Shown: in pieces, positions 1 to 31,250 of the stretch
Position numbering within the stretch: position 1 is the stretch's first letter
Layout of the letters: every line of letters starts with the position of its first letter
Virus record (IMG/VR): IMGVR_UViG_3300009285_000641
Span: 1-31,250 of that record
DNA length: 31,250 nt
Strand: one strand, 5' to 3'
Source: a virus
Translations under genes and position numbers: made by a program
Notes under the pieces: generated by a model
The model's input: the letters and a program-made list of their open reading frames with translations, nothing else
What the model was told of the DNA's origin: nothing
The model's database searches: none

Positions 1-58
1 AAATTTGGATAAAACTTGGGATTTGTCGTTTACAGTAGAAAACATTGTCTATTTTGGC

Positions 59-1318
59 TTACTTGTTATAGGTGGCTTGTTGGATGCGCTTGAAAATCCA
101 CTTGGCGCATGGGACTGCCACGGCATTCCCAAGCATTCTATATTTTGCGTTATCAGACAGGTCTAAGTTATTGAGCCAATCGTCCGGGAATCCCTGCAAT
201 CTACTACATTCCAGTGGGGTCAGGCGGCGTACTCCAGGTTGTTGTACGATGTGCATATTGGCCTCCATGCTAGGATCGCTATTGTTATATGGATTGCTTC
301 TGATGGGCTGAGACACAGCCGGAACTTGATTGGCTTGCAAGGCGCTTGTATGTGTTTGGGATATATTGAGACGGACATCTCCCCCGGATTGCCGATCCAT
401 GACGAGGATCGGGTTTAGATAGTTCAGGCTGTAAGACCCGTTTTCCTTGCTTTGTAGCGTTCCACTAATGCCATTGGGTTGTTCGCGTATGTTCCGAACG
501 TCAATAGCAATCGCGTCAACTGCTCCTGCGCGCAGTTGGGCATAGTCCCCGCTTCGGACGATAGATTGCCTTGACTTTCCGCGAAAAGACTTATCATTTC
601 CCCCGTCGCCTACTTGCCAATCAAATGCCGTTATGAATGTCTGTTGGGATTCGTCTCCGCGATTTGTTGTAGTGCTATTCGCAAGTGGTCGGGCAACACT
701 TTGCCTCTGTTTTCTGATCTTCTCAGGATTCCACGACACGCCTTCGGACTCAAAAAGTATTTGTGCGGCACGCTCGGCTCTAAAATCTGCGACAAGGAAC
801 ACACGTCTTCTTCGTTGCGCCACTCCAAAATATTGTGCGTCAAGAACAGTCCATGCGATGTCACGCGCCCCGATGTCCCGAAACGAGGCGAGGACTGAAG
901 CAAAATCTCGTCCAGCGTTAGAGGAAAGAGCGCCTGGTACGTTTTCCCAAACTGCAAAAGTTGGTTTGAGTTCATAGCAGATTCGGATGGCTTCATAGAA
1001 CAGATTGCTCCTAGCCCCCTTGAGGCCGGTGCGCTTTCCGGCGACCGACATATCTTGGCATGGGCTTCCGAAAGATATGATGTCTACAGGAGGCAGATTA
1101 TGTGCTCCGCATTTCATAACATCTTCCGGGATAATAATGTTGGGATAATGACGCTTTAGGACTTTACGACATGCTACGTCAATTTCAACAGCCCACAGAG
1201 TCTTTATATCGGCTTGTTGCGCTCCCAGCCCAAATCCTGATATGCCAGCGAAGAGCTCGCCGTGAGTCAAGTGTTCTGATTTGCTCATTATTTGGTTGAT
1301 TTTCAGAATGGGAGTCAT
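59..1318 (-). CDS. DNA (cytosine-5) methyltransferase, Dcm-like
   Basis: This 419-residue protein transfers a methyl group from SAM to C5 of cytosine in duplex DNA. The C5-MTase motifs appear in the usual order: motif I (GELFAGISGFG, about 20-30), motif IV with the catalytic cysteine (GSPCQ, Cys87), motif VI (ENV, 125-127), motif VIII (AQRRRRVF), a variable target-recognition stretch from about 210 to 370, then motif IX (RRLTPLECSRLQGFP) and motif X (LGNAVAVP). All catalytic residues are present, so it should be active. The ATG start follows a GGAAGGA site. It is the last readable gene of a leftward operon and lies 26 bp after another methyltransferase. No restriction endonuclease accompanies it, so it is probably an orphan enzyme that protects or marks phage DNA. 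The target sequence cannot be read from the protein. Confidence 0.95.
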   Translation of the reverse strand: MTPILKINQIMSKSEHLTHGELFAGISGFGLGAQQADIKTLWAVEIDVACRKVLKRHYPNIIIPEDVMKCGAHNLPPVDIISFGSPCQDMSVAGKRTGLKGARSNLFYEAIRICYELKPTFAVWENVPGALSSNAGRDFASVLASFRDIGARDIAWTVLDAQYFGVAQRRRRVFLVADFRAERAAQILFESEGVSWNPEKIRKQRQSVARPLANSTTTNRGDESQQTFITAFDWQVGDGGNDKSFRGKSRQSIVRSGDYAQLRAGAVDAIAIDVRNIREQPNGISGTLQSKENGSYSLNYLNPILVMDRQSGGDVRLNISQTHTSALQANQVPAVSQPIRSNPYNNSDPSMEANMHIVQQPGVRRLTPLECSRLQGFPDDWLNNLDLSDNAKYRMLGNAVAVPCAKWIFKRIQQATYNK

Positions 1319-1344
1319 GGTGGTTAGTTCCTTCCGATTCTTGT

Positions 1345-2832
1345 CTACGTGAGATTGGGCATAGCCAGTTGCACCTTTGCGATGCGCTCGCGGGTTAACT
1401 CTATATAATCCGGGTTCAATTCTATTCCGATAGCAGAACGTCCATACTGGAGGGCTACGGCAATGGTTGTTCCGCTTCCAGAGAATGGATCAAGGACAAT
1501 ACACTTGCCAATGCCGGTATTGTTGAGACAATCGCAGGTGGGTTGCCAACCGACTGTTTGGTAGTAGATGCCCTCTCGCCATTCGCTACGATTTTGGGTA
1601 TTACCCTCAACCGAATCACAGGAAAGTCCCCATCCATTGATGTGATTGGCAGAATGGATTTTCCCGGTGGCATGTTTCTCAATCATTCTTTTCCACGGTG
1701 AACCGCAATGTTCGCAGGCGTGTGGGGATGCACCTGCGAGTATGCACGGTTCTATGAGTTTAGGGGGGAATGTTGCGAAGTGTGAAGAGCTGTATTTTGG
1801 GGTAGCGACTGTCCAAACGCTTCTTTTGTTTCTTGATCCTGAATATTGAATATCCTCTCGATCTTCGCGGTGCGAGGCGGGTTTTCCTGGCACAACTGAC
1901 TGACTGCGCTTGTTTCCACTGCGCCTGAATGAGTTGGCGTTTTGTCTTGGCTTGTTCAGGGTGTGAGGTTTTTGTCCAGGAGCGCCATCAATATTCTTGT
2001 GGTGATCTGAAATGCCACGTTGTAGACACTTAATGCTCTCAATAGATTGTATTTCCCGGATAGCCACATGGTCATAGTAATACTTGGGCGATTTAGCAAA
2101 CAAGAATATGTGTTCGTGCGCCTTTGTTGGCCGATCTGTGACACTTTCAGGCAGGATGTTGGGCTTGTTCCAGATTATATCTGAACGCAACCACCAACCA
2201 TCAGCCTGCAATGCAAATGCGACTCGCCACGGAATACCTATCAGGTTTTTGGGTTTCAGCCCAGCTCGTCGTAAATTATCAAACTGTGGGCGGGCATTCA
2301 TGTTGAACCCATTTGTCCATCCATTGGTATCGGCGCTACTAGGACGTGACTCTTCTCTAGCTTTCTGGTCTCCCCAGTGTCCACCAGCATAGGTATCACC
2401 CATGACAAGCCAGAGTGTACCATCATCGCGCAGGATGCGCCATATCTCCCGGAAAATTGACGCTATGCGGCATACATAACATGCGCCACATGGATTTCCG
2501 GTTGCCCACCCTAAGCAATCTGGGGATGATTCAAGCCCAAGTTGATGGTCAACATTAGTTGCACCACATTTGTTACACACACCGGCATATTGATAATTCA
2601 GTGTCCCACCGCTTGTGAGTTGTTTAGAAGATGTCTCTGGATTTCGTCCACCACGTGGAGAGGCCAGGTGATTGCATTGTGGATCGCCGCCTATCCATTT
2701 TGCGGTATGATAGTCACGAAGTGCGAAATAAGGGGGTGAGGTGACAACCGATTGGACGCTATTGGCTGAAAGCGTTTTCAGTATTTCTAAGCAATCGCCA
2801 TTGTAGAGTTTATAGCCCTCGTCCTCAATCAT
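1345..2832 (-). CDS. Beta-class DNA methyltransferase (TSPPY), N4-cytosine or N6-adenine
   Basis: This is a DNA amino-methyltransferase of the permuted beta class. Catalytic motif IV (TSPPY, residues 31-35) is near the N terminus and the SAM-binding motif I (DPFSGSGTT, about 448-456) is near the C terminus. TSPPY is commoner in N4-cytosine enzymes, but N6-adenine specificity cannot be excluded. The long middle carries cysteine pairs resembling zinc ribbons (CNKCG, CGACYVC, CEHCG), as in many phage-borne members. The chosen ATG at 2832 overlaps the upstream stop as ATGA, the coupling style of this operon; an in-frame ATG 30 bp upstream would add ten residues. The neighbours are a Phage_ABA_S-like protein upstream and a C5 methyltransferase downstream. 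Confidence 0.92.
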   Translation of the reverse strand: MIEDEGYKLYNGDCLEILKTLSANSVQSVVTSPPYFALRDYHTAKWIGGDPQCNHLASPRGGRNPETSSKQLTSGGTLNYQYAGVCNKCGATNVDHQLGLESSPDCLGWATGNPCGACYVCRIASIFREIWRILRDDGTLWLVMGDTYAGGHWGDQKAREESRPSSADTNGWTNGFNMNARPQFDNLRRAGLKPKNLIGIPWRVAFALQADGWWLRSDIIWNKPNILPESVTDRPTKAHEHIFLFAKSPKYYYDHVAIREIQSIESIKCLQRGISDHHKNIDGAPGQKPHTLNKPRQNANSFRRSGNKRSQSVVPGKPASHREDREDIQYSGSRNKRSVWTVATPKYSSSHFATFPPKLIEPCILAGASPHACEHCGSPWKRMIEKHATGKIHSANHINGWGLSCDSVEGNTQNRSEWREGIYYQTVGWQPTCDCLNNTGIGKCIVLDPFSGSGTTIAVALQYGRSAIGIELNPDYIELTRERIAKVQLAMPNLT

Positions 2833-3203
2833 CTCATCACGGCCTTGAGTGCTGACTTGCAAATTGCTAGAGACGCTTTGTAGCTATCCATGCTATGCAG
2901 AGGCGCAATAAACTCAAGTTCGTTATTGAAAAAGTCTGTATCAGACTTATCTTCCAAAAAGCACATTCTCTCAGCGACTTCCCATGCTTGGCTAATGTAA
3001 CGACTATATTGCGGAATCTCAGAAGAATGTGCGCCATCTTCAGTAATAGCGATGGCCCGGAATGGGCCTCCGGGTAGATCATCACCAAAGACGTGATCTT
3101 TCAGAGTCCAACCCATCACATGACTAGCAATAAGTTTATCCAGTTCTTGTCCTGGCAGGAGGGCATCAATCTGTTGGGGTGATAGTTTTACACAATTTTT
3201 CAT
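2829..3203 (-). CDS. Small phage protein resembling the phage ABA-sandwich domain
   Basis: This 124-residue soluble protein has the look of the Phage_ABA_S family: an early 'ELDKLIASHVMGW' segment, a central 'YSRYISQAWEVAERM' segment and a C-terminal 'AICKSALKAV' helix. These are landmarks recalled for that family rather than searched. The family has no established biochemical role and is widespread in tailed phages. The start ATG overlaps the stop of an upstream reading frame as ATGA, and the stop overlaps the methyltransferase start in the same way, so it is translationally coupled within the leftward operon. Confidence 0.7.
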   Translation of the reverse strand: MKNCVKLSPQQIDALLPGQELDKLIASHVMGWTLKDHVFGDDLPGGPFRAIAITEDGAHSSEIPQYSRYISQAWEVAERMCFLEDKSDTDFFNNELEFIAPLHSMDSYKASLAICKSALKAVMR

Positions 3204-3439
3204 GCGTCCTCCAAGACAATGCGATAGGTCTTTATCACGCCTGACTCTTTGAGGGTATACGTCAATGGCGTGCCATCAGTTCTGAGCAATTCGCCAGTTT
3301 CAGGCATAGCCACAAACTCCACAACTGAACAGTATTTATCATCCGAGTGGTAGAGTAAGAATCCGCTTCCGACAGGTTGGCGCTTTATTCTCTCTATTTG
3401 AGTTGTGGTTGGTCTAAGTGGTCTGAGGCGTGTCGTGGC
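3200..3439 (-). CDS. Open frame without a visible start codon, hypothetical
   Basis: A 79-codon frame is open from 3439 and ends in a TGA that overlaps the next gene as ATGA, the same junction style as the real genes here. The translation reads plausibly (for example GFLLYHSDDKYCSVVEF and TLKESGVIKTYRIVLED). It has no ATG, GTG or TTG start before internal codons: the first usable ones are GTG codons about 40 residues in and an ATG that would give only about 35 residues. It overlaps the end of the preceding small gene (stop at 3414) in another frame, so a +1 frameshift, a sequencing indel or a short internally started product are all possible. Function unknown. Confidence 0.35.
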   Translation of the reverse strand, partial: ATTRLRPLRPTTTQIERIKRQPVGSGFLLYHSDDKYCSVVEFVAMPETGELLRTDGTPLTYTLKESGVIKTYRIVLEDA

Positions 3440-3605
3440 TCATAATCCCCCACTCTAGCGTTACTATGCCGGTGAATTGGTGTGGCCCATCGTGTCCGGC
3501 GGGCAGTTGGCACAGTATGTTTATCTGAACGTTGTATGGGGATGCACAACGGTCAGCTATGAACCCATTGCCTATTTCTTGCAGAGTCGAAAGTTTATCG
3601 TCCAA
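3414..3605 (-). CDS. Small hypothetical phage protein with C/H motif
   Basis: This 63-residue protein of unknown function contains Cys and His positions (RCASPY, then CQLPAGHDGPHQF) that could bind a metal; this is inferred from spacing only. A TTG start is assumed, since no ATG is available until ten codons before the end. The frame begins inside the end of the radical SAM gene (11 bp overlap), which fits the compact leftward operon. Its C terminus overlaps the start-less frame at 3200-3439, so the two may be one gene interrupted by a frameshift. Confidence 0.5.
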   Translation of the reverse strand: MDDKLSTLQEIGNGFIADRCASPYNVQINILCQLPAGHDGPHQFTGIVTLEWGIMSHDTPQTT

Positions 3606-4575
3606 GGGTCTTCATTTCCTTGAATGGCAATGCTTCATTTTTGCGTGGTTTATATTCACGAATGTCTATATTTCTCCAGAGATGCCTATTGAAATATCTG
3701 GCAAAGTCTCTGAGGAGCGAAGGCGTCCAGTCATGATTGATTTTGAATTGGTCTCTTCGCAAGGCATTGAGAGGCATGTAGGGTTGGCAGTAAGGCTCAC
3801 CGCCCCATTCTATTATCCGCTGTGTGCGATAATAGCACACTTCCATTGGCTCGTTGCCAATGAGACAATAGATCTGTTTCTTCGTAGCTGATATATCCTT
3901 CAGGATGTGCATCATTCTTTTGACTTGTTCTTCTTCGGATATGGTATCTAAAGCAAAGCGCCACGGCCCACGAAGGATTTTTTTCCACCGATGATATGTC
4001 CCATCGTCAAATGAACGCGGCTCAAACCCGCTGTTGGCGTCTATCAAGGTGGTATTTGTTTCTCGGTAGCGATTGATAATGTGTTCCTGGAAATCCACGG
4101 GGAGGTCGCTCAAGTTATTATCGCACAGGATCGGCGGCGCTGGAACAAAATCCCAGTCCAATTTGTATTCAGTTCCCTCCAGAAGAGGGACGATGCAGAA
4201 ATAACAACCTACTGAGCAGCCTCGACTCGCAAAACCCATACGATAATTGCCACGTTGATACTCAAAGCGTTGATCTAGCCCTCGGTGTGCCTTTAATCCG
4301 GTTTGTTTCTCCCACCAATTTCCGAGAGCGAATAACCCCGGCCCGCCGGCCCATACTTCTGATTGTTCCTTGATGCGATTAGCTATCTCTGCTGCGATTG
4401 TGGCATTCCACGAGAAGATGACAGAGAGACACACTAGATCGGATTGTGGCAAAAACATCCCCGGATCGCCCTCAAAGAAATGGACGGTGTATCCATTTTC
4501 TCGGAGATAGTTTCTTAATTTATGTGCTCCCAGATTATAATACCCGTGCGATACATTGACGATTGTGGCAATCAA
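3595..4575 (-). CDS. Radical SAM protein
   Basis: This 326-residue protein should reductively cleave SAM using a [4Fe-4S] cluster. The cluster motif is Cys120-x3-Cys124-x2-Cys127 in the context SRGCSVGCYFCIVP, followed by an 'LEG' segment reminiscent of the B12-binding and methylthiotransferase branches. The first ~90 residues (NVSHGYYNLGAHKLRNYL, then DLVCLSVIFSWN) look like a reduced Rossmann or cobalamin-binding-like domain, without the classical DxHxxG cobalamin motif. The start is a TTG overlapping the upstream stop as TTGA. The gene lies between a zinc-ribbon protein and small genes in an operon with DNA methyltransferases, so a role in nucleic-acid base modification is attractive. That is inference; the substrate is unknown. 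Confidence 0.85.
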   Translation of the reverse strand: MIATIVNVSHGYYNLGAHKLRNYLRENGYTVHFFEGDPGMFLPQSDLVCLSVIFSWNATIAAEIANRIKEQSEVWAGGPGLFALGNWWEKQTGLKAHRGLDQRFEYQRGNYRMGFASRGCSVGCYFCIVPLLEGTEYKLDWDFVPAPPILCDNNLSDLPVDFQEHIINRYRETNTTLIDANSGFEPRSFDDGTYHRWKKILRGPWRFALDTISEEEQVKRMMHILKDISATKKQIYCLIGNEPMEVCYYRTQRIIEWGGEPYCQPYMPLNALRRDQFKINHDWTPSLLRDFARYFNRHLWRNIDIREYKPRKNEALPFKEMKTLGR

Positions 4576-4805
4576 GGCACGGCTCTTTCTGGAATGCCCA
4601 AGCGTGGCTTGCGAGGCAATGGCTTGTCAATGCCGACAGTGCCCCATTTACGAAATAATATTGGCTCCCACCCGTTTTTTAGTAAATCAGCCAATGGTCT
4701 GGAGGACAGAAGAGGCCCATCGTATTTCAGCAGTTTGCCACAATAGGCGCAGTATTCCAGGTCTTTACCCATGAATTCCGTGTGGCACTTCGCGCAAGTA
4801 TACAT
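4572..4805 (-). CDS. Small zinc-ribbon protein
   Basis: This 77-residue protein starts with a clear zinc ribbon: CAKC, a short linker, then CAYCG, four cysteines in two CxxC pairs within the first 23 residues. The rest (about 24-77) is basic and proline-rich with no recognised domain. The ATG follows a GGATAAGGAT stretch, and the TGA stop overlaps the radical SAM start codon, so the two are probably co-translated. It may be a nucleic-acid or protein-binding adaptor. The about 110-bp stretch upstream (4806-4917) holds no further gene. Confidence 0.65.
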   Translation of the reverse strand: MYTCAKCHTEFMGKDLEYCAYCGKLLKYDGPLLSSRPLADLLKNGWEPILFRKWGTVGIDKPLPRKPRLGIPERAVP

Positions 4806-4917
4806 GGTGTTTATCCTTATCCTGAAAGAAATTGGCGATGATACATGACGATGCTGCCCGCCAAATTATGTGCTAGGGAGAAGATAGGCCCGTATACCCC
4901 GTGGAAGATATAGAGCT

Positions 4918-5169
4918 TTAGAGTCGTGATTGTTTTGCTTTCTTCTTTTCTTTCTTCACCTGACTATTCTTCACAGCCCGCGCTAGTGAAATTTCACGAC
5001 CTCGCTCTGGCAGGTCATCATCGCAATTCGGGTTGCGCTTTGCCACTCCCACGGAAATCACTCGTTTGTTGTTGAGTAGCAAGCATATTGTGAAATTGCC
5101 GTCTTGGTAGAAAACTGATTTATTTCTCTCAATTGCCTTTTCGACTTGCTCGTGCAACTTGGCATTCAT
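4918..5169 (-). CDS. Small hypothetical phage protein, basic C terminus
   Basis: This 83-residue protein of unknown function has a predicted alpha/beta body (KLHEQVEKAIERN, FTICLLLNNKRVISVGVAKRN) and a conserved-looking 'DLPERGREISLARAV' segment before a lysine-rich tail that could touch nucleic acid. The ATG at 5169 is preferred over one at 5190: it has a strong GAAAGGAAAG site, and the promoter at 5193-5221 would start transcription near 5186, inside the longer version. It is the first gene after that promoter and probably leads the leftward methyltransferase and radical SAM operon. Confidence 0.6.
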   Translation of the reverse strand: MNAKLHEQVEKAIERNKSVFYQDGNFTICLLLNNKRVISVGVAKRNPNCDDDLPERGREISLARAVKNSQVKKEKKKAKQSRL

Positions 5170-5192
5170 GGTCTTTCCTTTCTGTTTCATCT

Positions 5193-5221
5193 ATTTTACC
5201 GAATATTACTGGGTGTGGCAA
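5193..5221 (-). promoter_or_regulatory. Sigma70-type promoter for the leftward methyltransferase operon
   Basis: On the minus strand a TTGCCA -35 box (5221-5216) and a TAAAAT -10 box (5198-5193) are separated by exactly 17 bp. Transcription would begin near 5186, giving a short leader with the Shine-Dalgarno site of the gene starting at 5169. Confidence 0.6.
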
Positions 5222-5230
5222 TATGTAGTG

Positions 5231-5788
5231 TTATTTTGGCGCGGACAAGGTAATTGATCCTTCAATCTGATCCCCGTATACATCCCATCTCGGACGGTGA
5301 TAACGAGCGAATAACTCAAGGTAATTCATGTTGGGATATAGACGCTCTATTTTAGCGTATTGCTCATCTGGCTTGCGGGAATGGTCGCGGATAGATGACA
5401 TGATAAGTGCTTGAACATTGTGGGTTGCCACAGGCATTGTTCCGCGAACAGCCAAGAGAGAAGGTTCAGTATTGGAGCGCGTATAGTAACCCATACCGAT
5501 ATGAGTTCCCATACTGTTCTCGTTGAGTTTAACCCATACCCAAGCCACAGTCCTATAGGTAAATCCCCACGCAGTTATGACGGTGAAGGCATCTTTAAGA
5601 TTGGGCCATGTAGCCCATAAAAACAAAGTACAGTTCTCCGTGATAACATTTGCAATGGGCATGGCGCAAATGTCTTCAACGGACATGAGGTTATATTTGT
5701 GGCTGGCATGGCGATCTGACTTCTCTGCATTCCACACGGAAAATGTCCACGGTGGGTCTGCTAGAATTACATCATAAAGTTTAGTCAT
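5231..5788 (-). CDS. MT-A70 family adenine-N6 DNA methyltransferase
   Basis: This 185-residue enzyme has the MT-A70 catalytic motif DPPW at residues 11-14 (YDVILADPPWTF), followed by the family-like segments ENCTLFLWAT, AWGFTYRTVAWVW and, near the end, YLELFARYHRPRWDVYGDQ. It should methylate adenine N6 in DNA; RNA is possible from the family but less likely in a phage. The start is the ATG at 5788 overlapping the upstream stop as ATGA; a TTG five codons upstream is the alternative. It is the third DNA methyltransferase in the first 6 kb and, like the others, has no partner nuclease. Confidence 0.92.
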   Translation of the reverse strand: MTKLYDVILADPPWTFSVWNAEKSDRHASHKYNLMSVEDICAMPIANVITENCTLFLWATWPNLKDAFTVITAWGFTYRTVAWVWVKLNENSMGTHIGMGYYTRSNTEPSLLAVRGTMPVATHNVQALIMSSIRDHSRKPDEQYAKIERLYPNMNYLELFARYHRPRWDVYGDQIEGSITLSAPK

Positions 5789-5934
5789 GCCTTTTTGCCA
5801 CAATCTTCTGGGGGTATGTAATCTCGTAGAAATTCATCATCGGCCCGACTAGCTACAATGCACAAAGACATGATGAGCAGAATGGATATTGTGGCAAAAA
5901 GGATGCAGATTGAGGAGACAATTGCGATTGTCAT
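5785..5934 (-). CDS. Small single-pass membrane protein
   Basis: This 49-residue protein is mostly one hydrophobic helix (about residues 3-28: IAIVSSICILFATISILLIM...) followed by a short charged tail with a single cysteine. The ATG lies one base after the stop of the preceding gene. A longer in-frame extension starting near 6108 is rejected because it is read out of frame across a well-supported gene. The function is unknown. It is too short to call a spanin or holin, although its topology would fit a small envelope-active peptide. Confidence 0.6.
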   Translation of the reverse strand: MTIAIVSSICILFATISILLIMSLCIVASRADDEFLRDYIPPEDCGKKA

Positions 5935-5935
5935 T

Positions 5936-6442
5936 CTATTTCTCTGGGATGTGTTCCTTGAACCATGCTTCAACTTCGGCATATGGAATGACTGCCCCCG
6001 CTTGGTCAACGCCAGCAATGAACTTGAACTTGAATGCTTGGTGAAGTTCGAAGGTTCTTCGCCAACAATCACCCCGCCAGCACTTCTCGCGTTCTCCTTG
6101 ATAGCCAAGACGATTTAGCATCATTTCGCAGATGTTCAGAGCCAAGTCGGCCGGGCCACTACCGGCATAGCCAAACTCAAATCCAGTGGGGGAGTGATGT
6201 GTTACGAGGTGGGGGATATTGGTGAGGACATTGCCTTGTAGATCACGTTGCAGGATGATCCCGTCCTCAATCAAATTGAACAGGGTCAAGTCGGTATAGG
6301 TTTCGTTGTCTGCGCTCATGCTCGTTTTTCCTTTGTGTGAACAGATAGGCCCCATTGACTTTGAGATGCTGACGGGGTTGGTGAGCAACCTGTGGCATCT
6401 ATTGCAATGCGTTGGGGCCAAACTGAAGAATGCGGTTTGCAT
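5936..6442 (-). CDS. DUF6011-like zinc ribbon joined to a DUF6166-like domain
   Basis: This 168-residue protein appears to have two parts. Residues about 10-36 (CNRCHRLLTNPVSISKSMGPIC) match the Cys-x2-Cys ... GP-x-Cys pattern recalled for DUF6011 zinc ribbons. Residues about 45-125 contain 'GFEFGYAGSGPADLALNI', the hallmark recalled for DUF6166 phage proteins. Neither family has an established function. The ATG follows a GAAAGGAG site 9 bp upstream. It is the first gene of a leftward group that continues into the membrane peptide and the MT-A70 methyltransferase. The family calls are from memory of motifs. Confidence 0.7.
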   Translation of the reverse strand: MQTAFFSLAPTHCNRCHRLLTNPVSISKSMGPICSHKGKTSMSADNETYTDLTLFNLIEDGIILQRDLQGNVLTNIPHLVTHHSPTGFEFGYAGSGPADLALNICEMMLNRLGYQGEREKCWRGDCWRRTFELHQAFKFKFIAGVDQAGAVIPYAEVEAWFKEHIPEK

Positions 6443-6698
6443 GGTTGACGACTCCTTTCAAGAGTAATCATATTATTCTAAGTCTCAATTATCTGGTAGA
6501 GACTAACCCAGGCACGGGCCGGGCTTGAGTACCGGCTACCACGTGTTACTCGCAAGCGCACGCAAGGTCGGCGCTGCGCCAGTGGCAGGAACTTCAGCCT
6601 TGCGAAGTGGCCGTGTGTCCGTCCACACCGCCGTGCTTTCGATTGTTAATGACAAGCAGTTGTGGAGGCCAGGTCGCTAGACTGTATGCTGACCGACA
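6443..6698. other. Gene-free, G+C-rich stretch beside the HNH endonuclease
   Basis: About 250 bp without a convincing gene on either strand. Positions 6500-6680 look richer in G+C than the flanking genes and contain several short self-complementary segments, for example GGCGC/GCGCC around 6570-6580. No group I intron core or tRNA fold was found by eye. It lies directly 3' of the HNH-AP2 gene, so it may have arrived with that element. Confidence 0.4.
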
Positions 6699-7361
6699 TC
6701 ATTCGCAGTCGGGACATTGGTATTTCCCTGGCCTTACAATTTCAAGTCTGTGTCCACATTCTAAACAGCAAGCCATATCTTCAGGACAGTAAAAGTTAAT
6801 CCTAGCATGTTCACCATATAACTCTTGAGCTTTTTTATCAAATGCCAGGGCGGCTGGCAAAGAGGCGTCGTAAGTTCCCAGGGATACAAGAACTTTGCCC
6901 ACCTTTATTCTGGCCCGGTATTTCTTTCCATCACGTATCACACCTCTAAGACCGAGGTTATTTCTGTAATGTCTATTCTGACTATTTACAGAAGCAGAAA
7001 CCGATCTCAAGTTTTCCTTTCTGTTATCAAGTGTGTTGCCATTGATGTGATCTGTCTGTAAACCATCTGGCGTTCTATTTATTTCCCTGTGCATCCAGAT
7101 AATAGTTGTATTTACAAAACGGGCGGCATACCCTTTTTGAGAACTGAGGCCAGTACAGTGATAGTGCCACTCAAATGGCGATAACCAATCATAATCTTCA
7201 TCGTCAACAAGCGCCATTCTGCTCCTGGTAAGAGGTATTGTTCTCACGCAAACAATTACTCCATAACTGGCGGTTGCGGGTGGGCCGAGCCTTGCGCGGG
7301 AACTATTTGTTCTCTGTCTGCTGGGGTCAACAAGGTTTGCACGCCCGCAACATGTAATCAT
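6699..7361 (-). CDS. HNH homing endonuclease with AP2 DNA-binding domain
   Basis: This 220-residue protein has the layout of a free-standing phage HNH endonuclease. 'IPLTRSRMALVDDEDYDWL' precedes an HNH core (IWMHREI, then QTDHINGNTLDNRKENLR, about 90-122). It is followed by an AP2-type DNA-binding domain (GVIRDGKKYRARIKVGKVLVSLG..., about 138-190) and a C-terminal zinc ribbon (CLECG ... CPDC). Such enzymes nick DNA and spread their own gene. The ATG at 7361 has an AAAAGG site, but the first ~43 residues look atypical; a GTG beginning 'RTIPLT' is a plausible true start. It sits at the border between the leftward block and the rightward regulatory operon and is probably a mobile gene. Confidence 0.88.
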   Translation of the reverse strand: MITCCGRANLVDPSRQRTNSSRARLGPPATASYGVIVCVRTIPLTRSRMALVDDEDYDWLSPFEWHYHCTGLSSQKGYAARFVNTTIIWMHREINRTPDGLQTDHINGNTLDNRKENLRSVSASVNSQNRHYRNNLGLRGVIRDGKKYRARIKVGKVLVSLGTYDASLPAALAFDKKAQELYGEHARINFYCPEDMACCLECGHRLEIVRPGKYQCPDCE

Positions 7362-7415
7362 TTTACGCCTTTTCCGAAGAAAGGCAATAGGAAATAGGTA
7401 CTAGAATTTCTGTGC

Positions 7416-7444
7416 TTGACAGAATTTTCAAACTGACATAAAAT
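7416..7444 (+). promoter_or_regulatory. Strong sigma70-type promoter of the ribbon-helix-helix operon
   Basis: A perfect TTGACA (-35, 7416-7421), a 17-bp spacer and TAAAAT (-10, 7439-7444, 5 of 6 consensus). It lies 42 bp before the start of the small regulator gene and overlaps or abuts a palindromic operator. Confidence 0.85.
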
Positions 7445-7454
7445 GCTCAGTAGA

Positions 7455-7473
7455 GTGTACACGGATTGTACAC
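7455..7473. promoter_or_regulatory. Palindromic operator (GTGTACA-N5-TGTACAC)
   Basis: A perfect 7-bp inverted repeat with a 5-bp centre lies at the predicted transcription start, 10 bp after the -10 box. Each arm also contains the self-complementary core TGTACA. The position suits a repressor site, most likely for the ribbon-helix-helix protein encoded immediately downstream. The same GTGTACAC core recurs at 10040-10047 next to another -10 box. Confidence 0.7.
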
Positions 7474-7486
7474 AGAAAGGCATAGC

Positions 7487-7639
7487 ATGTCAAGACAGGG
7501 AAAGCAAATACATTTTTGGGTGGACGAAACAACTTTTTATAGACTCAAAGAGCTATCTAAAGTGGTCGGAAAGACAATGACTGAGATCATGAATATCCTT
7601 ATCCGCCGAACGACATCCAAAGACTTGAAGGAGAAATAA
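7487..7639 (+). CDS. Ribbon-helix-helix (Arc/CopG-like) transcriptional regulator
   Basis: This 50-residue protein has the ribbon-helix-helix pattern: a short beta strand (KQIHFWVD, residues 6-13) that would enter the DNA major groove, helix A (ETTFYRLKELSKVVG, 14-28) and helix B (KTMTEIMNILIRRTT, 29-43). The family binds palindromic operators as dimers of dimers. The ATG follows AGAAAGG by 6 bp. The gene is the first in an operon with a consensus promoter and a perfect palindrome at the start site, so it very likely represses itself. The next gene starts one base after its stop. Confidence 0.8.
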   Translation: MSRQGKQIHFWVDETTFYRLKELSKVVGKTMTEIMNILIRRTTSKDLKEK

Positions 7640-7640
7640 A

Positions 7641-8474
7641 ATGAAACGTAGCTTTGGAAGCATGATTCTTCTGTACGGCATGGGTTTGCTTCTATTGGCC
7701 TTCACCAGTTACCGAACTATTTCCTTGGTGGCGGCCACGCTACCTGCTGAGGCACAGATACTCTCGGTTGTGGCAGTCGTGGCCTTTGACTTGGGCATCG
7801 TCGCCTGGGCCTACTACTTTGGGCATGGGGCGAAGTCCAATGAGCAAGTCACTATTTCCGGCGTCATGGTCACAATGGATTTCGTCGGTATGGCAATTCT
7901 GTTCATTGCCCACACACTAATCAACCAACATTTCTATGCACCGTCTTCCAATATGCTGATTGCAATGGGAACCACTGCTGTTTGGACGCTAGTTATTGGC
8001 ACATTGGGAAATGTAGCGGGTCTGTTGGCTTGCCACTTGCTTGACCCAGACGAGATTATGCGCCGAGCGCAACGGGATGCCGAAGCCGAGATTGACCACG
8101 AGGCGGTTGAGATCGTGCGCCGACAGTCTAAGCAATTGGCAAGTCGGGTTGCCCCTAGTATTGCACAAGAAGCTCTGGAAAAGGCGCGGGCCGGGCGCGC
8201 CTCTAACATTGGTCTACCGAGAACACATGTTGAAATGGCATTTCCCAAGGATGTTGCCACTCTCCAAGCGCCTCCCATTGGACGACAATCCCAGGTGGCC
8301 GATGAGACACTGGAGGATGTTTCGACTCTGCGTATGCCACCCGTATCTGCCCAAGCCGTTGTGTCCAATGTGGTGAGGGGCAAACCCGGTAGACCGCCCA
8401 AGCATCAACCAGTTGAATTCTCTGGCGATGGACATGGCGAAGGTGGCCCTGACCCAAAATCTCAAATGCCTTGA
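7641..8474 (+). CDS. Four-helix membrane protein with C-terminal AT-hook
   Basis: This 277-residue protein has four hydrophobic segments (about 5-25, 38-62, 73-95 and 106-130), then a long charged helical region (about 133-180: DPDEIMRRAQRDAEAEIDHEAVEIVRRQSKQL). A low-complexity tail carries an AT-hook-like motif, KPGRPPK (248-254), which binds the minor groove of A/T-rich DNA in other proteins. The arrangement suggests a protein that holds DNA at the cytoplasmic membrane, but no family was recognised. It is co-transcribed with the ribbon-helix-helix regulator one base upstream. Confidence 0.7.
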   Translation: MKRSFGSMILLYGMGLLLLAFTSYRTISLVAATLPAEAQILSVVAVVAFDLGIVAWAYYFGHGAKSNEQVTISGVMVTMDFVGMAILFIAHTLINQHFYAPSSNMLIAMGTTAVWTLVIGTLGNVAGLLACHLLDPDEIMRRAQRDAEAEIDHEAVEIVRRQSKQLASRVAPSIAQEALEKARAGRASNIGLPRTHVEMAFPKDVATLQAPPIGRQSQVADETLEDVSTLRMPPVSAQAVVSNVVRGKPGRPPKHQPVEFSGDGHGEGGPDPKSQMP

Positions 8475-8528
8475 CTCTGGCGCAGGCAATTGGTAAGATA
8501 GGAGAAAGCGATTGGAGAGTCGAGGTCA

Positions 8529-8939
8529 ATGGCAGATATTATCACTGGCGACGTGGAAGCGGGAAATCAAGAGTCTATCGGCCTGGAGGCAAGTTCTGGG
8601 AACTCCCCGAGGGCCGAAGAAACAAGTACAGCCAAAACCGGATTAGTAAGAGACGCACGAAGAATCGCAAAGAAGCAATCCAAGTCGGGCCAAGAGAGAA
8701 AACTGACTCTGGAAGTGGAGCAGAATATCTCCCTGGAAATTCTTGGGCAGACGCTCAAAGAATGTCTTCGTAACAGTCTGCGAATTTCGTTCATTGACTT
8801 GCGGCCAACGCGCAAGGCCATCGGGATCGTCGTAGACAATGCCTATCGGTGTAAACAATGCGGGTTCTTCAAAACAGGCGACCTGCCCGATGGGGGAGTC
8901 TGTAGCCAGTGCCGCAATCCCGACAAAGCGCCTGAATAA
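8529..8939 (+). CDS. Zinc-ribbon protein of unknown function
   Basis: This 136-residue protein has a polar, Lys- and Glu-rich first half and a C-terminal zinc ribbon, CKQCG ... CSQC, near residues 108-130. Between them, 'LRISFIDLRPTRKAIGIVVDNAYRC' looks like a small folded beta segment. The ATG has a GGAGAG site about 9 bp upstream. It closes the short regulator and membrane-protein operon, with no terminator until the hairpin at 9179. A second frame (8471-8773) overlaps its first half; this frame is preferred because the zinc motif extends beyond the overlap. Confidence 0.6.
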   Translation: MADIITGDVEAGNQESIGLEASSGNSPRAEETSTAKTGLVRDARRIAKKQSKSGQERKLTLEVEQNISLEILGQTLKECLRNSLRISFIDLRPTRKAIGIVVDNAYRCKQCGFFKTGDLPDGGVCSQCRNPDKAPE

Positions 8940-8946
8940 CTGTGGT

Positions 8947-8967
8947 TGCGCCAGTCCATGTGGCGCA
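8947..8967. repeat. 7-bp inverted repeat, 7-nt loop
   Basis: TGCGCCA and TGGCGCA form a perfect stem just after the zinc-ribbon gene. There is no T tract behind it, so a terminator role is doubtful; an mRNA 3'-end stabiliser is possible. Confidence 0.35.
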
Positions 8968-9104
8968 TTGATAAACACAATCATTTGTCATCCCGAAATA
9001 ATCTACACGATGGCAAGCAGTGCATCAAGGCCGAAATATGGACGTAGCAGCGAATTCTAACTAAGGAAATTGCTGTACTCGACAGTATGGAACTGGACGG
9101 AATA

Positions 9105-9154
9105 ATCCCAAGATGGGGTTGGGATATAATTGGGGAAAAGATTTGGGATATAAT
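9105..9154. repeat. Cluster of TTGGGAT repeats
   Basis: The 12-mer TTGGGATATAAT occurs at 9119-9130 and 9143-9154, a 24-bp period. An inverted ATCCCAA at 9105-9111 faces the first copy across 7 bp. The repeats include TATAAT, but no -35 box lies at the right distance. The surrounding stretch from 8940 to 9230 holds no convincing gene on either strand. The cluster could be an operator or an iteron-like binding array. Confidence 0.5.
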
Positions 9155-9178
9155 CCCGCAACTCTGTTGTAAATTACA

Positions 9179-9203
9179 AACGCCACCTCGCTTAGGTGGC
9201 GTT
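9179..9203. terminator. Bidirectional terminator hairpin between convergent units
   Basis: AACGCCACCT and AGGTGGCGTT form a perfect 10-bp stem with a 5-nt loop, followed on the plus strand by a short T-containing stretch (AACATTTT). It lies between the rightward regulator operon and the leftward group ending at 9231, where a shared terminator is expected. Confidence 0.7.
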
Positions 9204-9230
9204 AACATTTTCTGCTGGGGATACTTTCTT

Positions 9231-9515
9231 TCAGACTTCTACAACGTAGCCAGCCTCGAGCGTCCCTAGACATTCCCAATTTGGACAAATCATGCGAGAG
9301 GATGAAATAGTATAACTACCGTCTTCTTCTGGCGCATCCCAAAACTTCCTGAATTCAGATGATTGGGCAAAGTCCATGATTTCTTTCGTTCCAATCAAGG
9401 CAGATAATTTTCTCTGGGCAAAATCCTGTAGCGGTATTGCCCTGTAGGTCTCCTGACCCACGAACTCTATTCTGTAGGCTTTCAAGCATGATCGGCAGAT
9501 CATCAATTGTTTCAT
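9231..9515 (-). CDS. Small protein with two cysteine pairs, hypothetical
   Basis: This 94-residue protein has CRSC at residues 7-10 and CPNWEC near the C terminus (about 77-82), a spacing that could build one zinc site, with a helical middle (DFAQRKLSALIGTKEIMDFAQ). No family was recognised. The ATG overlaps the stop of the upstream gene as ATGA. It is the last gene of the leftward four-gene set and stops just before the shared terminator at 9179-9203. Confidence 0.55.
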   Translation of the reverse strand: MKQLMICRSCLKAYRIEFVGQETYRAIPLQDFAQRKLSALIGTKEIMDFAQSSEFRKFWDAPEEDGSYTISSSRMICPNWECLGTLEAGYVVEV

Positions 9516-9682
9516 GGGGACTTCTCAGTTTGAGGAATTTCAAGGAAGTCAGCACGTTCATTCAAGAGCCTCGCCAACTCTGCGAGTCCGATTTTGGACT
9601 CTTTCTTGTCTGCCAAGCATCGGTTAGCAAGCTTACGCAACCAAACCGCCTCGGCTTTCCAGTTACGGCGCTTCCTAACCAT
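9512..9682 (-). CDS. Small basic helical protein, hypothetical
   Basis: This 56-residue, strongly basic, predicted all-helical protein (RKRRNWKAEAVWLRKLANRCL..., then GLAELARLLNERADFLEI) has no recognised family. The ATG at 9682 is chosen because it overlaps the end of the preceding membrane-peptide gene by 8 bp; a TTG at 9709 would add nine residues. Its stop overlaps the next gene as ATGA. Confidence 0.5.
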   Translation of the reverse strand: MVRKRRNWKAEAVWLRKLANRCLADKKESKIGLAELARLLNERADFLEIPQTEKSP

Positions 9683-9812
9683 GGAAGATGCGGTAGAGAA
9701 GATAGTCAACCATCTCCAAGAACTTCTTCGGCCCTAGCGCAATAAAAACAATGATCCAGACTGCTACAAATCCGATGACGAGTCCGGTGGTGAATATGAG
9801 TGGCAGTGGCAT
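9675..9812 (-). CDS. Small single-pass membrane peptide
   Basis: This 45-residue protein has one strong hydrophobic helix (about residues 3-26: LPLIFTTGLVIGFVAVWIIV...) and an amphipathic tail (KKFLEMVDYLLYRIFHG). A clear AAAAGGAAAA site precedes its ATG, which supports translation. The function is unknown; an envelope-acting early phage peptide is one possibility. Confidence 0.6.
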   Translation of the reverse strand: MPLPLIFTTGLVIGFVAVWIIVFIALGPKKFLEMVDYLLYRIFHG

Positions 9813-9833
9813 TAGTTTTTCCTTTTGTATCCT

Positions 9834-10010
9834 CTAATTCTTTGAATGTTCCAATTCCGGTGTAGTGACCTTGACTGTGAAACGCAAGTCGTGGTTGTAT
9901 TTCTTTAGCCACGCTTGCGGCTGCTTGTCTTTTTGTCTTTCCAGTATCCGGTAGTATTCATCGCTTGACTGCTCAACCCAGTGTCCCTCTAACCATTCCC
10001 AAGCCGACAT
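9834..10010 (-). CDS. Small hypothetical protein, first gene of the leftward set
   Basis: This 58-residue soluble protein is rich in Trp and Tyr (AWEWLEGHWVEQSSDEYYRILERQ) with no recognised family. The ATG at 10010 is preferred over one at 10049, because the longer start would lie inside the -10 region of the promoter at 10048-10075 and could not be transcribed from it. An AAAGGAG site lies upstream, with a rather long spacing of about 12 bp. Expression is probably controlled through the GTGTACAC site beside the promoter. Confidence 0.55.
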   Translation of the reverse strand: MSAWEWLEGHWVEQSSDEYYRILERQKDKQPQAWLKKYNHDLRFTVKVTTPELEHSKN

Positions 10011-10039
10011 CGTTTGAGATGACTCCTTTACTTGATTTG

Positions 10040-10075
10040 GTGTACACATTCTAGCAGAATTGGCGGGGATGTCAA
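10040..10075 (-). promoter_or_regulatory. Leftward promoter with GTGTACAC operator core
   Basis: On the minus strand TTGACA (10075-10070), a 16-bp spacer and TAGAAT (10053-10048) form a good promoter. The self-complementary octamer GTGTACAC (10047-10040) directly follows the -10 box. It matches the operator core at 7455-7473, so the ribbon-helix-helix protein may also repress this leftward unit. Only one half-site is seen here. Confidence 0.75.
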
Positions 10076-10079
10076 GTTA

Positions 10080-10253
10080 GAGTTAAACCATCGGCTCGGT
10101 GCTTGAGAAAGAGCACCGAGCCTAGAGAGGATACTTGCCAACTTCCGCCACAGAGGGTTGCGGACAGTCCGGTTGACGCGGACGGAGGATATTCACTTTA
10201 TACACCCAAACCAAGTCAGTGTCAAGTAGCAATGCGTGTTTCATTAAATGCGA
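10080..10253. other. Hairpin-rich intergenic region between divergent promoters
   Basis: No gene is visible. Three stems stand out: a perfect 10-bp stem GGCTCGGTGC/GCACCGAGCC (10093-10122, 10-nt loop), TCCGC/GCGGA (10144-10164) and GTCCG/CGGAC (10167-10183, 7-nt loop). Neither flanking promoter would transcribe it, so it may act as DNA (origin, binding region) or carry an RNA from an unseen promoter. Confidence 0.5.
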
Positions 10254-10282
10254 TTGACATAAACCGAAAATTGTCATAAGAT
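10254..10282 (+). promoter_or_regulatory. Rightward promoter before the late block
   Basis: A perfect TTGACA (10254-10259), a 17-bp spacer and TAAGAT (10277-10282). Transcription would start near 10289, which rules out an ATG at 10283 and supports the ATG at 10313 for the next gene. It is oriented to transcribe the holin-like and terminase genes. Confidence 0.75.
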
Positions 10283-10312
10283 ATGAGCAACCTTATCTCA
10301 CGGAGAAGAAAA

Positions 10313-10630
10313 ATGACGCCTGAATTAGTTGCAACCAGTGTTGGCTTTGCCATATCCATTCTGTTGGAGAAATTCCCCAAGTTCAATGACTGGTGGAAGA
10401 AGTTGCCCTATCAGTTAGAAACAATGTTCGTTGTATTTCTGATCGCTCCCTTTGCGTTGTATGCTCTTGCCTGCAATGGTCTTGACTTTGTTCAAGTAGC
10501 TTGCCCTACCGGAGCATGGAACACAGTCGGGTTTTACTACGAGGGTCTTAAGGTTGGACTTCTTGGTTTTATTGGCTCTCAAATCGGTTGGGTGACGGTT
10601 GCTCGGCCATTGCGCAAAGCGAAGGCGTAG
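10313..10630 (+). CDS. Small membrane protein, possible holin
   Basis: This 105-residue protein begins with an amphipathic helix (ELVATSVGFAISILLEKFP), then a basic, aromatic linker (WWKKLPYQLE). A strong transmembrane helix follows (about 36-54: MFVVFLIAPFALYALAC), then a loop with a second cysteine, and a C-terminal hydrophobic segment (GLKVGLLGFIGSQIG). This resembles the small two-cysteine holin-like proteins found beside terminase genes in many environmental phages, so holin is a reasonable but unproven call. GGAG lies 7 bp before the ATG at 10313. Some holins are in lysis cassettes with endolysins; none is seen here. Confidence 0.6.
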   Translation: MTPELVATSVGFAISILLEKFPKFNDWWKKLPYQLETMFVVFLIAPFALYALACNGLDFVQVACPTGAWNTVGFYYEGLKVGLLGFIGSQIGWVTVARPLRKAKA

Positions 10631-10651
10631 GATTTCAACCGTTATAAGTTG

Positions 10652-10759
10652 AGCATTGCGGTGTGGCGAGACACATGGCGAGACGACCACCATTCTGATA
10701 GAGAATCTATCGGCGCGAGGTGGTGCGAAACAGCAGTCGGTTGAACTCCGGCCAATGCT
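10652..10759 (+). ncRNA. Candidate cloverleaf-like structured RNA upstream of terS
   Basis: The 108-nt segment can fold into a closed multi-branch structure. A perfect 7-bp closing helix AGCATTG/CAATGCT is extendable outward by mostly wobble pairs. Inside it a two-base linker leads to a GTGT/ACAC hairpin with a GG-containing loop. A long arm follows, ACCACC/GGTGGT, enclosing a 7-bp CTGATAG/CTATCGG hairpin. Last is GTCGG-TTGAACT-CCGGC, a 5-bp stem with a 7-nt loop directly abutting the closing helix as a tRNA T-arm does. It is longer than a tRNA, lacks a proper anticodon loop and CCA, and has a non-consensus T-loop. It fills the gap before the small terminase gene, which has no obvious Shine-Dalgarno site. 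Confidence 0.5.
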
Positions 10760-10777
10760 TGATTCATCGATGGCGAT

Positions 10778-11290
10778 ATGCGTTACGGTGAAAGTCCTCT
10801 ATTAGACGATGAAGTAAAAATCAAGATCATCGAGGCTATCCGCCGTGGCAATCATATGTCCACAGCAGCCATGGCCGCCGGCATAAGTCCACAAGTCCTG
10901 AATGGATGGATCGCACAGGGAGAGGGAAGGAGAGGGCGTCCCACACCGGAACTTATTGAATTTTCCAAGCTACTCAGGCAAGCGGAGGCCGAGGCTGAAG
11001 TAGAAATCGTCAAAACAATCCGGGACAACCTCGGCGATGATCCTGCCAGTGCTTTGCGCTTTCTAGCTCGGCGCTTTCCTAAACGTTGGGGTGAAAAGAA
11101 GAATGTCAACGTCAACTGGCGTGTGTTAGCCGTCAGAATGCTTCGTTCTGGCGAAATCACGCCTCAGGTGCTAGAGGCCGAGTTTGGCAAGAAGTTGGCG
11201 ACCGAGGTCTTAGCAGAATTAGAAGCACCACAGAAAGAAGGTGAAGAAGTCATAGACGCAGAGGTTGACGAATCGGTAGATGCTGTCTGA
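10778..11290 (+). CDS. terS: Terminase small subunit
   Basis: This 170-residue protein should recognise the packaging site and load DNA onto the large subunit. Residues about 9-45 form a helix-turn-helix (VKIKIIEAIRRGNHMSTAAMAAGISPQVLNGWIAQGE). A helical oligomerisation region follows (LIEFSKLLRQAEAEAEVEIVKTI, about 59-82), then 'ALRFLARRFPKRWGEKKNV', typical of phage small terminases, and an acidic tail. The stop overlaps the large subunit start region by 11 bp. The ATG lacks a clear Shine-Dalgarno site, and the structured RNA candidate lies just upstream. Confidence 0.85.
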   Translation: MRYGESPLLDDEVKIKIIEAIRRGNHMSTAAMAAGISPQVLNGWIAQGEGRRGRPTPELIEFSKLLRQAEAEAEVEIVKTIRDNLGDDPASALRFLARRFPKRWGEKKNVNVNWRVLAVRMLRSGEITPQVLEAEFGKKLATEVLAELEAPQKEGEEVIDAEVDESVDAV

Positions 11291-12695
11291 CATCCAGAAT
11301 TCTTTTTTGCTTGAACGCCTTCAGAAGGCCCGCGCCCGCACCAAAATGCAGAAGGTCTTCTGGCCTGATCGTCATCTTGTAGGCAGAGATGGACAGCCTG
11401 TGCCTTTCCATGAGGCGCAGGCTATTGCTTACGACAGTCCGCGCCGAACAGTTGCCGTCATCGGAGGGAGTCAAGTAGGCAAGACAACATTCTCTCCCTG
11501 GTGGTTACGGCAAGAGATAATCAAACATGGGAGCGGAGACTATTTAGCGGTTACATCCAGTTATGACCTTTTCAGGTTGCGTTTCTTGCCCTCTTTGCTG
11601 AATGTGTACGAGAGCATATTGAAGATCGGCAGGTTTTGGGCTGGCGACAAGATTCTTGAATTGGCAGACCCACTGACTGGGCGATTTCTGGCTGTGCGTT
11701 CTACAGACCCCATGTGGGCCAGAATAATCCTGAGATCAGCACAATCGCTAAGCGGACTGGAAAGTGCAACTGCCAAAGGCGCGATATTGGACGAGGCTGG
11801 ACAAGAAGAATTTCCAATAGAGGCTTATAGAGCTATTCAGCGTCGGTTAGCACTCAACCGAGGTCGCCAACTCCTCACTACCACTCTCTATAACATCGGC
11901 TGGATCAAATCTGAGATACTAGATAAAGCCCTTATAGGGGGAACGGTGGTATCCTTCGAAACACCTCGGGGTGCAGAAGTGGAACATATTGACAACGCGA
12001 AGACCGATATTACTGTGATCCACGCAGATAGCATTGTCAACCCGGAATTCTCGACAGACGAATATGAGAACGCCAGAAGCACACTACCACCCGACGTGTT
12101 CTCTATGTTCTACCGAGGGCGCTTCAGCCGCCCACGCCATATGGTCTACGACTGCTTTGACGAGTCGGTTCATTGTCTTCCACGCTTCACTATACCCAAT
12201 GAGTGGAGACGGAGTTGTGGCTTGGACTTTGGGGCTTTGCATACTGTAGCTGTGTTCTGTGCCGAAGAACCTGAAACGGGCAATCTGTATTTTTACAAGG
12301 AATACGAGGGCAGGAACAAGACGGCCAAGAAGCACGTAGAGGATATGCTGAGAGATGAACGCGAAAGGCCGATGACCTACGGTGGGGCGAATGCCGAGGG
12401 CCAATGGCGACAAGAATTCAGGGACGGCGGGCTATCTGTCAGGATTCCAAGAGTGACCGACTATTGGGTGGGCATCAACAAATGTTATGGGGTTATAAGC
12501 CACCGACAGATATTCATCTTCGACGATCTCGAAAAACTAAAGTCTGACATTCTCTCTATCCATCGAAAGACAGACGCGCTTGGAAATCCAACCGACGAGA
12601 TTTCCCAGAAAAACATCTGGCACTATGCAGATGCTTTCCGGTACGTTGTTTCGTCGGTGAAGAAAGATAGGCATGTGACTGTGGCCGTAGCGTAG
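11280..12695 (+). CDS. terL: Terminase large subunit
   Basis: This 471-residue packaging motor has an ATPase domain with a Walker A-type motif GGSQVGKT (residues 62-69) and a Walker B followed by the catalytic acid (AILDEAG, Asp171-Glu172). A nuclease domain begins near SCGLDFGALHTVAVF (Asp316), with further acidic residues near the C terminus (IWHYADAFRYVVSS). Length and order fit a standard TerL. It packages concatemeric DNA into the prohead through the portal encoded next. It overlaps terS by 11 bp and ends 12 bp before the portal gene. Confidence 0.93.
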   Translation: MLSDIQNSFLLERLQKARARTKMQKVFWPDRHLVGRDGQPVPFHEAQAIAYDSPRRTVAVIGGSQVGKTTFSPWWLRQEIIKHGSGDYLAVTSSYDLFRLRFLPSLLNVYESILKIGRFWAGDKILELADPLTGRFLAVRSTDPMWARIILRSAQSLSGLESATAKGAILDEAGQEEFPIEAYRAIQRRLALNRGRQLLTTTLYNIGWIKSEILDKALIGGTVVSFETPRGAEVEHIDNAKTDITVIHADSIVNPEFSTDEYENARSTLPPDVFSMFYRGRFSRPRHMVYDCFDESVHCLPRFTIPNEWRRSCGLDFGALHTVAVFCAEEPETGNLYFYKEYEGRNKTAKKHVEDMLRDERERPMTYGGANAEGQWRQEFRDGGLSVRIPRVTDYWVGINKCYGVISHRQIFIFDDLEKLKSDILSIHRKTDALGNPTDEISQKNIWHYADAFRYVVSSVKKDRHVTVAVA

Positions 12696-12707
12696 TGTGA
12701 GGCAATT

Positions 12708-15023
12708 ATGATTACGACTAATCAGAAAACGGGTTTCGTCCGAGGCGCGATTACGTCGGTGATTGACCTCTATGCCCATGCACGTAGGGAGTGGCTGAAG
12801 GCTAACGTGGACGTAGAGGATAGAAGCCTCATCTACAATTTCCTCGGCAATCCATCCGATTCAATGCAGAACTGGAACGATGCCGAGAAACGACGTATCG
12901 CTATGGCGACCTCCTGGATTTACTCGGACATCCGGTTGATCGCCCAAGAATTCAGCGCGGGGAAGTTTGAGGTGCAACAGCGAGATGGGGAACAGGTCGT
13001 CCCCGTCACTAATCATCCATTTGAGTTGCTTTTACGCAAACCCAATGAGTATATTGACCTGACGTTCTTATGGCAATATACCATCATGTGGATGCAACTG
13101 CGCGGAAATGGGTATTGGTTCCTGGCCCCAGAGACGGGGAATCCAGACTCTATTGTGGAAATATGGCCGATAGCGTCTGACCGCCTGGCCCCAGTTCCAG
13201 ACCCGCTCAAACTCATCAAAGCCTATGCCTATCGGACTAACCAAGGCGGGTTGAAGCCGATTGATCCGCGCTATATCGTCCATTTCCGTTACCCTAATCC
13301 ATTCAGTCTTATAGATGGACTGCCACCCCTCAGCGCGGCTCTCCTGCCGATGGAAACCGAAGTCGGAACTGGGACTTTCCAGAAGGACACCTATGTATCT
13401 GGGAGAGGTGTCCCCCATTCTGTCATCATGCTCAACGAAGATATGAATGACCGCGACTTTGCAGCGACCTCGGCCATGATCCGGGAGGATTTTGAGAAAG
13501 AACGTAAGATCATCATTGCACGTGGCAACGACCTGAAGGTTGCCACAGTCGGACTCTCTCAGCGTGAAATGAATTTGGTAGGGCAACGCTCTTTCACACG
13601 TGACGAGCTTGATACCGTTTTCCTCGGAGTGGCTTTGCACAAGGACGGGGCGGGTGAGGGGGAATTGCGGCAACTGGACAAGATGTTCAAGGAGAAGACT
13701 ATCCACCCTCTCCACGAGCTTATCGCAGGGCAGATCACCGTCCAAGCTCTACATCGCTACTATGGCGAGGAGTTCTTGGCTACCTTTGAGGACATCCGAA
13801 CCCAAGACCGCGCCCTGAACGTCCAGGAGCGAAATGTCTACTGGAGAGTCAAGAAACTCAATGAGGCGCGTAAGGATTTAGGGCTTCCCCAATATGAGGA
13901 CGCCGATATTGGAGAGTTGCTTGTTCCGCTCGCAACTGATCCGGCTTACGTGGCGATGCTTATGGGTCTTTCGCGCACGGGCGCAACTCCAGACACGGGG
14001 AAACCTGACAGCCAGAGGCGTCCTGCTGAGGCGGTGGGGTCTCTGAGTCAAGCCGATGCCCCGGTCAATGTGTTGACCGACACGGCCAGCGGGGTAAAAG
14101 AGGCTATCCGGGTAGAGATGGGGCGGTGGAAGAAGGTAGCCTTGCACAACGTCAAATCTGGCAAGAATCCAGGTCTCTATCCCTTCATCTCCGACATCAT
14201 TCCCCGGAAGCAGTATCTTACCGTCCGGGGACAACTCCTTGAAAGTCACACAGAAGAGTCGGTCAAGGGAGTCTTTGATCTGGTGAGCCGTGAGGCAAAC
14301 CTAAATCTCAAGGCCGATGCGCGGGGAGGCGGGCGAGGGAGACGCACGAAAGAGATTGTTGCCGTGAATGCCTACCAGACTCTACTGGAGGACGATTACA
14401 GTGAGTGGGCCGACACCTTCTCTGACGATCTCTCTCAGGCCGAGAATGACGAAAGTCGCAAGGCGGTTATCATCGCGGCATTGGCGATATTGCTCCTTCT
14501 GTTGCAAAACAATGGACGCAAGAACATCCCCGAGGCTATGTTTCTAGCCATTGGGAAAGAGCCACCCACGACCGAGATGCTACAGATGATGGTGGATAGG
14601 GTGGCCGAGAATGATCGTTATCTGGCCGAAAGCCTGATACCTGACTTGCAAGCCAAGATTGAGAGGGCATTAGCCGATGCCGATATTCAACTCGCGTTCC
14701 AGATGGGAATCGAGGCGGGGCGAGACGCCATCCGCGCTATTTTGCAAACCGTTGAGGTTCGGATTGCCATGTACGCAGGCGCATGGTGGAAGGTTTTCCA
14801 AATGGCAACCGGGATGCTGTCTGACGTTCACCAGAAAGCGTACCGTTGGAATCTCGATCCACTTGTGAAGGATCACTGTCAAGACTGCCTTGATTGGGGC
14901 GATAGAACCTACGACTCTTTTGCGGTGATGCTGCAAACCACGGGAGGGCGGGGGCCGGGGTGGGGCAACAAATGTGGTGGCAATGATCGTTGCTCTGGTG
15001 AAGAGATTGACAGCGACTCATAA
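12708..15023 (+). CDS. Portal protein fused to a MuF-like minor head domain
   Basis: This 771-residue protein is longer than a usual portal. Residues about 1-420 match an HK97-type portal (SWIYSDIRLIAQEFSAGKFEV, LRGNGYWFLAPETGNP, HFRYPNPFSLIDGLPPLSAA, RDELDTVFLGV, TIHPLHELIAGQIT). The C-terminal part (about 640-771) resembles a Mu gpF / SPP1 gp7 minor head protein, with GIEAGRDAIRAIL and a cysteine-rich end (DHCQDCLDWGDRTYDSF ... CGGNDRCSGEE). The fusion would tie the minor head protein to the portal ring at one copy per portal subunit. The middle (about 430-620) is low in recognisable motifs and may be a linker. No frame break is visible. Confidence 0.9.
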   Translation: MITTNQKTGFVRGAITSVIDLYAHARREWLKANVDVEDRSLIYNFLGNPSDSMQNWNDAEKRRIAMATSWIYSDIRLIAQEFSAGKFEVQQRDGEQVVPVTNHPFELLLRKPNEYIDLTFLWQYTIMWMQLRGNGYWFLAPETGNPDSIVEIWPIASDRLAPVPDPLKLIKAYAYRTNQGGLKPIDPRYIVHFRYPNPFSLIDGLPPLSAALLPMETEVGTGTFQKDTYVSGRGVPHSVIMLNEDMNDRDFAATSAMIREDFEKERKIIIARGNDLKVATVGLSQREMNLVGQRSFTRDELDTVFLGVALHKDGAGEGELRQLDKMFKEKTIHPLHELIAGQITVQALHRYYGEEFLATFEDIRTQDRALNVQERNVYWRVKKLNEARKDLGLPQYEDADIGELLVPLATDPAYVAMLMGLSRTGATPDTGKPDSQRRPAEAVGSLSQADAPVNVLTDTASGVKEAIRVEMGRWKKVALHNVKSGKNPGLYPFISDIIPRKQYLTVRGQLLESHTEESVKGVFDLVSREANLNLKADARGGGRGRRTKEIVAVNAYQTLLEDDYSEWADTFSDDLSQAENDESRKAVIIAALAILLLLLQNNGRKNIPEAMFLAIGKEPPTTEMLQMMVDRVAENDRYLAESLIPDLQAKIERALADADIQLAFQMGIEAGRDAIRAILQTVEVRIAMYAGAWWKVFQMATGMLSDVHQKAYRWNLDPLVKDHCQDCLDWGDRTYDSFAVMLQTTGGRGPGWGNKCGGNDRCSGEEIDSDS

Positions 15024-15036
15024 TTTAGTGTAAAAT
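15007..15036 (+). promoter_or_regulatory. Promoter at the end of the portal gene
   Basis: TTGACA (15007-15012), an 18-bp spacer and TAAAAT (15031-15036). The start site would be near 15043, only about 6 nt before the ATG of the next gene, which also lacks a Shine-Dalgarno site, so that mRNA could be almost leaderless. Confidence 0.5.
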
Positions 15037-15048
15037 CAGACAATCAGA

Positions 15049-15507
15049 ATGATTGACATCAAGGTTATAGGCGCAGACGAAATAGCCCAAAAGTTCACGT
15101 TGGGGGGGGCGGGCACGTGGTCACTCTTGGGCGATGCGATGGAGTCGAGCCTCAAATATGTCCATAATGATGCCTCAATCTATCCACCTGAAACAGAAGC
15201 GAACCAACCTCCCCCTCCCTATTACGTCCGAGGTGTAGGCACTCAAACTAAAACCGGCAATCTGGGCGAGAGCCAACAACTCGGTTCACGTTGGAGTGAG
15301 ACAACTGAATTGAAATCCAAGACATTGACAGGGACTCTCTCTAATCCCGTGACTTACGCTTCCCATGTTCACTTGAAGGCCACACAAAGGCCGTTCCATG
15401 CAGCACGTGGCTGGCGCACAGTTGAAACCATTACTCAAGAAGCCATTCCCCAGATCATTGGTTTCTTTGAAGACGCCATACGAAAGGTGGTACAGTTTTT
15501 ATCATGA
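15049..15507 (+). CDS. HK97 gp10-like head-tail connector protein
   Basis: This 152-residue protein shows the recurring features of the HK97 gp10 family: an early helix after the beta start, 'YPPETEANQPPPPYYVRGVGTQTKTGNLGES', 'SNPVTYASHVH', and 'QRPFHAARGWRTV'. The family closes the connector between head and tail. The position right after portal and MuF agrees. It has no clear ribosome binding site and may use a near-leaderless transcript from the promoter at 15007-15036, or read-through translation from the portal gene. The stop overlaps the next gene as ATGA. Confidence 0.75.
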   Translation: MIDIKVIGADEIAQKFTLGGAGTWSLLGDAMESSLKYVHNDASIYPPETEANQPPPPYYVRGVGTQTKTGNLGESQQLGSRWSETTELKSKTLTGTLSNPVTYASHVHLKATQRPFHAARGWRTVETITQEAIPQIIGFFEDAIRKVVQFLS

Positions 15508-15719
15508 ATGACGCAGAATCAAGATTAGTAGATGCCGTTTGGGAGAAACTAAAGCGAAGCGAGCCAATGTCTGTCCAGGACATTGAGCGGTTCATCGTCG
15601 TGATCGAAAACTCCGATCTCCGTATTGACACACCCGATCAGGCGACAGCCGCGACCTTGCAAGTCAAGCTGAGAAGCGTCTTGCAACGGAAGTTCTTTGG
15701 GCAACAGGAAAACAAGTAA
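15504..15719 (+). CDS. Small hypothetical protein in the connector region
   Basis: This 71-residue, predicted helical protein (AESRLVDAVWEKLKRSE, VQDIERFIVVIENS, AATLQVKLRSVLQRKF) is of unknown function. ATGA overlap with the gp10-like gene and TAATG overlap with the next one support translation. Its place suggests a head-completion or regulatory accessory role, but no family was recognised. Confidence 0.5.
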   Translation: MNDAESRLVDAVWEKLKRSEPMSVQDIERFIVVIENSDLRIDTPDQATAATLQVKLRSVLQRKFFGQQENK

Positions 15720-16012
15720 TGTTGGCTACGAGCATAAATCTTGTGAGTGTCATGTCCGCCTCGCCTGTCGCAGATTCTTCTAGCGGCGTGACATGGGTTC
15801 CTACTTCCCCCGTGGAAAGCCTGTTTCCAAAAGTGCCGGGATACACCTGGAAGATCATCCCTAGCGCAACCAGTGAAATCCGCTGTGAACATTGCGCCAG
15901 AATAGCCTTGAGACTCGTGGGAGATTGCATAGTCATCACCCATCGCCACGATAGCCAACCACACAAAACGGTTGTCTCCATTTCCAGTTTGGGGCTGGCT
16001 CGCGTGAGTTGA
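15719..16012 (+). CDS. Small hypothetical protein with CxxC and HxH
   Basis: This 97-residue protein contains CEHC near residue 56-59 and HRHD near 75-78, which could form one metal site, and a Pro- and Ser-rich first half. The start overlaps the previous stop by one base (TAATG), and its stop overlaps the next ATG (TGATG). The function is unknown; a leftward frame antisense to it is rejected because this one fits the overlapping gene series. Confidence 0.45.
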   Translation: MLATSINLVSVMSASPVADSSSGVTWVPTSPVESLFPKVPGYTWKIIPSATSEIRCEHCARIALRLVGDCIVITHRHDSQPHKTVVSISSLGLARVS

Positions 16013-16329
16013 TGCCAGATGATGTGGTCAGTCGCATCAAGTTACTCATATGCCAAGCGTTGATCTTTCTCGGACTTTTCTCCCCTCTATTCTTTGTGAT
16101 AGGCCAGGAATACGAGCGGTTTGCACATGCCAGTGAAAAGCCAGCGACAGAGGTCGGCAAAGACGAGTTCTTCAGAGGATTATTCTCGATGTGCTTGAAT
16201 ATCTCGATGGCTTCCAGTGACCCGCCTTCCTTTACGGAGGCGGCAACTTTTTGCCAAAATTATGTTCAAGACGCCAACGATGATGGGATGTATGGCCAAG
16301 TTACACCGGGTTATACTCCTCCGAGGTGA
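16012..16329 (+). CDS. Small membrane-anchored or secreted protein
   Basis: This 105-residue protein has an N-terminal hydrophobic helix (about 9-30: IKLLICQALIFLGLFSPLFFVIG) and a polar C-terminal part with two cysteines (MCLNIS and FCQNYV) that could form a disulfide outside the cytoplasm. No family was recognised. Its position among late genes and its topology suggest an envelope role such as lysis or superinfection exclusion; this is inference only. It is followed after 3 bp by another membrane-anchored gene. Confidence 0.5.
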   Translation: MPDDVVSRIKLLICQALIFLGLFSPLFFVIGQEYERFAHASEKPATEVGKDEFFRGLFSMCLNISMASSDPPSFTEAATFCQNYVQDANDDGMYGQVTPGYTPPR

Positions 16330-16332
16330 AAA

Positions 16333-16686
16333 ATGTCGTGGAGAAGCGCAGTTTATTTCGTGTTTGCGCTCATAGTGACCTGTTCTGTCGGTCTATCAGG
16401 GTTTTACTTTGGGCTGAGTTCTGTCCCCAATACCTTCATCTCCAATCCGCCCAGCCTTGCTAGAGAGGCGTTGACTGAGATAGATGCTGGGAAACATCAC
16501 TATGTTACAACTGACATAGAGGCGCAAATCGGAAGAGAGCCAGTTGTCTATAACTCATTTTTTGAGTATCGCGGGTATGCTTTCTTTGATTTCAGGAGCG
16601 TTGAAACTGGGTGCTACTTTCTATTGGTTTATCACTGGAATGGTGAAATGTGGGAATTTTCTGACAGGTATGGCTATTTCTGCTGA
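16333..16686 (+). CDS. Small membrane-anchored protein, hypothetical
   Basis: This 117-residue protein has an N-terminal transmembrane or signal helix (about 5-28: SAVYFVFALIVTCSVGLSGFYFG) and a tyrosine-rich beta domain (FFEYRGYAFFDFRSVETGCYFLLVYHWNGEMWEF) ending in a cysteine. GAGGTGAAAA precedes the ATG. With the neighbour upstream it forms a pair of late envelope-directed proteins. The function is unknown. Confidence 0.5.
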   Translation: MSWRSAVYFVFALIVTCSVGLSGFYFGLSSVPNTFISNPPSLAREALTEIDAGKHHYVTTDIEAQIGREPVVYNSFFEYRGYAFFDFRSVETGCYFLLVYHWNGEMWEFSDRYGYFC

Positions 16687-16707
16687 GGCTGTCAGCCTCC
16701 TATAGCC

Positions 16708-17553
16708 ATGAAAAAGACCAAATCATTTTTGGTTGCGGTGGTGTCGGATACTCACGTTGGATCAAAAATAGGACTAGCCCCCCCGCGCATTGATTTTGAC
16801 GATGGGGATAGTTACGAGGCTTCTCAGATACAGCAAGAGGCTTGGGATTATTGGAAAAAAGACTTCTGGCCTTTTGTCTGGAAGAAAAACAGAGAAACCG
16901 TTGTGGTTTTCAATGGCGACCTGATTGATGGCAACCATCATGGAACCAATCAAATCTGGTCTGCCTCCGAGATAGAGCAGATACGAGTCGCGGCAGATTT
17001 GTTTGACCCCATTGCGCGCAAAGCGTCTAGCACTTATGTGGTACGCGGGACGCCCGCACATGTGATGGCCTCAGGAATGGCAGATGAGGCAATCGCCAGA
17101 AAAATAAGGGCGAATAAATCAAGCCCCGAGGGCAACCGTGTAGCTACCAGCTCCTATCATCTGAAACTCAATGTAGGAGGCGTCAATCTGGATATAGCCC
17201 ACCATGGCCCTAATCCGGGAAGGCGCATATGGCTCTATGGAAATGAATTGCGTGGGTATTGCCGAACCATAGTCTTGGATGCCTTGGCGCGGAATGCCAA
17301 GCCACCAGATGCGATTATCCGTAGTCATGTCCATCACAAAGTACACGAAACTGTCAGGGACTATGGGAACAAATGCGAGGCATTCATTACTCCCGCGTGG
17401 CAATGGAAGACGGAGTTTGCTCACCGGATTGTGAGTCATGAGGATATTGCCGACATAGGCGGACTGTTGATTGAGATTGACGGCAGTGAGATTTCAAATG
17501 CCTACTTTAGAATACTCCCCATGTCACAAAGCGACTTCATAGAAATAAAATGA
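16708..17553 (+). CDS. Calcineurin-like metallophosphoesterase
   Basis: This 281-residue protein carries most metal-binding motifs of the family in order: SDTHVG (D-x-H, about 13-18), NGDLIDG (about 69-75), HHGPN (about 168-172) and SHVHH (about 209-213). The usual GNH(D/E) motif is replaced by RGTPAHVMASG, so the catalytic asparagine is not obvious. Members hydrolyse phosphomonoesters or phosphodiesters, including nucleic acids. It lies in the late operon and overlaps the next gene as ATGA. Nuclease, nucleotidase or phosphatase activity cannot be told apart from sequence. Confidence 0.8.
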   Translation: MKKTKSFLVAVVSDTHVGSKIGLAPPRIDFDDGDSYEASQIQQEAWDYWKKDFWPFVWKKNRETVVVFNGDLIDGNHHGTNQIWSASEIEQIRVAADLFDPIARKASSTYVVRGTPAHVMASGMADEAIARKIRANKSSPEGNRVATSSYHLKLNVGGVNLDIAHHGPNPGRRIWLYGNELRGYCRTIVLDALARNAKPPDAIIRSHVHHKVHETVRDYGNKCEAFITPAWQWKTEFAHRIVSHEDIADIGGLLIEIDGSEISNAYFRILPMSQSDFIEIK

Positions 17554-17870
17554 GATCAACCAAGAAAGCCAAGACTAACGGCAATGGTCTTAGTCGGGAG
17601 TCTGTATTCCAACATCTGATGGAGAATTATGATCTTGGTTATCGCTTAGAACCGATTCTGGAAGATGAATTCACTCCGATTGAATTTAGACAAGCAAAAC
17701 ATTTGCCGGAAACAACTGCTACAAGAATACTTACCCGATGTGTCGAAGGAGGTCTATTGGAATGCCGGTGGGCCTATTCACCGACCTTGCGTCGCAAGGT
17801 CAGGGCATACCGATTTGTGTCTCCCAAACAAGGAAGGCCAAGCCAAGAACGACAAAACAAAAGGCAGTGA
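17550..17870 (+). CDS. Winged-helix-like DNA-binding protein (putative)
   Basis: This 106-residue basic protein has a pattern fitting a winged helix: a first helix (ESVFQHLMENYDLGYRLEPIL), then 'TPIEFRQAKHLPETTATRILTRCVEGGLLECRW' (helices followed by a turn) and a strand pair 'LRRKVRAYRFV' as the wing. It may be a late transcription regulator. No specific family was recognised. Its start overlaps the phosphoesterase stop as ATGA, which couples their expression. Confidence 0.5.
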   Translation: MRSTKKAKTNGNGLSRESVFQHLMENYDLGYRLEPILEDEFTPIEFRQAKHLPETTATRILTRCVEGGLLECRWAYSPTLRRKVRAYRFVSPKQGRPSQERQNKRQ

Positions 17871-17924
17871 CCGCGATAGAGACACCTTTGATAGGAACTA
17901 TGAGGGGTGAGGGCGAGATAAGAA

Positions 17925-18614
17925 TTGATTTCGCAAGAAGAACTCCTGAAATGGTGGCAGTCGGCCCCGTTCTCCAAGAAACTCCTTGAGCAGTGGAAAC
18001 CATCTCCGCTTTCCAGAGAGACGGTTGAAATTGACAGCATTCCAGTAGACACGCTGGAGTTGAGTCTGTGGCGTGGACACTTGGGACTGTCCTATGCCGC
18101 AGATAACGGCGACCACACCAAAGAACGCGGGCCATTTCTGGATGCTGTCATGGAGATCATTGACTATGATAGCGTCCTGGAAGTGGGGTGCAACCTGGGG
18201 TACAATATTGCGTATCTGGGGAGGGGGAGGAAGTTGGCAGTAGGCGTAGAGCCACTGTATTATCTCCTCGGCTCTAACGAGTTTCACGGGGTGGGGGCAA
18301 CGGCGTTCGCCTTGCCGTTTGCAGACAACGCCTTTGATCTTGTATTTGTGGCCGGAGTCCTTTGCCATATCGCGCAAGAGAACCTTCCAATCGCTATTTC
18401 GGAGTGCGTCCGGGTGTGTAAGAAGAAACTGCTAGTTGTGGATTACTATTCTGAAACTGAAACACCGATGCCATTCCGGGGCACAATGTTCCTGTGGTCA
18501 CGGGATTTTGTGTCCGAGGTTGCTCGGATACAGCAGACGAATGTGATACAGATGGGGTTGGCGCTGGGATGGTCATCTATGCAGATGTCATACGCCATTT
18601 TCGACAAAATTTAG
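17925..18614 (+). CDS. Class I SAM-dependent methyltransferase
   Basis: This 229-residue protein has a Rossmann methyltransferase core: motif I 'VLEVGCNLGYNIAYL' (about 84-98), an acidic strand end 'VGVEP', 'FALPFADNAFDLVFVAGVLCHI' (post-I and motif IV region) and 'KKKLLVVDYYSETETP'. The pattern is like small-molecule or sugar methyltransferases rather than DNA methyltransferases. A TTG start at 17925 is assumed, since no earlier ATG is in frame. The gene is the last before the promoter and leader at 18704. The substrate is unknown; glycan modification would fit the downstream cluster. Confidence 0.8.
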   Translation: MISQEELLKWWQSAPFSKKLLEQWKPSPLSRETVEIDSIPVDTLELSLWRGHLGLSYAADNGDHTKERGPFLDAVMEIIDYDSVLEVGCNLGYNIAYLGRGRKLAVGVEPLYYLLGSNEFHGVGATAFALPFADNAFDLVFVAGVLCHIAQENLPIAISECVRVCKKKLLVVDYYSETETPMPFRGTMFLWSRDFVSEVARIQQTNVIQMGLALGWSSMQMSYAIFDKI

Positions 18615-18703
18615 TTGGGGAGGAGCAGATACAGAATAACAAGCGATTTTGTTTCTGTTATTAGACAGTATTGGGGACTTTTCGGGATTGACAAACAAAG
18701 GAC

Positions 18704-18732
18704 TTGACAGAAAGTAATAATTGACATAAACT
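18704..18732 (+). promoter_or_regulatory. Promoter of leader A (capsid genes)
   Basis: TTGACA (18704-18709), a 17-bp spacer and TAAACT (18727-18732). The expected start falls at the beginning of the conserved box at 18738. The 90 bp upstream, after the methyltransferase gene, hold no gene. Confidence 0.65.
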
Positions 18733-18737
18733 AAACT

Positions 18738-18769
18738 ACAACTGCATACTTTGCGCGACTCTGTTCGCC
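18738..18769 (+). promoter_or_regulatory. Conserved 5' leader box, copy A
   Basis: This 32-nt segment is 29/32 identical to 25190-25221 and starts 6 nt after the -10 box in both copies, so it should form the first bases of the transcript. Its GCG-C-GAC / GTTCGC part (18753-18768) can pair into a 6-bp hairpin with one bulge. That hairpin uses the same bases as the 5' arm of the following terminator, a classic antiterminator arrangement. The trigger is unknown. Confidence 0.7.
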
Positions 18770-18811
18770 TCTTGTTGCATCTTTGATGCCTAACAAGGGG
18801 CGTTTTGTTTT
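18766..18811 (+). terminator. Intrinsic terminator inside leader A
   Basis: An 11-bp stem CGCCTCTTGTT/AACAAGGGGCG (18766-18776 with 18792-18802) stacks on a 5-bp GCATC/GATGC stem with a TTT loop and a 2-nt bulge, followed by TTTTGTTTT. It stands before the start of the protease gene, so it should reduce read-through unless prevented. Confidence 0.8.
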
Positions 18812-18836
18812 AACTCGGTGCGGGTCATATATACAC

Positions 18837-20213
18837 ATGCCTTGGGAGATAAGAAAGAAAGACAGTGAATTCTGTGTTCATAAGAGGGGGAACGACACAC
18901 CTCTCAAATGCTATCCCACGCGGGGGAAGGCGGTGGAGTACCTGCAAGCCCTGTATGCCAATGAGGACAATAAGATGGCGGTTGATGTAGAAACTGTCAA
19001 AGCTAAGACAAAGAAGATTGGGGCGAATAGCTATCCTGCCAGCGACTTTCTCGTGGTTGAAGACTTGGATATGCCCTCAAAGTGGCATTTGCAAGTCAAG
19101 AAACACGGAAAGATGGACGCTGGACTCATGGGAGGCGCTCACGCAGCGTTGATGTCGCCGGGGGGACACCGGGGTAACAAGTACGCAGGCCCGGACAAGG
19201 AAGCGGCCATTGCCAAGTTGAAGAAGATGTACAAGCAAGCGGGCATGACGTGGCCCGAAGACAAGAAGAAGGACAGTAGCAAGAAGTCTCTCAATCTCAT
19301 GGAGCTTGAGAGCAAAGTCCACATAGCGATCAAGGAAAAGCTCATGGAAGCCGGTGGATACAAAGACAGTTGGGATATGCCCTACTGCCCGACCGAGGTC
19401 TTCATGGACTTTGCCATCGTGAAGACGGACAACGGCCTCTATCAAGTCCCATACGAAATTGATGCGGAGTCCTATGAAGTCACATTGGGAGAGCCGATCA
19501 AGGTCAAGGTTGAGTACGTTCCAGACGACGCCGAACCGGAAGATGACATGGATGCAGACGGCGCATTGGATGAGAAATTCAAGGAGATGGTGAAGAAGTC
19601 GTCTGAATTGATGACTATCAAATCCATTGGCCCAGACAGGGTGGGTGGCTACGCGGTGTTGTGGGGAGACGAGTCTCGCAAAGACTTGACGGGCGAATGG
19701 TTCACCCCCAAGACTGAGGAACTTACGGCGATCTTTGATGTGGTAGGCAAACTCCCGTTCATGTACCACCACGGCCTAGATGAAACGGTCAAGACGCATG
19801 TGAGCGGGGTGGTAGACACGTTGAAACCGGACAGTGTTGGACTGTGGTACGAGGCTCAACTTAAGAAGGCTGACGAATACGACGAGCAAGTAAAGAAGTT
19901 GATTGAGGCTAAGAAGCTTAAGACTTCTACCCAGACGTTTCCTCTCGCTCGGCGTGTAAGCGTCAAGGGGGAGATTACCCGGTGGCCGATTGCCGAGATT
20001 ACCGGCACGCCCACCCCGGCAGAATACCGGATGCAACCGATTGAAACACTGAAGTCGGCATATCAAGCCATCGGCTGTAAGGATGATGACTTTGCGTGCA
20101 TGTTGAAGAAATACGGCGAGGCGGCAGAAGGCGAAGGCGACAATCAAGGCGCTGAGAAGGCGCGATTGATGCTGGAGCTTGAAGCGGCCCGGCTCTCTTT
20201 ATTGGAAATCTAA
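18837..20213 (+). CDS. HK97-type prohead protease with N-terminal extension
   Basis: This 458-residue protein would mature the capsid. The C-terminal third is an S78-like protease: GGYAVLWGDESRKDLTGEWF, then a catalytic-type histidine in MYHHG (His311/312), then KTSTQTFP (Ser364 candidate) and ITRWPIAEITGTPTPAEY. Upstream are a short domain beginning MPWEIRKKDSEFCV with YLQALYANE, often seen at the start of such phage proteins, and a segment 'MSPGGHRGNKYAGPDKEAAIAKLKKMYK'. The start at 18837 is chosen because earlier ATGs lie inside the terminator hairpin and MPWE is the familiar N terminus. No strong Shine-Dalgarno site is visible, which is unusual for a structural gene. Confidence 0.8.
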   Translation: MPWEIRKKDSEFCVHKRGNDTPLKCYPTRGKAVEYLQALYANEDNKMAVDVETVKAKTKKIGANSYPASDFLVVEDLDMPSKWHLQVKKHGKMDAGLMGGAHAALMSPGGHRGNKYAGPDKEAAIAKLKKMYKQAGMTWPEDKKKDSSKKSLNLMELESKVHIAIKEKLMEAGGYKDSWDMPYCPTEVFMDFAIVKTDNGLYQVPYEIDAESYEVTLGEPIKVKVEYVPDDAEPEDDMDADGALDEKFKEMVKKSSELMTIKSIGPDRVGGYAVLWGDESRKDLTGEWFTPKTEELTAIFDVVGKLPFMYHHGLDETVKTHVSGVVDTLKPDSVGLWYEAQLKKADEYDEQVKKLIEAKKLKTSTQTFPLARRVSVKGEITRWPIAEITGTPTPAEYRMQPIETLKSAYQAIGCKDDDFACMLKKYGEAAEGEGDNQGAEKARLMLELEAARLSLLEI

Positions 20214-20228
20214 CAAGGAGTAATAGAC

Positions 20229-21722
20229 ATGAAAGACGAATTGGAGGCCCTGCGCGTATCCATCAAGGCCCTCATTGACGAGACGGACAAGTTGATCTCG
20301 GACGGCAAACTTGAAGAGGCGAAAGTCAAACAAGTGGAGATCAAGAAACTGCAAGAGCAGGCCCAAGTGCTGAAGGCACAGGCGGAGGCCAAAGCCGCTG
20401 AAGATAAGATGTCTGGCGAACTCAAGGCGCAACAGCTTGAGAAGGAAAATGCCGACCTCAAGGCTAAACTCAAAGACCCGGTGCGCTTGGAAGGTCTGGC
20501 GGGCGATATATCTGCGCTTGAAACAGATACCAAGGGCGAAGCGCAAAAAGCCACCTATCAGACTCGCTATGGGACGATTGATGCAGGCGTGAAGGCCGTG
20601 CTTTCCGACCTATACGGAAGCGAATTCAACTACAACCAGGCCCGCGATGAGCAAATGAAGGCGTTTGTGAAGTATATCCGGCTGGGCGAGAATCGCTTGA
20701 CCGCCAAAGAAATCGAGATGCTGACTCCTAAGTGGAACAACATCATCTTGCGCCCGGATGTCATCAAGTCGGAACTGGAAGCGGGACGGAGCGTAGCCGA
20801 AATCAAGGCTACGCTGGTAGAAGGCACACTGGACTTGGGCGGGTACACTGTCCCTGAGGACTACCGTGTGAATATTATCTCCCGCTTGGTCGGTAATACC
20901 GTGGTACGAAAACGCGCTCGTGTGGTTACGACTACCCGCGATGCGATTGAGTGGCCCAAGTTGGAAGGTGGCAACACCATCTACACCTCAGCGGTGCGCG
21001 TGACGTGGGTGCAGGAACAGCCTGCCAGCGCGACAGCGGCTTCAACTAACCCGACCTTCGGTCTGTACCGCATCCCAGTGCATACGGTAATGGCGCGCAC
21101 GGACTTCTCACGCAACCTCTTGGAAGACTCGGCCTTCAACCTGCAAGAAACCATTGCGGGCCTGTTTGCCGAAGCCATGGCGGTTGACGAGGACAATCAA
21201 TTCTTGACCGGCACGGGCGGGGGTACGCCTCGCGGTGTGTTGGCTGGACGCTCTGGGGCCGAACAAACACCTGAAACGGGCGTGACTGCGGTGGTTTCCG
21301 GGAATGCTTCAGCAGTAACGGCTGATGGGTTGCTTGACTTGGTGTATGCCGTGGCACAGCAATATCGCAATAGCGCGGCCTTCGCCGTGTCCCGCACGAC
21401 TCAGCGCGATCTTCGCAAACTGAAGGACGGCAACGGGCGCTATATGTGGCAGGATAGCATTCAGCAAGGACAGCCTCCGGCGCTGTTGGGCTATGCGGTT
21501 GACGAGTCGGAGTCCATGCCGACTATCGCGGCCAATGCCTATCCCATCATCTTCGGAAGCTGGCTTGGGTATCTGGTAGCGGATCGCGTGGGCATGAGCG
21601 TTGAGCGCGTAACGGACTCTACCCTAGTCGGCCAAAACCGCGTGGCTCTGTTTGCGCGTCGGCGTTTGGGCGGACAGGTAATTGAGCCGTGGCGTTTCGC
21701 GGCCCAGCAAATGTCAGTTTGA
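20229..21722 (+). CDS. HK97-type major capsid protein
   Basis: This 497-residue protein has a highly charged coiled-coil N terminus (about 1-85: KDELEALRVSIKALIDETDKL..., KKLQEQAQVLKAQAEAKAAEDK), the scaffold-like delta domain removed by the protease encoded upstream. The capsid fold follows, with landmarks GGYTVPEDYRVNIISRL, ARTDFSRNLLEDSAF, AVDEDNQFLTGTG and the C-terminal QNRVALFARRRLGGQVIEPWRF. AAGGAG precedes the ATG. It is the main virion shell subunit. A 10-bp hairpin follows at 21743-21769. Confidence 0.92.
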   Translation: MKDELEALRVSIKALIDETDKLISDGKLEEAKVKQVEIKKLQEQAQVLKAQAEAKAAEDKMSGELKAQQLEKENADLKAKLKDPVRLEGLAGDISALETDTKGEAQKATYQTRYGTIDAGVKAVLSDLYGSEFNYNQARDEQMKAFVKYIRLGENRLTAKEIEMLTPKWNNIILRPDVIKSELEAGRSVAEIKATLVEGTLDLGGYTVPEDYRVNIISRLVGNTVVRKRARVVTTTRDAIEWPKLEGGNTIYTSAVRVTWVQEQPASATAASTNPTFGLYRIPVHTVMARTDFSRNLLEDSAFNLQETIAGLFAEAMAVDEDNQFLTGTGGGTPRGVLAGRSGAEQTPETGVTAVVSGNASAVTADGLLDLVYAVAQQYRNSAAFAVSRTTQRDLRKLKDGNGRYMWQDSIQQGQPPALLGYAVDESESMPTIAANAYPIIFGSWLGYLVADRVGMSVERVTDSTLVGQNRVALFARRRLGGQVIEPWRFAAQQMSV

Positions 21723-21742
21723 TAGTTAGTTAGAACAAGTCT

Positions 21743-21769
21743 GAGGGGATGGTGACAAGCCATCCCCTC
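21743..21769 (+). terminator. Hairpin after the capsid gene
   Basis: GAGGGGATGG and CCATCCCCTC form a perfect 10-bp stem with a 7-nt loop, 20 bp after the capsid stop. Only a short CT-rich stretch follows instead of a T tract, so it is probably a partial terminator or an mRNA-stabilising end that sets high capsid expression relative to downstream genes. Confidence 0.55.
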
Positions 21770-21795
21770 TCTCTGAAAAAGCAAGGAGAAAAGAA

Positions 21796-22227
21796 ATGTT
21801 GGGAACAAATGCTTCTCATGTGAAATACATCAATGCCTTGTCGGGGCAGTACGTTGGGTCTGGCTCTACCAATGCCTCCAACTTCGCGGGCTTTGAGTGG
21901 GCTACGCTGATCCTCACCACCGGCTCTTTCAGCGGTGGATCGGTGACGCTCAATGTGGAACGGTCTGCGACCTCCGATGGTACTTTCAGCACATTTGGCG
22001 CTTCAACAGCTGCTATCGTCGGTGGTGCTACCACGAACTGCGGACACCTGTTTGTGCGCTCGTTCGCGCTGGATAGCTCGGCCATCTGGTACAAGTTGGC
22101 CTACAACACTGCTGGAACGGATGGCAAGAATCTCGCGGCCGTCTTTGAATTGAGTGCCGCACGGGTCAACCCTGTCGCAACCCAGGACGGCAATACCACG
22201 ATCTACTCTGACGTGATTGCTGGCTAA
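21796..22227 (+). CDS. Small virion structural protein, possible head decoration
   Basis: This 143-residue protein is rich in Ser, Thr, Gly and Ala with alternating hydrophobic residues (ATLILTTGSFSGGSVTLNVERSA, LFVRSFALDSSAIWYKLAYNTAG), which predicts a beta-sandwich. A strong AAGGAG site precedes the ATG. The place directly after the capsid gene is where decoration or stabilising proteins are usually encoded. No family was recognised with certainty. Confidence 0.6.
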   Translation: MLGTNASHVKYINALSGQYVGSGSTNASNFAGFEWATLILTTGSFSGGSVTLNVERSATSDGTFSTFGASTAAIVGGATTNCGHLFVRSFALDSSAIWYKLAYNTAGTDGKNLAAVFELSAARVNPVATQDGNTTIYSDVIAG

Positions 22228-22242
22228 CGGAGGGTACAAAAA

Positions 22243-22725
22243 GTGACAACTTATAGTACCCGAATCATCCATGAGCAGGGCGGTAGCGTCCTGACGGTTG
22301 CCAGCGCCGGATCTCTAAACGTCAATGCGGGCGGCACTTTGGTTGTCACAGGAACGGTTGTGACGATTGCGAGTTCCGGGTCTCAAAGCATTGCGGCGGG
22401 TGGCGTTCTGTCTACCTCGGGAACCTTCAGAGTAGCATCGGCCTCGGCGCAGATTGGCGACGGTGCCTCGCTTATCATCAAGCCTGGCGCTACGACCAAA
22501 CCCGGCGCTTTTGCAGTCCTGAACATAGGCCAAAACCAGATGTGGTATGCACCCGGTTCGGCAGGTTCGCCTACCTTTTCGGGTTCGCCCGGCGACATGC
22601 TTTGGATTGCCAACAGCGCCTCTACGACCTTCTGGTTCAATACTAGCGATGGAACAGCAGGTTCGGTTTGGCGACGGATGGCCGGCATCTTGTCCACTAG
22701 CGCAGCGCCTCCGGCTGGCCCGTAA
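22243..22725 (+). CDS. Beta-rich repetitive structural protein
   Basis: This 160-residue protein starts at GTG with a GGAGGG site. The first ~90 residues repeat a short Ala-Ser-Gly-Val pattern (SVLTVASAGSLNVNAGGTLVV, VTIASSGSQSIAAGGVLSTSG), which suggests a small beta-helix or stacked strands; the rest (MWYAPGSAGSPTFSGSPGDMLWIANS) resembles phage decoration or fibre segments. It is probably a capsid surface or fibre-like virion protein. It is the last gene before a terminator cluster at 22729-22876. Confidence 0.55.
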   Translation: MTTYSTRIIHEQGGSVLTVASAGSLNVNAGGTLVVTGTVVTIASSGSQSIAAGGVLSTSGTFRVASASAQIGDGASLIIKPGATTKPGAFAVLNIGQNQMWYAPGSAGSPTFSGSPGDMLWIANSASTTFWFNTSDGTAGSVWRRMAGILSTSAAPPAGP

Positions 22726-22728
22726 TAT

Positions 22729-22753
22729 AGTTCTGGTTTCTAATCCCAGAACT
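22729..22753 (+). repeat. 8-bp hairpin after the structural gene
   Basis: AGTTCTGG and CCAGAACT form a perfect stem with a 9-nt loop, 4 bp after the stop codon. The nearest T run (GTTTTT) is 10 bp further on, so termination would be weak. Confidence 0.45.
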
Positions 22754-22757
22754 GAGT

Positions 22758-22786
22758 TTGACAGTTTTTAGGCGACTACATCTAAA
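22758..22786 (+). promoter_or_regulatory. Possible promoter before a terminator
   Basis: TTGACA (22758-22763), a 17-bp spacer and TCTAAA (22781-22786, 4 of 6 consensus). It is followed after 9 bp by a strong terminator, the same order as in the two conserved leaders, but the conserved box is not recognisable here. Confidence 0.45.
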
Positions 22787-22795
22787 GTTCAACTT

Positions 22796-22838
22796 GGCGC
22801 GGGGTTGGGGTTTCACCCTGGCCTCGCGCCTTTGTTTT
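22796..22838 (+). terminator. Rightward intrinsic terminator
   Basis: GGCGCGGGG pairs with CCTCGCGCC (one G-T pair), with further GGG/CCC pairing inside, followed by TTTGTTTT. It would end transcripts from the capsid genes or from the promoter just upstream. Confidence 0.75.
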
Positions 22839-22846
22839 GAGTGACA

Positions 22847-22876
22847 ATAAAATAAAAAGCGCCCAATTAAGGGCGC
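22847..22876 (-). terminator. Leftward intrinsic terminator
   Basis: On the minus strand GCGCCC-TTAATT-GGGCGC is followed by TTTTTATTTTATT, a textbook intrinsic terminator. No leftward gene lies nearby, so it may block antisense transcription into the capsid genes. Confidence 0.65.
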
Positions 22877-22901
22877 AGTCAAACCTGGATAGGAGGCAAT
22901 T

Positions 22902-23243
22902 TTGTCATACGGCGACACATACTACGGTATCGTTACAAGCGGGTCTACGGCGACCTCTGCTGCTACGGCGCATTTGCTCTTCGGGGCCTATCAGGGATTG
23001 AGCACACTGGGGCAGAATGAGATCGTCAACATCCAGTTGATAGCGACGGCCAATGACGTTCGTGTTTGGAACAGCACCGTGACCAACAACACGGGCTTAC
23101 GCTTGACGCAATCGGCCTCGGCTTTTGATCTGCCACCCATGCGCGCAGGGGAGGCCAGCGGGCTTCACATGGTCAGAGACGGTTCTGGCAATCCTACAGT
23201 GTTGTGGACTGTCTGGAGCCGGAATCCGGGGACGACAAAATGA
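22902..23243 (+). CDS. Structural protein paralogue 1 (SYGD family pair)
   Basis: This 113-residue protein starts at TTG, four bases after a strong GGAGGCAATT site. It shares order and motifs with the next gene: SYGDxxY/F, LLFGAYQGLSxLGQNE, VNIQL, NNTGxRL, DLPPMRxGxAS and PTVLWTVWxR. A beta-rich virion protein is likely from composition and position among structural genes; the function is unknown. Its stop overlaps the start of its paralogue as ATGA, the mark of a tandem duplication. Confidence 0.65.
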   Translation: MSYGDTYYGIVTSGSTATSAATAHLLFGAYQGLSTLGQNEIVNIQLIATANDVRVWNSTVTNNTGLRLTQSASAFDLPPMRAGEASGLHMVRDGSGNPTVLWTVWSRNPGTTK

Positions 23244-23578
23244 GCTACGGGGACTCGTTTTTCCATGCGGTTATCAGCGGCTCTACAAGCGGGAGTGAGA
23301 TACCCAATCTTCTGTTTGGGAGCTACCAGGGGTTGAGTGACTTGGGGCAGAATGAGGTGGTCAACATTCAGTTATGCACCACGACTGCCGAGGCCAGGGT
23401 GTGGGACACAACGACTACAAACAATACAGGGTTTCGTCTCAATCAGGCAGCTTCCATTATTGATCTGCCTCCTATGCGAGTCGGGGCGGCCAGCCTTATG
23501 AAGATCATGCGCGAGACGGCGACCAGCCCGACGGTGCTGTGGACGGTGTGGCGCAGAGTTTCGGGAGCTATGCAGTAG
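23240..23578 (+). CDS. Structural protein paralogue 2 (SYGD family pair)
   Basis: This 112-residue protein aligns with the preceding one over its full length (SYGDSFFHAVISGST, LLFGSYQGLSDLGQNEVVNIQL, NNTGFRLNQAAS, DLPPMRVGAAS, TVLWTVWRR). The ATG at 23240, overlapping the upstream stop, gives the homologous N terminus; a GTG 12 codons earlier is rejected for that reason. The two copies have diverged clearly, so both are probably kept by selection, perhaps as two subunits of one virion part. Confidence 0.65.
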   Translation: MSYGDSFFHAVISGSTSGSEIPNLLFGSYQGLSDLGQNEVVNIQLCTTTAEARVWDTTTTNNTGFRLNQAASIIDLPPMRVGAASLMKIMRETATSPTVLWTVWRRVSGAMQ

Positions 23579-23652
23579 ATGTGGATATTAGAAATGATAC
23601 CGTCAACATACTCTCTAGAAGATGACTACAAGCTGCACGGGAGCATGGTTAT

Positions 23653-24066
23653 ATGAGTAACACTTTATATACCAAAGGCAGGGAAGGGTTTCTCGCTGGG
23701 GATTTAGATTTTGATGCCAACACAATCAAAATCACATTGGTCTCTACGGCGAGTTACACTGCCAATACCTCCAACGACACTTTCTATACCGTCATCCCCA
23801 TCGGCGGGCGAGTCAAAGAGTCTGACACGAATGCACTCAGCACTAAGACCACTACGAGCGGCATTGCCGATGCGGGGGATGTGACGCTCTCAGCGGTAAG
23901 TGGCATCCCGTTCCATGCGATTGTGATTTGGCAAGACTCCGGGTCTCCCTCAACGTCCCGTTTGATTGCGTACATTGATACGGGAACTGGCTTACCAGCA
24001 AGCCCAAATTCTGGGGATATAACCGTCCAGTGGGCAGCTGGCACATCTAAAATTTTCTGTTTGTAG
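23653..24066 (+). CDS. Phage virion protein of the 'KGREGFL' type
   Basis: This 137-residue protein matches a recurrent phage structural protein pattern recalled from many genomes: LYTKGREGFLAGDLDFDANTIKITLV at the start, then 'GIADAGDVTLSAVSG', 'AIVIWQDSGSPSTSRLIAYIDTG' and 'GDITVQWAAGTSKIF' at the end. It is beta-rich and lies with the head and decoration genes; the exact virion position is not known. GGGAG lies 9 bp before the ATG. The 74 bp upstream contain no other gene. Confidence 0.7.
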   Translation: MSNTLYTKGREGFLAGDLDFDANTIKITLVSTASYTANTSNDTFYTVIPIGGRVKESDTNALSTKTTTSGIADAGDVTLSAVSGIPFHAIVIWQDSGSPSTSRLIAYIDTGTGLPASPNSGDITVQWAAGTSKIFCL

Positions 24067-24116
24067 TTGCGTTGTTTCACAAAATGTGCCATACTCCCCA
24101 ATAAGGAGAATGGCAT

Positions 24117-25160
24117 ATGGCAAAAAAGGGTTGCTCTAAGTGCGGGAATGAATTTGAAGCAAGAGGCAACAGATCAAAATACTGCTCTATCAAATGCCAA
24201 TATGGAATTGGTGTTTGTAGAACATGCGGAAAAGAGTTCGTTAAGAAATCAAATACTACTGGAGATTACTGTTCTAGTAGATGTTGGTATAACTCTGAAG
24301 ACTTCAAGGATGTTGAATACAAGAAATGTTCTCATTGTGGAGTAAGTAAGCCCCATACCGAATTCCCATATTCTGGTGGAAAGGGAGAACTTCATGGTTG
24401 GTGCAAAGATTGTCATAGTCAATCCTACGAGGAAAATCAGTCCAAGAAAAGGCAATCCGCCATAAAGTACGCAATAGGTGATTTCCCGGAGCGAATCAAG
24501 AAATATAGATTAGAGCAAGGAATGACACAACAGGAATTCGGTAAAAAAGTCGGAATTGGCGCTACCCAGATTAGACACTGGGAAAAGGGTACAAGTCTTC
24601 CGCATCCCAAGAAAGTAAAATTCATATTTGATCTATTTGGATGGGAAGTTCCAGACGAATTAAATGAAAGACAAGATTTTAGATTGCCACTTGGAATTGG
24701 AATATGCCCATATTGTGGAAACTCATTTCCAATCTATAGAACCAAAACGGTATTTTGTTCCAGGATTTGTAACAACAGATACCATAGCAGTGAGCGAAGT
24801 TCAACCTGGCGTGGCGGGAAATATGAGTCTGGGTGTGGCTATATCAAAGTCAAGATGCCAGACCATCCCAACTCAGATACCAGTGGCTATATCCCAGAGC
24901 ATAGATTGATAATGGAGAGAATTTTGGGTAGACATTTACTTCTTGGCGAAAAGGTTCATCACAAGAACGGAATTCGTGATGATAATCGTCCAGAAAATCT
25001 TGAGTTGTGGACTACGGATCACAAAGACCCTCCAGGAGTGCGTGTTTCAGATAAGATAGCAGATGATATACTCTCTCAACCTGAAATTTCAGAATTGCCA
25101 GAAGAAATCAGAGGAAGAATAAAAGACGCATTGTATCGGGTTGCAAACAAACAGAGTTGA
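24117..25160 (+). CDS. HNH endonuclease with zinc fingers and HTH domain
   Basis: This 347-residue protein has several Cys clusters in its first 110 residues (CSKCG ... YCSIKC, CRTCG ... YCSSRC, CSHCG ... CKDC). An XRE-like helix-turn-helix follows (about 130-175: IKKYRLEQGMTQQEFGKKVGIGATQIRHWEKG), another zinc finger (CPYCG ... FCSRIC) and an HNH nuclease (HRLIMERILGRHLLLGEKVHHKNGIRDDNRPENLELW, about 262-300). This layout is typical of mobile phage HNH nucleases. AAGGAG precedes the ATG, and a weak TTGCGT-17-CATACT promoter lies at 24067-24095. Its sequence is visibly more A+T-rich than the structural genes around it, so it probably inserted recently. Confidence 0.88.
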   Translation: MAKKGCSKCGNEFEARGNRSKYCSIKCQYGIGVCRTCGKEFVKKSNTTGDYCSSRCWYNSEDFKDVEYKKCSHCGVSKPHTEFPYSGGKGELHGWCKDCHSQSYEENQSKKRQSAIKYAIGDFPERIKKYRLEQGMTQQEFGKKVGIGATQIRHWEKGTSLPHPKKVKFIFDLFGWEVPDELNERQDFRLPLGIGICPYCGNSFPIYRTKTVFCSRICNNRYHSSERSSTWRGGKYESGCGYIKVKMPDHPNSDTSGYIPEHRLIMERILGRHLLLGEKVHHKNGIRDDNRPENLELWTTDHKDPPGVRVSDKIADDILSQPEISELPEEIRGRIKDALYRVANKQS

Positions 25161-25184
25161 CAATAAGCGTTAGGGTGATAGAAT
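25157..25184 (+). promoter_or_regulatory. Promoter of leader B (modification cluster)
   Basis: TTGACA (25157-25162, overlapping the end of the HNH gene), a 16-bp spacer and TAGAAT (25179-25184). The start is expected at the conserved box at 25190, at the same spacing as in leader A. Confidence 0.7.
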
Positions 25185-25189
25185 AATAC

Positions 25190-25221
25190 ACAACTGAATA
25201 TTTTGCGCGACTTTGTTCGCC
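25190..25221 (+). promoter_or_regulatory. Conserved 5' leader box, copy B
   Basis: Second copy of the 32-nt box at 18738-18769, differing at 3 positions (box positions 8, 12 and 24). It can form the same bulged 6-bp hairpin, which competes for the CGC that begins the terminator stem. It precedes the genes from 25282 onward. Confidence 0.7.
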
Positions 25222-25268
25222 TTATGGATGTCTGCCAATGGCAGCTAATCTATGAGGCGTTGTTTTTT
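25218..25268 (+). terminator. Intrinsic terminator inside leader B
   Basis: A 12-bp stem (25218-25229 with 25248-25259, including two G-T pairs) stacks on a CTGCC/GGCAG stem with an AAT loop, followed by TTGTTTTTT. Apart from the outer CGCC/GGCG, the stem sequence differs from copy A while pairing is kept, as expected for a structure under selection. Confidence 0.8.
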
Positions 25269-25281
25269 AACGAGGAACATT

Positions 25282-25602
25282 ATGAGCGACACGCAAGACT
25301 ATGCACAAATGACGTTGGCAGAGCTAAACAGCTTGTCGGCCAAACTCTATGATGACTACTACACCTTGAAAGACAAGATCAAGCGTGTGGACAGGTTACG
25401 CAACGCCAAGATGCAAGAGGAACAAGCACGCAGGGCATTGGAGGCGGCACAGTCGCAATTAGATGAGGCGCAGAAAGCGCAAGCGCCAGAGATCAAAATC
25501 GTTCCCGACTCTATTGAGTCAGATGAGGCCGTGCAGACTCAGATTCCCAAGTGGCGGGAATGGATAGCGAGGATATGCAAGAAGCAGGCTATAAAAAGTT
25601 AA
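25282..25602 (+). CDS. Coiled-coil protein, first gene after leader B
   Basis: This 106-residue protein is mostly helical and charged (TLAELNSLSAKLYDDYYTLKDKIKRVDRLRNAKMQEEQARRALEAAQSQLDEAQKAQ), consistent with a coiled coil, with a basic tail (WREWIARICKKQAIKS). A GAGGAAC site precedes the ATG at 25282; an earlier ATG lies inside the terminator hairpin and is rejected. No family was recognised. It may be a small virion or scaffold component, or belong to the modification cluster behind it. Confidence 0.6.
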   Translation: MSDTQDYAQMTLAELNSLSAKLYDDYYTLKDKIKRVDRLRNAKMQEEQARRALEAAQSQLDEAQKAQAPEIKIVPDSIESDEAVQTQIPKWREWIARICKKQAIKS

Positions 25603-25612
25603 TTGAATTCCT

Positions 25613-26527
25613 ATGTCTCAATTGAGTATCCTCGTACCAGCAGGTGGGGAGACATTTCTATCAAAGACAGTGGACGATCTCTTTACTAAAGCTGATGGCG
25701 AGATTGAAGTTGTCGTCGCATTAGATGGTGTGTGGCCTAATCCGACCCTAATGGATCGGCCCGGTCTTCGCATCATTCATTTTGGCGCACATCGGGGAAT
25801 GCGGGCTTGTCTTAATGCCGCTGCTGCTGTGGCAACAGGCGAGTGGATAATGAAGCTTGATGCCCATTGTATGGTTGCTGAGGGCTTTGATGAGGTTCTT
25901 AAACGTGATTGCGCCGACAACTGGGTAATGATCCCACGTCGTTACAGTCTAGATGCGGAGAATTGGAAGATTGAGGAGAACGGTAGAGGGCCAAAAGATT
26001 ATCACTATCTTAGTTGCCCAGAATGGAGTATCCGTGAACGTGATGATTACTCTATGCACGGGGTAGAGTGGAAAGAAAGAACACGGGAACGACACAACAA
26101 GCCAGAATATGATATTGACGAGACAATGAGTTGGCAAGGCAGTTGTTGGTTCATGTCTCGTAAACATTGGGACTGGTTGGGTGGACTATCAGAGTTTGGT
26201 TATGGCACATTTGCTCAAGAGCCACAAGAGATTGGAAACAAGACATGGCTAGGAGGGGGGAAATTGATGTGCAATAAGAAGACGTGGTACGCACATCTCC
26301 ACAAAGGAAAGAGGTATGCTCATTTGTGGCGCATGTATCAAGTGGTTCAACAAGAGATTGCAACGGGTCACGAATGGTCTGCAAGATACTGGATGGGCAA
26401 TCAGTGGAAAGAACGTGTGCATGATTTGGAATGGCTTATAGACCGTTTCTCGCCTGTTCCAACGTGGACACCCCATTGGAAAGAACTGTATGTCGAAAGT
26501 GTCAGTCGTCATCCCATCGCGCAATGA
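25613..26527 (+). CDS. GT-A family glycosyltransferase (paralogue 1)
   Basis: This 304-residue protein has a family 2-like GT-A fold: nucleotide-sugar binding start 'LSILVPAGGETFLSKTVDDLF', 'EVVVALDGVWPNP', and the metal site 'IMKLDAHCMVAEGFDEVL'. The DxH with following cysteine replaces the usual DxD, as in GT27 polypeptide GalNAc-transferases. Acceptor-side landmarks follow (WQGSCWFMSRKHWDWLGGL, FAQEPQEIGNKTWLGGGKLMCN, WYAHLHKG). It should transfer a sugar to a phage or host acceptor, which is not identifiable. There is no clear Shine-Dalgarno site, and the gene follows the coiled-coil gene by 10 bp. It overlaps its paralogue by 38 bp. Confidence 0.85.
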   Translation: MSQLSILVPAGGETFLSKTVDDLFTKADGEIEVVVALDGVWPNPTLMDRPGLRIIHFGAHRGMRACLNAAAAVATGEWIMKLDAHCMVAEGFDEVLKRDCADNWVMIPRRYSLDAENWKIEENGRGPKDYHYLSCPEWSIRERDDYSMHGVEWKERTRERHNKPEYDIDETMSWQGSCWFMSRKHWDWLGGLSEFGYGTFAQEPQEIGNKTWLGGGKLMCNKKTWYAHLHKGKRYAHLWRMYQVVQQEIATGHEWSARYWMGNQWKERVHDLEWLIDRFSPVPTWTPHWKELYVESVSRHPIAQ

Positions 26528-27407
26528 AGTATACGAGATCGCGCCGGGTGTAACCGTCCTTCAACGCATGGTTCAAGACCTCTACGAAAAAGCAACAGGA
26601 GAATTCGAGGTCATCGTTGCTTTTGACGGCCCCCCATATCAGCAGTTCCCAGATTATCCTAACCTGACACGTTTAGAGTTGCCCCAACTAGGTCTCAAGC
26701 CTTGCGTCAATGAGGCCGCACATATAGCAACAGGCAAGTACCTTTGCAAATTCGATTCACACTGTATGGTCAGTAAGAGTTTTGATGAGGTTCTTCAGGA
26801 ACACATGGAAGACAATTGGCTTATCACGCCACGTTTCTATGTACTGGATGCGGAGGAGTGGAAGTGGCAGGATGAGCGGTTCTATGATTACTTTTTCTTG
26901 GATTGTCCACTGACCGATAGAGTGCAATATCGATTCAAGGCAGGGGGACATTGGCCACAACGCACTAAGGAGCGAATGCACATTGGCCCCCTAGATGAAA
27001 CTATGGTGATGCACGGGTCTTGTTGGTTCTTATCCCGCGATTACTTTTTGAATTGTCTGGGTGGGATGTCATCTATCGGGTATGACTCGTTTGGCATGGA
27101 ACCGGCTGAACTCTGCTTGAAAACTTGGTTGGGGCCATGGAATGGCAAAGTCTTTGTGCGTAAAGATGCTTGGTTTGCACATATGCACAAAGGTGGCCAA
27201 CGACCTCGGGGTTATAACTTAAGCAAGGAACGCATTTGGAACTCCTACGCCTGGACAGCAAATTATTGGATGTCCAATAGTTGGCCAGAGCGTGCGCATG
27301 ATTTGGAATGGCTAGTGGACAAATTCATGCCGATTCCAAGTTGGCCTAAAAATTGGAGTGAGTTGCAAGCGCAACATGAGGCTGAGCGACAAACAGAAAC
27401 GATGTGA
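26490..27407 (+). CDS. GT-A family glycosyltransferase (paralogue 2)
   Basis: This 305-residue paralogue of the preceding enzyme shares the block order: VSVVIPSRNEVYEI, EFEVIVAFDGPPYQ, 'LCKFDSHCMVSKSFDEVLQEH' with the DxHC metal site, 'VLDAEEWKW', MHGSCWFLSRDYFLNCLGGM, and PAELCLKTWLGPWNGKVFV ... WFAHMHKGG. GGAAAG precedes its ATG, which lies inside the end of paralogue 1. Two adjacent, diverged copies suggest successive sugar additions or two acceptors. Its stop overlaps the next GTG start. Confidence 0.85.
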   Translation: MSKVSVVIPSRNEVYEIAPGVTVLQRMVQDLYEKATGEFEVIVAFDGPPYQQFPDYPNLTRLELPQLGLKPCVNEAAHIATGKYLCKFDSHCMVSKSFDEVLQEHMEDNWLITPRFYVLDAEEWKWQDERFYDYFFLDCPLTDRVQYRFKAGGHWPQRTKERMHIGPLDETMVMHGSCWFLSRDYFLNCLGGMSSIGYDSFGMEPAELCLKTWLGPWNGKVFVRKDAWFAHMHKGGQRPRGYNLSKERIWNSYAWTANYWMSNSWPERAHDLEWLVDKFMPIPSWPKNWSELQAQHEAERQTETM

Positions 27408-27892
27408 TTATAGGCCACGGTGACATTGCCAGTGTATTGGTTGACAGACCTGACAGACTATTTTTTGCCTCAGGTGTCTCCAATAGTTCTGAGGTGCGAG
27501 AGTCTGAATACAGACGCGAAATTGATCTTCTAATGATGCAAGAACGAACAGCGCACCTTGTGTATTTCGGTTCTTTATGTATTTTCTATTCTGAAACTCG
27601 CTATGCCATGCACAAGCAACAAATGGAGTCAATGGTTAAGGCGTTGTTTGCACGCTATACCATTATTCGATTGGGCAATATAACTTGGGGAACAAACTTT
27701 CATACGCTCATCAATCACTTACGAGAAATGAAACGCAGAGGACAACCATTAGATATTCAGGATGTTTATCGGTACATCGTGGATGAGGAAGAGTTACGAT
27801 ATTGGTTGTCCCTCATCCCGGAATGGAGTTGTGAACTCAATATACCCGGACGCCGAATGAAGGTTGCGCAGATCGTCAAGGAATTTGTATGA
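27404..27892 (+). CDS. Short SDR / NAD-dependent epimerase-like protein
   Basis: This 162-residue protein looks like a reduced sugar epimerase/dehydratase: 'RPDRLFFASGVSNSSE', 'HLVYFGSLCIFYSETRYAMHKQQMESMVKA' containing the SDR-type Tyr-x3-Lys (Tyr-Ala-Met-His-Lys), and 'YTIIRLGNITWGTN'. The classical N-terminal GxxGxxG nucleotide motif is poor (IGHGDIASVL), and the protein is about half the usual length, so the reaction is uncertain. The start is GTG overlapping the previous stop. Its place between glycosyltransferases and methyltransferases suggests work on a nucleotide sugar. Confidence 0.65.
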   Translation: MIIGHGDIASVLVDRPDRLFFASGVSNSSEVRESEYRREIDLLMMQERTAHLVYFGSLCIFYSETRYAMHKQQMESMVKALFARYTIIRLGNITWGTNFHTLINHLREMKRRGQPLDIQDVYRYIVDEEELRYWLSLIPEWSCELNIPGRRMKVAQIVKEFV

Positions 27893-28389
27893 AACTCTCT
27901 GCGAGATATGGCACGCATTTGTTGGCGCTCATGCGAGCAGTGTACAAAACAAGGGGTGATGTTCTGGAGTTAGGTATTGGGCCATTCAGCACACCGATTT
28001 TACATGAGATGTGCGTCTCGCGATGCTTGGTATCTATAGATAATAGCATGGAATTTTATGAATGGGCCAAGAAATACCAAACAGAATTTCACGAGATTGA
28101 ATTTGTGAATAACTGGGACGAGGCTGATATTGAGAAGCAATGGGATGTTGTGCTAGTGGATCACTCACCGTCTGAAAGGCGCGTGACTGAGATTAAGAAA
28201 TTATCGAGGCTTGCGCGGTATATCGTGGCCCATGATGCTAATGGTCGGTACGATGACTTTTATCATTACAGCACTATTTATCCGCTATTCAAATACAAGT
28301 ATGTTTTCAGCGCCGTTGAGCCAAGCACAGTTATATTGAGCAACTTTGTTGACTTGGGAAGTTTTTGGAGCAGACGTGAACAAAGATGA
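27889..28389 (+). CDS. Class I SAM methyltransferase-like protein A
   Basis: This 166-residue protein has a Rossmann methyltransferase start, 'DVLELGIGPFSTPILHEM' (motif I about 25-33), 'CLVSIDNSMEFYEWAKK' (acidic strand 2), and 'QWDVVLVDHSPSERRVTEI'. 'ARYIVAHDANGRYDDF' ends the core. The family acts on small molecules or sugars; the substrate is unknown. It overlaps the gene before it as ATGA and is overlapped by the next methyltransferase. Confidence 0.7.
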   Translation: MKLSARYGTHLLALMRAVYKTRGDVLELGIGPFSTPILHEMCVSRCLVSIDNSMEFYEWAKKYQTEFHEIEFVNNWDEADIEKQWDVVLVDHSPSERRVTEIKKLSRLARYIVAHDANGRYDDFYHYSTIYPLFKYKYVFSAVEPSTVILSNFVDLGSFWSRREQR

Positions 28390-28996
28390 AACGCTAGAGT
28401 TTATTAGAAACAAATTCAATCTGGACTTGTCTGCACGCACGCCTATTGAGTTCCGTTTGAGCCGTCACGGTGGACTAACTTCTCTCTTTTGTGAGTTGGG
28501 ATATACAGCGGGGGCTGAAATTGGCGTTGAGCAAGGAAAATTCTCTGCGGAGATTTGTCGTGACAATCTCGGCGTCAAACTCTACTGCATTGACCCATGG
28601 CAAACATATACACGGTACATTGACGAAGTTAGCCAAGACAAATTAGACGGATACCATGCTGAGGCTATAGAACGCCTTGCACCCTATGATGTGACGATCA
28701 TTCGTAAAACCAGCATGGAGGCCGTGAAAGATTTTGAGCCAAGCTCGCTCGACTTCGTGTTTATAGACGGCAACCACGACTTTCGCTATGTAGTCAATGA
28801 CATTATCTATTGGGCGGATGTCGTGCGAATAGGGGGGATCGTTGCGGGCCATGATTACAAAAACGAGAACAAGAATCGTCGCATTCCGTTCCACGTCGTG
28901 CAGGCCATAAATGCCTACACGGATTCATATCACATCCGACCCTGGTTTGTGATAAGAGGCGACAAGGCTTCTAGTTGGATGTGGGTAAAGATATAA
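28376..28996 (+). CDS. Class I SAM methyltransferase B (Methyltransf_24-like)
   Basis: This 206-residue protein has 'GAEIGVEQGKFSAEIC' (motif I), 'KLYCIDPWQTY', 'SSLDFVFIDGNHDFRYVVNDIIYWADVVRIGGIVAGHDY', the pattern of the Methyltransf_24 type often found in glycan clusters. The GTG at 28376 is chosen because GGAG lies 5 bp before it; a TTG ten codons upstream is the alternative. It is probably a sugar methyltransferase acting with the glycosyltransferases. Its 3' end overlaps a leftward gene by 26 bp. Confidence 0.8.
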   Translation: MNKDETLEFIRNKFNLDLSARTPIEFRLSRHGGLTSLFCELGYTAGAEIGVEQGKFSAEICRDNLGVKLYCIDPWQTYTRYIDEVSQDKLDGYHAEAIERLAPYDVTIIRKTSMEAVKDFEPSSLDFVFIDGNHDFRYVVNDIIYWADVVRIGGIVAGHDYKNENKNRRIPFHVVQAINAYTDSYHIRPWFVIRGDKASSWMWVKI

Positions 28997-29249
28997 AATG
29001 GTCAAGCACAATCCAATCCATACCGAGCAAGTCCCCATCACTGATGATCCACTTGTGCCAAGAACCACTTGGCTTATGGAGCATCAACAAACCGTCTCTA
29101 AGCGTTCCGTAACATTGTGTATCTCCCCATTCGAGTTTAGTGATGCACTTGCCCTCATTGATGATGGACGACAACGCTTGCGGGAAACCTGTGGTCTTGG
29201 GCGGCACAGGTGATTGTGAGGCTGTGGAAGGTGTTGTTATGTCTGTCAT
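28971..29249 (-). CDS. Tad2-like (DUF2829) protein, putative anti-Thoeris
   Basis: This 92-residue protein is read against the direction of all surrounding late genes. From about residue 23 it has the DUF2829/Tad2 pattern: 'FPQALSSIINEGKCITKLEWGD', 'GLLMLHKPSGSWHKWIISDGDLLGMDWIVL', matching the family order F-xx-AL ... G-K ... W ... DW-x-V. Known Tad2 proteins are phage sponges that bind the signalling nucleotide of Thoeris defence. A promoter lies directly upstream at 29257-29285 and would give a nearly leaderless mRNA; no Shine-Dalgarno site is seen. Ligand specificity is not predictable. A plus-strand frame at 28998-29213 is judged its shadow. Confidence 0.75.
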   Translation of the reverse strand: MTDITTPSTASQSPVPPKTTGFPQALSSIINEGKCITKLEWGDTQCYGTLRDGLLMLHKPSGSWHKWIISDGDLLGMDWIVLDHFISLPTSN

Positions 29250-29595
29250 GGCGGAAAGTGTAGCGCAAAGCATGTTACCTGTCAATCTTGTATCTCTTCC
29301 AGCCTGTTGTCTTGACTTAGATATTTTGTTAGAAGACATTATCTTCCCAGAGCGGATGGATAGCGATGGGAGGGAATTTTTTTCCGCACACGAGTTGGAT
29401 TCCGTGACACTCCGTAAGCTGAGAAAAGGAGCGATCAATCTGGGTGGTGGAATGGTGAAGATAAAACATCGTTGCGCACAATTGTTGGATGACGGGAGAT
29501 GTGGAATATACGAGACTCGCCCAAAGATTTGCCGTGATTTTGATTGTACTACACGGCACGATTGTGCCTGTCAGGGCAGGGGGAAACTCCCATGA
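29239..29595 (+). CDS. YkgJ-type cysteine-cluster protein
   Basis: This 118-residue protein has the C-terminal pattern of the YkgJ/UPF0153 family: 'CAQLLDDGRCGIYETRPKICRDFDC', followed by further cysteines (HDCACQGRG), plus an N-terminal 'PACCLDLDILL'. The family is thought to bind zinc or an iron-sulfur cluster; its role is unclear. The ATG at 29239 has AAGG 7 bp upstream; a start at 29140 would run through the Tad2-like gene and is less likely. It belongs to the rightward modification cluster and overlaps the next glycosyltransferase as ATGA. Confidence 0.75.
   Translation: MSVMAESVAQSMLPVNLVSLPACCLDLDILLEDIIFPERMDSDGREFFSAHELDSVTLRKLRKGAINLGGGMVKIKHRCAQLLDDGRCGIYETRPKICRDFDCTTRHDCACQGRGKLP
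29257..29285 (-). promoter_or_regulatory. Promoter of the Tad2-like gene
   Basis: On the minus strand TTGACA (29285-29280), a 17-bp spacer and TACACT (29262-29257). Seven bases separate the -10 box from the ATG at 29249, so the start site would coincide with the start codon. It lies inside the divergent YkgJ-like gene. Confidence 0.6.
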
Positions 29596-31250
29596 CAGAA
29601 TTAAGCATTCTCATACCAGCACGCAATGAGCAATTCCTTAAACGGACGATTGAGGACATTTTGGCGCACACCAAAGAGGATACTGAAATTATTGCTGTAT
29701 TGGATGGGGTGTGGGCCGAACCCGCTATCCCAGACCATCCACGGGTGACACTTATCTATCATCCCCAGAGTATTGGTCAACGTGCAGCAACTAACGAAGC
29801 GGCACGTGTCTCAACCGCTAAGTACATAATGAAATGTGATGCCCATTGTAGCTTTGATGATGCGTTTGACATGAAACTTATAGATGCCTATGAATCTGGA
29901 GAACTTGGGTCAGATGTTACGACAGTGCCGAGAATGTTCAACTTGCACGCTTTTGACTGGGTATGTGAGTGCGGTGAGCGAACGTATCAAGGGCCACATC
30001 CCGGAGTGTGTTCAAAGTGTGGTGGTCAACAGTCTGAAATGGATATTCTATGGCGTGCTAAACCATCGCCTACAACTGATGCTATGCGTTTTGACCACGA
30101 ACTCCACTTCCAGTATTTCGGGGAGTTTAAGAAGAGGCCAGAGGGAAGGGGCGATATTACTGAGACGATGAGTCTATTGGGTGCATGTTGGATGATGCGC
30201 CGTGAACGCTTTTGGGAACTTGGGGGAATGGACGAGGCGCATGGGAGTTGGGGACAGATGGGAACGGAGATTGCATGTAAATCCTGGCTCTCTGGTGGGC
30301 AACTAGTATGCAATAAGCGCACATGGTTTGCGCATCTGTTTCGCACGCAACCTGGGTTTGGATTTCCATATCCTAATCCCGGCATAGAAAGAGCCAGAGA
30401 ACGGTCAAGGTATCTGTGGTTTGGAAATAACTGGTCTGGGCAAGTACGCCCGTTGTCTTGGCTCATTGAGAAATTTGCGCCACTTCCGGGTTGGCATGAT
30501 CCCATCGGCGCTGAGGCATTGGCTAGAGTCAATGCGGGTAGTAAAACTTTCAATCCCAAACATCGTTCTACGAATAACGTTGTATCTATACCTAGTGTCT
30601 CCAGGTCAATTGATAAACTCACCCCAACCAAAGGGTTTGTATTCTACACTGATAATCGCTTGGATGAATACATTGCGCGGACTGTACGCCATCAACTAAC
30701 TGCTTGTTGCAATGGATATGACTTGGTAAGTGTATCGCTCAAGCCTCTTGATTTCGGGCGCAACATTACTCTTCAAGCTGAGCGCGGGCCACTCACGATG
30801 TTTCGTCAAATCCTAGCCGGATTGGAGGCAAGCACAGCGGATGTAGTATTTTTAGTTGAACATGATGTTCTATACCACCCATCCCATTTCAATTTTATTC
30901 CAAAACACCCAAGTATATTCTATTACAACAGAAATAACTGGAAAGTTGATTCCATTACTGGTCGCGCCCTGTTTTTTATATGTGACCAGACGCTTGGTTT
31001 GTGCGCTTACCGCTCCTTGCTTCTGGAGCACTATCGCGCACGTGTGGAACGCGTTAAGCGCGAAGGTCATTTTGATCGTTCAATTGGTTTTGAGCCCGGT
31101 ACACATCACAGGCCACGCGGCATTGATGATCATCATGCAGAGAGTTGGATGTCAGAGGTTCCCAACATAGATATTCGACACGGTGGGAACTTAACGCGGA
31201 GCCGTTGGCGACAAGACCAGTTCCGCAATCAGAAGTACTGCCAAGGTTGG
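29592..31250 (+). CDS. Two-domain glycosyltransferase, truncated by window edge
   Basis: The frame is open for 553 codons to the last base, so the C terminus is missing. Residues about 1-320 are a third GT-A enzyme: LSILIPARNEQFLKRTIEDIL, EIIAVLDGVWAEP, 'IMKCDAHCSFDDAFD' (DxHC), 'LGACWMMRRERFWELGGMDE', 'WGQMGTEIACKSW'. A zinc ribbon (CECGERTYQGPHPGVCSKCG, about 119-140) is inserted, absent from the two paralogues. From about residue 358 a second domain starts at 'GFVFYTDNRLDEYIARTVRHQL' with 'VVFLVEHDVLYHPSHF', 'GLCAYRSLLLEHYRARVERV', and 'PNIDIRHGGNLTRSRW'; its EHD could be a metal site, and it resembles a glycosyltransferase-like domain found in polysaccharide clusters. ATGA overlap marks the start. 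Confidence 0.82.
   Translation, partial: MTELSILIPARNEQFLKRTIEDILAHTKEDTEIIAVLDGVWAEPAIPDHPRVTLIYHPQSIGQRAATNEAARVSTAKYIMKCDAHCSFDDAFDMKLIDAYESGELGSDVTTVPRMFNLHAFDWVCECGERTYQGPHPGVCSKCGGQQSEMDILWRAKPSPTTDAMRFDHELHFQYFGEFKKRPEGRGDITETMSLLGACWMMRRERFWELGGMDEAHGSWGQMGTEIACKSWLSGGQLVCNKRTWFAHLFRTQPGFGFPYPNPGIERARERSRYLWFGNNWSGQVRPLSWLIEKFAPLPGWHDPIGAEALARVNAGSKTFNPKHRSTNNVVSIPSVSRSIDKLTPTKGFVFYTDNRLDEYIARTVRHQLTACCNGYDLVSVSLKPLDFGRNITLQAERGPLTMFRQILAGLEASTADVVFLVEHDVLYHPSHFNFIPKHPSIFYYNRNNWKVDSITGRALFFICDQTLGLCAYRSLLLEHYRARVERVKREGHFDRSIGFEPGTHHRPRGIDDHHAESWMSEVPNIDIRHGGNLTRSRWRQDQFRNQKYCQGW

Follow-up and report, generated by a model that had tools for sequence, protein, structure and literature searches.

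The window analysed here, 31,250 bases long, is the entire IMG/VR virus record IMGVR_UViG_3300009285_000641, in which Pfam and PHROG profile matches identify genes for terminase, portal, prohead protease and an HK97-type capsid. The prohead serine protease (S78 type; 18837–20213, plus strand; Pfam PF04586, E 4e-5; PHROG head maturation protease) is followed by the major capsid protein (HK97 type; 20229–21722, plus strand; PF05065, E 8e-63). The ORF caller placed the protease start at a TTG at 18783, within the terminator described below; the start is most likely the ATG at 18837, since relatives begin MPY there in the alignment. Further downstream, the structural region contains a series of glycosyltransferase-like and methyltransferase-like genes (25613–30700), part of which (about 29590–30700) looks like a related gene split across several frames. 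A near-identical strain of the phage is present among viral contigs (L001). No close capsid relative was found among GenBank phages, where one record matched with 80% query coverage and 28% identity, and a capsid search of bacterial genomes returned no relative.

The protease is the first gene behind a compact leader (18704–18811, plus strand), referred to as copy A. The leader opens with a putative promoter (18704–18732) made up of TTGACA (18704–18709), a 17-nt spacer and TAAACT (18727–18732), which scores 10/12 in a consensus scan and has equivalents in most relatives. A 32-nt box (18738–18769) leads into an intrinsic terminator (18766–18811), whose stem pairs as 11+5 bp over 18766–18802, precedes the T-rich tract TTTTGTTTT and has a predicted fold of -24.9 kcal/mol. 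The conserved portion of the box is a mini-hairpin, GCGA-CUCUGU-UCGC (18755–18768), with position and stem kept and covarying in relatives; it has CGC 18766–18768 in common with the 5' arm of the terminator. The folding z-score of the leader is -4.1. Promoter-like and terminator-like scans were overall no richer than in shuffled sequence, so lone consensus matches weigh little and the argument rests on conservation. A second, overlapping TTGACA is present in copy A (18721–18750; 18-nt spacer, CATACT), and doubled TTGACA motifs occur upstream of or inside several leaders (L004, L047, L048 and L056).

A second leader, copy B, lies on the same strand at 25157–25268. Its promoter (25157–25184) combines TTGACA (25157–25162), a 16-nt spacer and TAGAAT (25179–25184), matches the consensus at 11/12 positions with a TG ahead of the -10, and includes in its -35 the stop codon of an HNH gene. 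The box (25190–25221) is identical to box A at 29/32 positions by direct reading, the same pair being listed as D3 in the repeat report. It contains the mini-hairpin GCGA-CUUUGU-UCGC (25207–25220), the same 14 nt of which are found in L084, and is followed by a terminator (25218–25268) with 12+5 bp over 25218–25259 and the T-rich tract TTGTTTTTT (fold -27.5 kcal/mol; folding z-score of the leader -5.0). The first-pass annotation had described precisely this order of promoter, box and terminator in two copies, the pairing of both terminators and the use of the terminator's 5'-arm bases by a box hairpin, and all of these descriptions held. The gene downstream of copy B (25282–25602, plus strand), for which ATG 25282 is the most likely start, has a weak scaffold-like match (phrog_3760, E 0.005).

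Chance would place the 20-nt core of the box 0.01 times in the window, where it has exactly two occurrences, and the sole match to the core pattern outside the window across viral contigs was the near-identical strain. Sequence comparison indicates that having two copies is peculiar to this genome: copy B accompanies a gene with HTH_3 and HNH domains (24117–25160) inserted between two structural genes, whereas in a 105-kb relative (L048) the homologues of the genes at 23653 and 25282 adjoin, with neither a leader nor an HTH-HNH gene between them. Copy B may thus have arrived together with the insertion. The contig L007 has a promoter at the equivalent junction between the 23653 and 25282 homologues and ends there.

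Relatives were collected by capsid and protease searches, a later protease search adding L084/L085, L086/L087, L090 and L093–L095. An intrinsic terminator stands directly ahead of the prohead-protease gene in 16 phage genomes including the window, nearly always behind a promoter, giving 17 leaders, a count that includes copy B, which precedes another gene. A promoter, a short leader and a strong terminator directly before the protease were found in window copy A and in L004, L009, L010, L047, L048, L049, L050, L051, L056, L057, L011, L084/L085 and L090. Here L048, L044 and L055 represent one lineage (the 105-kb record), L047 is a 100-kb record and L011 is very distant. As an example, L004, whose capsid is 53% identical to that of the window, carries a promoter, GCGACCTTAGATCGCC and a terminator just upstream of the protease. 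Terminator and hairpin are also present in L087 and L093, with a weak or unrecognisable promoter. Four lineages (L084, L087, L090 and L093) were found only after the hypothesis had been set, and the hairpin is present in all of them. Leader length varies from about 20 to 110 nt.

The leader has clear limits. A protease leader of this kind is absent from L008, L078 and L079; L074 and L077 have the terminator, no hairpin and no clear promoter; and none of the more distant protease loci (L096–L149) has the leader. Among 29 distant capsid loci, a leader precedes the capsid in L011 only. Scanned strictly for a promoter plus terminator, the records of 105 kb and 100 kb returned the protease leader and few other sites. 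Rfam 15 covariance models gave no match in the window, none at E<=5 for the leader and none on the leaders of 11 relatives, in line with the initial statement that no described leader class is recognisable. In L051, an additional terminator-like hairpin (60–100; TACCG...CGGTATTTTTATTT) directly follows the promoter, ahead of the mini-hairpin and main terminator.

Comparison of these leaders redefines the conserved unit. The 32-nt box had been taken as the element; outside the window genome its first 17 nt are not kept and only the last 14 nt, the mini-hairpin, persist together with the terminator. What is kept is a 4-pair hairpin of 13–18 nt with a loop of 5–9 nt, whose 3' end lies 0–7 nt beyond the first base of the terminator stem. 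At least four Watson-Crick pairs near the terminator start were found in 11/13 leaders, compared with 1.55 +/- 1.15 in leader shuffles (0/5000) and with 12/125 other terminators in the same records (Fisher 1.5e-8); since the leaders are related and not independent samples, these and the following statistics are guides and not exact probabilities. In the full set the hairpin sits at the terminator in 14/17 leaders, a scan restricted to loops of <=9 nt, so that the L011 hairpin (10-nt loop) counts in the 11/13 and not here. It is the sole such hairpin of the leader in nearly all cases; L009 carries an additional hairpin well upstream, and in L047 a second one overlaps the first. L049 and L051 have just 3 pairs, and the L011 hairpin is A/T-rich.

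The stem changes in sequence while remaining paired. Its types are GCGA/UCGC, GCGU/ACGC, GCGC/GCGC, GCAU/AUGC, ACAG/CUGU (or AGGG/CCCU) and CCGG/CCGG, with an inner pair of AU, UA or CG. The terminator stems vary in length and sequence among leaders, and MAFFT misaligned L047, L011 and L049; over the ten cleanly aligning leaders, the covariation score was 0.356, with shuffles giving 0.114 (0/500) and sliding giving 0.07 at most. Both kinds of comparative support that the first-pass annotation had proposed looking for, homologues (15 other genomes) and covarying pairs, were obtained. The sharing of GCGA stems may be partly due to descent. At its 3' end the loop reads U-Y-N-G-W in 8/16 loops, against 0.5 in shuffles (0/20000), a figure that is descriptive because the motif was noticed in the same loops and the alternative stem of L047 was chosen accordingly. 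The motif is absent in half of the lineages; the genomes that have it include the window, L084, L056, L048 and L047, whose stems are of three types. On its GCAU stem L056 has the same loop as copy A, and L009 has a different loop. A loop kept while stems differ resembles a protein-bound RNA hairpin. We regard it as well supported that the leader is real and conserved, bears a terminator and includes a structured RNA element.

The mini-hairpin and the terminator compete for bases to differing degrees. They overlap by 3–7 nt in most leaders, for which the mutual exclusion originally proposed stands, and by 0–2 nt in L056, L047 and L048, where there is little thermodynamic competition and exclusion is weak. 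For many leaders, folding of truncated transcripts predicts the mini-hairpin (P 0.83 for copy A). Alone it is weak, at about -1 to -5 kcal/mol, and unaided it loses to the terminator, which is favoured by 0–11 kcal/mol once its 3' arm has been made. When the mini-hairpin is forced closed in the calculation, overlapping leaders lose the 2–5 terminator pairs closest to the U tract; two hairpins that abut each other remain, followed by a gap before the U's. Loss of the basal pairs beside the U tract is expected to spoil intrinsic termination. A loop-binding factor could therefore turn the operon on.

We propose, with a probability of roughly one half, that the leader acts in cis to attenuate transcription of the head-morphogenesis operon and is opened by a trans-acting factor that holds the mini-hairpin. 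Host RNA polymerase would start at the sigma70-like promoter, transcribe about 30 nt and by default stop at the intrinsic terminator, so that protease and capsid would not be made early. The mini-hairpin, with its 4 bp and loop of 5–9 nt, would form first on the emerging RNA; a factor, probably a phage protein and possibly a host one, would bind and stabilise it, and the 2–5 basal terminator pairs next to the U tract would then be blocked, permitting read-through. L056, L047 and L048 fit this scheme less well, and there a bound factor would act sterically. From the sequence we infer a promoter that fires, a working terminator, a hairpin whose effect is to antiterminate and not to help termination, and the existence of a binding factor. 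The initial suggestion of an attenuation or antitermination leader has thus gained the same layout before the protease in the other genomes and a covarying hairpin, with the switch itself still inferred. A factor-controlled antitermination switch is the best reading, if an unproven one, and the leader is probably a so far undescribed RNA switch that keeps head-gene expression off until it is released.

To our knowledge, only a few phages, most of them lambdoid, have a regulated antitermination system that is understood in detail. If the attenuator reading is correct, the head operon of a clade of uncultured metagenomic phages would be gated by a short RNA element that is portable and whose structure already has comparative support. 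The reading predicts that a factor binds the loop and so opens the foot of the terminator, and the leader would mark the start of late transcription in phages known from metagenomes.

The closest parallel in principle is the RAT element of BglG, SacY and LicT, in which an intrinsic terminator shares its foot with a small hairpin immediately upstream and is kept open by protein binding (PMC9981650; PMC3369931). Here too the hairpin overlaps the terminator foot and the two structures are mutually exclusive in most leaders, weakly so in L056, L047 and L048. However, at 13–18 nt the phage hairpin is about half the length of the 29–30-nt RAT; a CAT_RBD protein was found in 0/9 records, which may be incomplete, although control genomes did match; and the genes controlled would be phage head genes instead of sugar operons. 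The leader therefore appears, by analogy, to work on the RAT principle and is not a RAT member, because its hairpin is half as long and a CAT_RBD protein was not seen in these records. The ANTAR leaders of EutV, NasR and AmiR likewise place a short-stem mini-hairpin, often with a six-base loop, directly before the terminator (PMC3369931). In contrast to their two hairpins with A1 and G4 loops, the window has the loops CUCUGU and CUUUGU and one conserved hairpin. The records gave no match to an ANTAR-domain protein, a search in which the control genomes gave no match either.

More generally, no recognisable antiterminator protein family was found in the records searched, and a candidate factor is suggested by gene order. 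In 5/5 genomes checked (window, L047, L048, L056 and L085), a small HTH gene lies after the phosphoesterase gene and upstream of the leader. In the window it encodes a small putative winged-helix protein (17550–17870, plus strand) with a modelled H-H-H-E-E structure (pLDDT about 94 over residues 41–70) and fold matches to generic wHTH and winged-helix regulators only. On the strength of this model and its synteny we treat it as a lead, a candidate antitermination factor. A more specific version of the attenuator reading would make the leader a new phage class of local antitermination, in which a small phage protein, perhaps this winged-helix one, binds a 14-nt hairpin (U-Y-N-G-W loop) joined to the terminator foot and thereby switches on the head operon, the stem drifting while loop and position are kept. 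We consider this version speculative and, taken whole, rather unlikely.

The main rival is processive antitermination of the Q, AlpA or GafZ type, in which a phage protein would load on polymerase at promoter DNA and pass the leader and later terminators, the mini-hairpin serving as a pause or loading aid. The Q systems of lambda and 21 and P. aeruginosa AlpA have this layout, with a promoter that runs straight into a terminator ahead of late or lysis genes, the default state being off (PMC7969949; PMC11150451). Copies A and B both carry a -10-like hexamer (CATACT and AATATT, respectively) 15–20 nt past the -10, and the winged-helix gene upstream in the five genomes would suit this rival equally well if its product loaded at promoter DNA. 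However, such a -10-like pause element was not seen by eye in the other leaders, and Phage_antitermQ (PF06530), the sole Q family searched, was absent from the 9 records, though these may be incomplete. Q and AlpA systems are specified by promoter DNA, with a binding element between -35 and -10 and a sigma-dependent pause in the lambda Q type, whereas the conserved element here is an RNA hairpin at the terminator; a processive factor has no need of a hairpin held at that terminator's foot, with a stem that covaries and a loop that is conserved. We judge this mechanism unlikely, if a serious competitor.

An unregulated leader is less probable again. Its terminator would be a fixed brake that lowers expression by a constant proportion, or the leader would yield a stable small RNA of about 70 nt; either would suit the short leaders and the fact that no factor is known, and the transcript would be compact and stable. 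A fixed brake, however, leaves the covarying hairpin at the terminator foot and the conserved loop unexplained, and outside the hairpin the genomes share no conserved RNA sequence, which a small RNA acting in trans would need.

Two further readings seem very improbable. Antitermination by RNA only, with nascent hairpins acting on polymerase without a factor, finds a likeness in put of HK022, also a phage leader RNA with tandem hairpins near the promoter: the mini-hairpin and the residual terminator stem would form two abutting hairpins, as put comprises two stem-loops. But put is about 70 nt, has two long stem-loops, acts processively at a distance and is separate from the terminator (PMC9378689), whereas the conserved element here is 14–17 nt, a 4-bp hairpin that is part of the terminator. 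The palindrome could alternatively be a DNA operator just past the start site, bound by a repressor or the winged-helix protein, with its place at the terminator incidental. GCGA-N6-TCGC is palindromic and operator half-sites would change together too, but the half-site spacing varies from 5 to 9 nt or more, the position is tied to the terminator and not to the promoter, its distance from the -10 ranging from 11 to 98 nt, and the conserved loop speaks against it. Leader-peptide attenuation was rejected, as the leaders read have no conserved start codon with a ribosome-binding site and a short ATG frame in L004 is unshared, and so was a riboswitch or T-box, for which the leader is too short and the conserved part is only the 14-nt hairpin.

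Other features were observed in the relatives. L050 carries six tRNA genes (133–1047) upstream of its structural genes. In L063, another attenuator-like leader (6440–6560; about 65.8–66.0 kb of G001, plus strand) precedes a small Zn-ribbon/HNH-like gene, and its upstream GTCACCCACTATGCAAG is complementary to CTTGCGCTAGTGGGTGAC within the terminator. On the minus strand of the same locus (4950–4800), in the late region of the 105-kb phage G001, a second promoter, a leader of about 80 nt and a strong terminator stand before a gene starting MPLEYPCDVDRW; the hairpin at this terminator has only 3 bp.

Follow-up and report, generated by a model that had tools for sequence, protein, structure and literature searches.

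Two copies of a promoter, box and terminator element form a candidate gate ahead of late operons in an uncultured tailed phage

In several antitermination systems, a strong promoter comes first and an intrinsic terminator lies between it and the regulated genes. The lambdoid PR' - tR' units that depend on Q (phages lambda and 21) and the AlpA system of Pseudomonas are built in this way, and by default give a short RNA. Q proteins are diverse. In the targets of the ANTAR proteins EutV, NasR and AmiR, and in the RAT sites of BglG and SacY, a small hairpin, often with a loop of six nucleotides, lies immediately ahead of the 5' arm of the terminator and overlaps it; in the case of EutV, the hairpin is common to several leaders of one regulon. 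As set out in PMC3369931, ANTAR targets come as two tandem hairpins, with A as the first and G as the fourth base of the loop. The put RNA of phage HK022 (PMC9378689) is a structure of ~70 nt with two stem-loops, located close behind a phage promoter, which affects termination and reads through later terminators unaided.

The window analysed here is an entire IMG/VR virus record (IMGVR_UViG_3300009285_000641, 31,250 bases), which is possibly a partial genome. It contains two elements, A (18704-18811) and B (25157-25268), in each of which a sigma70-type promoter leads into a box of 33 nt and then into an intrinsic terminator. The features of the two elements and of the genes around them are as follows.

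18663-18703, + strand: upstream part of element A, carrying an extra TTGACA (sequence and local alignment)
18704-18732, + strand: promoter A, TTGACA at 18704, 17 nt, TAAACT at 18727-18732 (consensus match)
18738-18770, + strand: box A, 33 nt, 30 of 33 bases identical to box B
18755-18768, + strand: mini-hairpin SL1 of A, stem GCGA/UCGC, loop CUCUGU (sequence and fold)
18766-18811, + strand: intrinsic terminator A, stem 18766-18802 (-21.2 kcal/mol), then a tail to 18811 (strict scan)
18837-20213, + strand: prohead protease gene behind A (Peptidase_S78 match on the longer frame 18783-20213)
20229-21722, + strand: major capsid protein gene (phrog_10, 3.7e-64)
24117-25160, + strand: gene for an HNH endonuclease with a helix-turn-helix domain, ending inside the -35 of B
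25124-25156, + strand: upstream part of element B, resembling 18663-18699 of copy A and overlapping the last HNH codons (local alignment)
25157-25184, + strand: promoter B, TTGACA at 25157-25162, 16-nt spacer, extended -10 TGATAGAAT (consensus match only)
25190-25222, + strand: box B, 33 nt, putatively the first transcribed bases
25207-25220, + strand: mini-hairpin SL1 of B, stem GCGA/UCGC, loop CUUUGU, the 3' arm sharing 3 nt with the terminator
25218-25268, + strand: intrinsic terminator B, stem 25218-25259 (-24.5 kcal/mol), T-rich tail 25260-25268 (strict scan)
25282-25602, + strand: first gene behind B, ATG at 25282 with AGGA ahead of it, 106 amino acids (sequence)
25613-28996, + strand: modification cluster, with glycosyltransferase-2 genes at 25613-26527 and 26490-27407, two genes that match no family and a methyltransferase gene at 28346-28996
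29544-31250, + strand: third glycosyltransferase-2 gene (family match)

The start codon of the protease gene, ATG 18837, was picked by alignment with the related locus L004, in place of the longer frame listed for it. The product of the first gene behind B has no Pfam or PHROG match and no relative was found for it in viral contigs. The glycosylation cluster that an earlier sequence-only reading had placed behind B, together with a putative coiled-coil gene, is borne out by profile matches to three glycosyltransferase-2 genes and a methyltransferase gene. The same reading was also right in letting B start directly where the HNH gene ends, a gene that it took for a putative insertion and whose stop codon TGA (25158-25160) sits within the TTGACA of the -35. 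Between A and B, past the capsid-region genes, strong terminator-like hairpins are located at 22796-22876, one on each strand. Two small neighbouring frames have a common 67-nt stretch (22972-23038 and 23307-23373, 76% identity), suggestive of a gene duplicated in tandem. On the - strand, 59-5803 contains DNA methyltransferase genes (59-1318, 1345-2862 and 5231-5803) and a radical SAM gene (3595-4575).

In both elements, the -10 is separated from the box by 5 nt and from the terminator stem by 33 nt. The -10 hexamer of promoter B, TAGAAT (25179-25184), is preceded by TGA, and transcription of B would start near 25190. For promoter A there is an alternative, formed by TTGACA at 18721 and CATACT at 18745-18750. 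Each box contains the mini-hairpin SL1, whose bases are partly common to the terminator and which the sequence-only reading had overlooked; a second mini-hairpin is predicted in A only, not in B. From the end of the terminator tail to the start codon, 25 nt are left in A and 13 nt in B. This leaves no room for another promoter, so that the promoter must act through the terminator. A strict scan of the window finds A and B as its only two promoter-then-terminator sites. The order of the parts and the 5-nt gap are those described in the sequence-only reading, and the near-identical box, with the equal geometry, lends good support to the common regulation of two late modules that it proposed.

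The locus thus resembles the lambda Q and AlpA systems in its sigma70 promoter and intrinsic terminator before late genes, and a short default RNA would be expected here as well. It differs from them in that more than one operon per genome appears to be gated and in the overlap of the mini-hairpin with the terminator. That overlap, with the 5' arm of the terminator, is shared with the ANTAR targets and the BglG/SacY RAT sites, and as for EutV the hairpin is common to different leaders. In contrast to the ANTAR rule, the loops CUCUGU and CUUUGU have neither A at position 1 nor G at position 4, B has a single hairpin and not a tandem pair, and the genes behind are phage late genes. Compared with put, which is likewise a structured RNA close behind a phage promoter, the hairpin here has only 4 bp and shares its bases with the terminator.

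The homology between A and B continues upstream of the -35, from 18663 in A and 25124 in B, into the coding end of the HNH gene. The score of this local alignment was reached by 4 of 5000 shuffles and by none of 4344 other windows. Between the -35 and the box, 22 of 36 columns match (19.9 +/- 1.6 in shuffles), and the two copies show no clear conservation of their -35/-10 region. Past the box, the terminators match in 30 of 49 columns, with 25.3 in shuffles. A and B have the look of a ~140-nt duplicate that has since diverged, and the simplest story from these alignments is that the HNH gene runs into the 5' part of duplicate B. In PHROGs, the best match to the HNH protein stops at residue 315 of 347, which is compatible with an HNH tail borrowed from the leader. 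The transposable regulatory cassette suggested by the sequence-only reading did not find support: a PHROGs scan of 37 window proteins gave no transposase, repeats of at least 20 nt at the cassette ends were not seen in the window, and the window holds no third copy of the element, the two copies present each preceding a late gene set.

A search of IMG/VR with the exact core of the box gave a single match, the near-identical contig L003, which is identical over the stretch compared by eye. As the box sequence could not be traced beyond L003, the anatomy was followed instead, in the best 80 of 282 loci matching the protease; many of these records are fragments. Close relatives (L003-L068) were divided from an outgroup (L069-L116) by the E-value of the protease search, a division of our own choice. 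Near-duplicates sharing a 30-mer were dropped, as were L005, L050, L055, L069 and L116, which have too little upstream DNA. Among these best 80 loci, 13 of the 19 distinct close relatives carry a strong terminator immediately ahead of the protease gene, which speaks for a gate (L003, L004, L008, L009, L043, L046, L047, L048, L051, L053, L059, L061 and L064). Here L003 stands for window copy A, L009 is counted with its leader visible, and a hit inside a gene in L057 is not counted. The other six (L007, L052, L056, L057, L067 and L068) have no leader terminator, which speaks against a gate. Ahead of the terminator, 9 of the 13 relatives have a promoter matching the consensus in at least 9 of 12 positions. 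Also against a gate, no promoter scoring 8 of 12 is present in the stretch searched in L008, L053, L059 and L064 (4 of the 14 leaders, with B). The 46 usable outgroup loci fall into 6 distinct clusters, a small control, with no protease-leader terminator save a weak and doubtful one in L112 (-14.1). Before the capsid gene, none of seven loci tested has a terminator of -14 or better, the best being -11.1, in the window. The leader terminators are too varied in length and sequence for a covariance model. In genome contigs, neither the capsid nor the protease search yielded a usable prophage; the capsid alignment gave none, and the protease had one weak match, in a Deltaproteobacteria MAG contig (L145).

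The mini-hairpin was compared in 14 leaders, namely those of the 13 relatives (including L003 for A) and that of B. It was defined as a hairpin whose loop of 4-9 nt is closed by 4 bp or more and which abuts or overlaps the 5' arm of the terminator; this definition was framed after the leaders had been inspected, and the controls were given the same freedom. SL1 is present in 12 of the 14 leaders and at 29 of 260 other terminators of the same records (Fisher 2e-9), in favour of a gate. The terminator of L053 is not among the 273 reported by the strict scan, and the leader of L054 was used as a stand-in; if L053 is counted as lacking SL1, the Fisher value becomes 5e-8. In shuffled flanks, an SL1-like hairpin occurs in 9-12%. 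The stems vary in sequence while pairing is kept (GCGA/UCGC, GCGC/GCGC, GCAU/AUGC, GCGU/ACGC, ACAG/CUGU). The overlap with the terminator is at least 3 nt in 9 of the 12, taking the strict-scan terminator start for B, and the loop begins with C in 11 of the 12, taking ACAG/CUGU for L047, where the scan offers another stem. B, L048 and L046 have the loop CUUUGU in common. By the strict test, L051 and L059 lack SL1, as do the leaders of both tail operons found in larger related records, which counts against a gate. Folding with SL1 forced costs 2.2-9.7 kcal/mol in nine of ten leaders and nothing in L008; in A and L004, this moves the rest of the terminator stem away from the U-tract by 3-4 pairs. 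SL1 is much less stable than the terminator fold and cannot antiterminate without help, a further point against a gate. A box resembling 'AAYYGAATA' is seen by eye ahead of SL1 in B, L051, L043, L061, L064 and one tail leader.

Strong promoter-terminator pairs were defined by a promoter of at least 10 of 12 and a terminator of -15 kcal/mol or better, and their expected number was calculated assuming independent placement. On the + strand of the window there are three pairings at two sites (0.13 expected), and on the - strand there are none (0.04 expected). The 105-kb record G001 has four (0.46 expected), and the - strand of the 100-kb record G003 has two pairings at one site (0.12 expected). 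These excesses argue for a gate. Against it, the G001 pair at 18232 falls inside an open frame, not ahead of a gene, and the 116-kb record G005 has no strong pair, its protease-leader promoter scoring only 9 of 12. In G001 and G003, two of the three ~100-kb records scanned, a second promoter, leader and terminator heads the tail operon. The first genes of the two tail operons are homologous (43% identity), and the G001 operon includes a tape measure gene (phrog_3779, 5.8e-21); the G003 tail-operon promoter scores 9 of 12 only. G005 has neither a second gate of this kind nor a homologue of the first gene of the tail operons. The phage-wide rule that the sequence-only reading had considered thus holds in part. 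The promoter and terminator anatomy recurs at the equivalent protease/capsid position of relatives and before tail operons, but the box sequence appears to be confined to this phage, and glycosylation clusters do not follow the rule. A glycosyltransferase search gave 31 loci, which were included in the promoter-terminator scan and of which none is among the gated sites listed there; the glycosyltransferase gene of L004 is preceded by an ordinary terminator, with no gated leader.

Two further sites of this kind are seen in G001. At 65872-65960 on the + strand (L130:6472-6560), a promoter, leader and terminator are located ahead of an HNH/homing endonuclease gene. When the 3' arm of the terminator is omitted, the 5' end of this leader is predicted to pair with the terminator loop over ~18 bp (-34 kcal/mol, z -5.6), and the leader may be an alternative-structure switch. 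At G001:54479 (+ strand), a gene stands directly behind a promoter-like site and a terminator, and its product appears HNH endonuclease-like by eye.

Searches for a matching factor or RNA family gave the following. The Q protein families PF03589 and PF06530 each have no match in six records, which may be fragments (G000 lay outside this search). The ANTAR domain is matched in none of seven records, and equally in none of the control genomes. CAT_RBD, the RNA-binding domain of BglG and SacY, is found in none of the seven records and in 4 of 14 controls; this search concerns phage-encoded proteins, and a host protein is possible. The profile searches with Antiterm, Phage_antitermQ, NusG and CAT_RBD came back empty, which weighs against a gate, and Sigma70_r4 has two matches, both below the cut-off. 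Rfam covariance models give no match up to E 5 in the window and none up to E 1 in seven related loci. The element is not described in the titles or abstracts of the open-access literature among the matches listed. By analogy, the layout would work like lambda-Q or ANTAR/BglG antitermination; these tests do not support its membership in any of the classes.

On balance, we lean towards the element being a conditional promoter-proximal terminator that gates late operons, whatever the kind of gate. The host RNA polymerase would start at the sigma70-type promoter and by default stop ~75-80 nt further on, giving a short RNA. The late genes would probably be kept shut until a factor lets transcription through. 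Late in infection, such a factor, from the phage or the host, would recognise the common initial region and the polymerase would pass the terminator, turning on the protease/capsid operon behind A and the modification operon behind B together. The most likely docking site for such a factor would be SL1. It would form first and remove the bottom pairs of the terminator stem beside the U-tract, and since it takes these pairs, a factor holding it would disable the terminator. A more tentative version, possible though rather doubtful, is that of one RNA-level switch for the head, tail and surface-modification operons of this phage lineage, in which a phage antiterminator that has no relation to Q, N, put, ANTAR or BglG holds the 4-bp mini-hairpin sharing the foot of the terminator and opens all of them together.

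A gate could also work by lambda-Q-type processive antitermination, with a DNA-bound protein loading onto the polymerase at a sigma-dependent pause, the box then being a pause element and not an RNA hairpin. We regard this as unlikely; it is one of the forms covered by the gate reading, so that its probability is contained in that of the gate. The order of promoter, initial transcribed element, terminator and late genes is that of lambdoid PR' and of AlpA, as given in PMC6606751 and PMC9371919, respectively. The box of copy A contains CATACT with TG before it, and within 110 nt of the 14 leaders there are 14 extra copies of TTGACA against a background of 0.043 per 110 nt, with 6 of the 14 leaders lacking any. 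However, the best -10-like elements of the initial transcribed region, the candidate pause elements, score 3-5 of 6, no better than shuffles in any of eight leaders (P 0.16-0.95); the modest match of the -35/-10 regions of A and B, where a Q-binding element common to the late promoters would lie, and the lack of a Q family match in the six records also speak against it, and the sharing of terminator bases by SL1 is left unexplained. The TTGACA repeats themselves are found at 18663-18732 of the window and in the leaders of L004, L043, L046 and L047, often as TTGACATAA; A contains three, 16 and 17 nt apart.

Three further explanations were weighed. Terminators are common at operon borders, and those of A and B differ in sequence, as they might if the terminator simply blocked upstream read-through or tuned a strong promoter, with no regulation. 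Such constitutive attenuation or insulation seems quite unlikely to us, given that an insulator is expected before the promoter and not behind it, and that it accounts neither for the kept box nor for the hairpin sharing terminator bases. The short terminated RNA could instead be the product, in which case A and B would be two copies of a small-RNA gene of ~75-80 nt with the box at its 5' end as the seed. Having its own promoter and a strong terminator, and keeping the box while the terminator sequences differ, would suit a small RNA, but in the leaders inspected it is placed immediately ahead of a start codon with no space for another promoter, and in relatives the box sequence is not kept although its position is; we hold this to be improbable. 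Finally, the perfect 4+4 inverted repeat GCGA-N6-TCGC is also a palindrome in DNA and could be an operator, close behind the start, that serves a repressor or a road-block. L004 carries a longer perfect palindrome, GTTACACTATGTAGTGTAAC (L004:649-668), across the -10 of its protease promoter, itself a candidate operator. An operator would have no reason to abut or share terminator bases in 12 of 14 leaders with varying stems, which makes this explanation highly improbable for the box.

The timing of late genes in uncultured tailed phages is mostly undescribed. A lineage that gates its late operons by promoter-proximal terminators, as the conditional-terminator reading proposes here, would be a concrete place to seek a new class of antiterminator.

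Follow-up and report, generated by a model that had tools for sequence, protein, structure and literature searches.

What is a short leftward gene doing within the rightward glycan cluster of a phage genome, and does its resemblance to Tad2 make it an anti-Thoeris gene? The question is raised by the IMG/VR record IMGVR_UViG_3300009285_000641, which was analyzed over its whole length of 31,250 nucleotides and is called the window here. The rightward part of the window codes for portal, prohead protease and capsid, followed by the glycan cluster. A Megablast search of positions 7641 to 31250 against GenBank phages gave no match. Two tandem overlapping ORFs after the capsid gene (22902-23243 and 23204-23578), paralogous by eye, possibly encode decoration or head-tail proteins. 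The leftward arm carries three DNA methyltransferase genes (C5, N4/N6 and MT-A70; 59-1318, 1345-2862 and 5231-5803, respectively), which suggest DNA modification against restriction. HNH-type endonuclease genes are located at 24117-25160 and 6699-7361, one of them with an HTH domain.

The glycan cluster contains, on the plus strand, a glycosyltransferase family 2 gene (25613-26527), a second glycosyltransferase gene recognized by its similarity to the former (26490-27407), two genes without a Pfam match at E ≤ 0.01 (27404-27892 and 27889-28389, the latter methyltransferase-like by eye), a methyltransferase gene (PF13578; 28346-28996), a gene for a YkgJ-like CxxCxxCC protein (PF03692, 27.0 bits at a cut-off of 23; 29272-29595) and a two-domain glycosyltransferase gene (PF00535; 29592-31250) which is cut by the contig end. 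The Tad2-like gene was found on the minus strand at 28971-29249. Its 92 amino acids comprise an N-terminal tail with the motif SPVP and the Tad2 fold, which extends from about residue 17-20 to residue 84. From the ORF lists, it is the sole leftward gene in the rightward block, about 10.3 kb up to the contig end, as the preliminary description of this DNA had noticed.

The leftward gene reported at this place is indeed present and shows the DUF2829/Tad2 pattern, PF11195 being its sole Pfam match at E ≤ 1. The observation is thus correct in kind, with amended coordinates. The gene had been drawn up to position 29285, but this base opens the −35 box of its own proposed promoter and is therefore not usable as gene start. 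The start is 29249, where an ATG provides a workable initiation codon and matches the SP-bearing N-terminus of the subfamily described below. Nor is the gene hidden antisense inside another one: it fits into the 275 bases that separate 28996 from 29272, apart from a tail-to-tail overlap of 26 bases with the methyltransferase gene ending at 28996. The YkgJ-like neighbor had been described as divergent and overlapping. It is divergent, but an overlap is not needed, as an ORF with its start at 29272, 22 bases from the Tad2-like start, accommodates the PF03692 domain.

Taken alone, the window protein matched PF11195 (DUF2829) with an E-value of 0.0011, while its score of 19.9 bits with the originally proposed coordinates, or 20.4 bits from the ATG, stays under the curated cut-off of 25 bits. 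As the sole query it found no close relatives in viral contigs and one weak match (E 0.06) in GenBank phages, and searches against PHROGs and NCBIfam returned weak or no matches. In the PDB the single sequence obtained chance matches only, so that an alignment profile was required. With the adjacent methyltransferase as query, the loci L002, L003 and L004 were retrieved, and two of these three records contain a PF11195 match, compared to none of 29 records found via the terminase. The relative in L003, which adjoins homologous genes, shares 51% identity across 68 residues (E 1e-23). An alignment of three sequences led to 13 loci. When PF11195 was run on the whole records of the 12 loci other than L002, all 12 matched, nine of them above the cut-off. 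The subsequent alignment A3 comprises 25 of the distinct members available at that stage; the script gave no ATG for L047, L066, L071 and the doubtful L142, which were omitted. PF11195 is matched at E ≤ 0.01 by 24 of these 25, the window protein included, with a best value of 3.5e-11. Searched against the PDB, the 25-member profile retrieved seven distinct sequences at E ≤ 1, all of them Tad2/AcrIIA7, with E-values of 2.5e-11 to 1.3e-7.

The subfamily now counts 36 members, one per distinct protein, all from uncultivated phage contigs or metagenome-assembled genomes (MAGs). The same or nearly the same proteins, for example in L039-L041, L044, L045, L110, L113 and L177, were not counted again. 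L142/L160 (G107), a weak subfamily match, was kept among the 22 PF11195-positive records considered below, but outside the 36 members. A search on DUF2829, Tad2 and Thoeris yielded nothing on such a subfamily in the titles and opening lines of abstracts.

The AlphaFold model of the window protein has a mean pLDDT of 85, with 92-95 in the core, and a pTM of 0.67. In a Foldseek comparison with the PDB, the top 21 rows are Tad2 chains with E-values between 7e-4 and 2e-2 (E ≤ 0.001 in the first row only), and the following row has an E-value of 1.0. The predicted structure likewise bears out the Tad2 fold in VIA-align, with Z-scores of 9.6-11.0 to ten Tad2/AcrIIA7 entries and 4.0 for the next fold. 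Matches to other folds (mitoribosome, WYL regulators) were set aside as weak, with Z-scores of about 3-4. Sequence profile and structural model together support the assignment of the window protein as Tad2-like by family and predicted fold. Membership is secured by the relatives, the PDB profile and the fold, its own Pfam score being under the cut-off, and the original family call was correct.

To define the features of the subfamily, its 36 distinct members were aligned with SPO1 Tad2 and ModTad2. The stretch between b2 and b3 consists of two residues in 35 members and of four in the remaining one, compared to 24 residues in both SPO1 Tad2 and ModTad2. Thirty of the 36 members carry an SP or TP motif in their N-terminal tail. 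Conserved in all members, as in SPO1 Tad2, are W41, K/R38, D73, D78 and an aromatic residue at W79, followed by S/N70 (33 members) and W67 (30 members). G72 and D/N43, each found in 32 of 36, are specific for the subfamily, and their conservation argues for a conserved site. The sequence WNGK, common to the four printed Tad2 loops (SPO1, ModTad2, HgmTad2 and SptTad2), was used as a yardstick for the b1-b2 loop and is not matched by the subfamily: its G27 is replaced by D/N in 32 of the 36, and the window protein reads WGDT. The SQTD of SPO1 Tad2 is mostly replaced by S/N-D/E-G-D (S/N in 33, D/E in 29 and G in 32 of the 36).

A review (PMC12043709) states that the ADP-ribose/gcADPR pocket is lined by the loops b1-b2, b3-b4 and b4-a3, strand b4 and helix a3, and that cyclic dinucleotides are held apart from this pocket, via an insertion between b2 and b5. 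The preliminary description had proposed a comparison with the known ligand pocket, and its outcome was divided. All pocket-lining elements have counterparts in the model and the alignment, but the WNGK loop residues are altered; the counterparts were matched to the description in the review by our own strand numbering, at the level of elements rather than of ligand-contact residues. By our mapping of the aligned sequences, the missing 24-residue loop would be the cyclic-dinucleotide insertion. This loop is an unsure guide to the ligand, since SPO1 Tad2 has it and yet did not bind 3′3′-cGAMP according to PMC11722364. Because the loop is absent and WNGK is changed, the ligand may also differ from gcADPR.

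Compared to SPO1 Tad2 (gp34.65; PDB 8sme, 8smf, 8smg and 8wje), the window protein has the same predicted fold (Z 10.2 to 8sme and 11.0 to 8wje) at about 20% identity. W25, W73, S76, D79, D84 and W85 of SPO1 Tad2 are retained, whereas the 24-residue loop is reduced to two residues, WNGK is changed to WGDT and SQTD to SDGD, and the SPVP tail is additional. At 127.1 kb in SPO1, the tad2 gene is surrounded by small genes, most of them without a name, and not by a glycan cluster. ModTad2/MoTad2 from a Myroides odoratus prophage (PDB 8v3e; 9eib with hisADPR) shares the fold as well (Z 10.4), but has the 24-residue loop and WNGK, both of which the window subfamily lacks. It demonstrates that the Tad2 family can bind His-ADPR, as given by the title of 9eib and by PMC13299392. 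HgmTad2/AcrIIA7 (PDB 8kbi-8kbm and 8wjc) and SptTad2 (8wjd) also have this fold (Z 9.7-10.8); with 104 and 101 residues, respectively, and WNGK in both, they are longer than the window protein, and according to the PDB titles both were co-crystallized with cGG (8kbk and 8wjd). Short Tad2 forms are not confined to the window subfamily, since the viral model library holds short DUF2829 proteins with a short Tad2 fold, such as A0A2K9VAK2 (60 aa) and A0A3G3BVE3 (75 aa). The models of these short proteins superimpose on the window protein with an rmsd of 1.4-1.5 over 62-67 columns at 22-29% identity.

The two-domain glycosyltransferase, which served as anchor beside recurring Tad2-like genes, was used as query for the genomic context, and the best 80 of the 193 loci found were analyzed. 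Among these best 80, homologs of the neighboring methyltransferase (28346-28996) occur in 62 loci, compared to none of 30 terminase loci, while homologs of the genes at 27889-28389 and 27404-27892 occur in 12 and 6 loci, respectively. PF11195 matched once each in 22 of the best 80 records; the other 58, like all of these records being fragments, gave no match. The difference between 22 of 80 and 0 of 29 terminase relatives is significant (Fisher P 4e-4; 6.3 expected from the bases searched). In 13 of the 22 positive records, the Tad2-like gene is located within 2.1 kb of the glycosyltransferase gene and always upstream of it. A uniform placement would give 2.85 (P about 2e-7, or 2e-6 without two near-duplicates). 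In the remaining nine records the distance exceeds 11 kb.

Across the 36 distinct members, 23 are found within 2.5 kb of a phage glycosyltransferase gene and 13 are not, in the DNA examined. The share of 23 is inflated, as many members were found via glycan genes or glycan-cluster seeds. The 13 others include L207 with only about 2 kb of DNA as well as L178 and L171 at distances of 3.0 and 4.2 kb, and eight of the 13 come from records that also have a glycosyltransferase gene, more than 11 kb off. The first scan led by Tad2-like proteins, with three glycan-cluster seeds, gave 13 of 13 loci near a glycosyltransferase gene. When a single far-type member led the scan, 6 of the 15 loci fell within 2.5 kb, and L178 would be the seventh, at 2.2-3.0 kb depending on how the distance is measured.

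For the two places upstream of the glycosyltransferase gene, a census was made of 141 out of 149 ORFs (omitted were six ORFs of the near-duplicates L089, L110 and L113 and one ORF each of L071 and L116; in L093 and L109 the ATG of the Tad2-like gene was taken as the new start). The families listed, 25 of 65, are headed by glycosyltransferase 2 (26 ORFs) and methyltransferase 24 (23), followed by UDP-sugar dehydrogenase (11), another glycosyltransferase model (10), Tad2-like (7) and HNH (4), and the other 40 families have at most two members each. Tad2-like is thereby the most common family outside the glycan and methyltransferase genes, and no other anti-defense family is among the 25 of 65 listed. 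HNH genes, two of which occur elsewhere in the window, recur in this slot beside the glycosyltransferase gene. In five loci (L003, L074, L093, L097 and L111), the Tad2-like gene is located directly 5′ of an ORF resembling UDP-glucose/GDP-mannose dehydrogenases by eye, which was confirmed by Pfam for L093. In L002 and L186 it lies on the same strand between structural-looking genes (by eye) and glycan genes. Just upstream of the glycan clusters of L002 and L003, proteins with long SPSAS/SKSAS serine repeats are encoded (L002:3546-4430 and L003:4299-5318), which look like targets of virion O-glycosylation.

The far-type copies are found in other surroundings. They adjoin or lie near terminase genes in L152 and L158, and are near ssDNA-binding and Cas4-like genes in L153 and near a ParB/methyltransferase-type gene in L157. 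The tree built from these short sequences is poorly supported, good values being reached on 6 of its 34 inner branches. It interleaves near and far copies, as in the supported pairs L118 (near)/L170 (far) and L156 (far)/L166 (near). At least three changes of context are forced by well-supported branches, and the best tree has eight. The context labels are somewhat clustered, as shuffling gave a mean of 10.9 changes and only 26 of 500 shuffles were as low as eight. On balance, the Tad2-like gene behaves as portable cargo. Three of the far-type genes (in L152, L157 and L158) are neighbored by a recurrent gene for a protein of about 81-85 aa, winged-helix-like by eye (L152:5642-5899, L157:5635-5880 and L158:5941-6192), which may be a partner or regulator; the L152 copy had no match in PHROGs. 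A further subfamily member, L207:400-645, is encoded on a contig of a Levyibacteriota MAG just behind an ORF whose cysteine pattern is Cas4-like by eye, an early-module setting.

For the window gene, a promoter of its own and an independent, probably early expression had been proposed. The sigma-70-like site TTGACA-17-TACACT is present on the minus strand at 29257-29285, with 10 of 12 matches to the consensus. The −10 hexamer TACACT ends seven bases before the ATG at 29249, and a message from this promoter would be leaderless or nearly so. The site is the best of six promoter-like sites between 27.4 and 31.25 kb, where 7.1 are expected by chance. Including the window gene, five copies run opposite to the nearest glycosyltransferase gene (window, L042, L118, L119 and L166). 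Four of these have a site of at least 10/12 with an exact TTGACA and a spacing of 16-17, the one in L166 being perfect, and no strong promoter-like site was found for the L042 copy. Sites of at least 10/12 precede 2 of the 31 other copies and 38 of 430 control ORF starts. For the opposite-strand copies the binomial P-value against the controls is 3e-4, in a grouping that was chosen after the data had been seen. When all 36 copies are taken together, the enrichment is not significant (6 of 36 against 38 of 430; P 0.11), and no intrinsic terminator for the Tad2-like gene was found on the minus strand between 27400 and 31250. The promoter is therefore plausible for the window gene, given the similar sites of opposite-strand copies, but not significantly enriched among the copies as a whole. 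Likewise, independent expression is plausible for the window copy, but independent and early expression is no trait of the family, since 18 of the 23 glycan-cluster copies are on the strand of the nearest glycosyltransferase gene. These 18 are presumably co-transcribed with it.

The hosts are only hinted at. Two subfamily members were reached in MAGs via the glycosyltransferase, one of them (L186) in a binned Woesebacteria genome, in which the Tad2-like gene is directly before the glycosyltransferase gene as in L002. Glycosyltransferase homologs in bacterial species genomes belong, by title, to Patescibacteria-type MAGs in 26 of 28 loci, the lineage being confirmed for Woesebacteria. Patescibacteria-type hosts are thus possible. 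One strict 9-residue pattern found no subfamily member in bacterial species genomes (it does not fit the two later MAG members), and a tblastn search of GenBank phages with one far-type member did not find the subfamily. The 379 genomes of the phylum to which the MAG of L180 belongs, the putative host phylum, contain ThsB_TIR in 12 cases (3%) and PF11195 in one. A terminase search in the same 379 genomes gave nothing, which is uninformative by itself. Phage-type glycosyltransferase/methyltransferase clusters in Patescibacteria-type MAGs (L179-L206), including one titled as chromosome (L199), may represent prophages or cell-surface loci. The literature search returned nothing that joins Tad2, glycosyltransferase and Thoeris, whereas Patescibacteria, phage and Thoeris co-occur in one paper.

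With fold, family, missing loop, recurrent position and several contexts established computationally, the best explanation, which we consider just about probable, is that the protein is an immune-messenger sponge of a loop-less Tad2 subfamily with a ligand of the ADP-ribose type. By analogy to Tad2, a homotetramer, the small protein would assemble into an oligomer and sequester a nucleotide-type immune messenger, so that the effector of the host would stay untriggered. The ligand would more likely be of the ADP-ribose type (gcADPR, His-ADPR or a relative) than a cyclic dinucleotide, because the pocket-lining elements are kept while the putative dinucleotide-binding loop is gone. In the window, where the gene is opposite to the glycan genes, it would probably be read from its own sigma-70-like promoter. 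"Anti-Thoeris" was a fair first hypothesis, but it loses some ground due to the changed pocket loop and the company of glycan genes. Several observations count against a sponge: the subfamily has neither WNGK nor the long loop; the placement near glycosyltransferase genes is far from random, for which mobility as cargo would not account on its own; the contexts are somewhat clustered on the tree; the slot census lists no further anti-defense family among its 25; few genomes of the putative host phylum have ThsB_TIR, a host assignment that is weak; and HgmTad2/AcrIIA7, a protein with the Tad2 fold, also bears an anti-CRISPR name. That the frame is open merely by chance might have been suspected from the single-sequence Pfam score and the lack of a close relative in the first scans. 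The L003 relative beside homologous genes, on the sense strand of its cluster, speaks against this, and together with the 36 distinct members and the confident fold the relatives refute it, leaving a practically negligible probability.

The non-random placement could also mean that the Tad2 fold serves the glycan pathway of the phage by binding a nucleotide sugar or an NAD-derived product, the protein regulating or feeding the adjoining virion-decorating glycosyltransferase or UDP-sugar dehydrogenase. The 23 members close to a glycosyltransferase gene, the excess of near placements, the five loci with the gene directly before a dehydrogenase-like ORF, the rank of the family in the slot census and the PF11195 matches among the best 80 of 193 glycosyltransferase records as opposed to the terminase relatives all agree with such a role, which nevertheless appears unlikely: 13 members are not near, eight of them despite a glycosyltransferase gene elsewhere in the record, the tree does not set near copies apart from far ones, 58 of the best 80 records, which are fragments, have no PF11195 match, and the far-type-led scan found fewer than half of its loci within 2.5 kb. 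It is mainly because the gene behaves as portable cargo that an immune role is preferred over an integral glycan role. A related idea, that the SP-tailed loop-less subfamily represents a second, glycan-cluster use of the nucleotide-binding Tad2 fold, in which the gene would move back and forth between early and glycan modules, is doubtful to a similar degree. Anti-defense by protein binding, for example inhibition of CRISPR-Cas by a protein of the same fold, is suggested by the PDB, where AcrIIA7, a protein with the Tad2 fold, is titled "Inhibitor of Type II CRISPR-Cas system", and by the assignment of DUF2829 to AcrIIA7 in a 2019 survey (PMC6739104). The same AcrIIA7 sequence was crystallized with 1′,2′-cADPR and cGG according to the titles of 8kbj and 8kbk, so that ligand binding is what the structures show for it, and the conserved residues of the subfamily fall in the reported pocket-lining elements; we regard inhibition by protein binding as quite improbable. 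Still less probability is given to a role in the virion or its assembly, as part of the late cluster and without immune function. The copies of L002 and L186 between structural-looking and glycan genes would suit it, but the far copies near ssDNA-binding, Cas4-like or terminase genes do not, and opposite-strand copies with a promoter-like site of their own are a misfit for a late structural gene.

The findings bear on the annotation of the family. In the viral model library, "Thoeris anti-defense 2-like" is the name given to many PF11195 proteins, and the loop-less, often glycan-associated subfamily tests how safe this label is. If its members are still sponges, they would be minimal ones, possibly for a new class of ligand. 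If they are not, the common annotation would be wrong for part of the PF11195 family.
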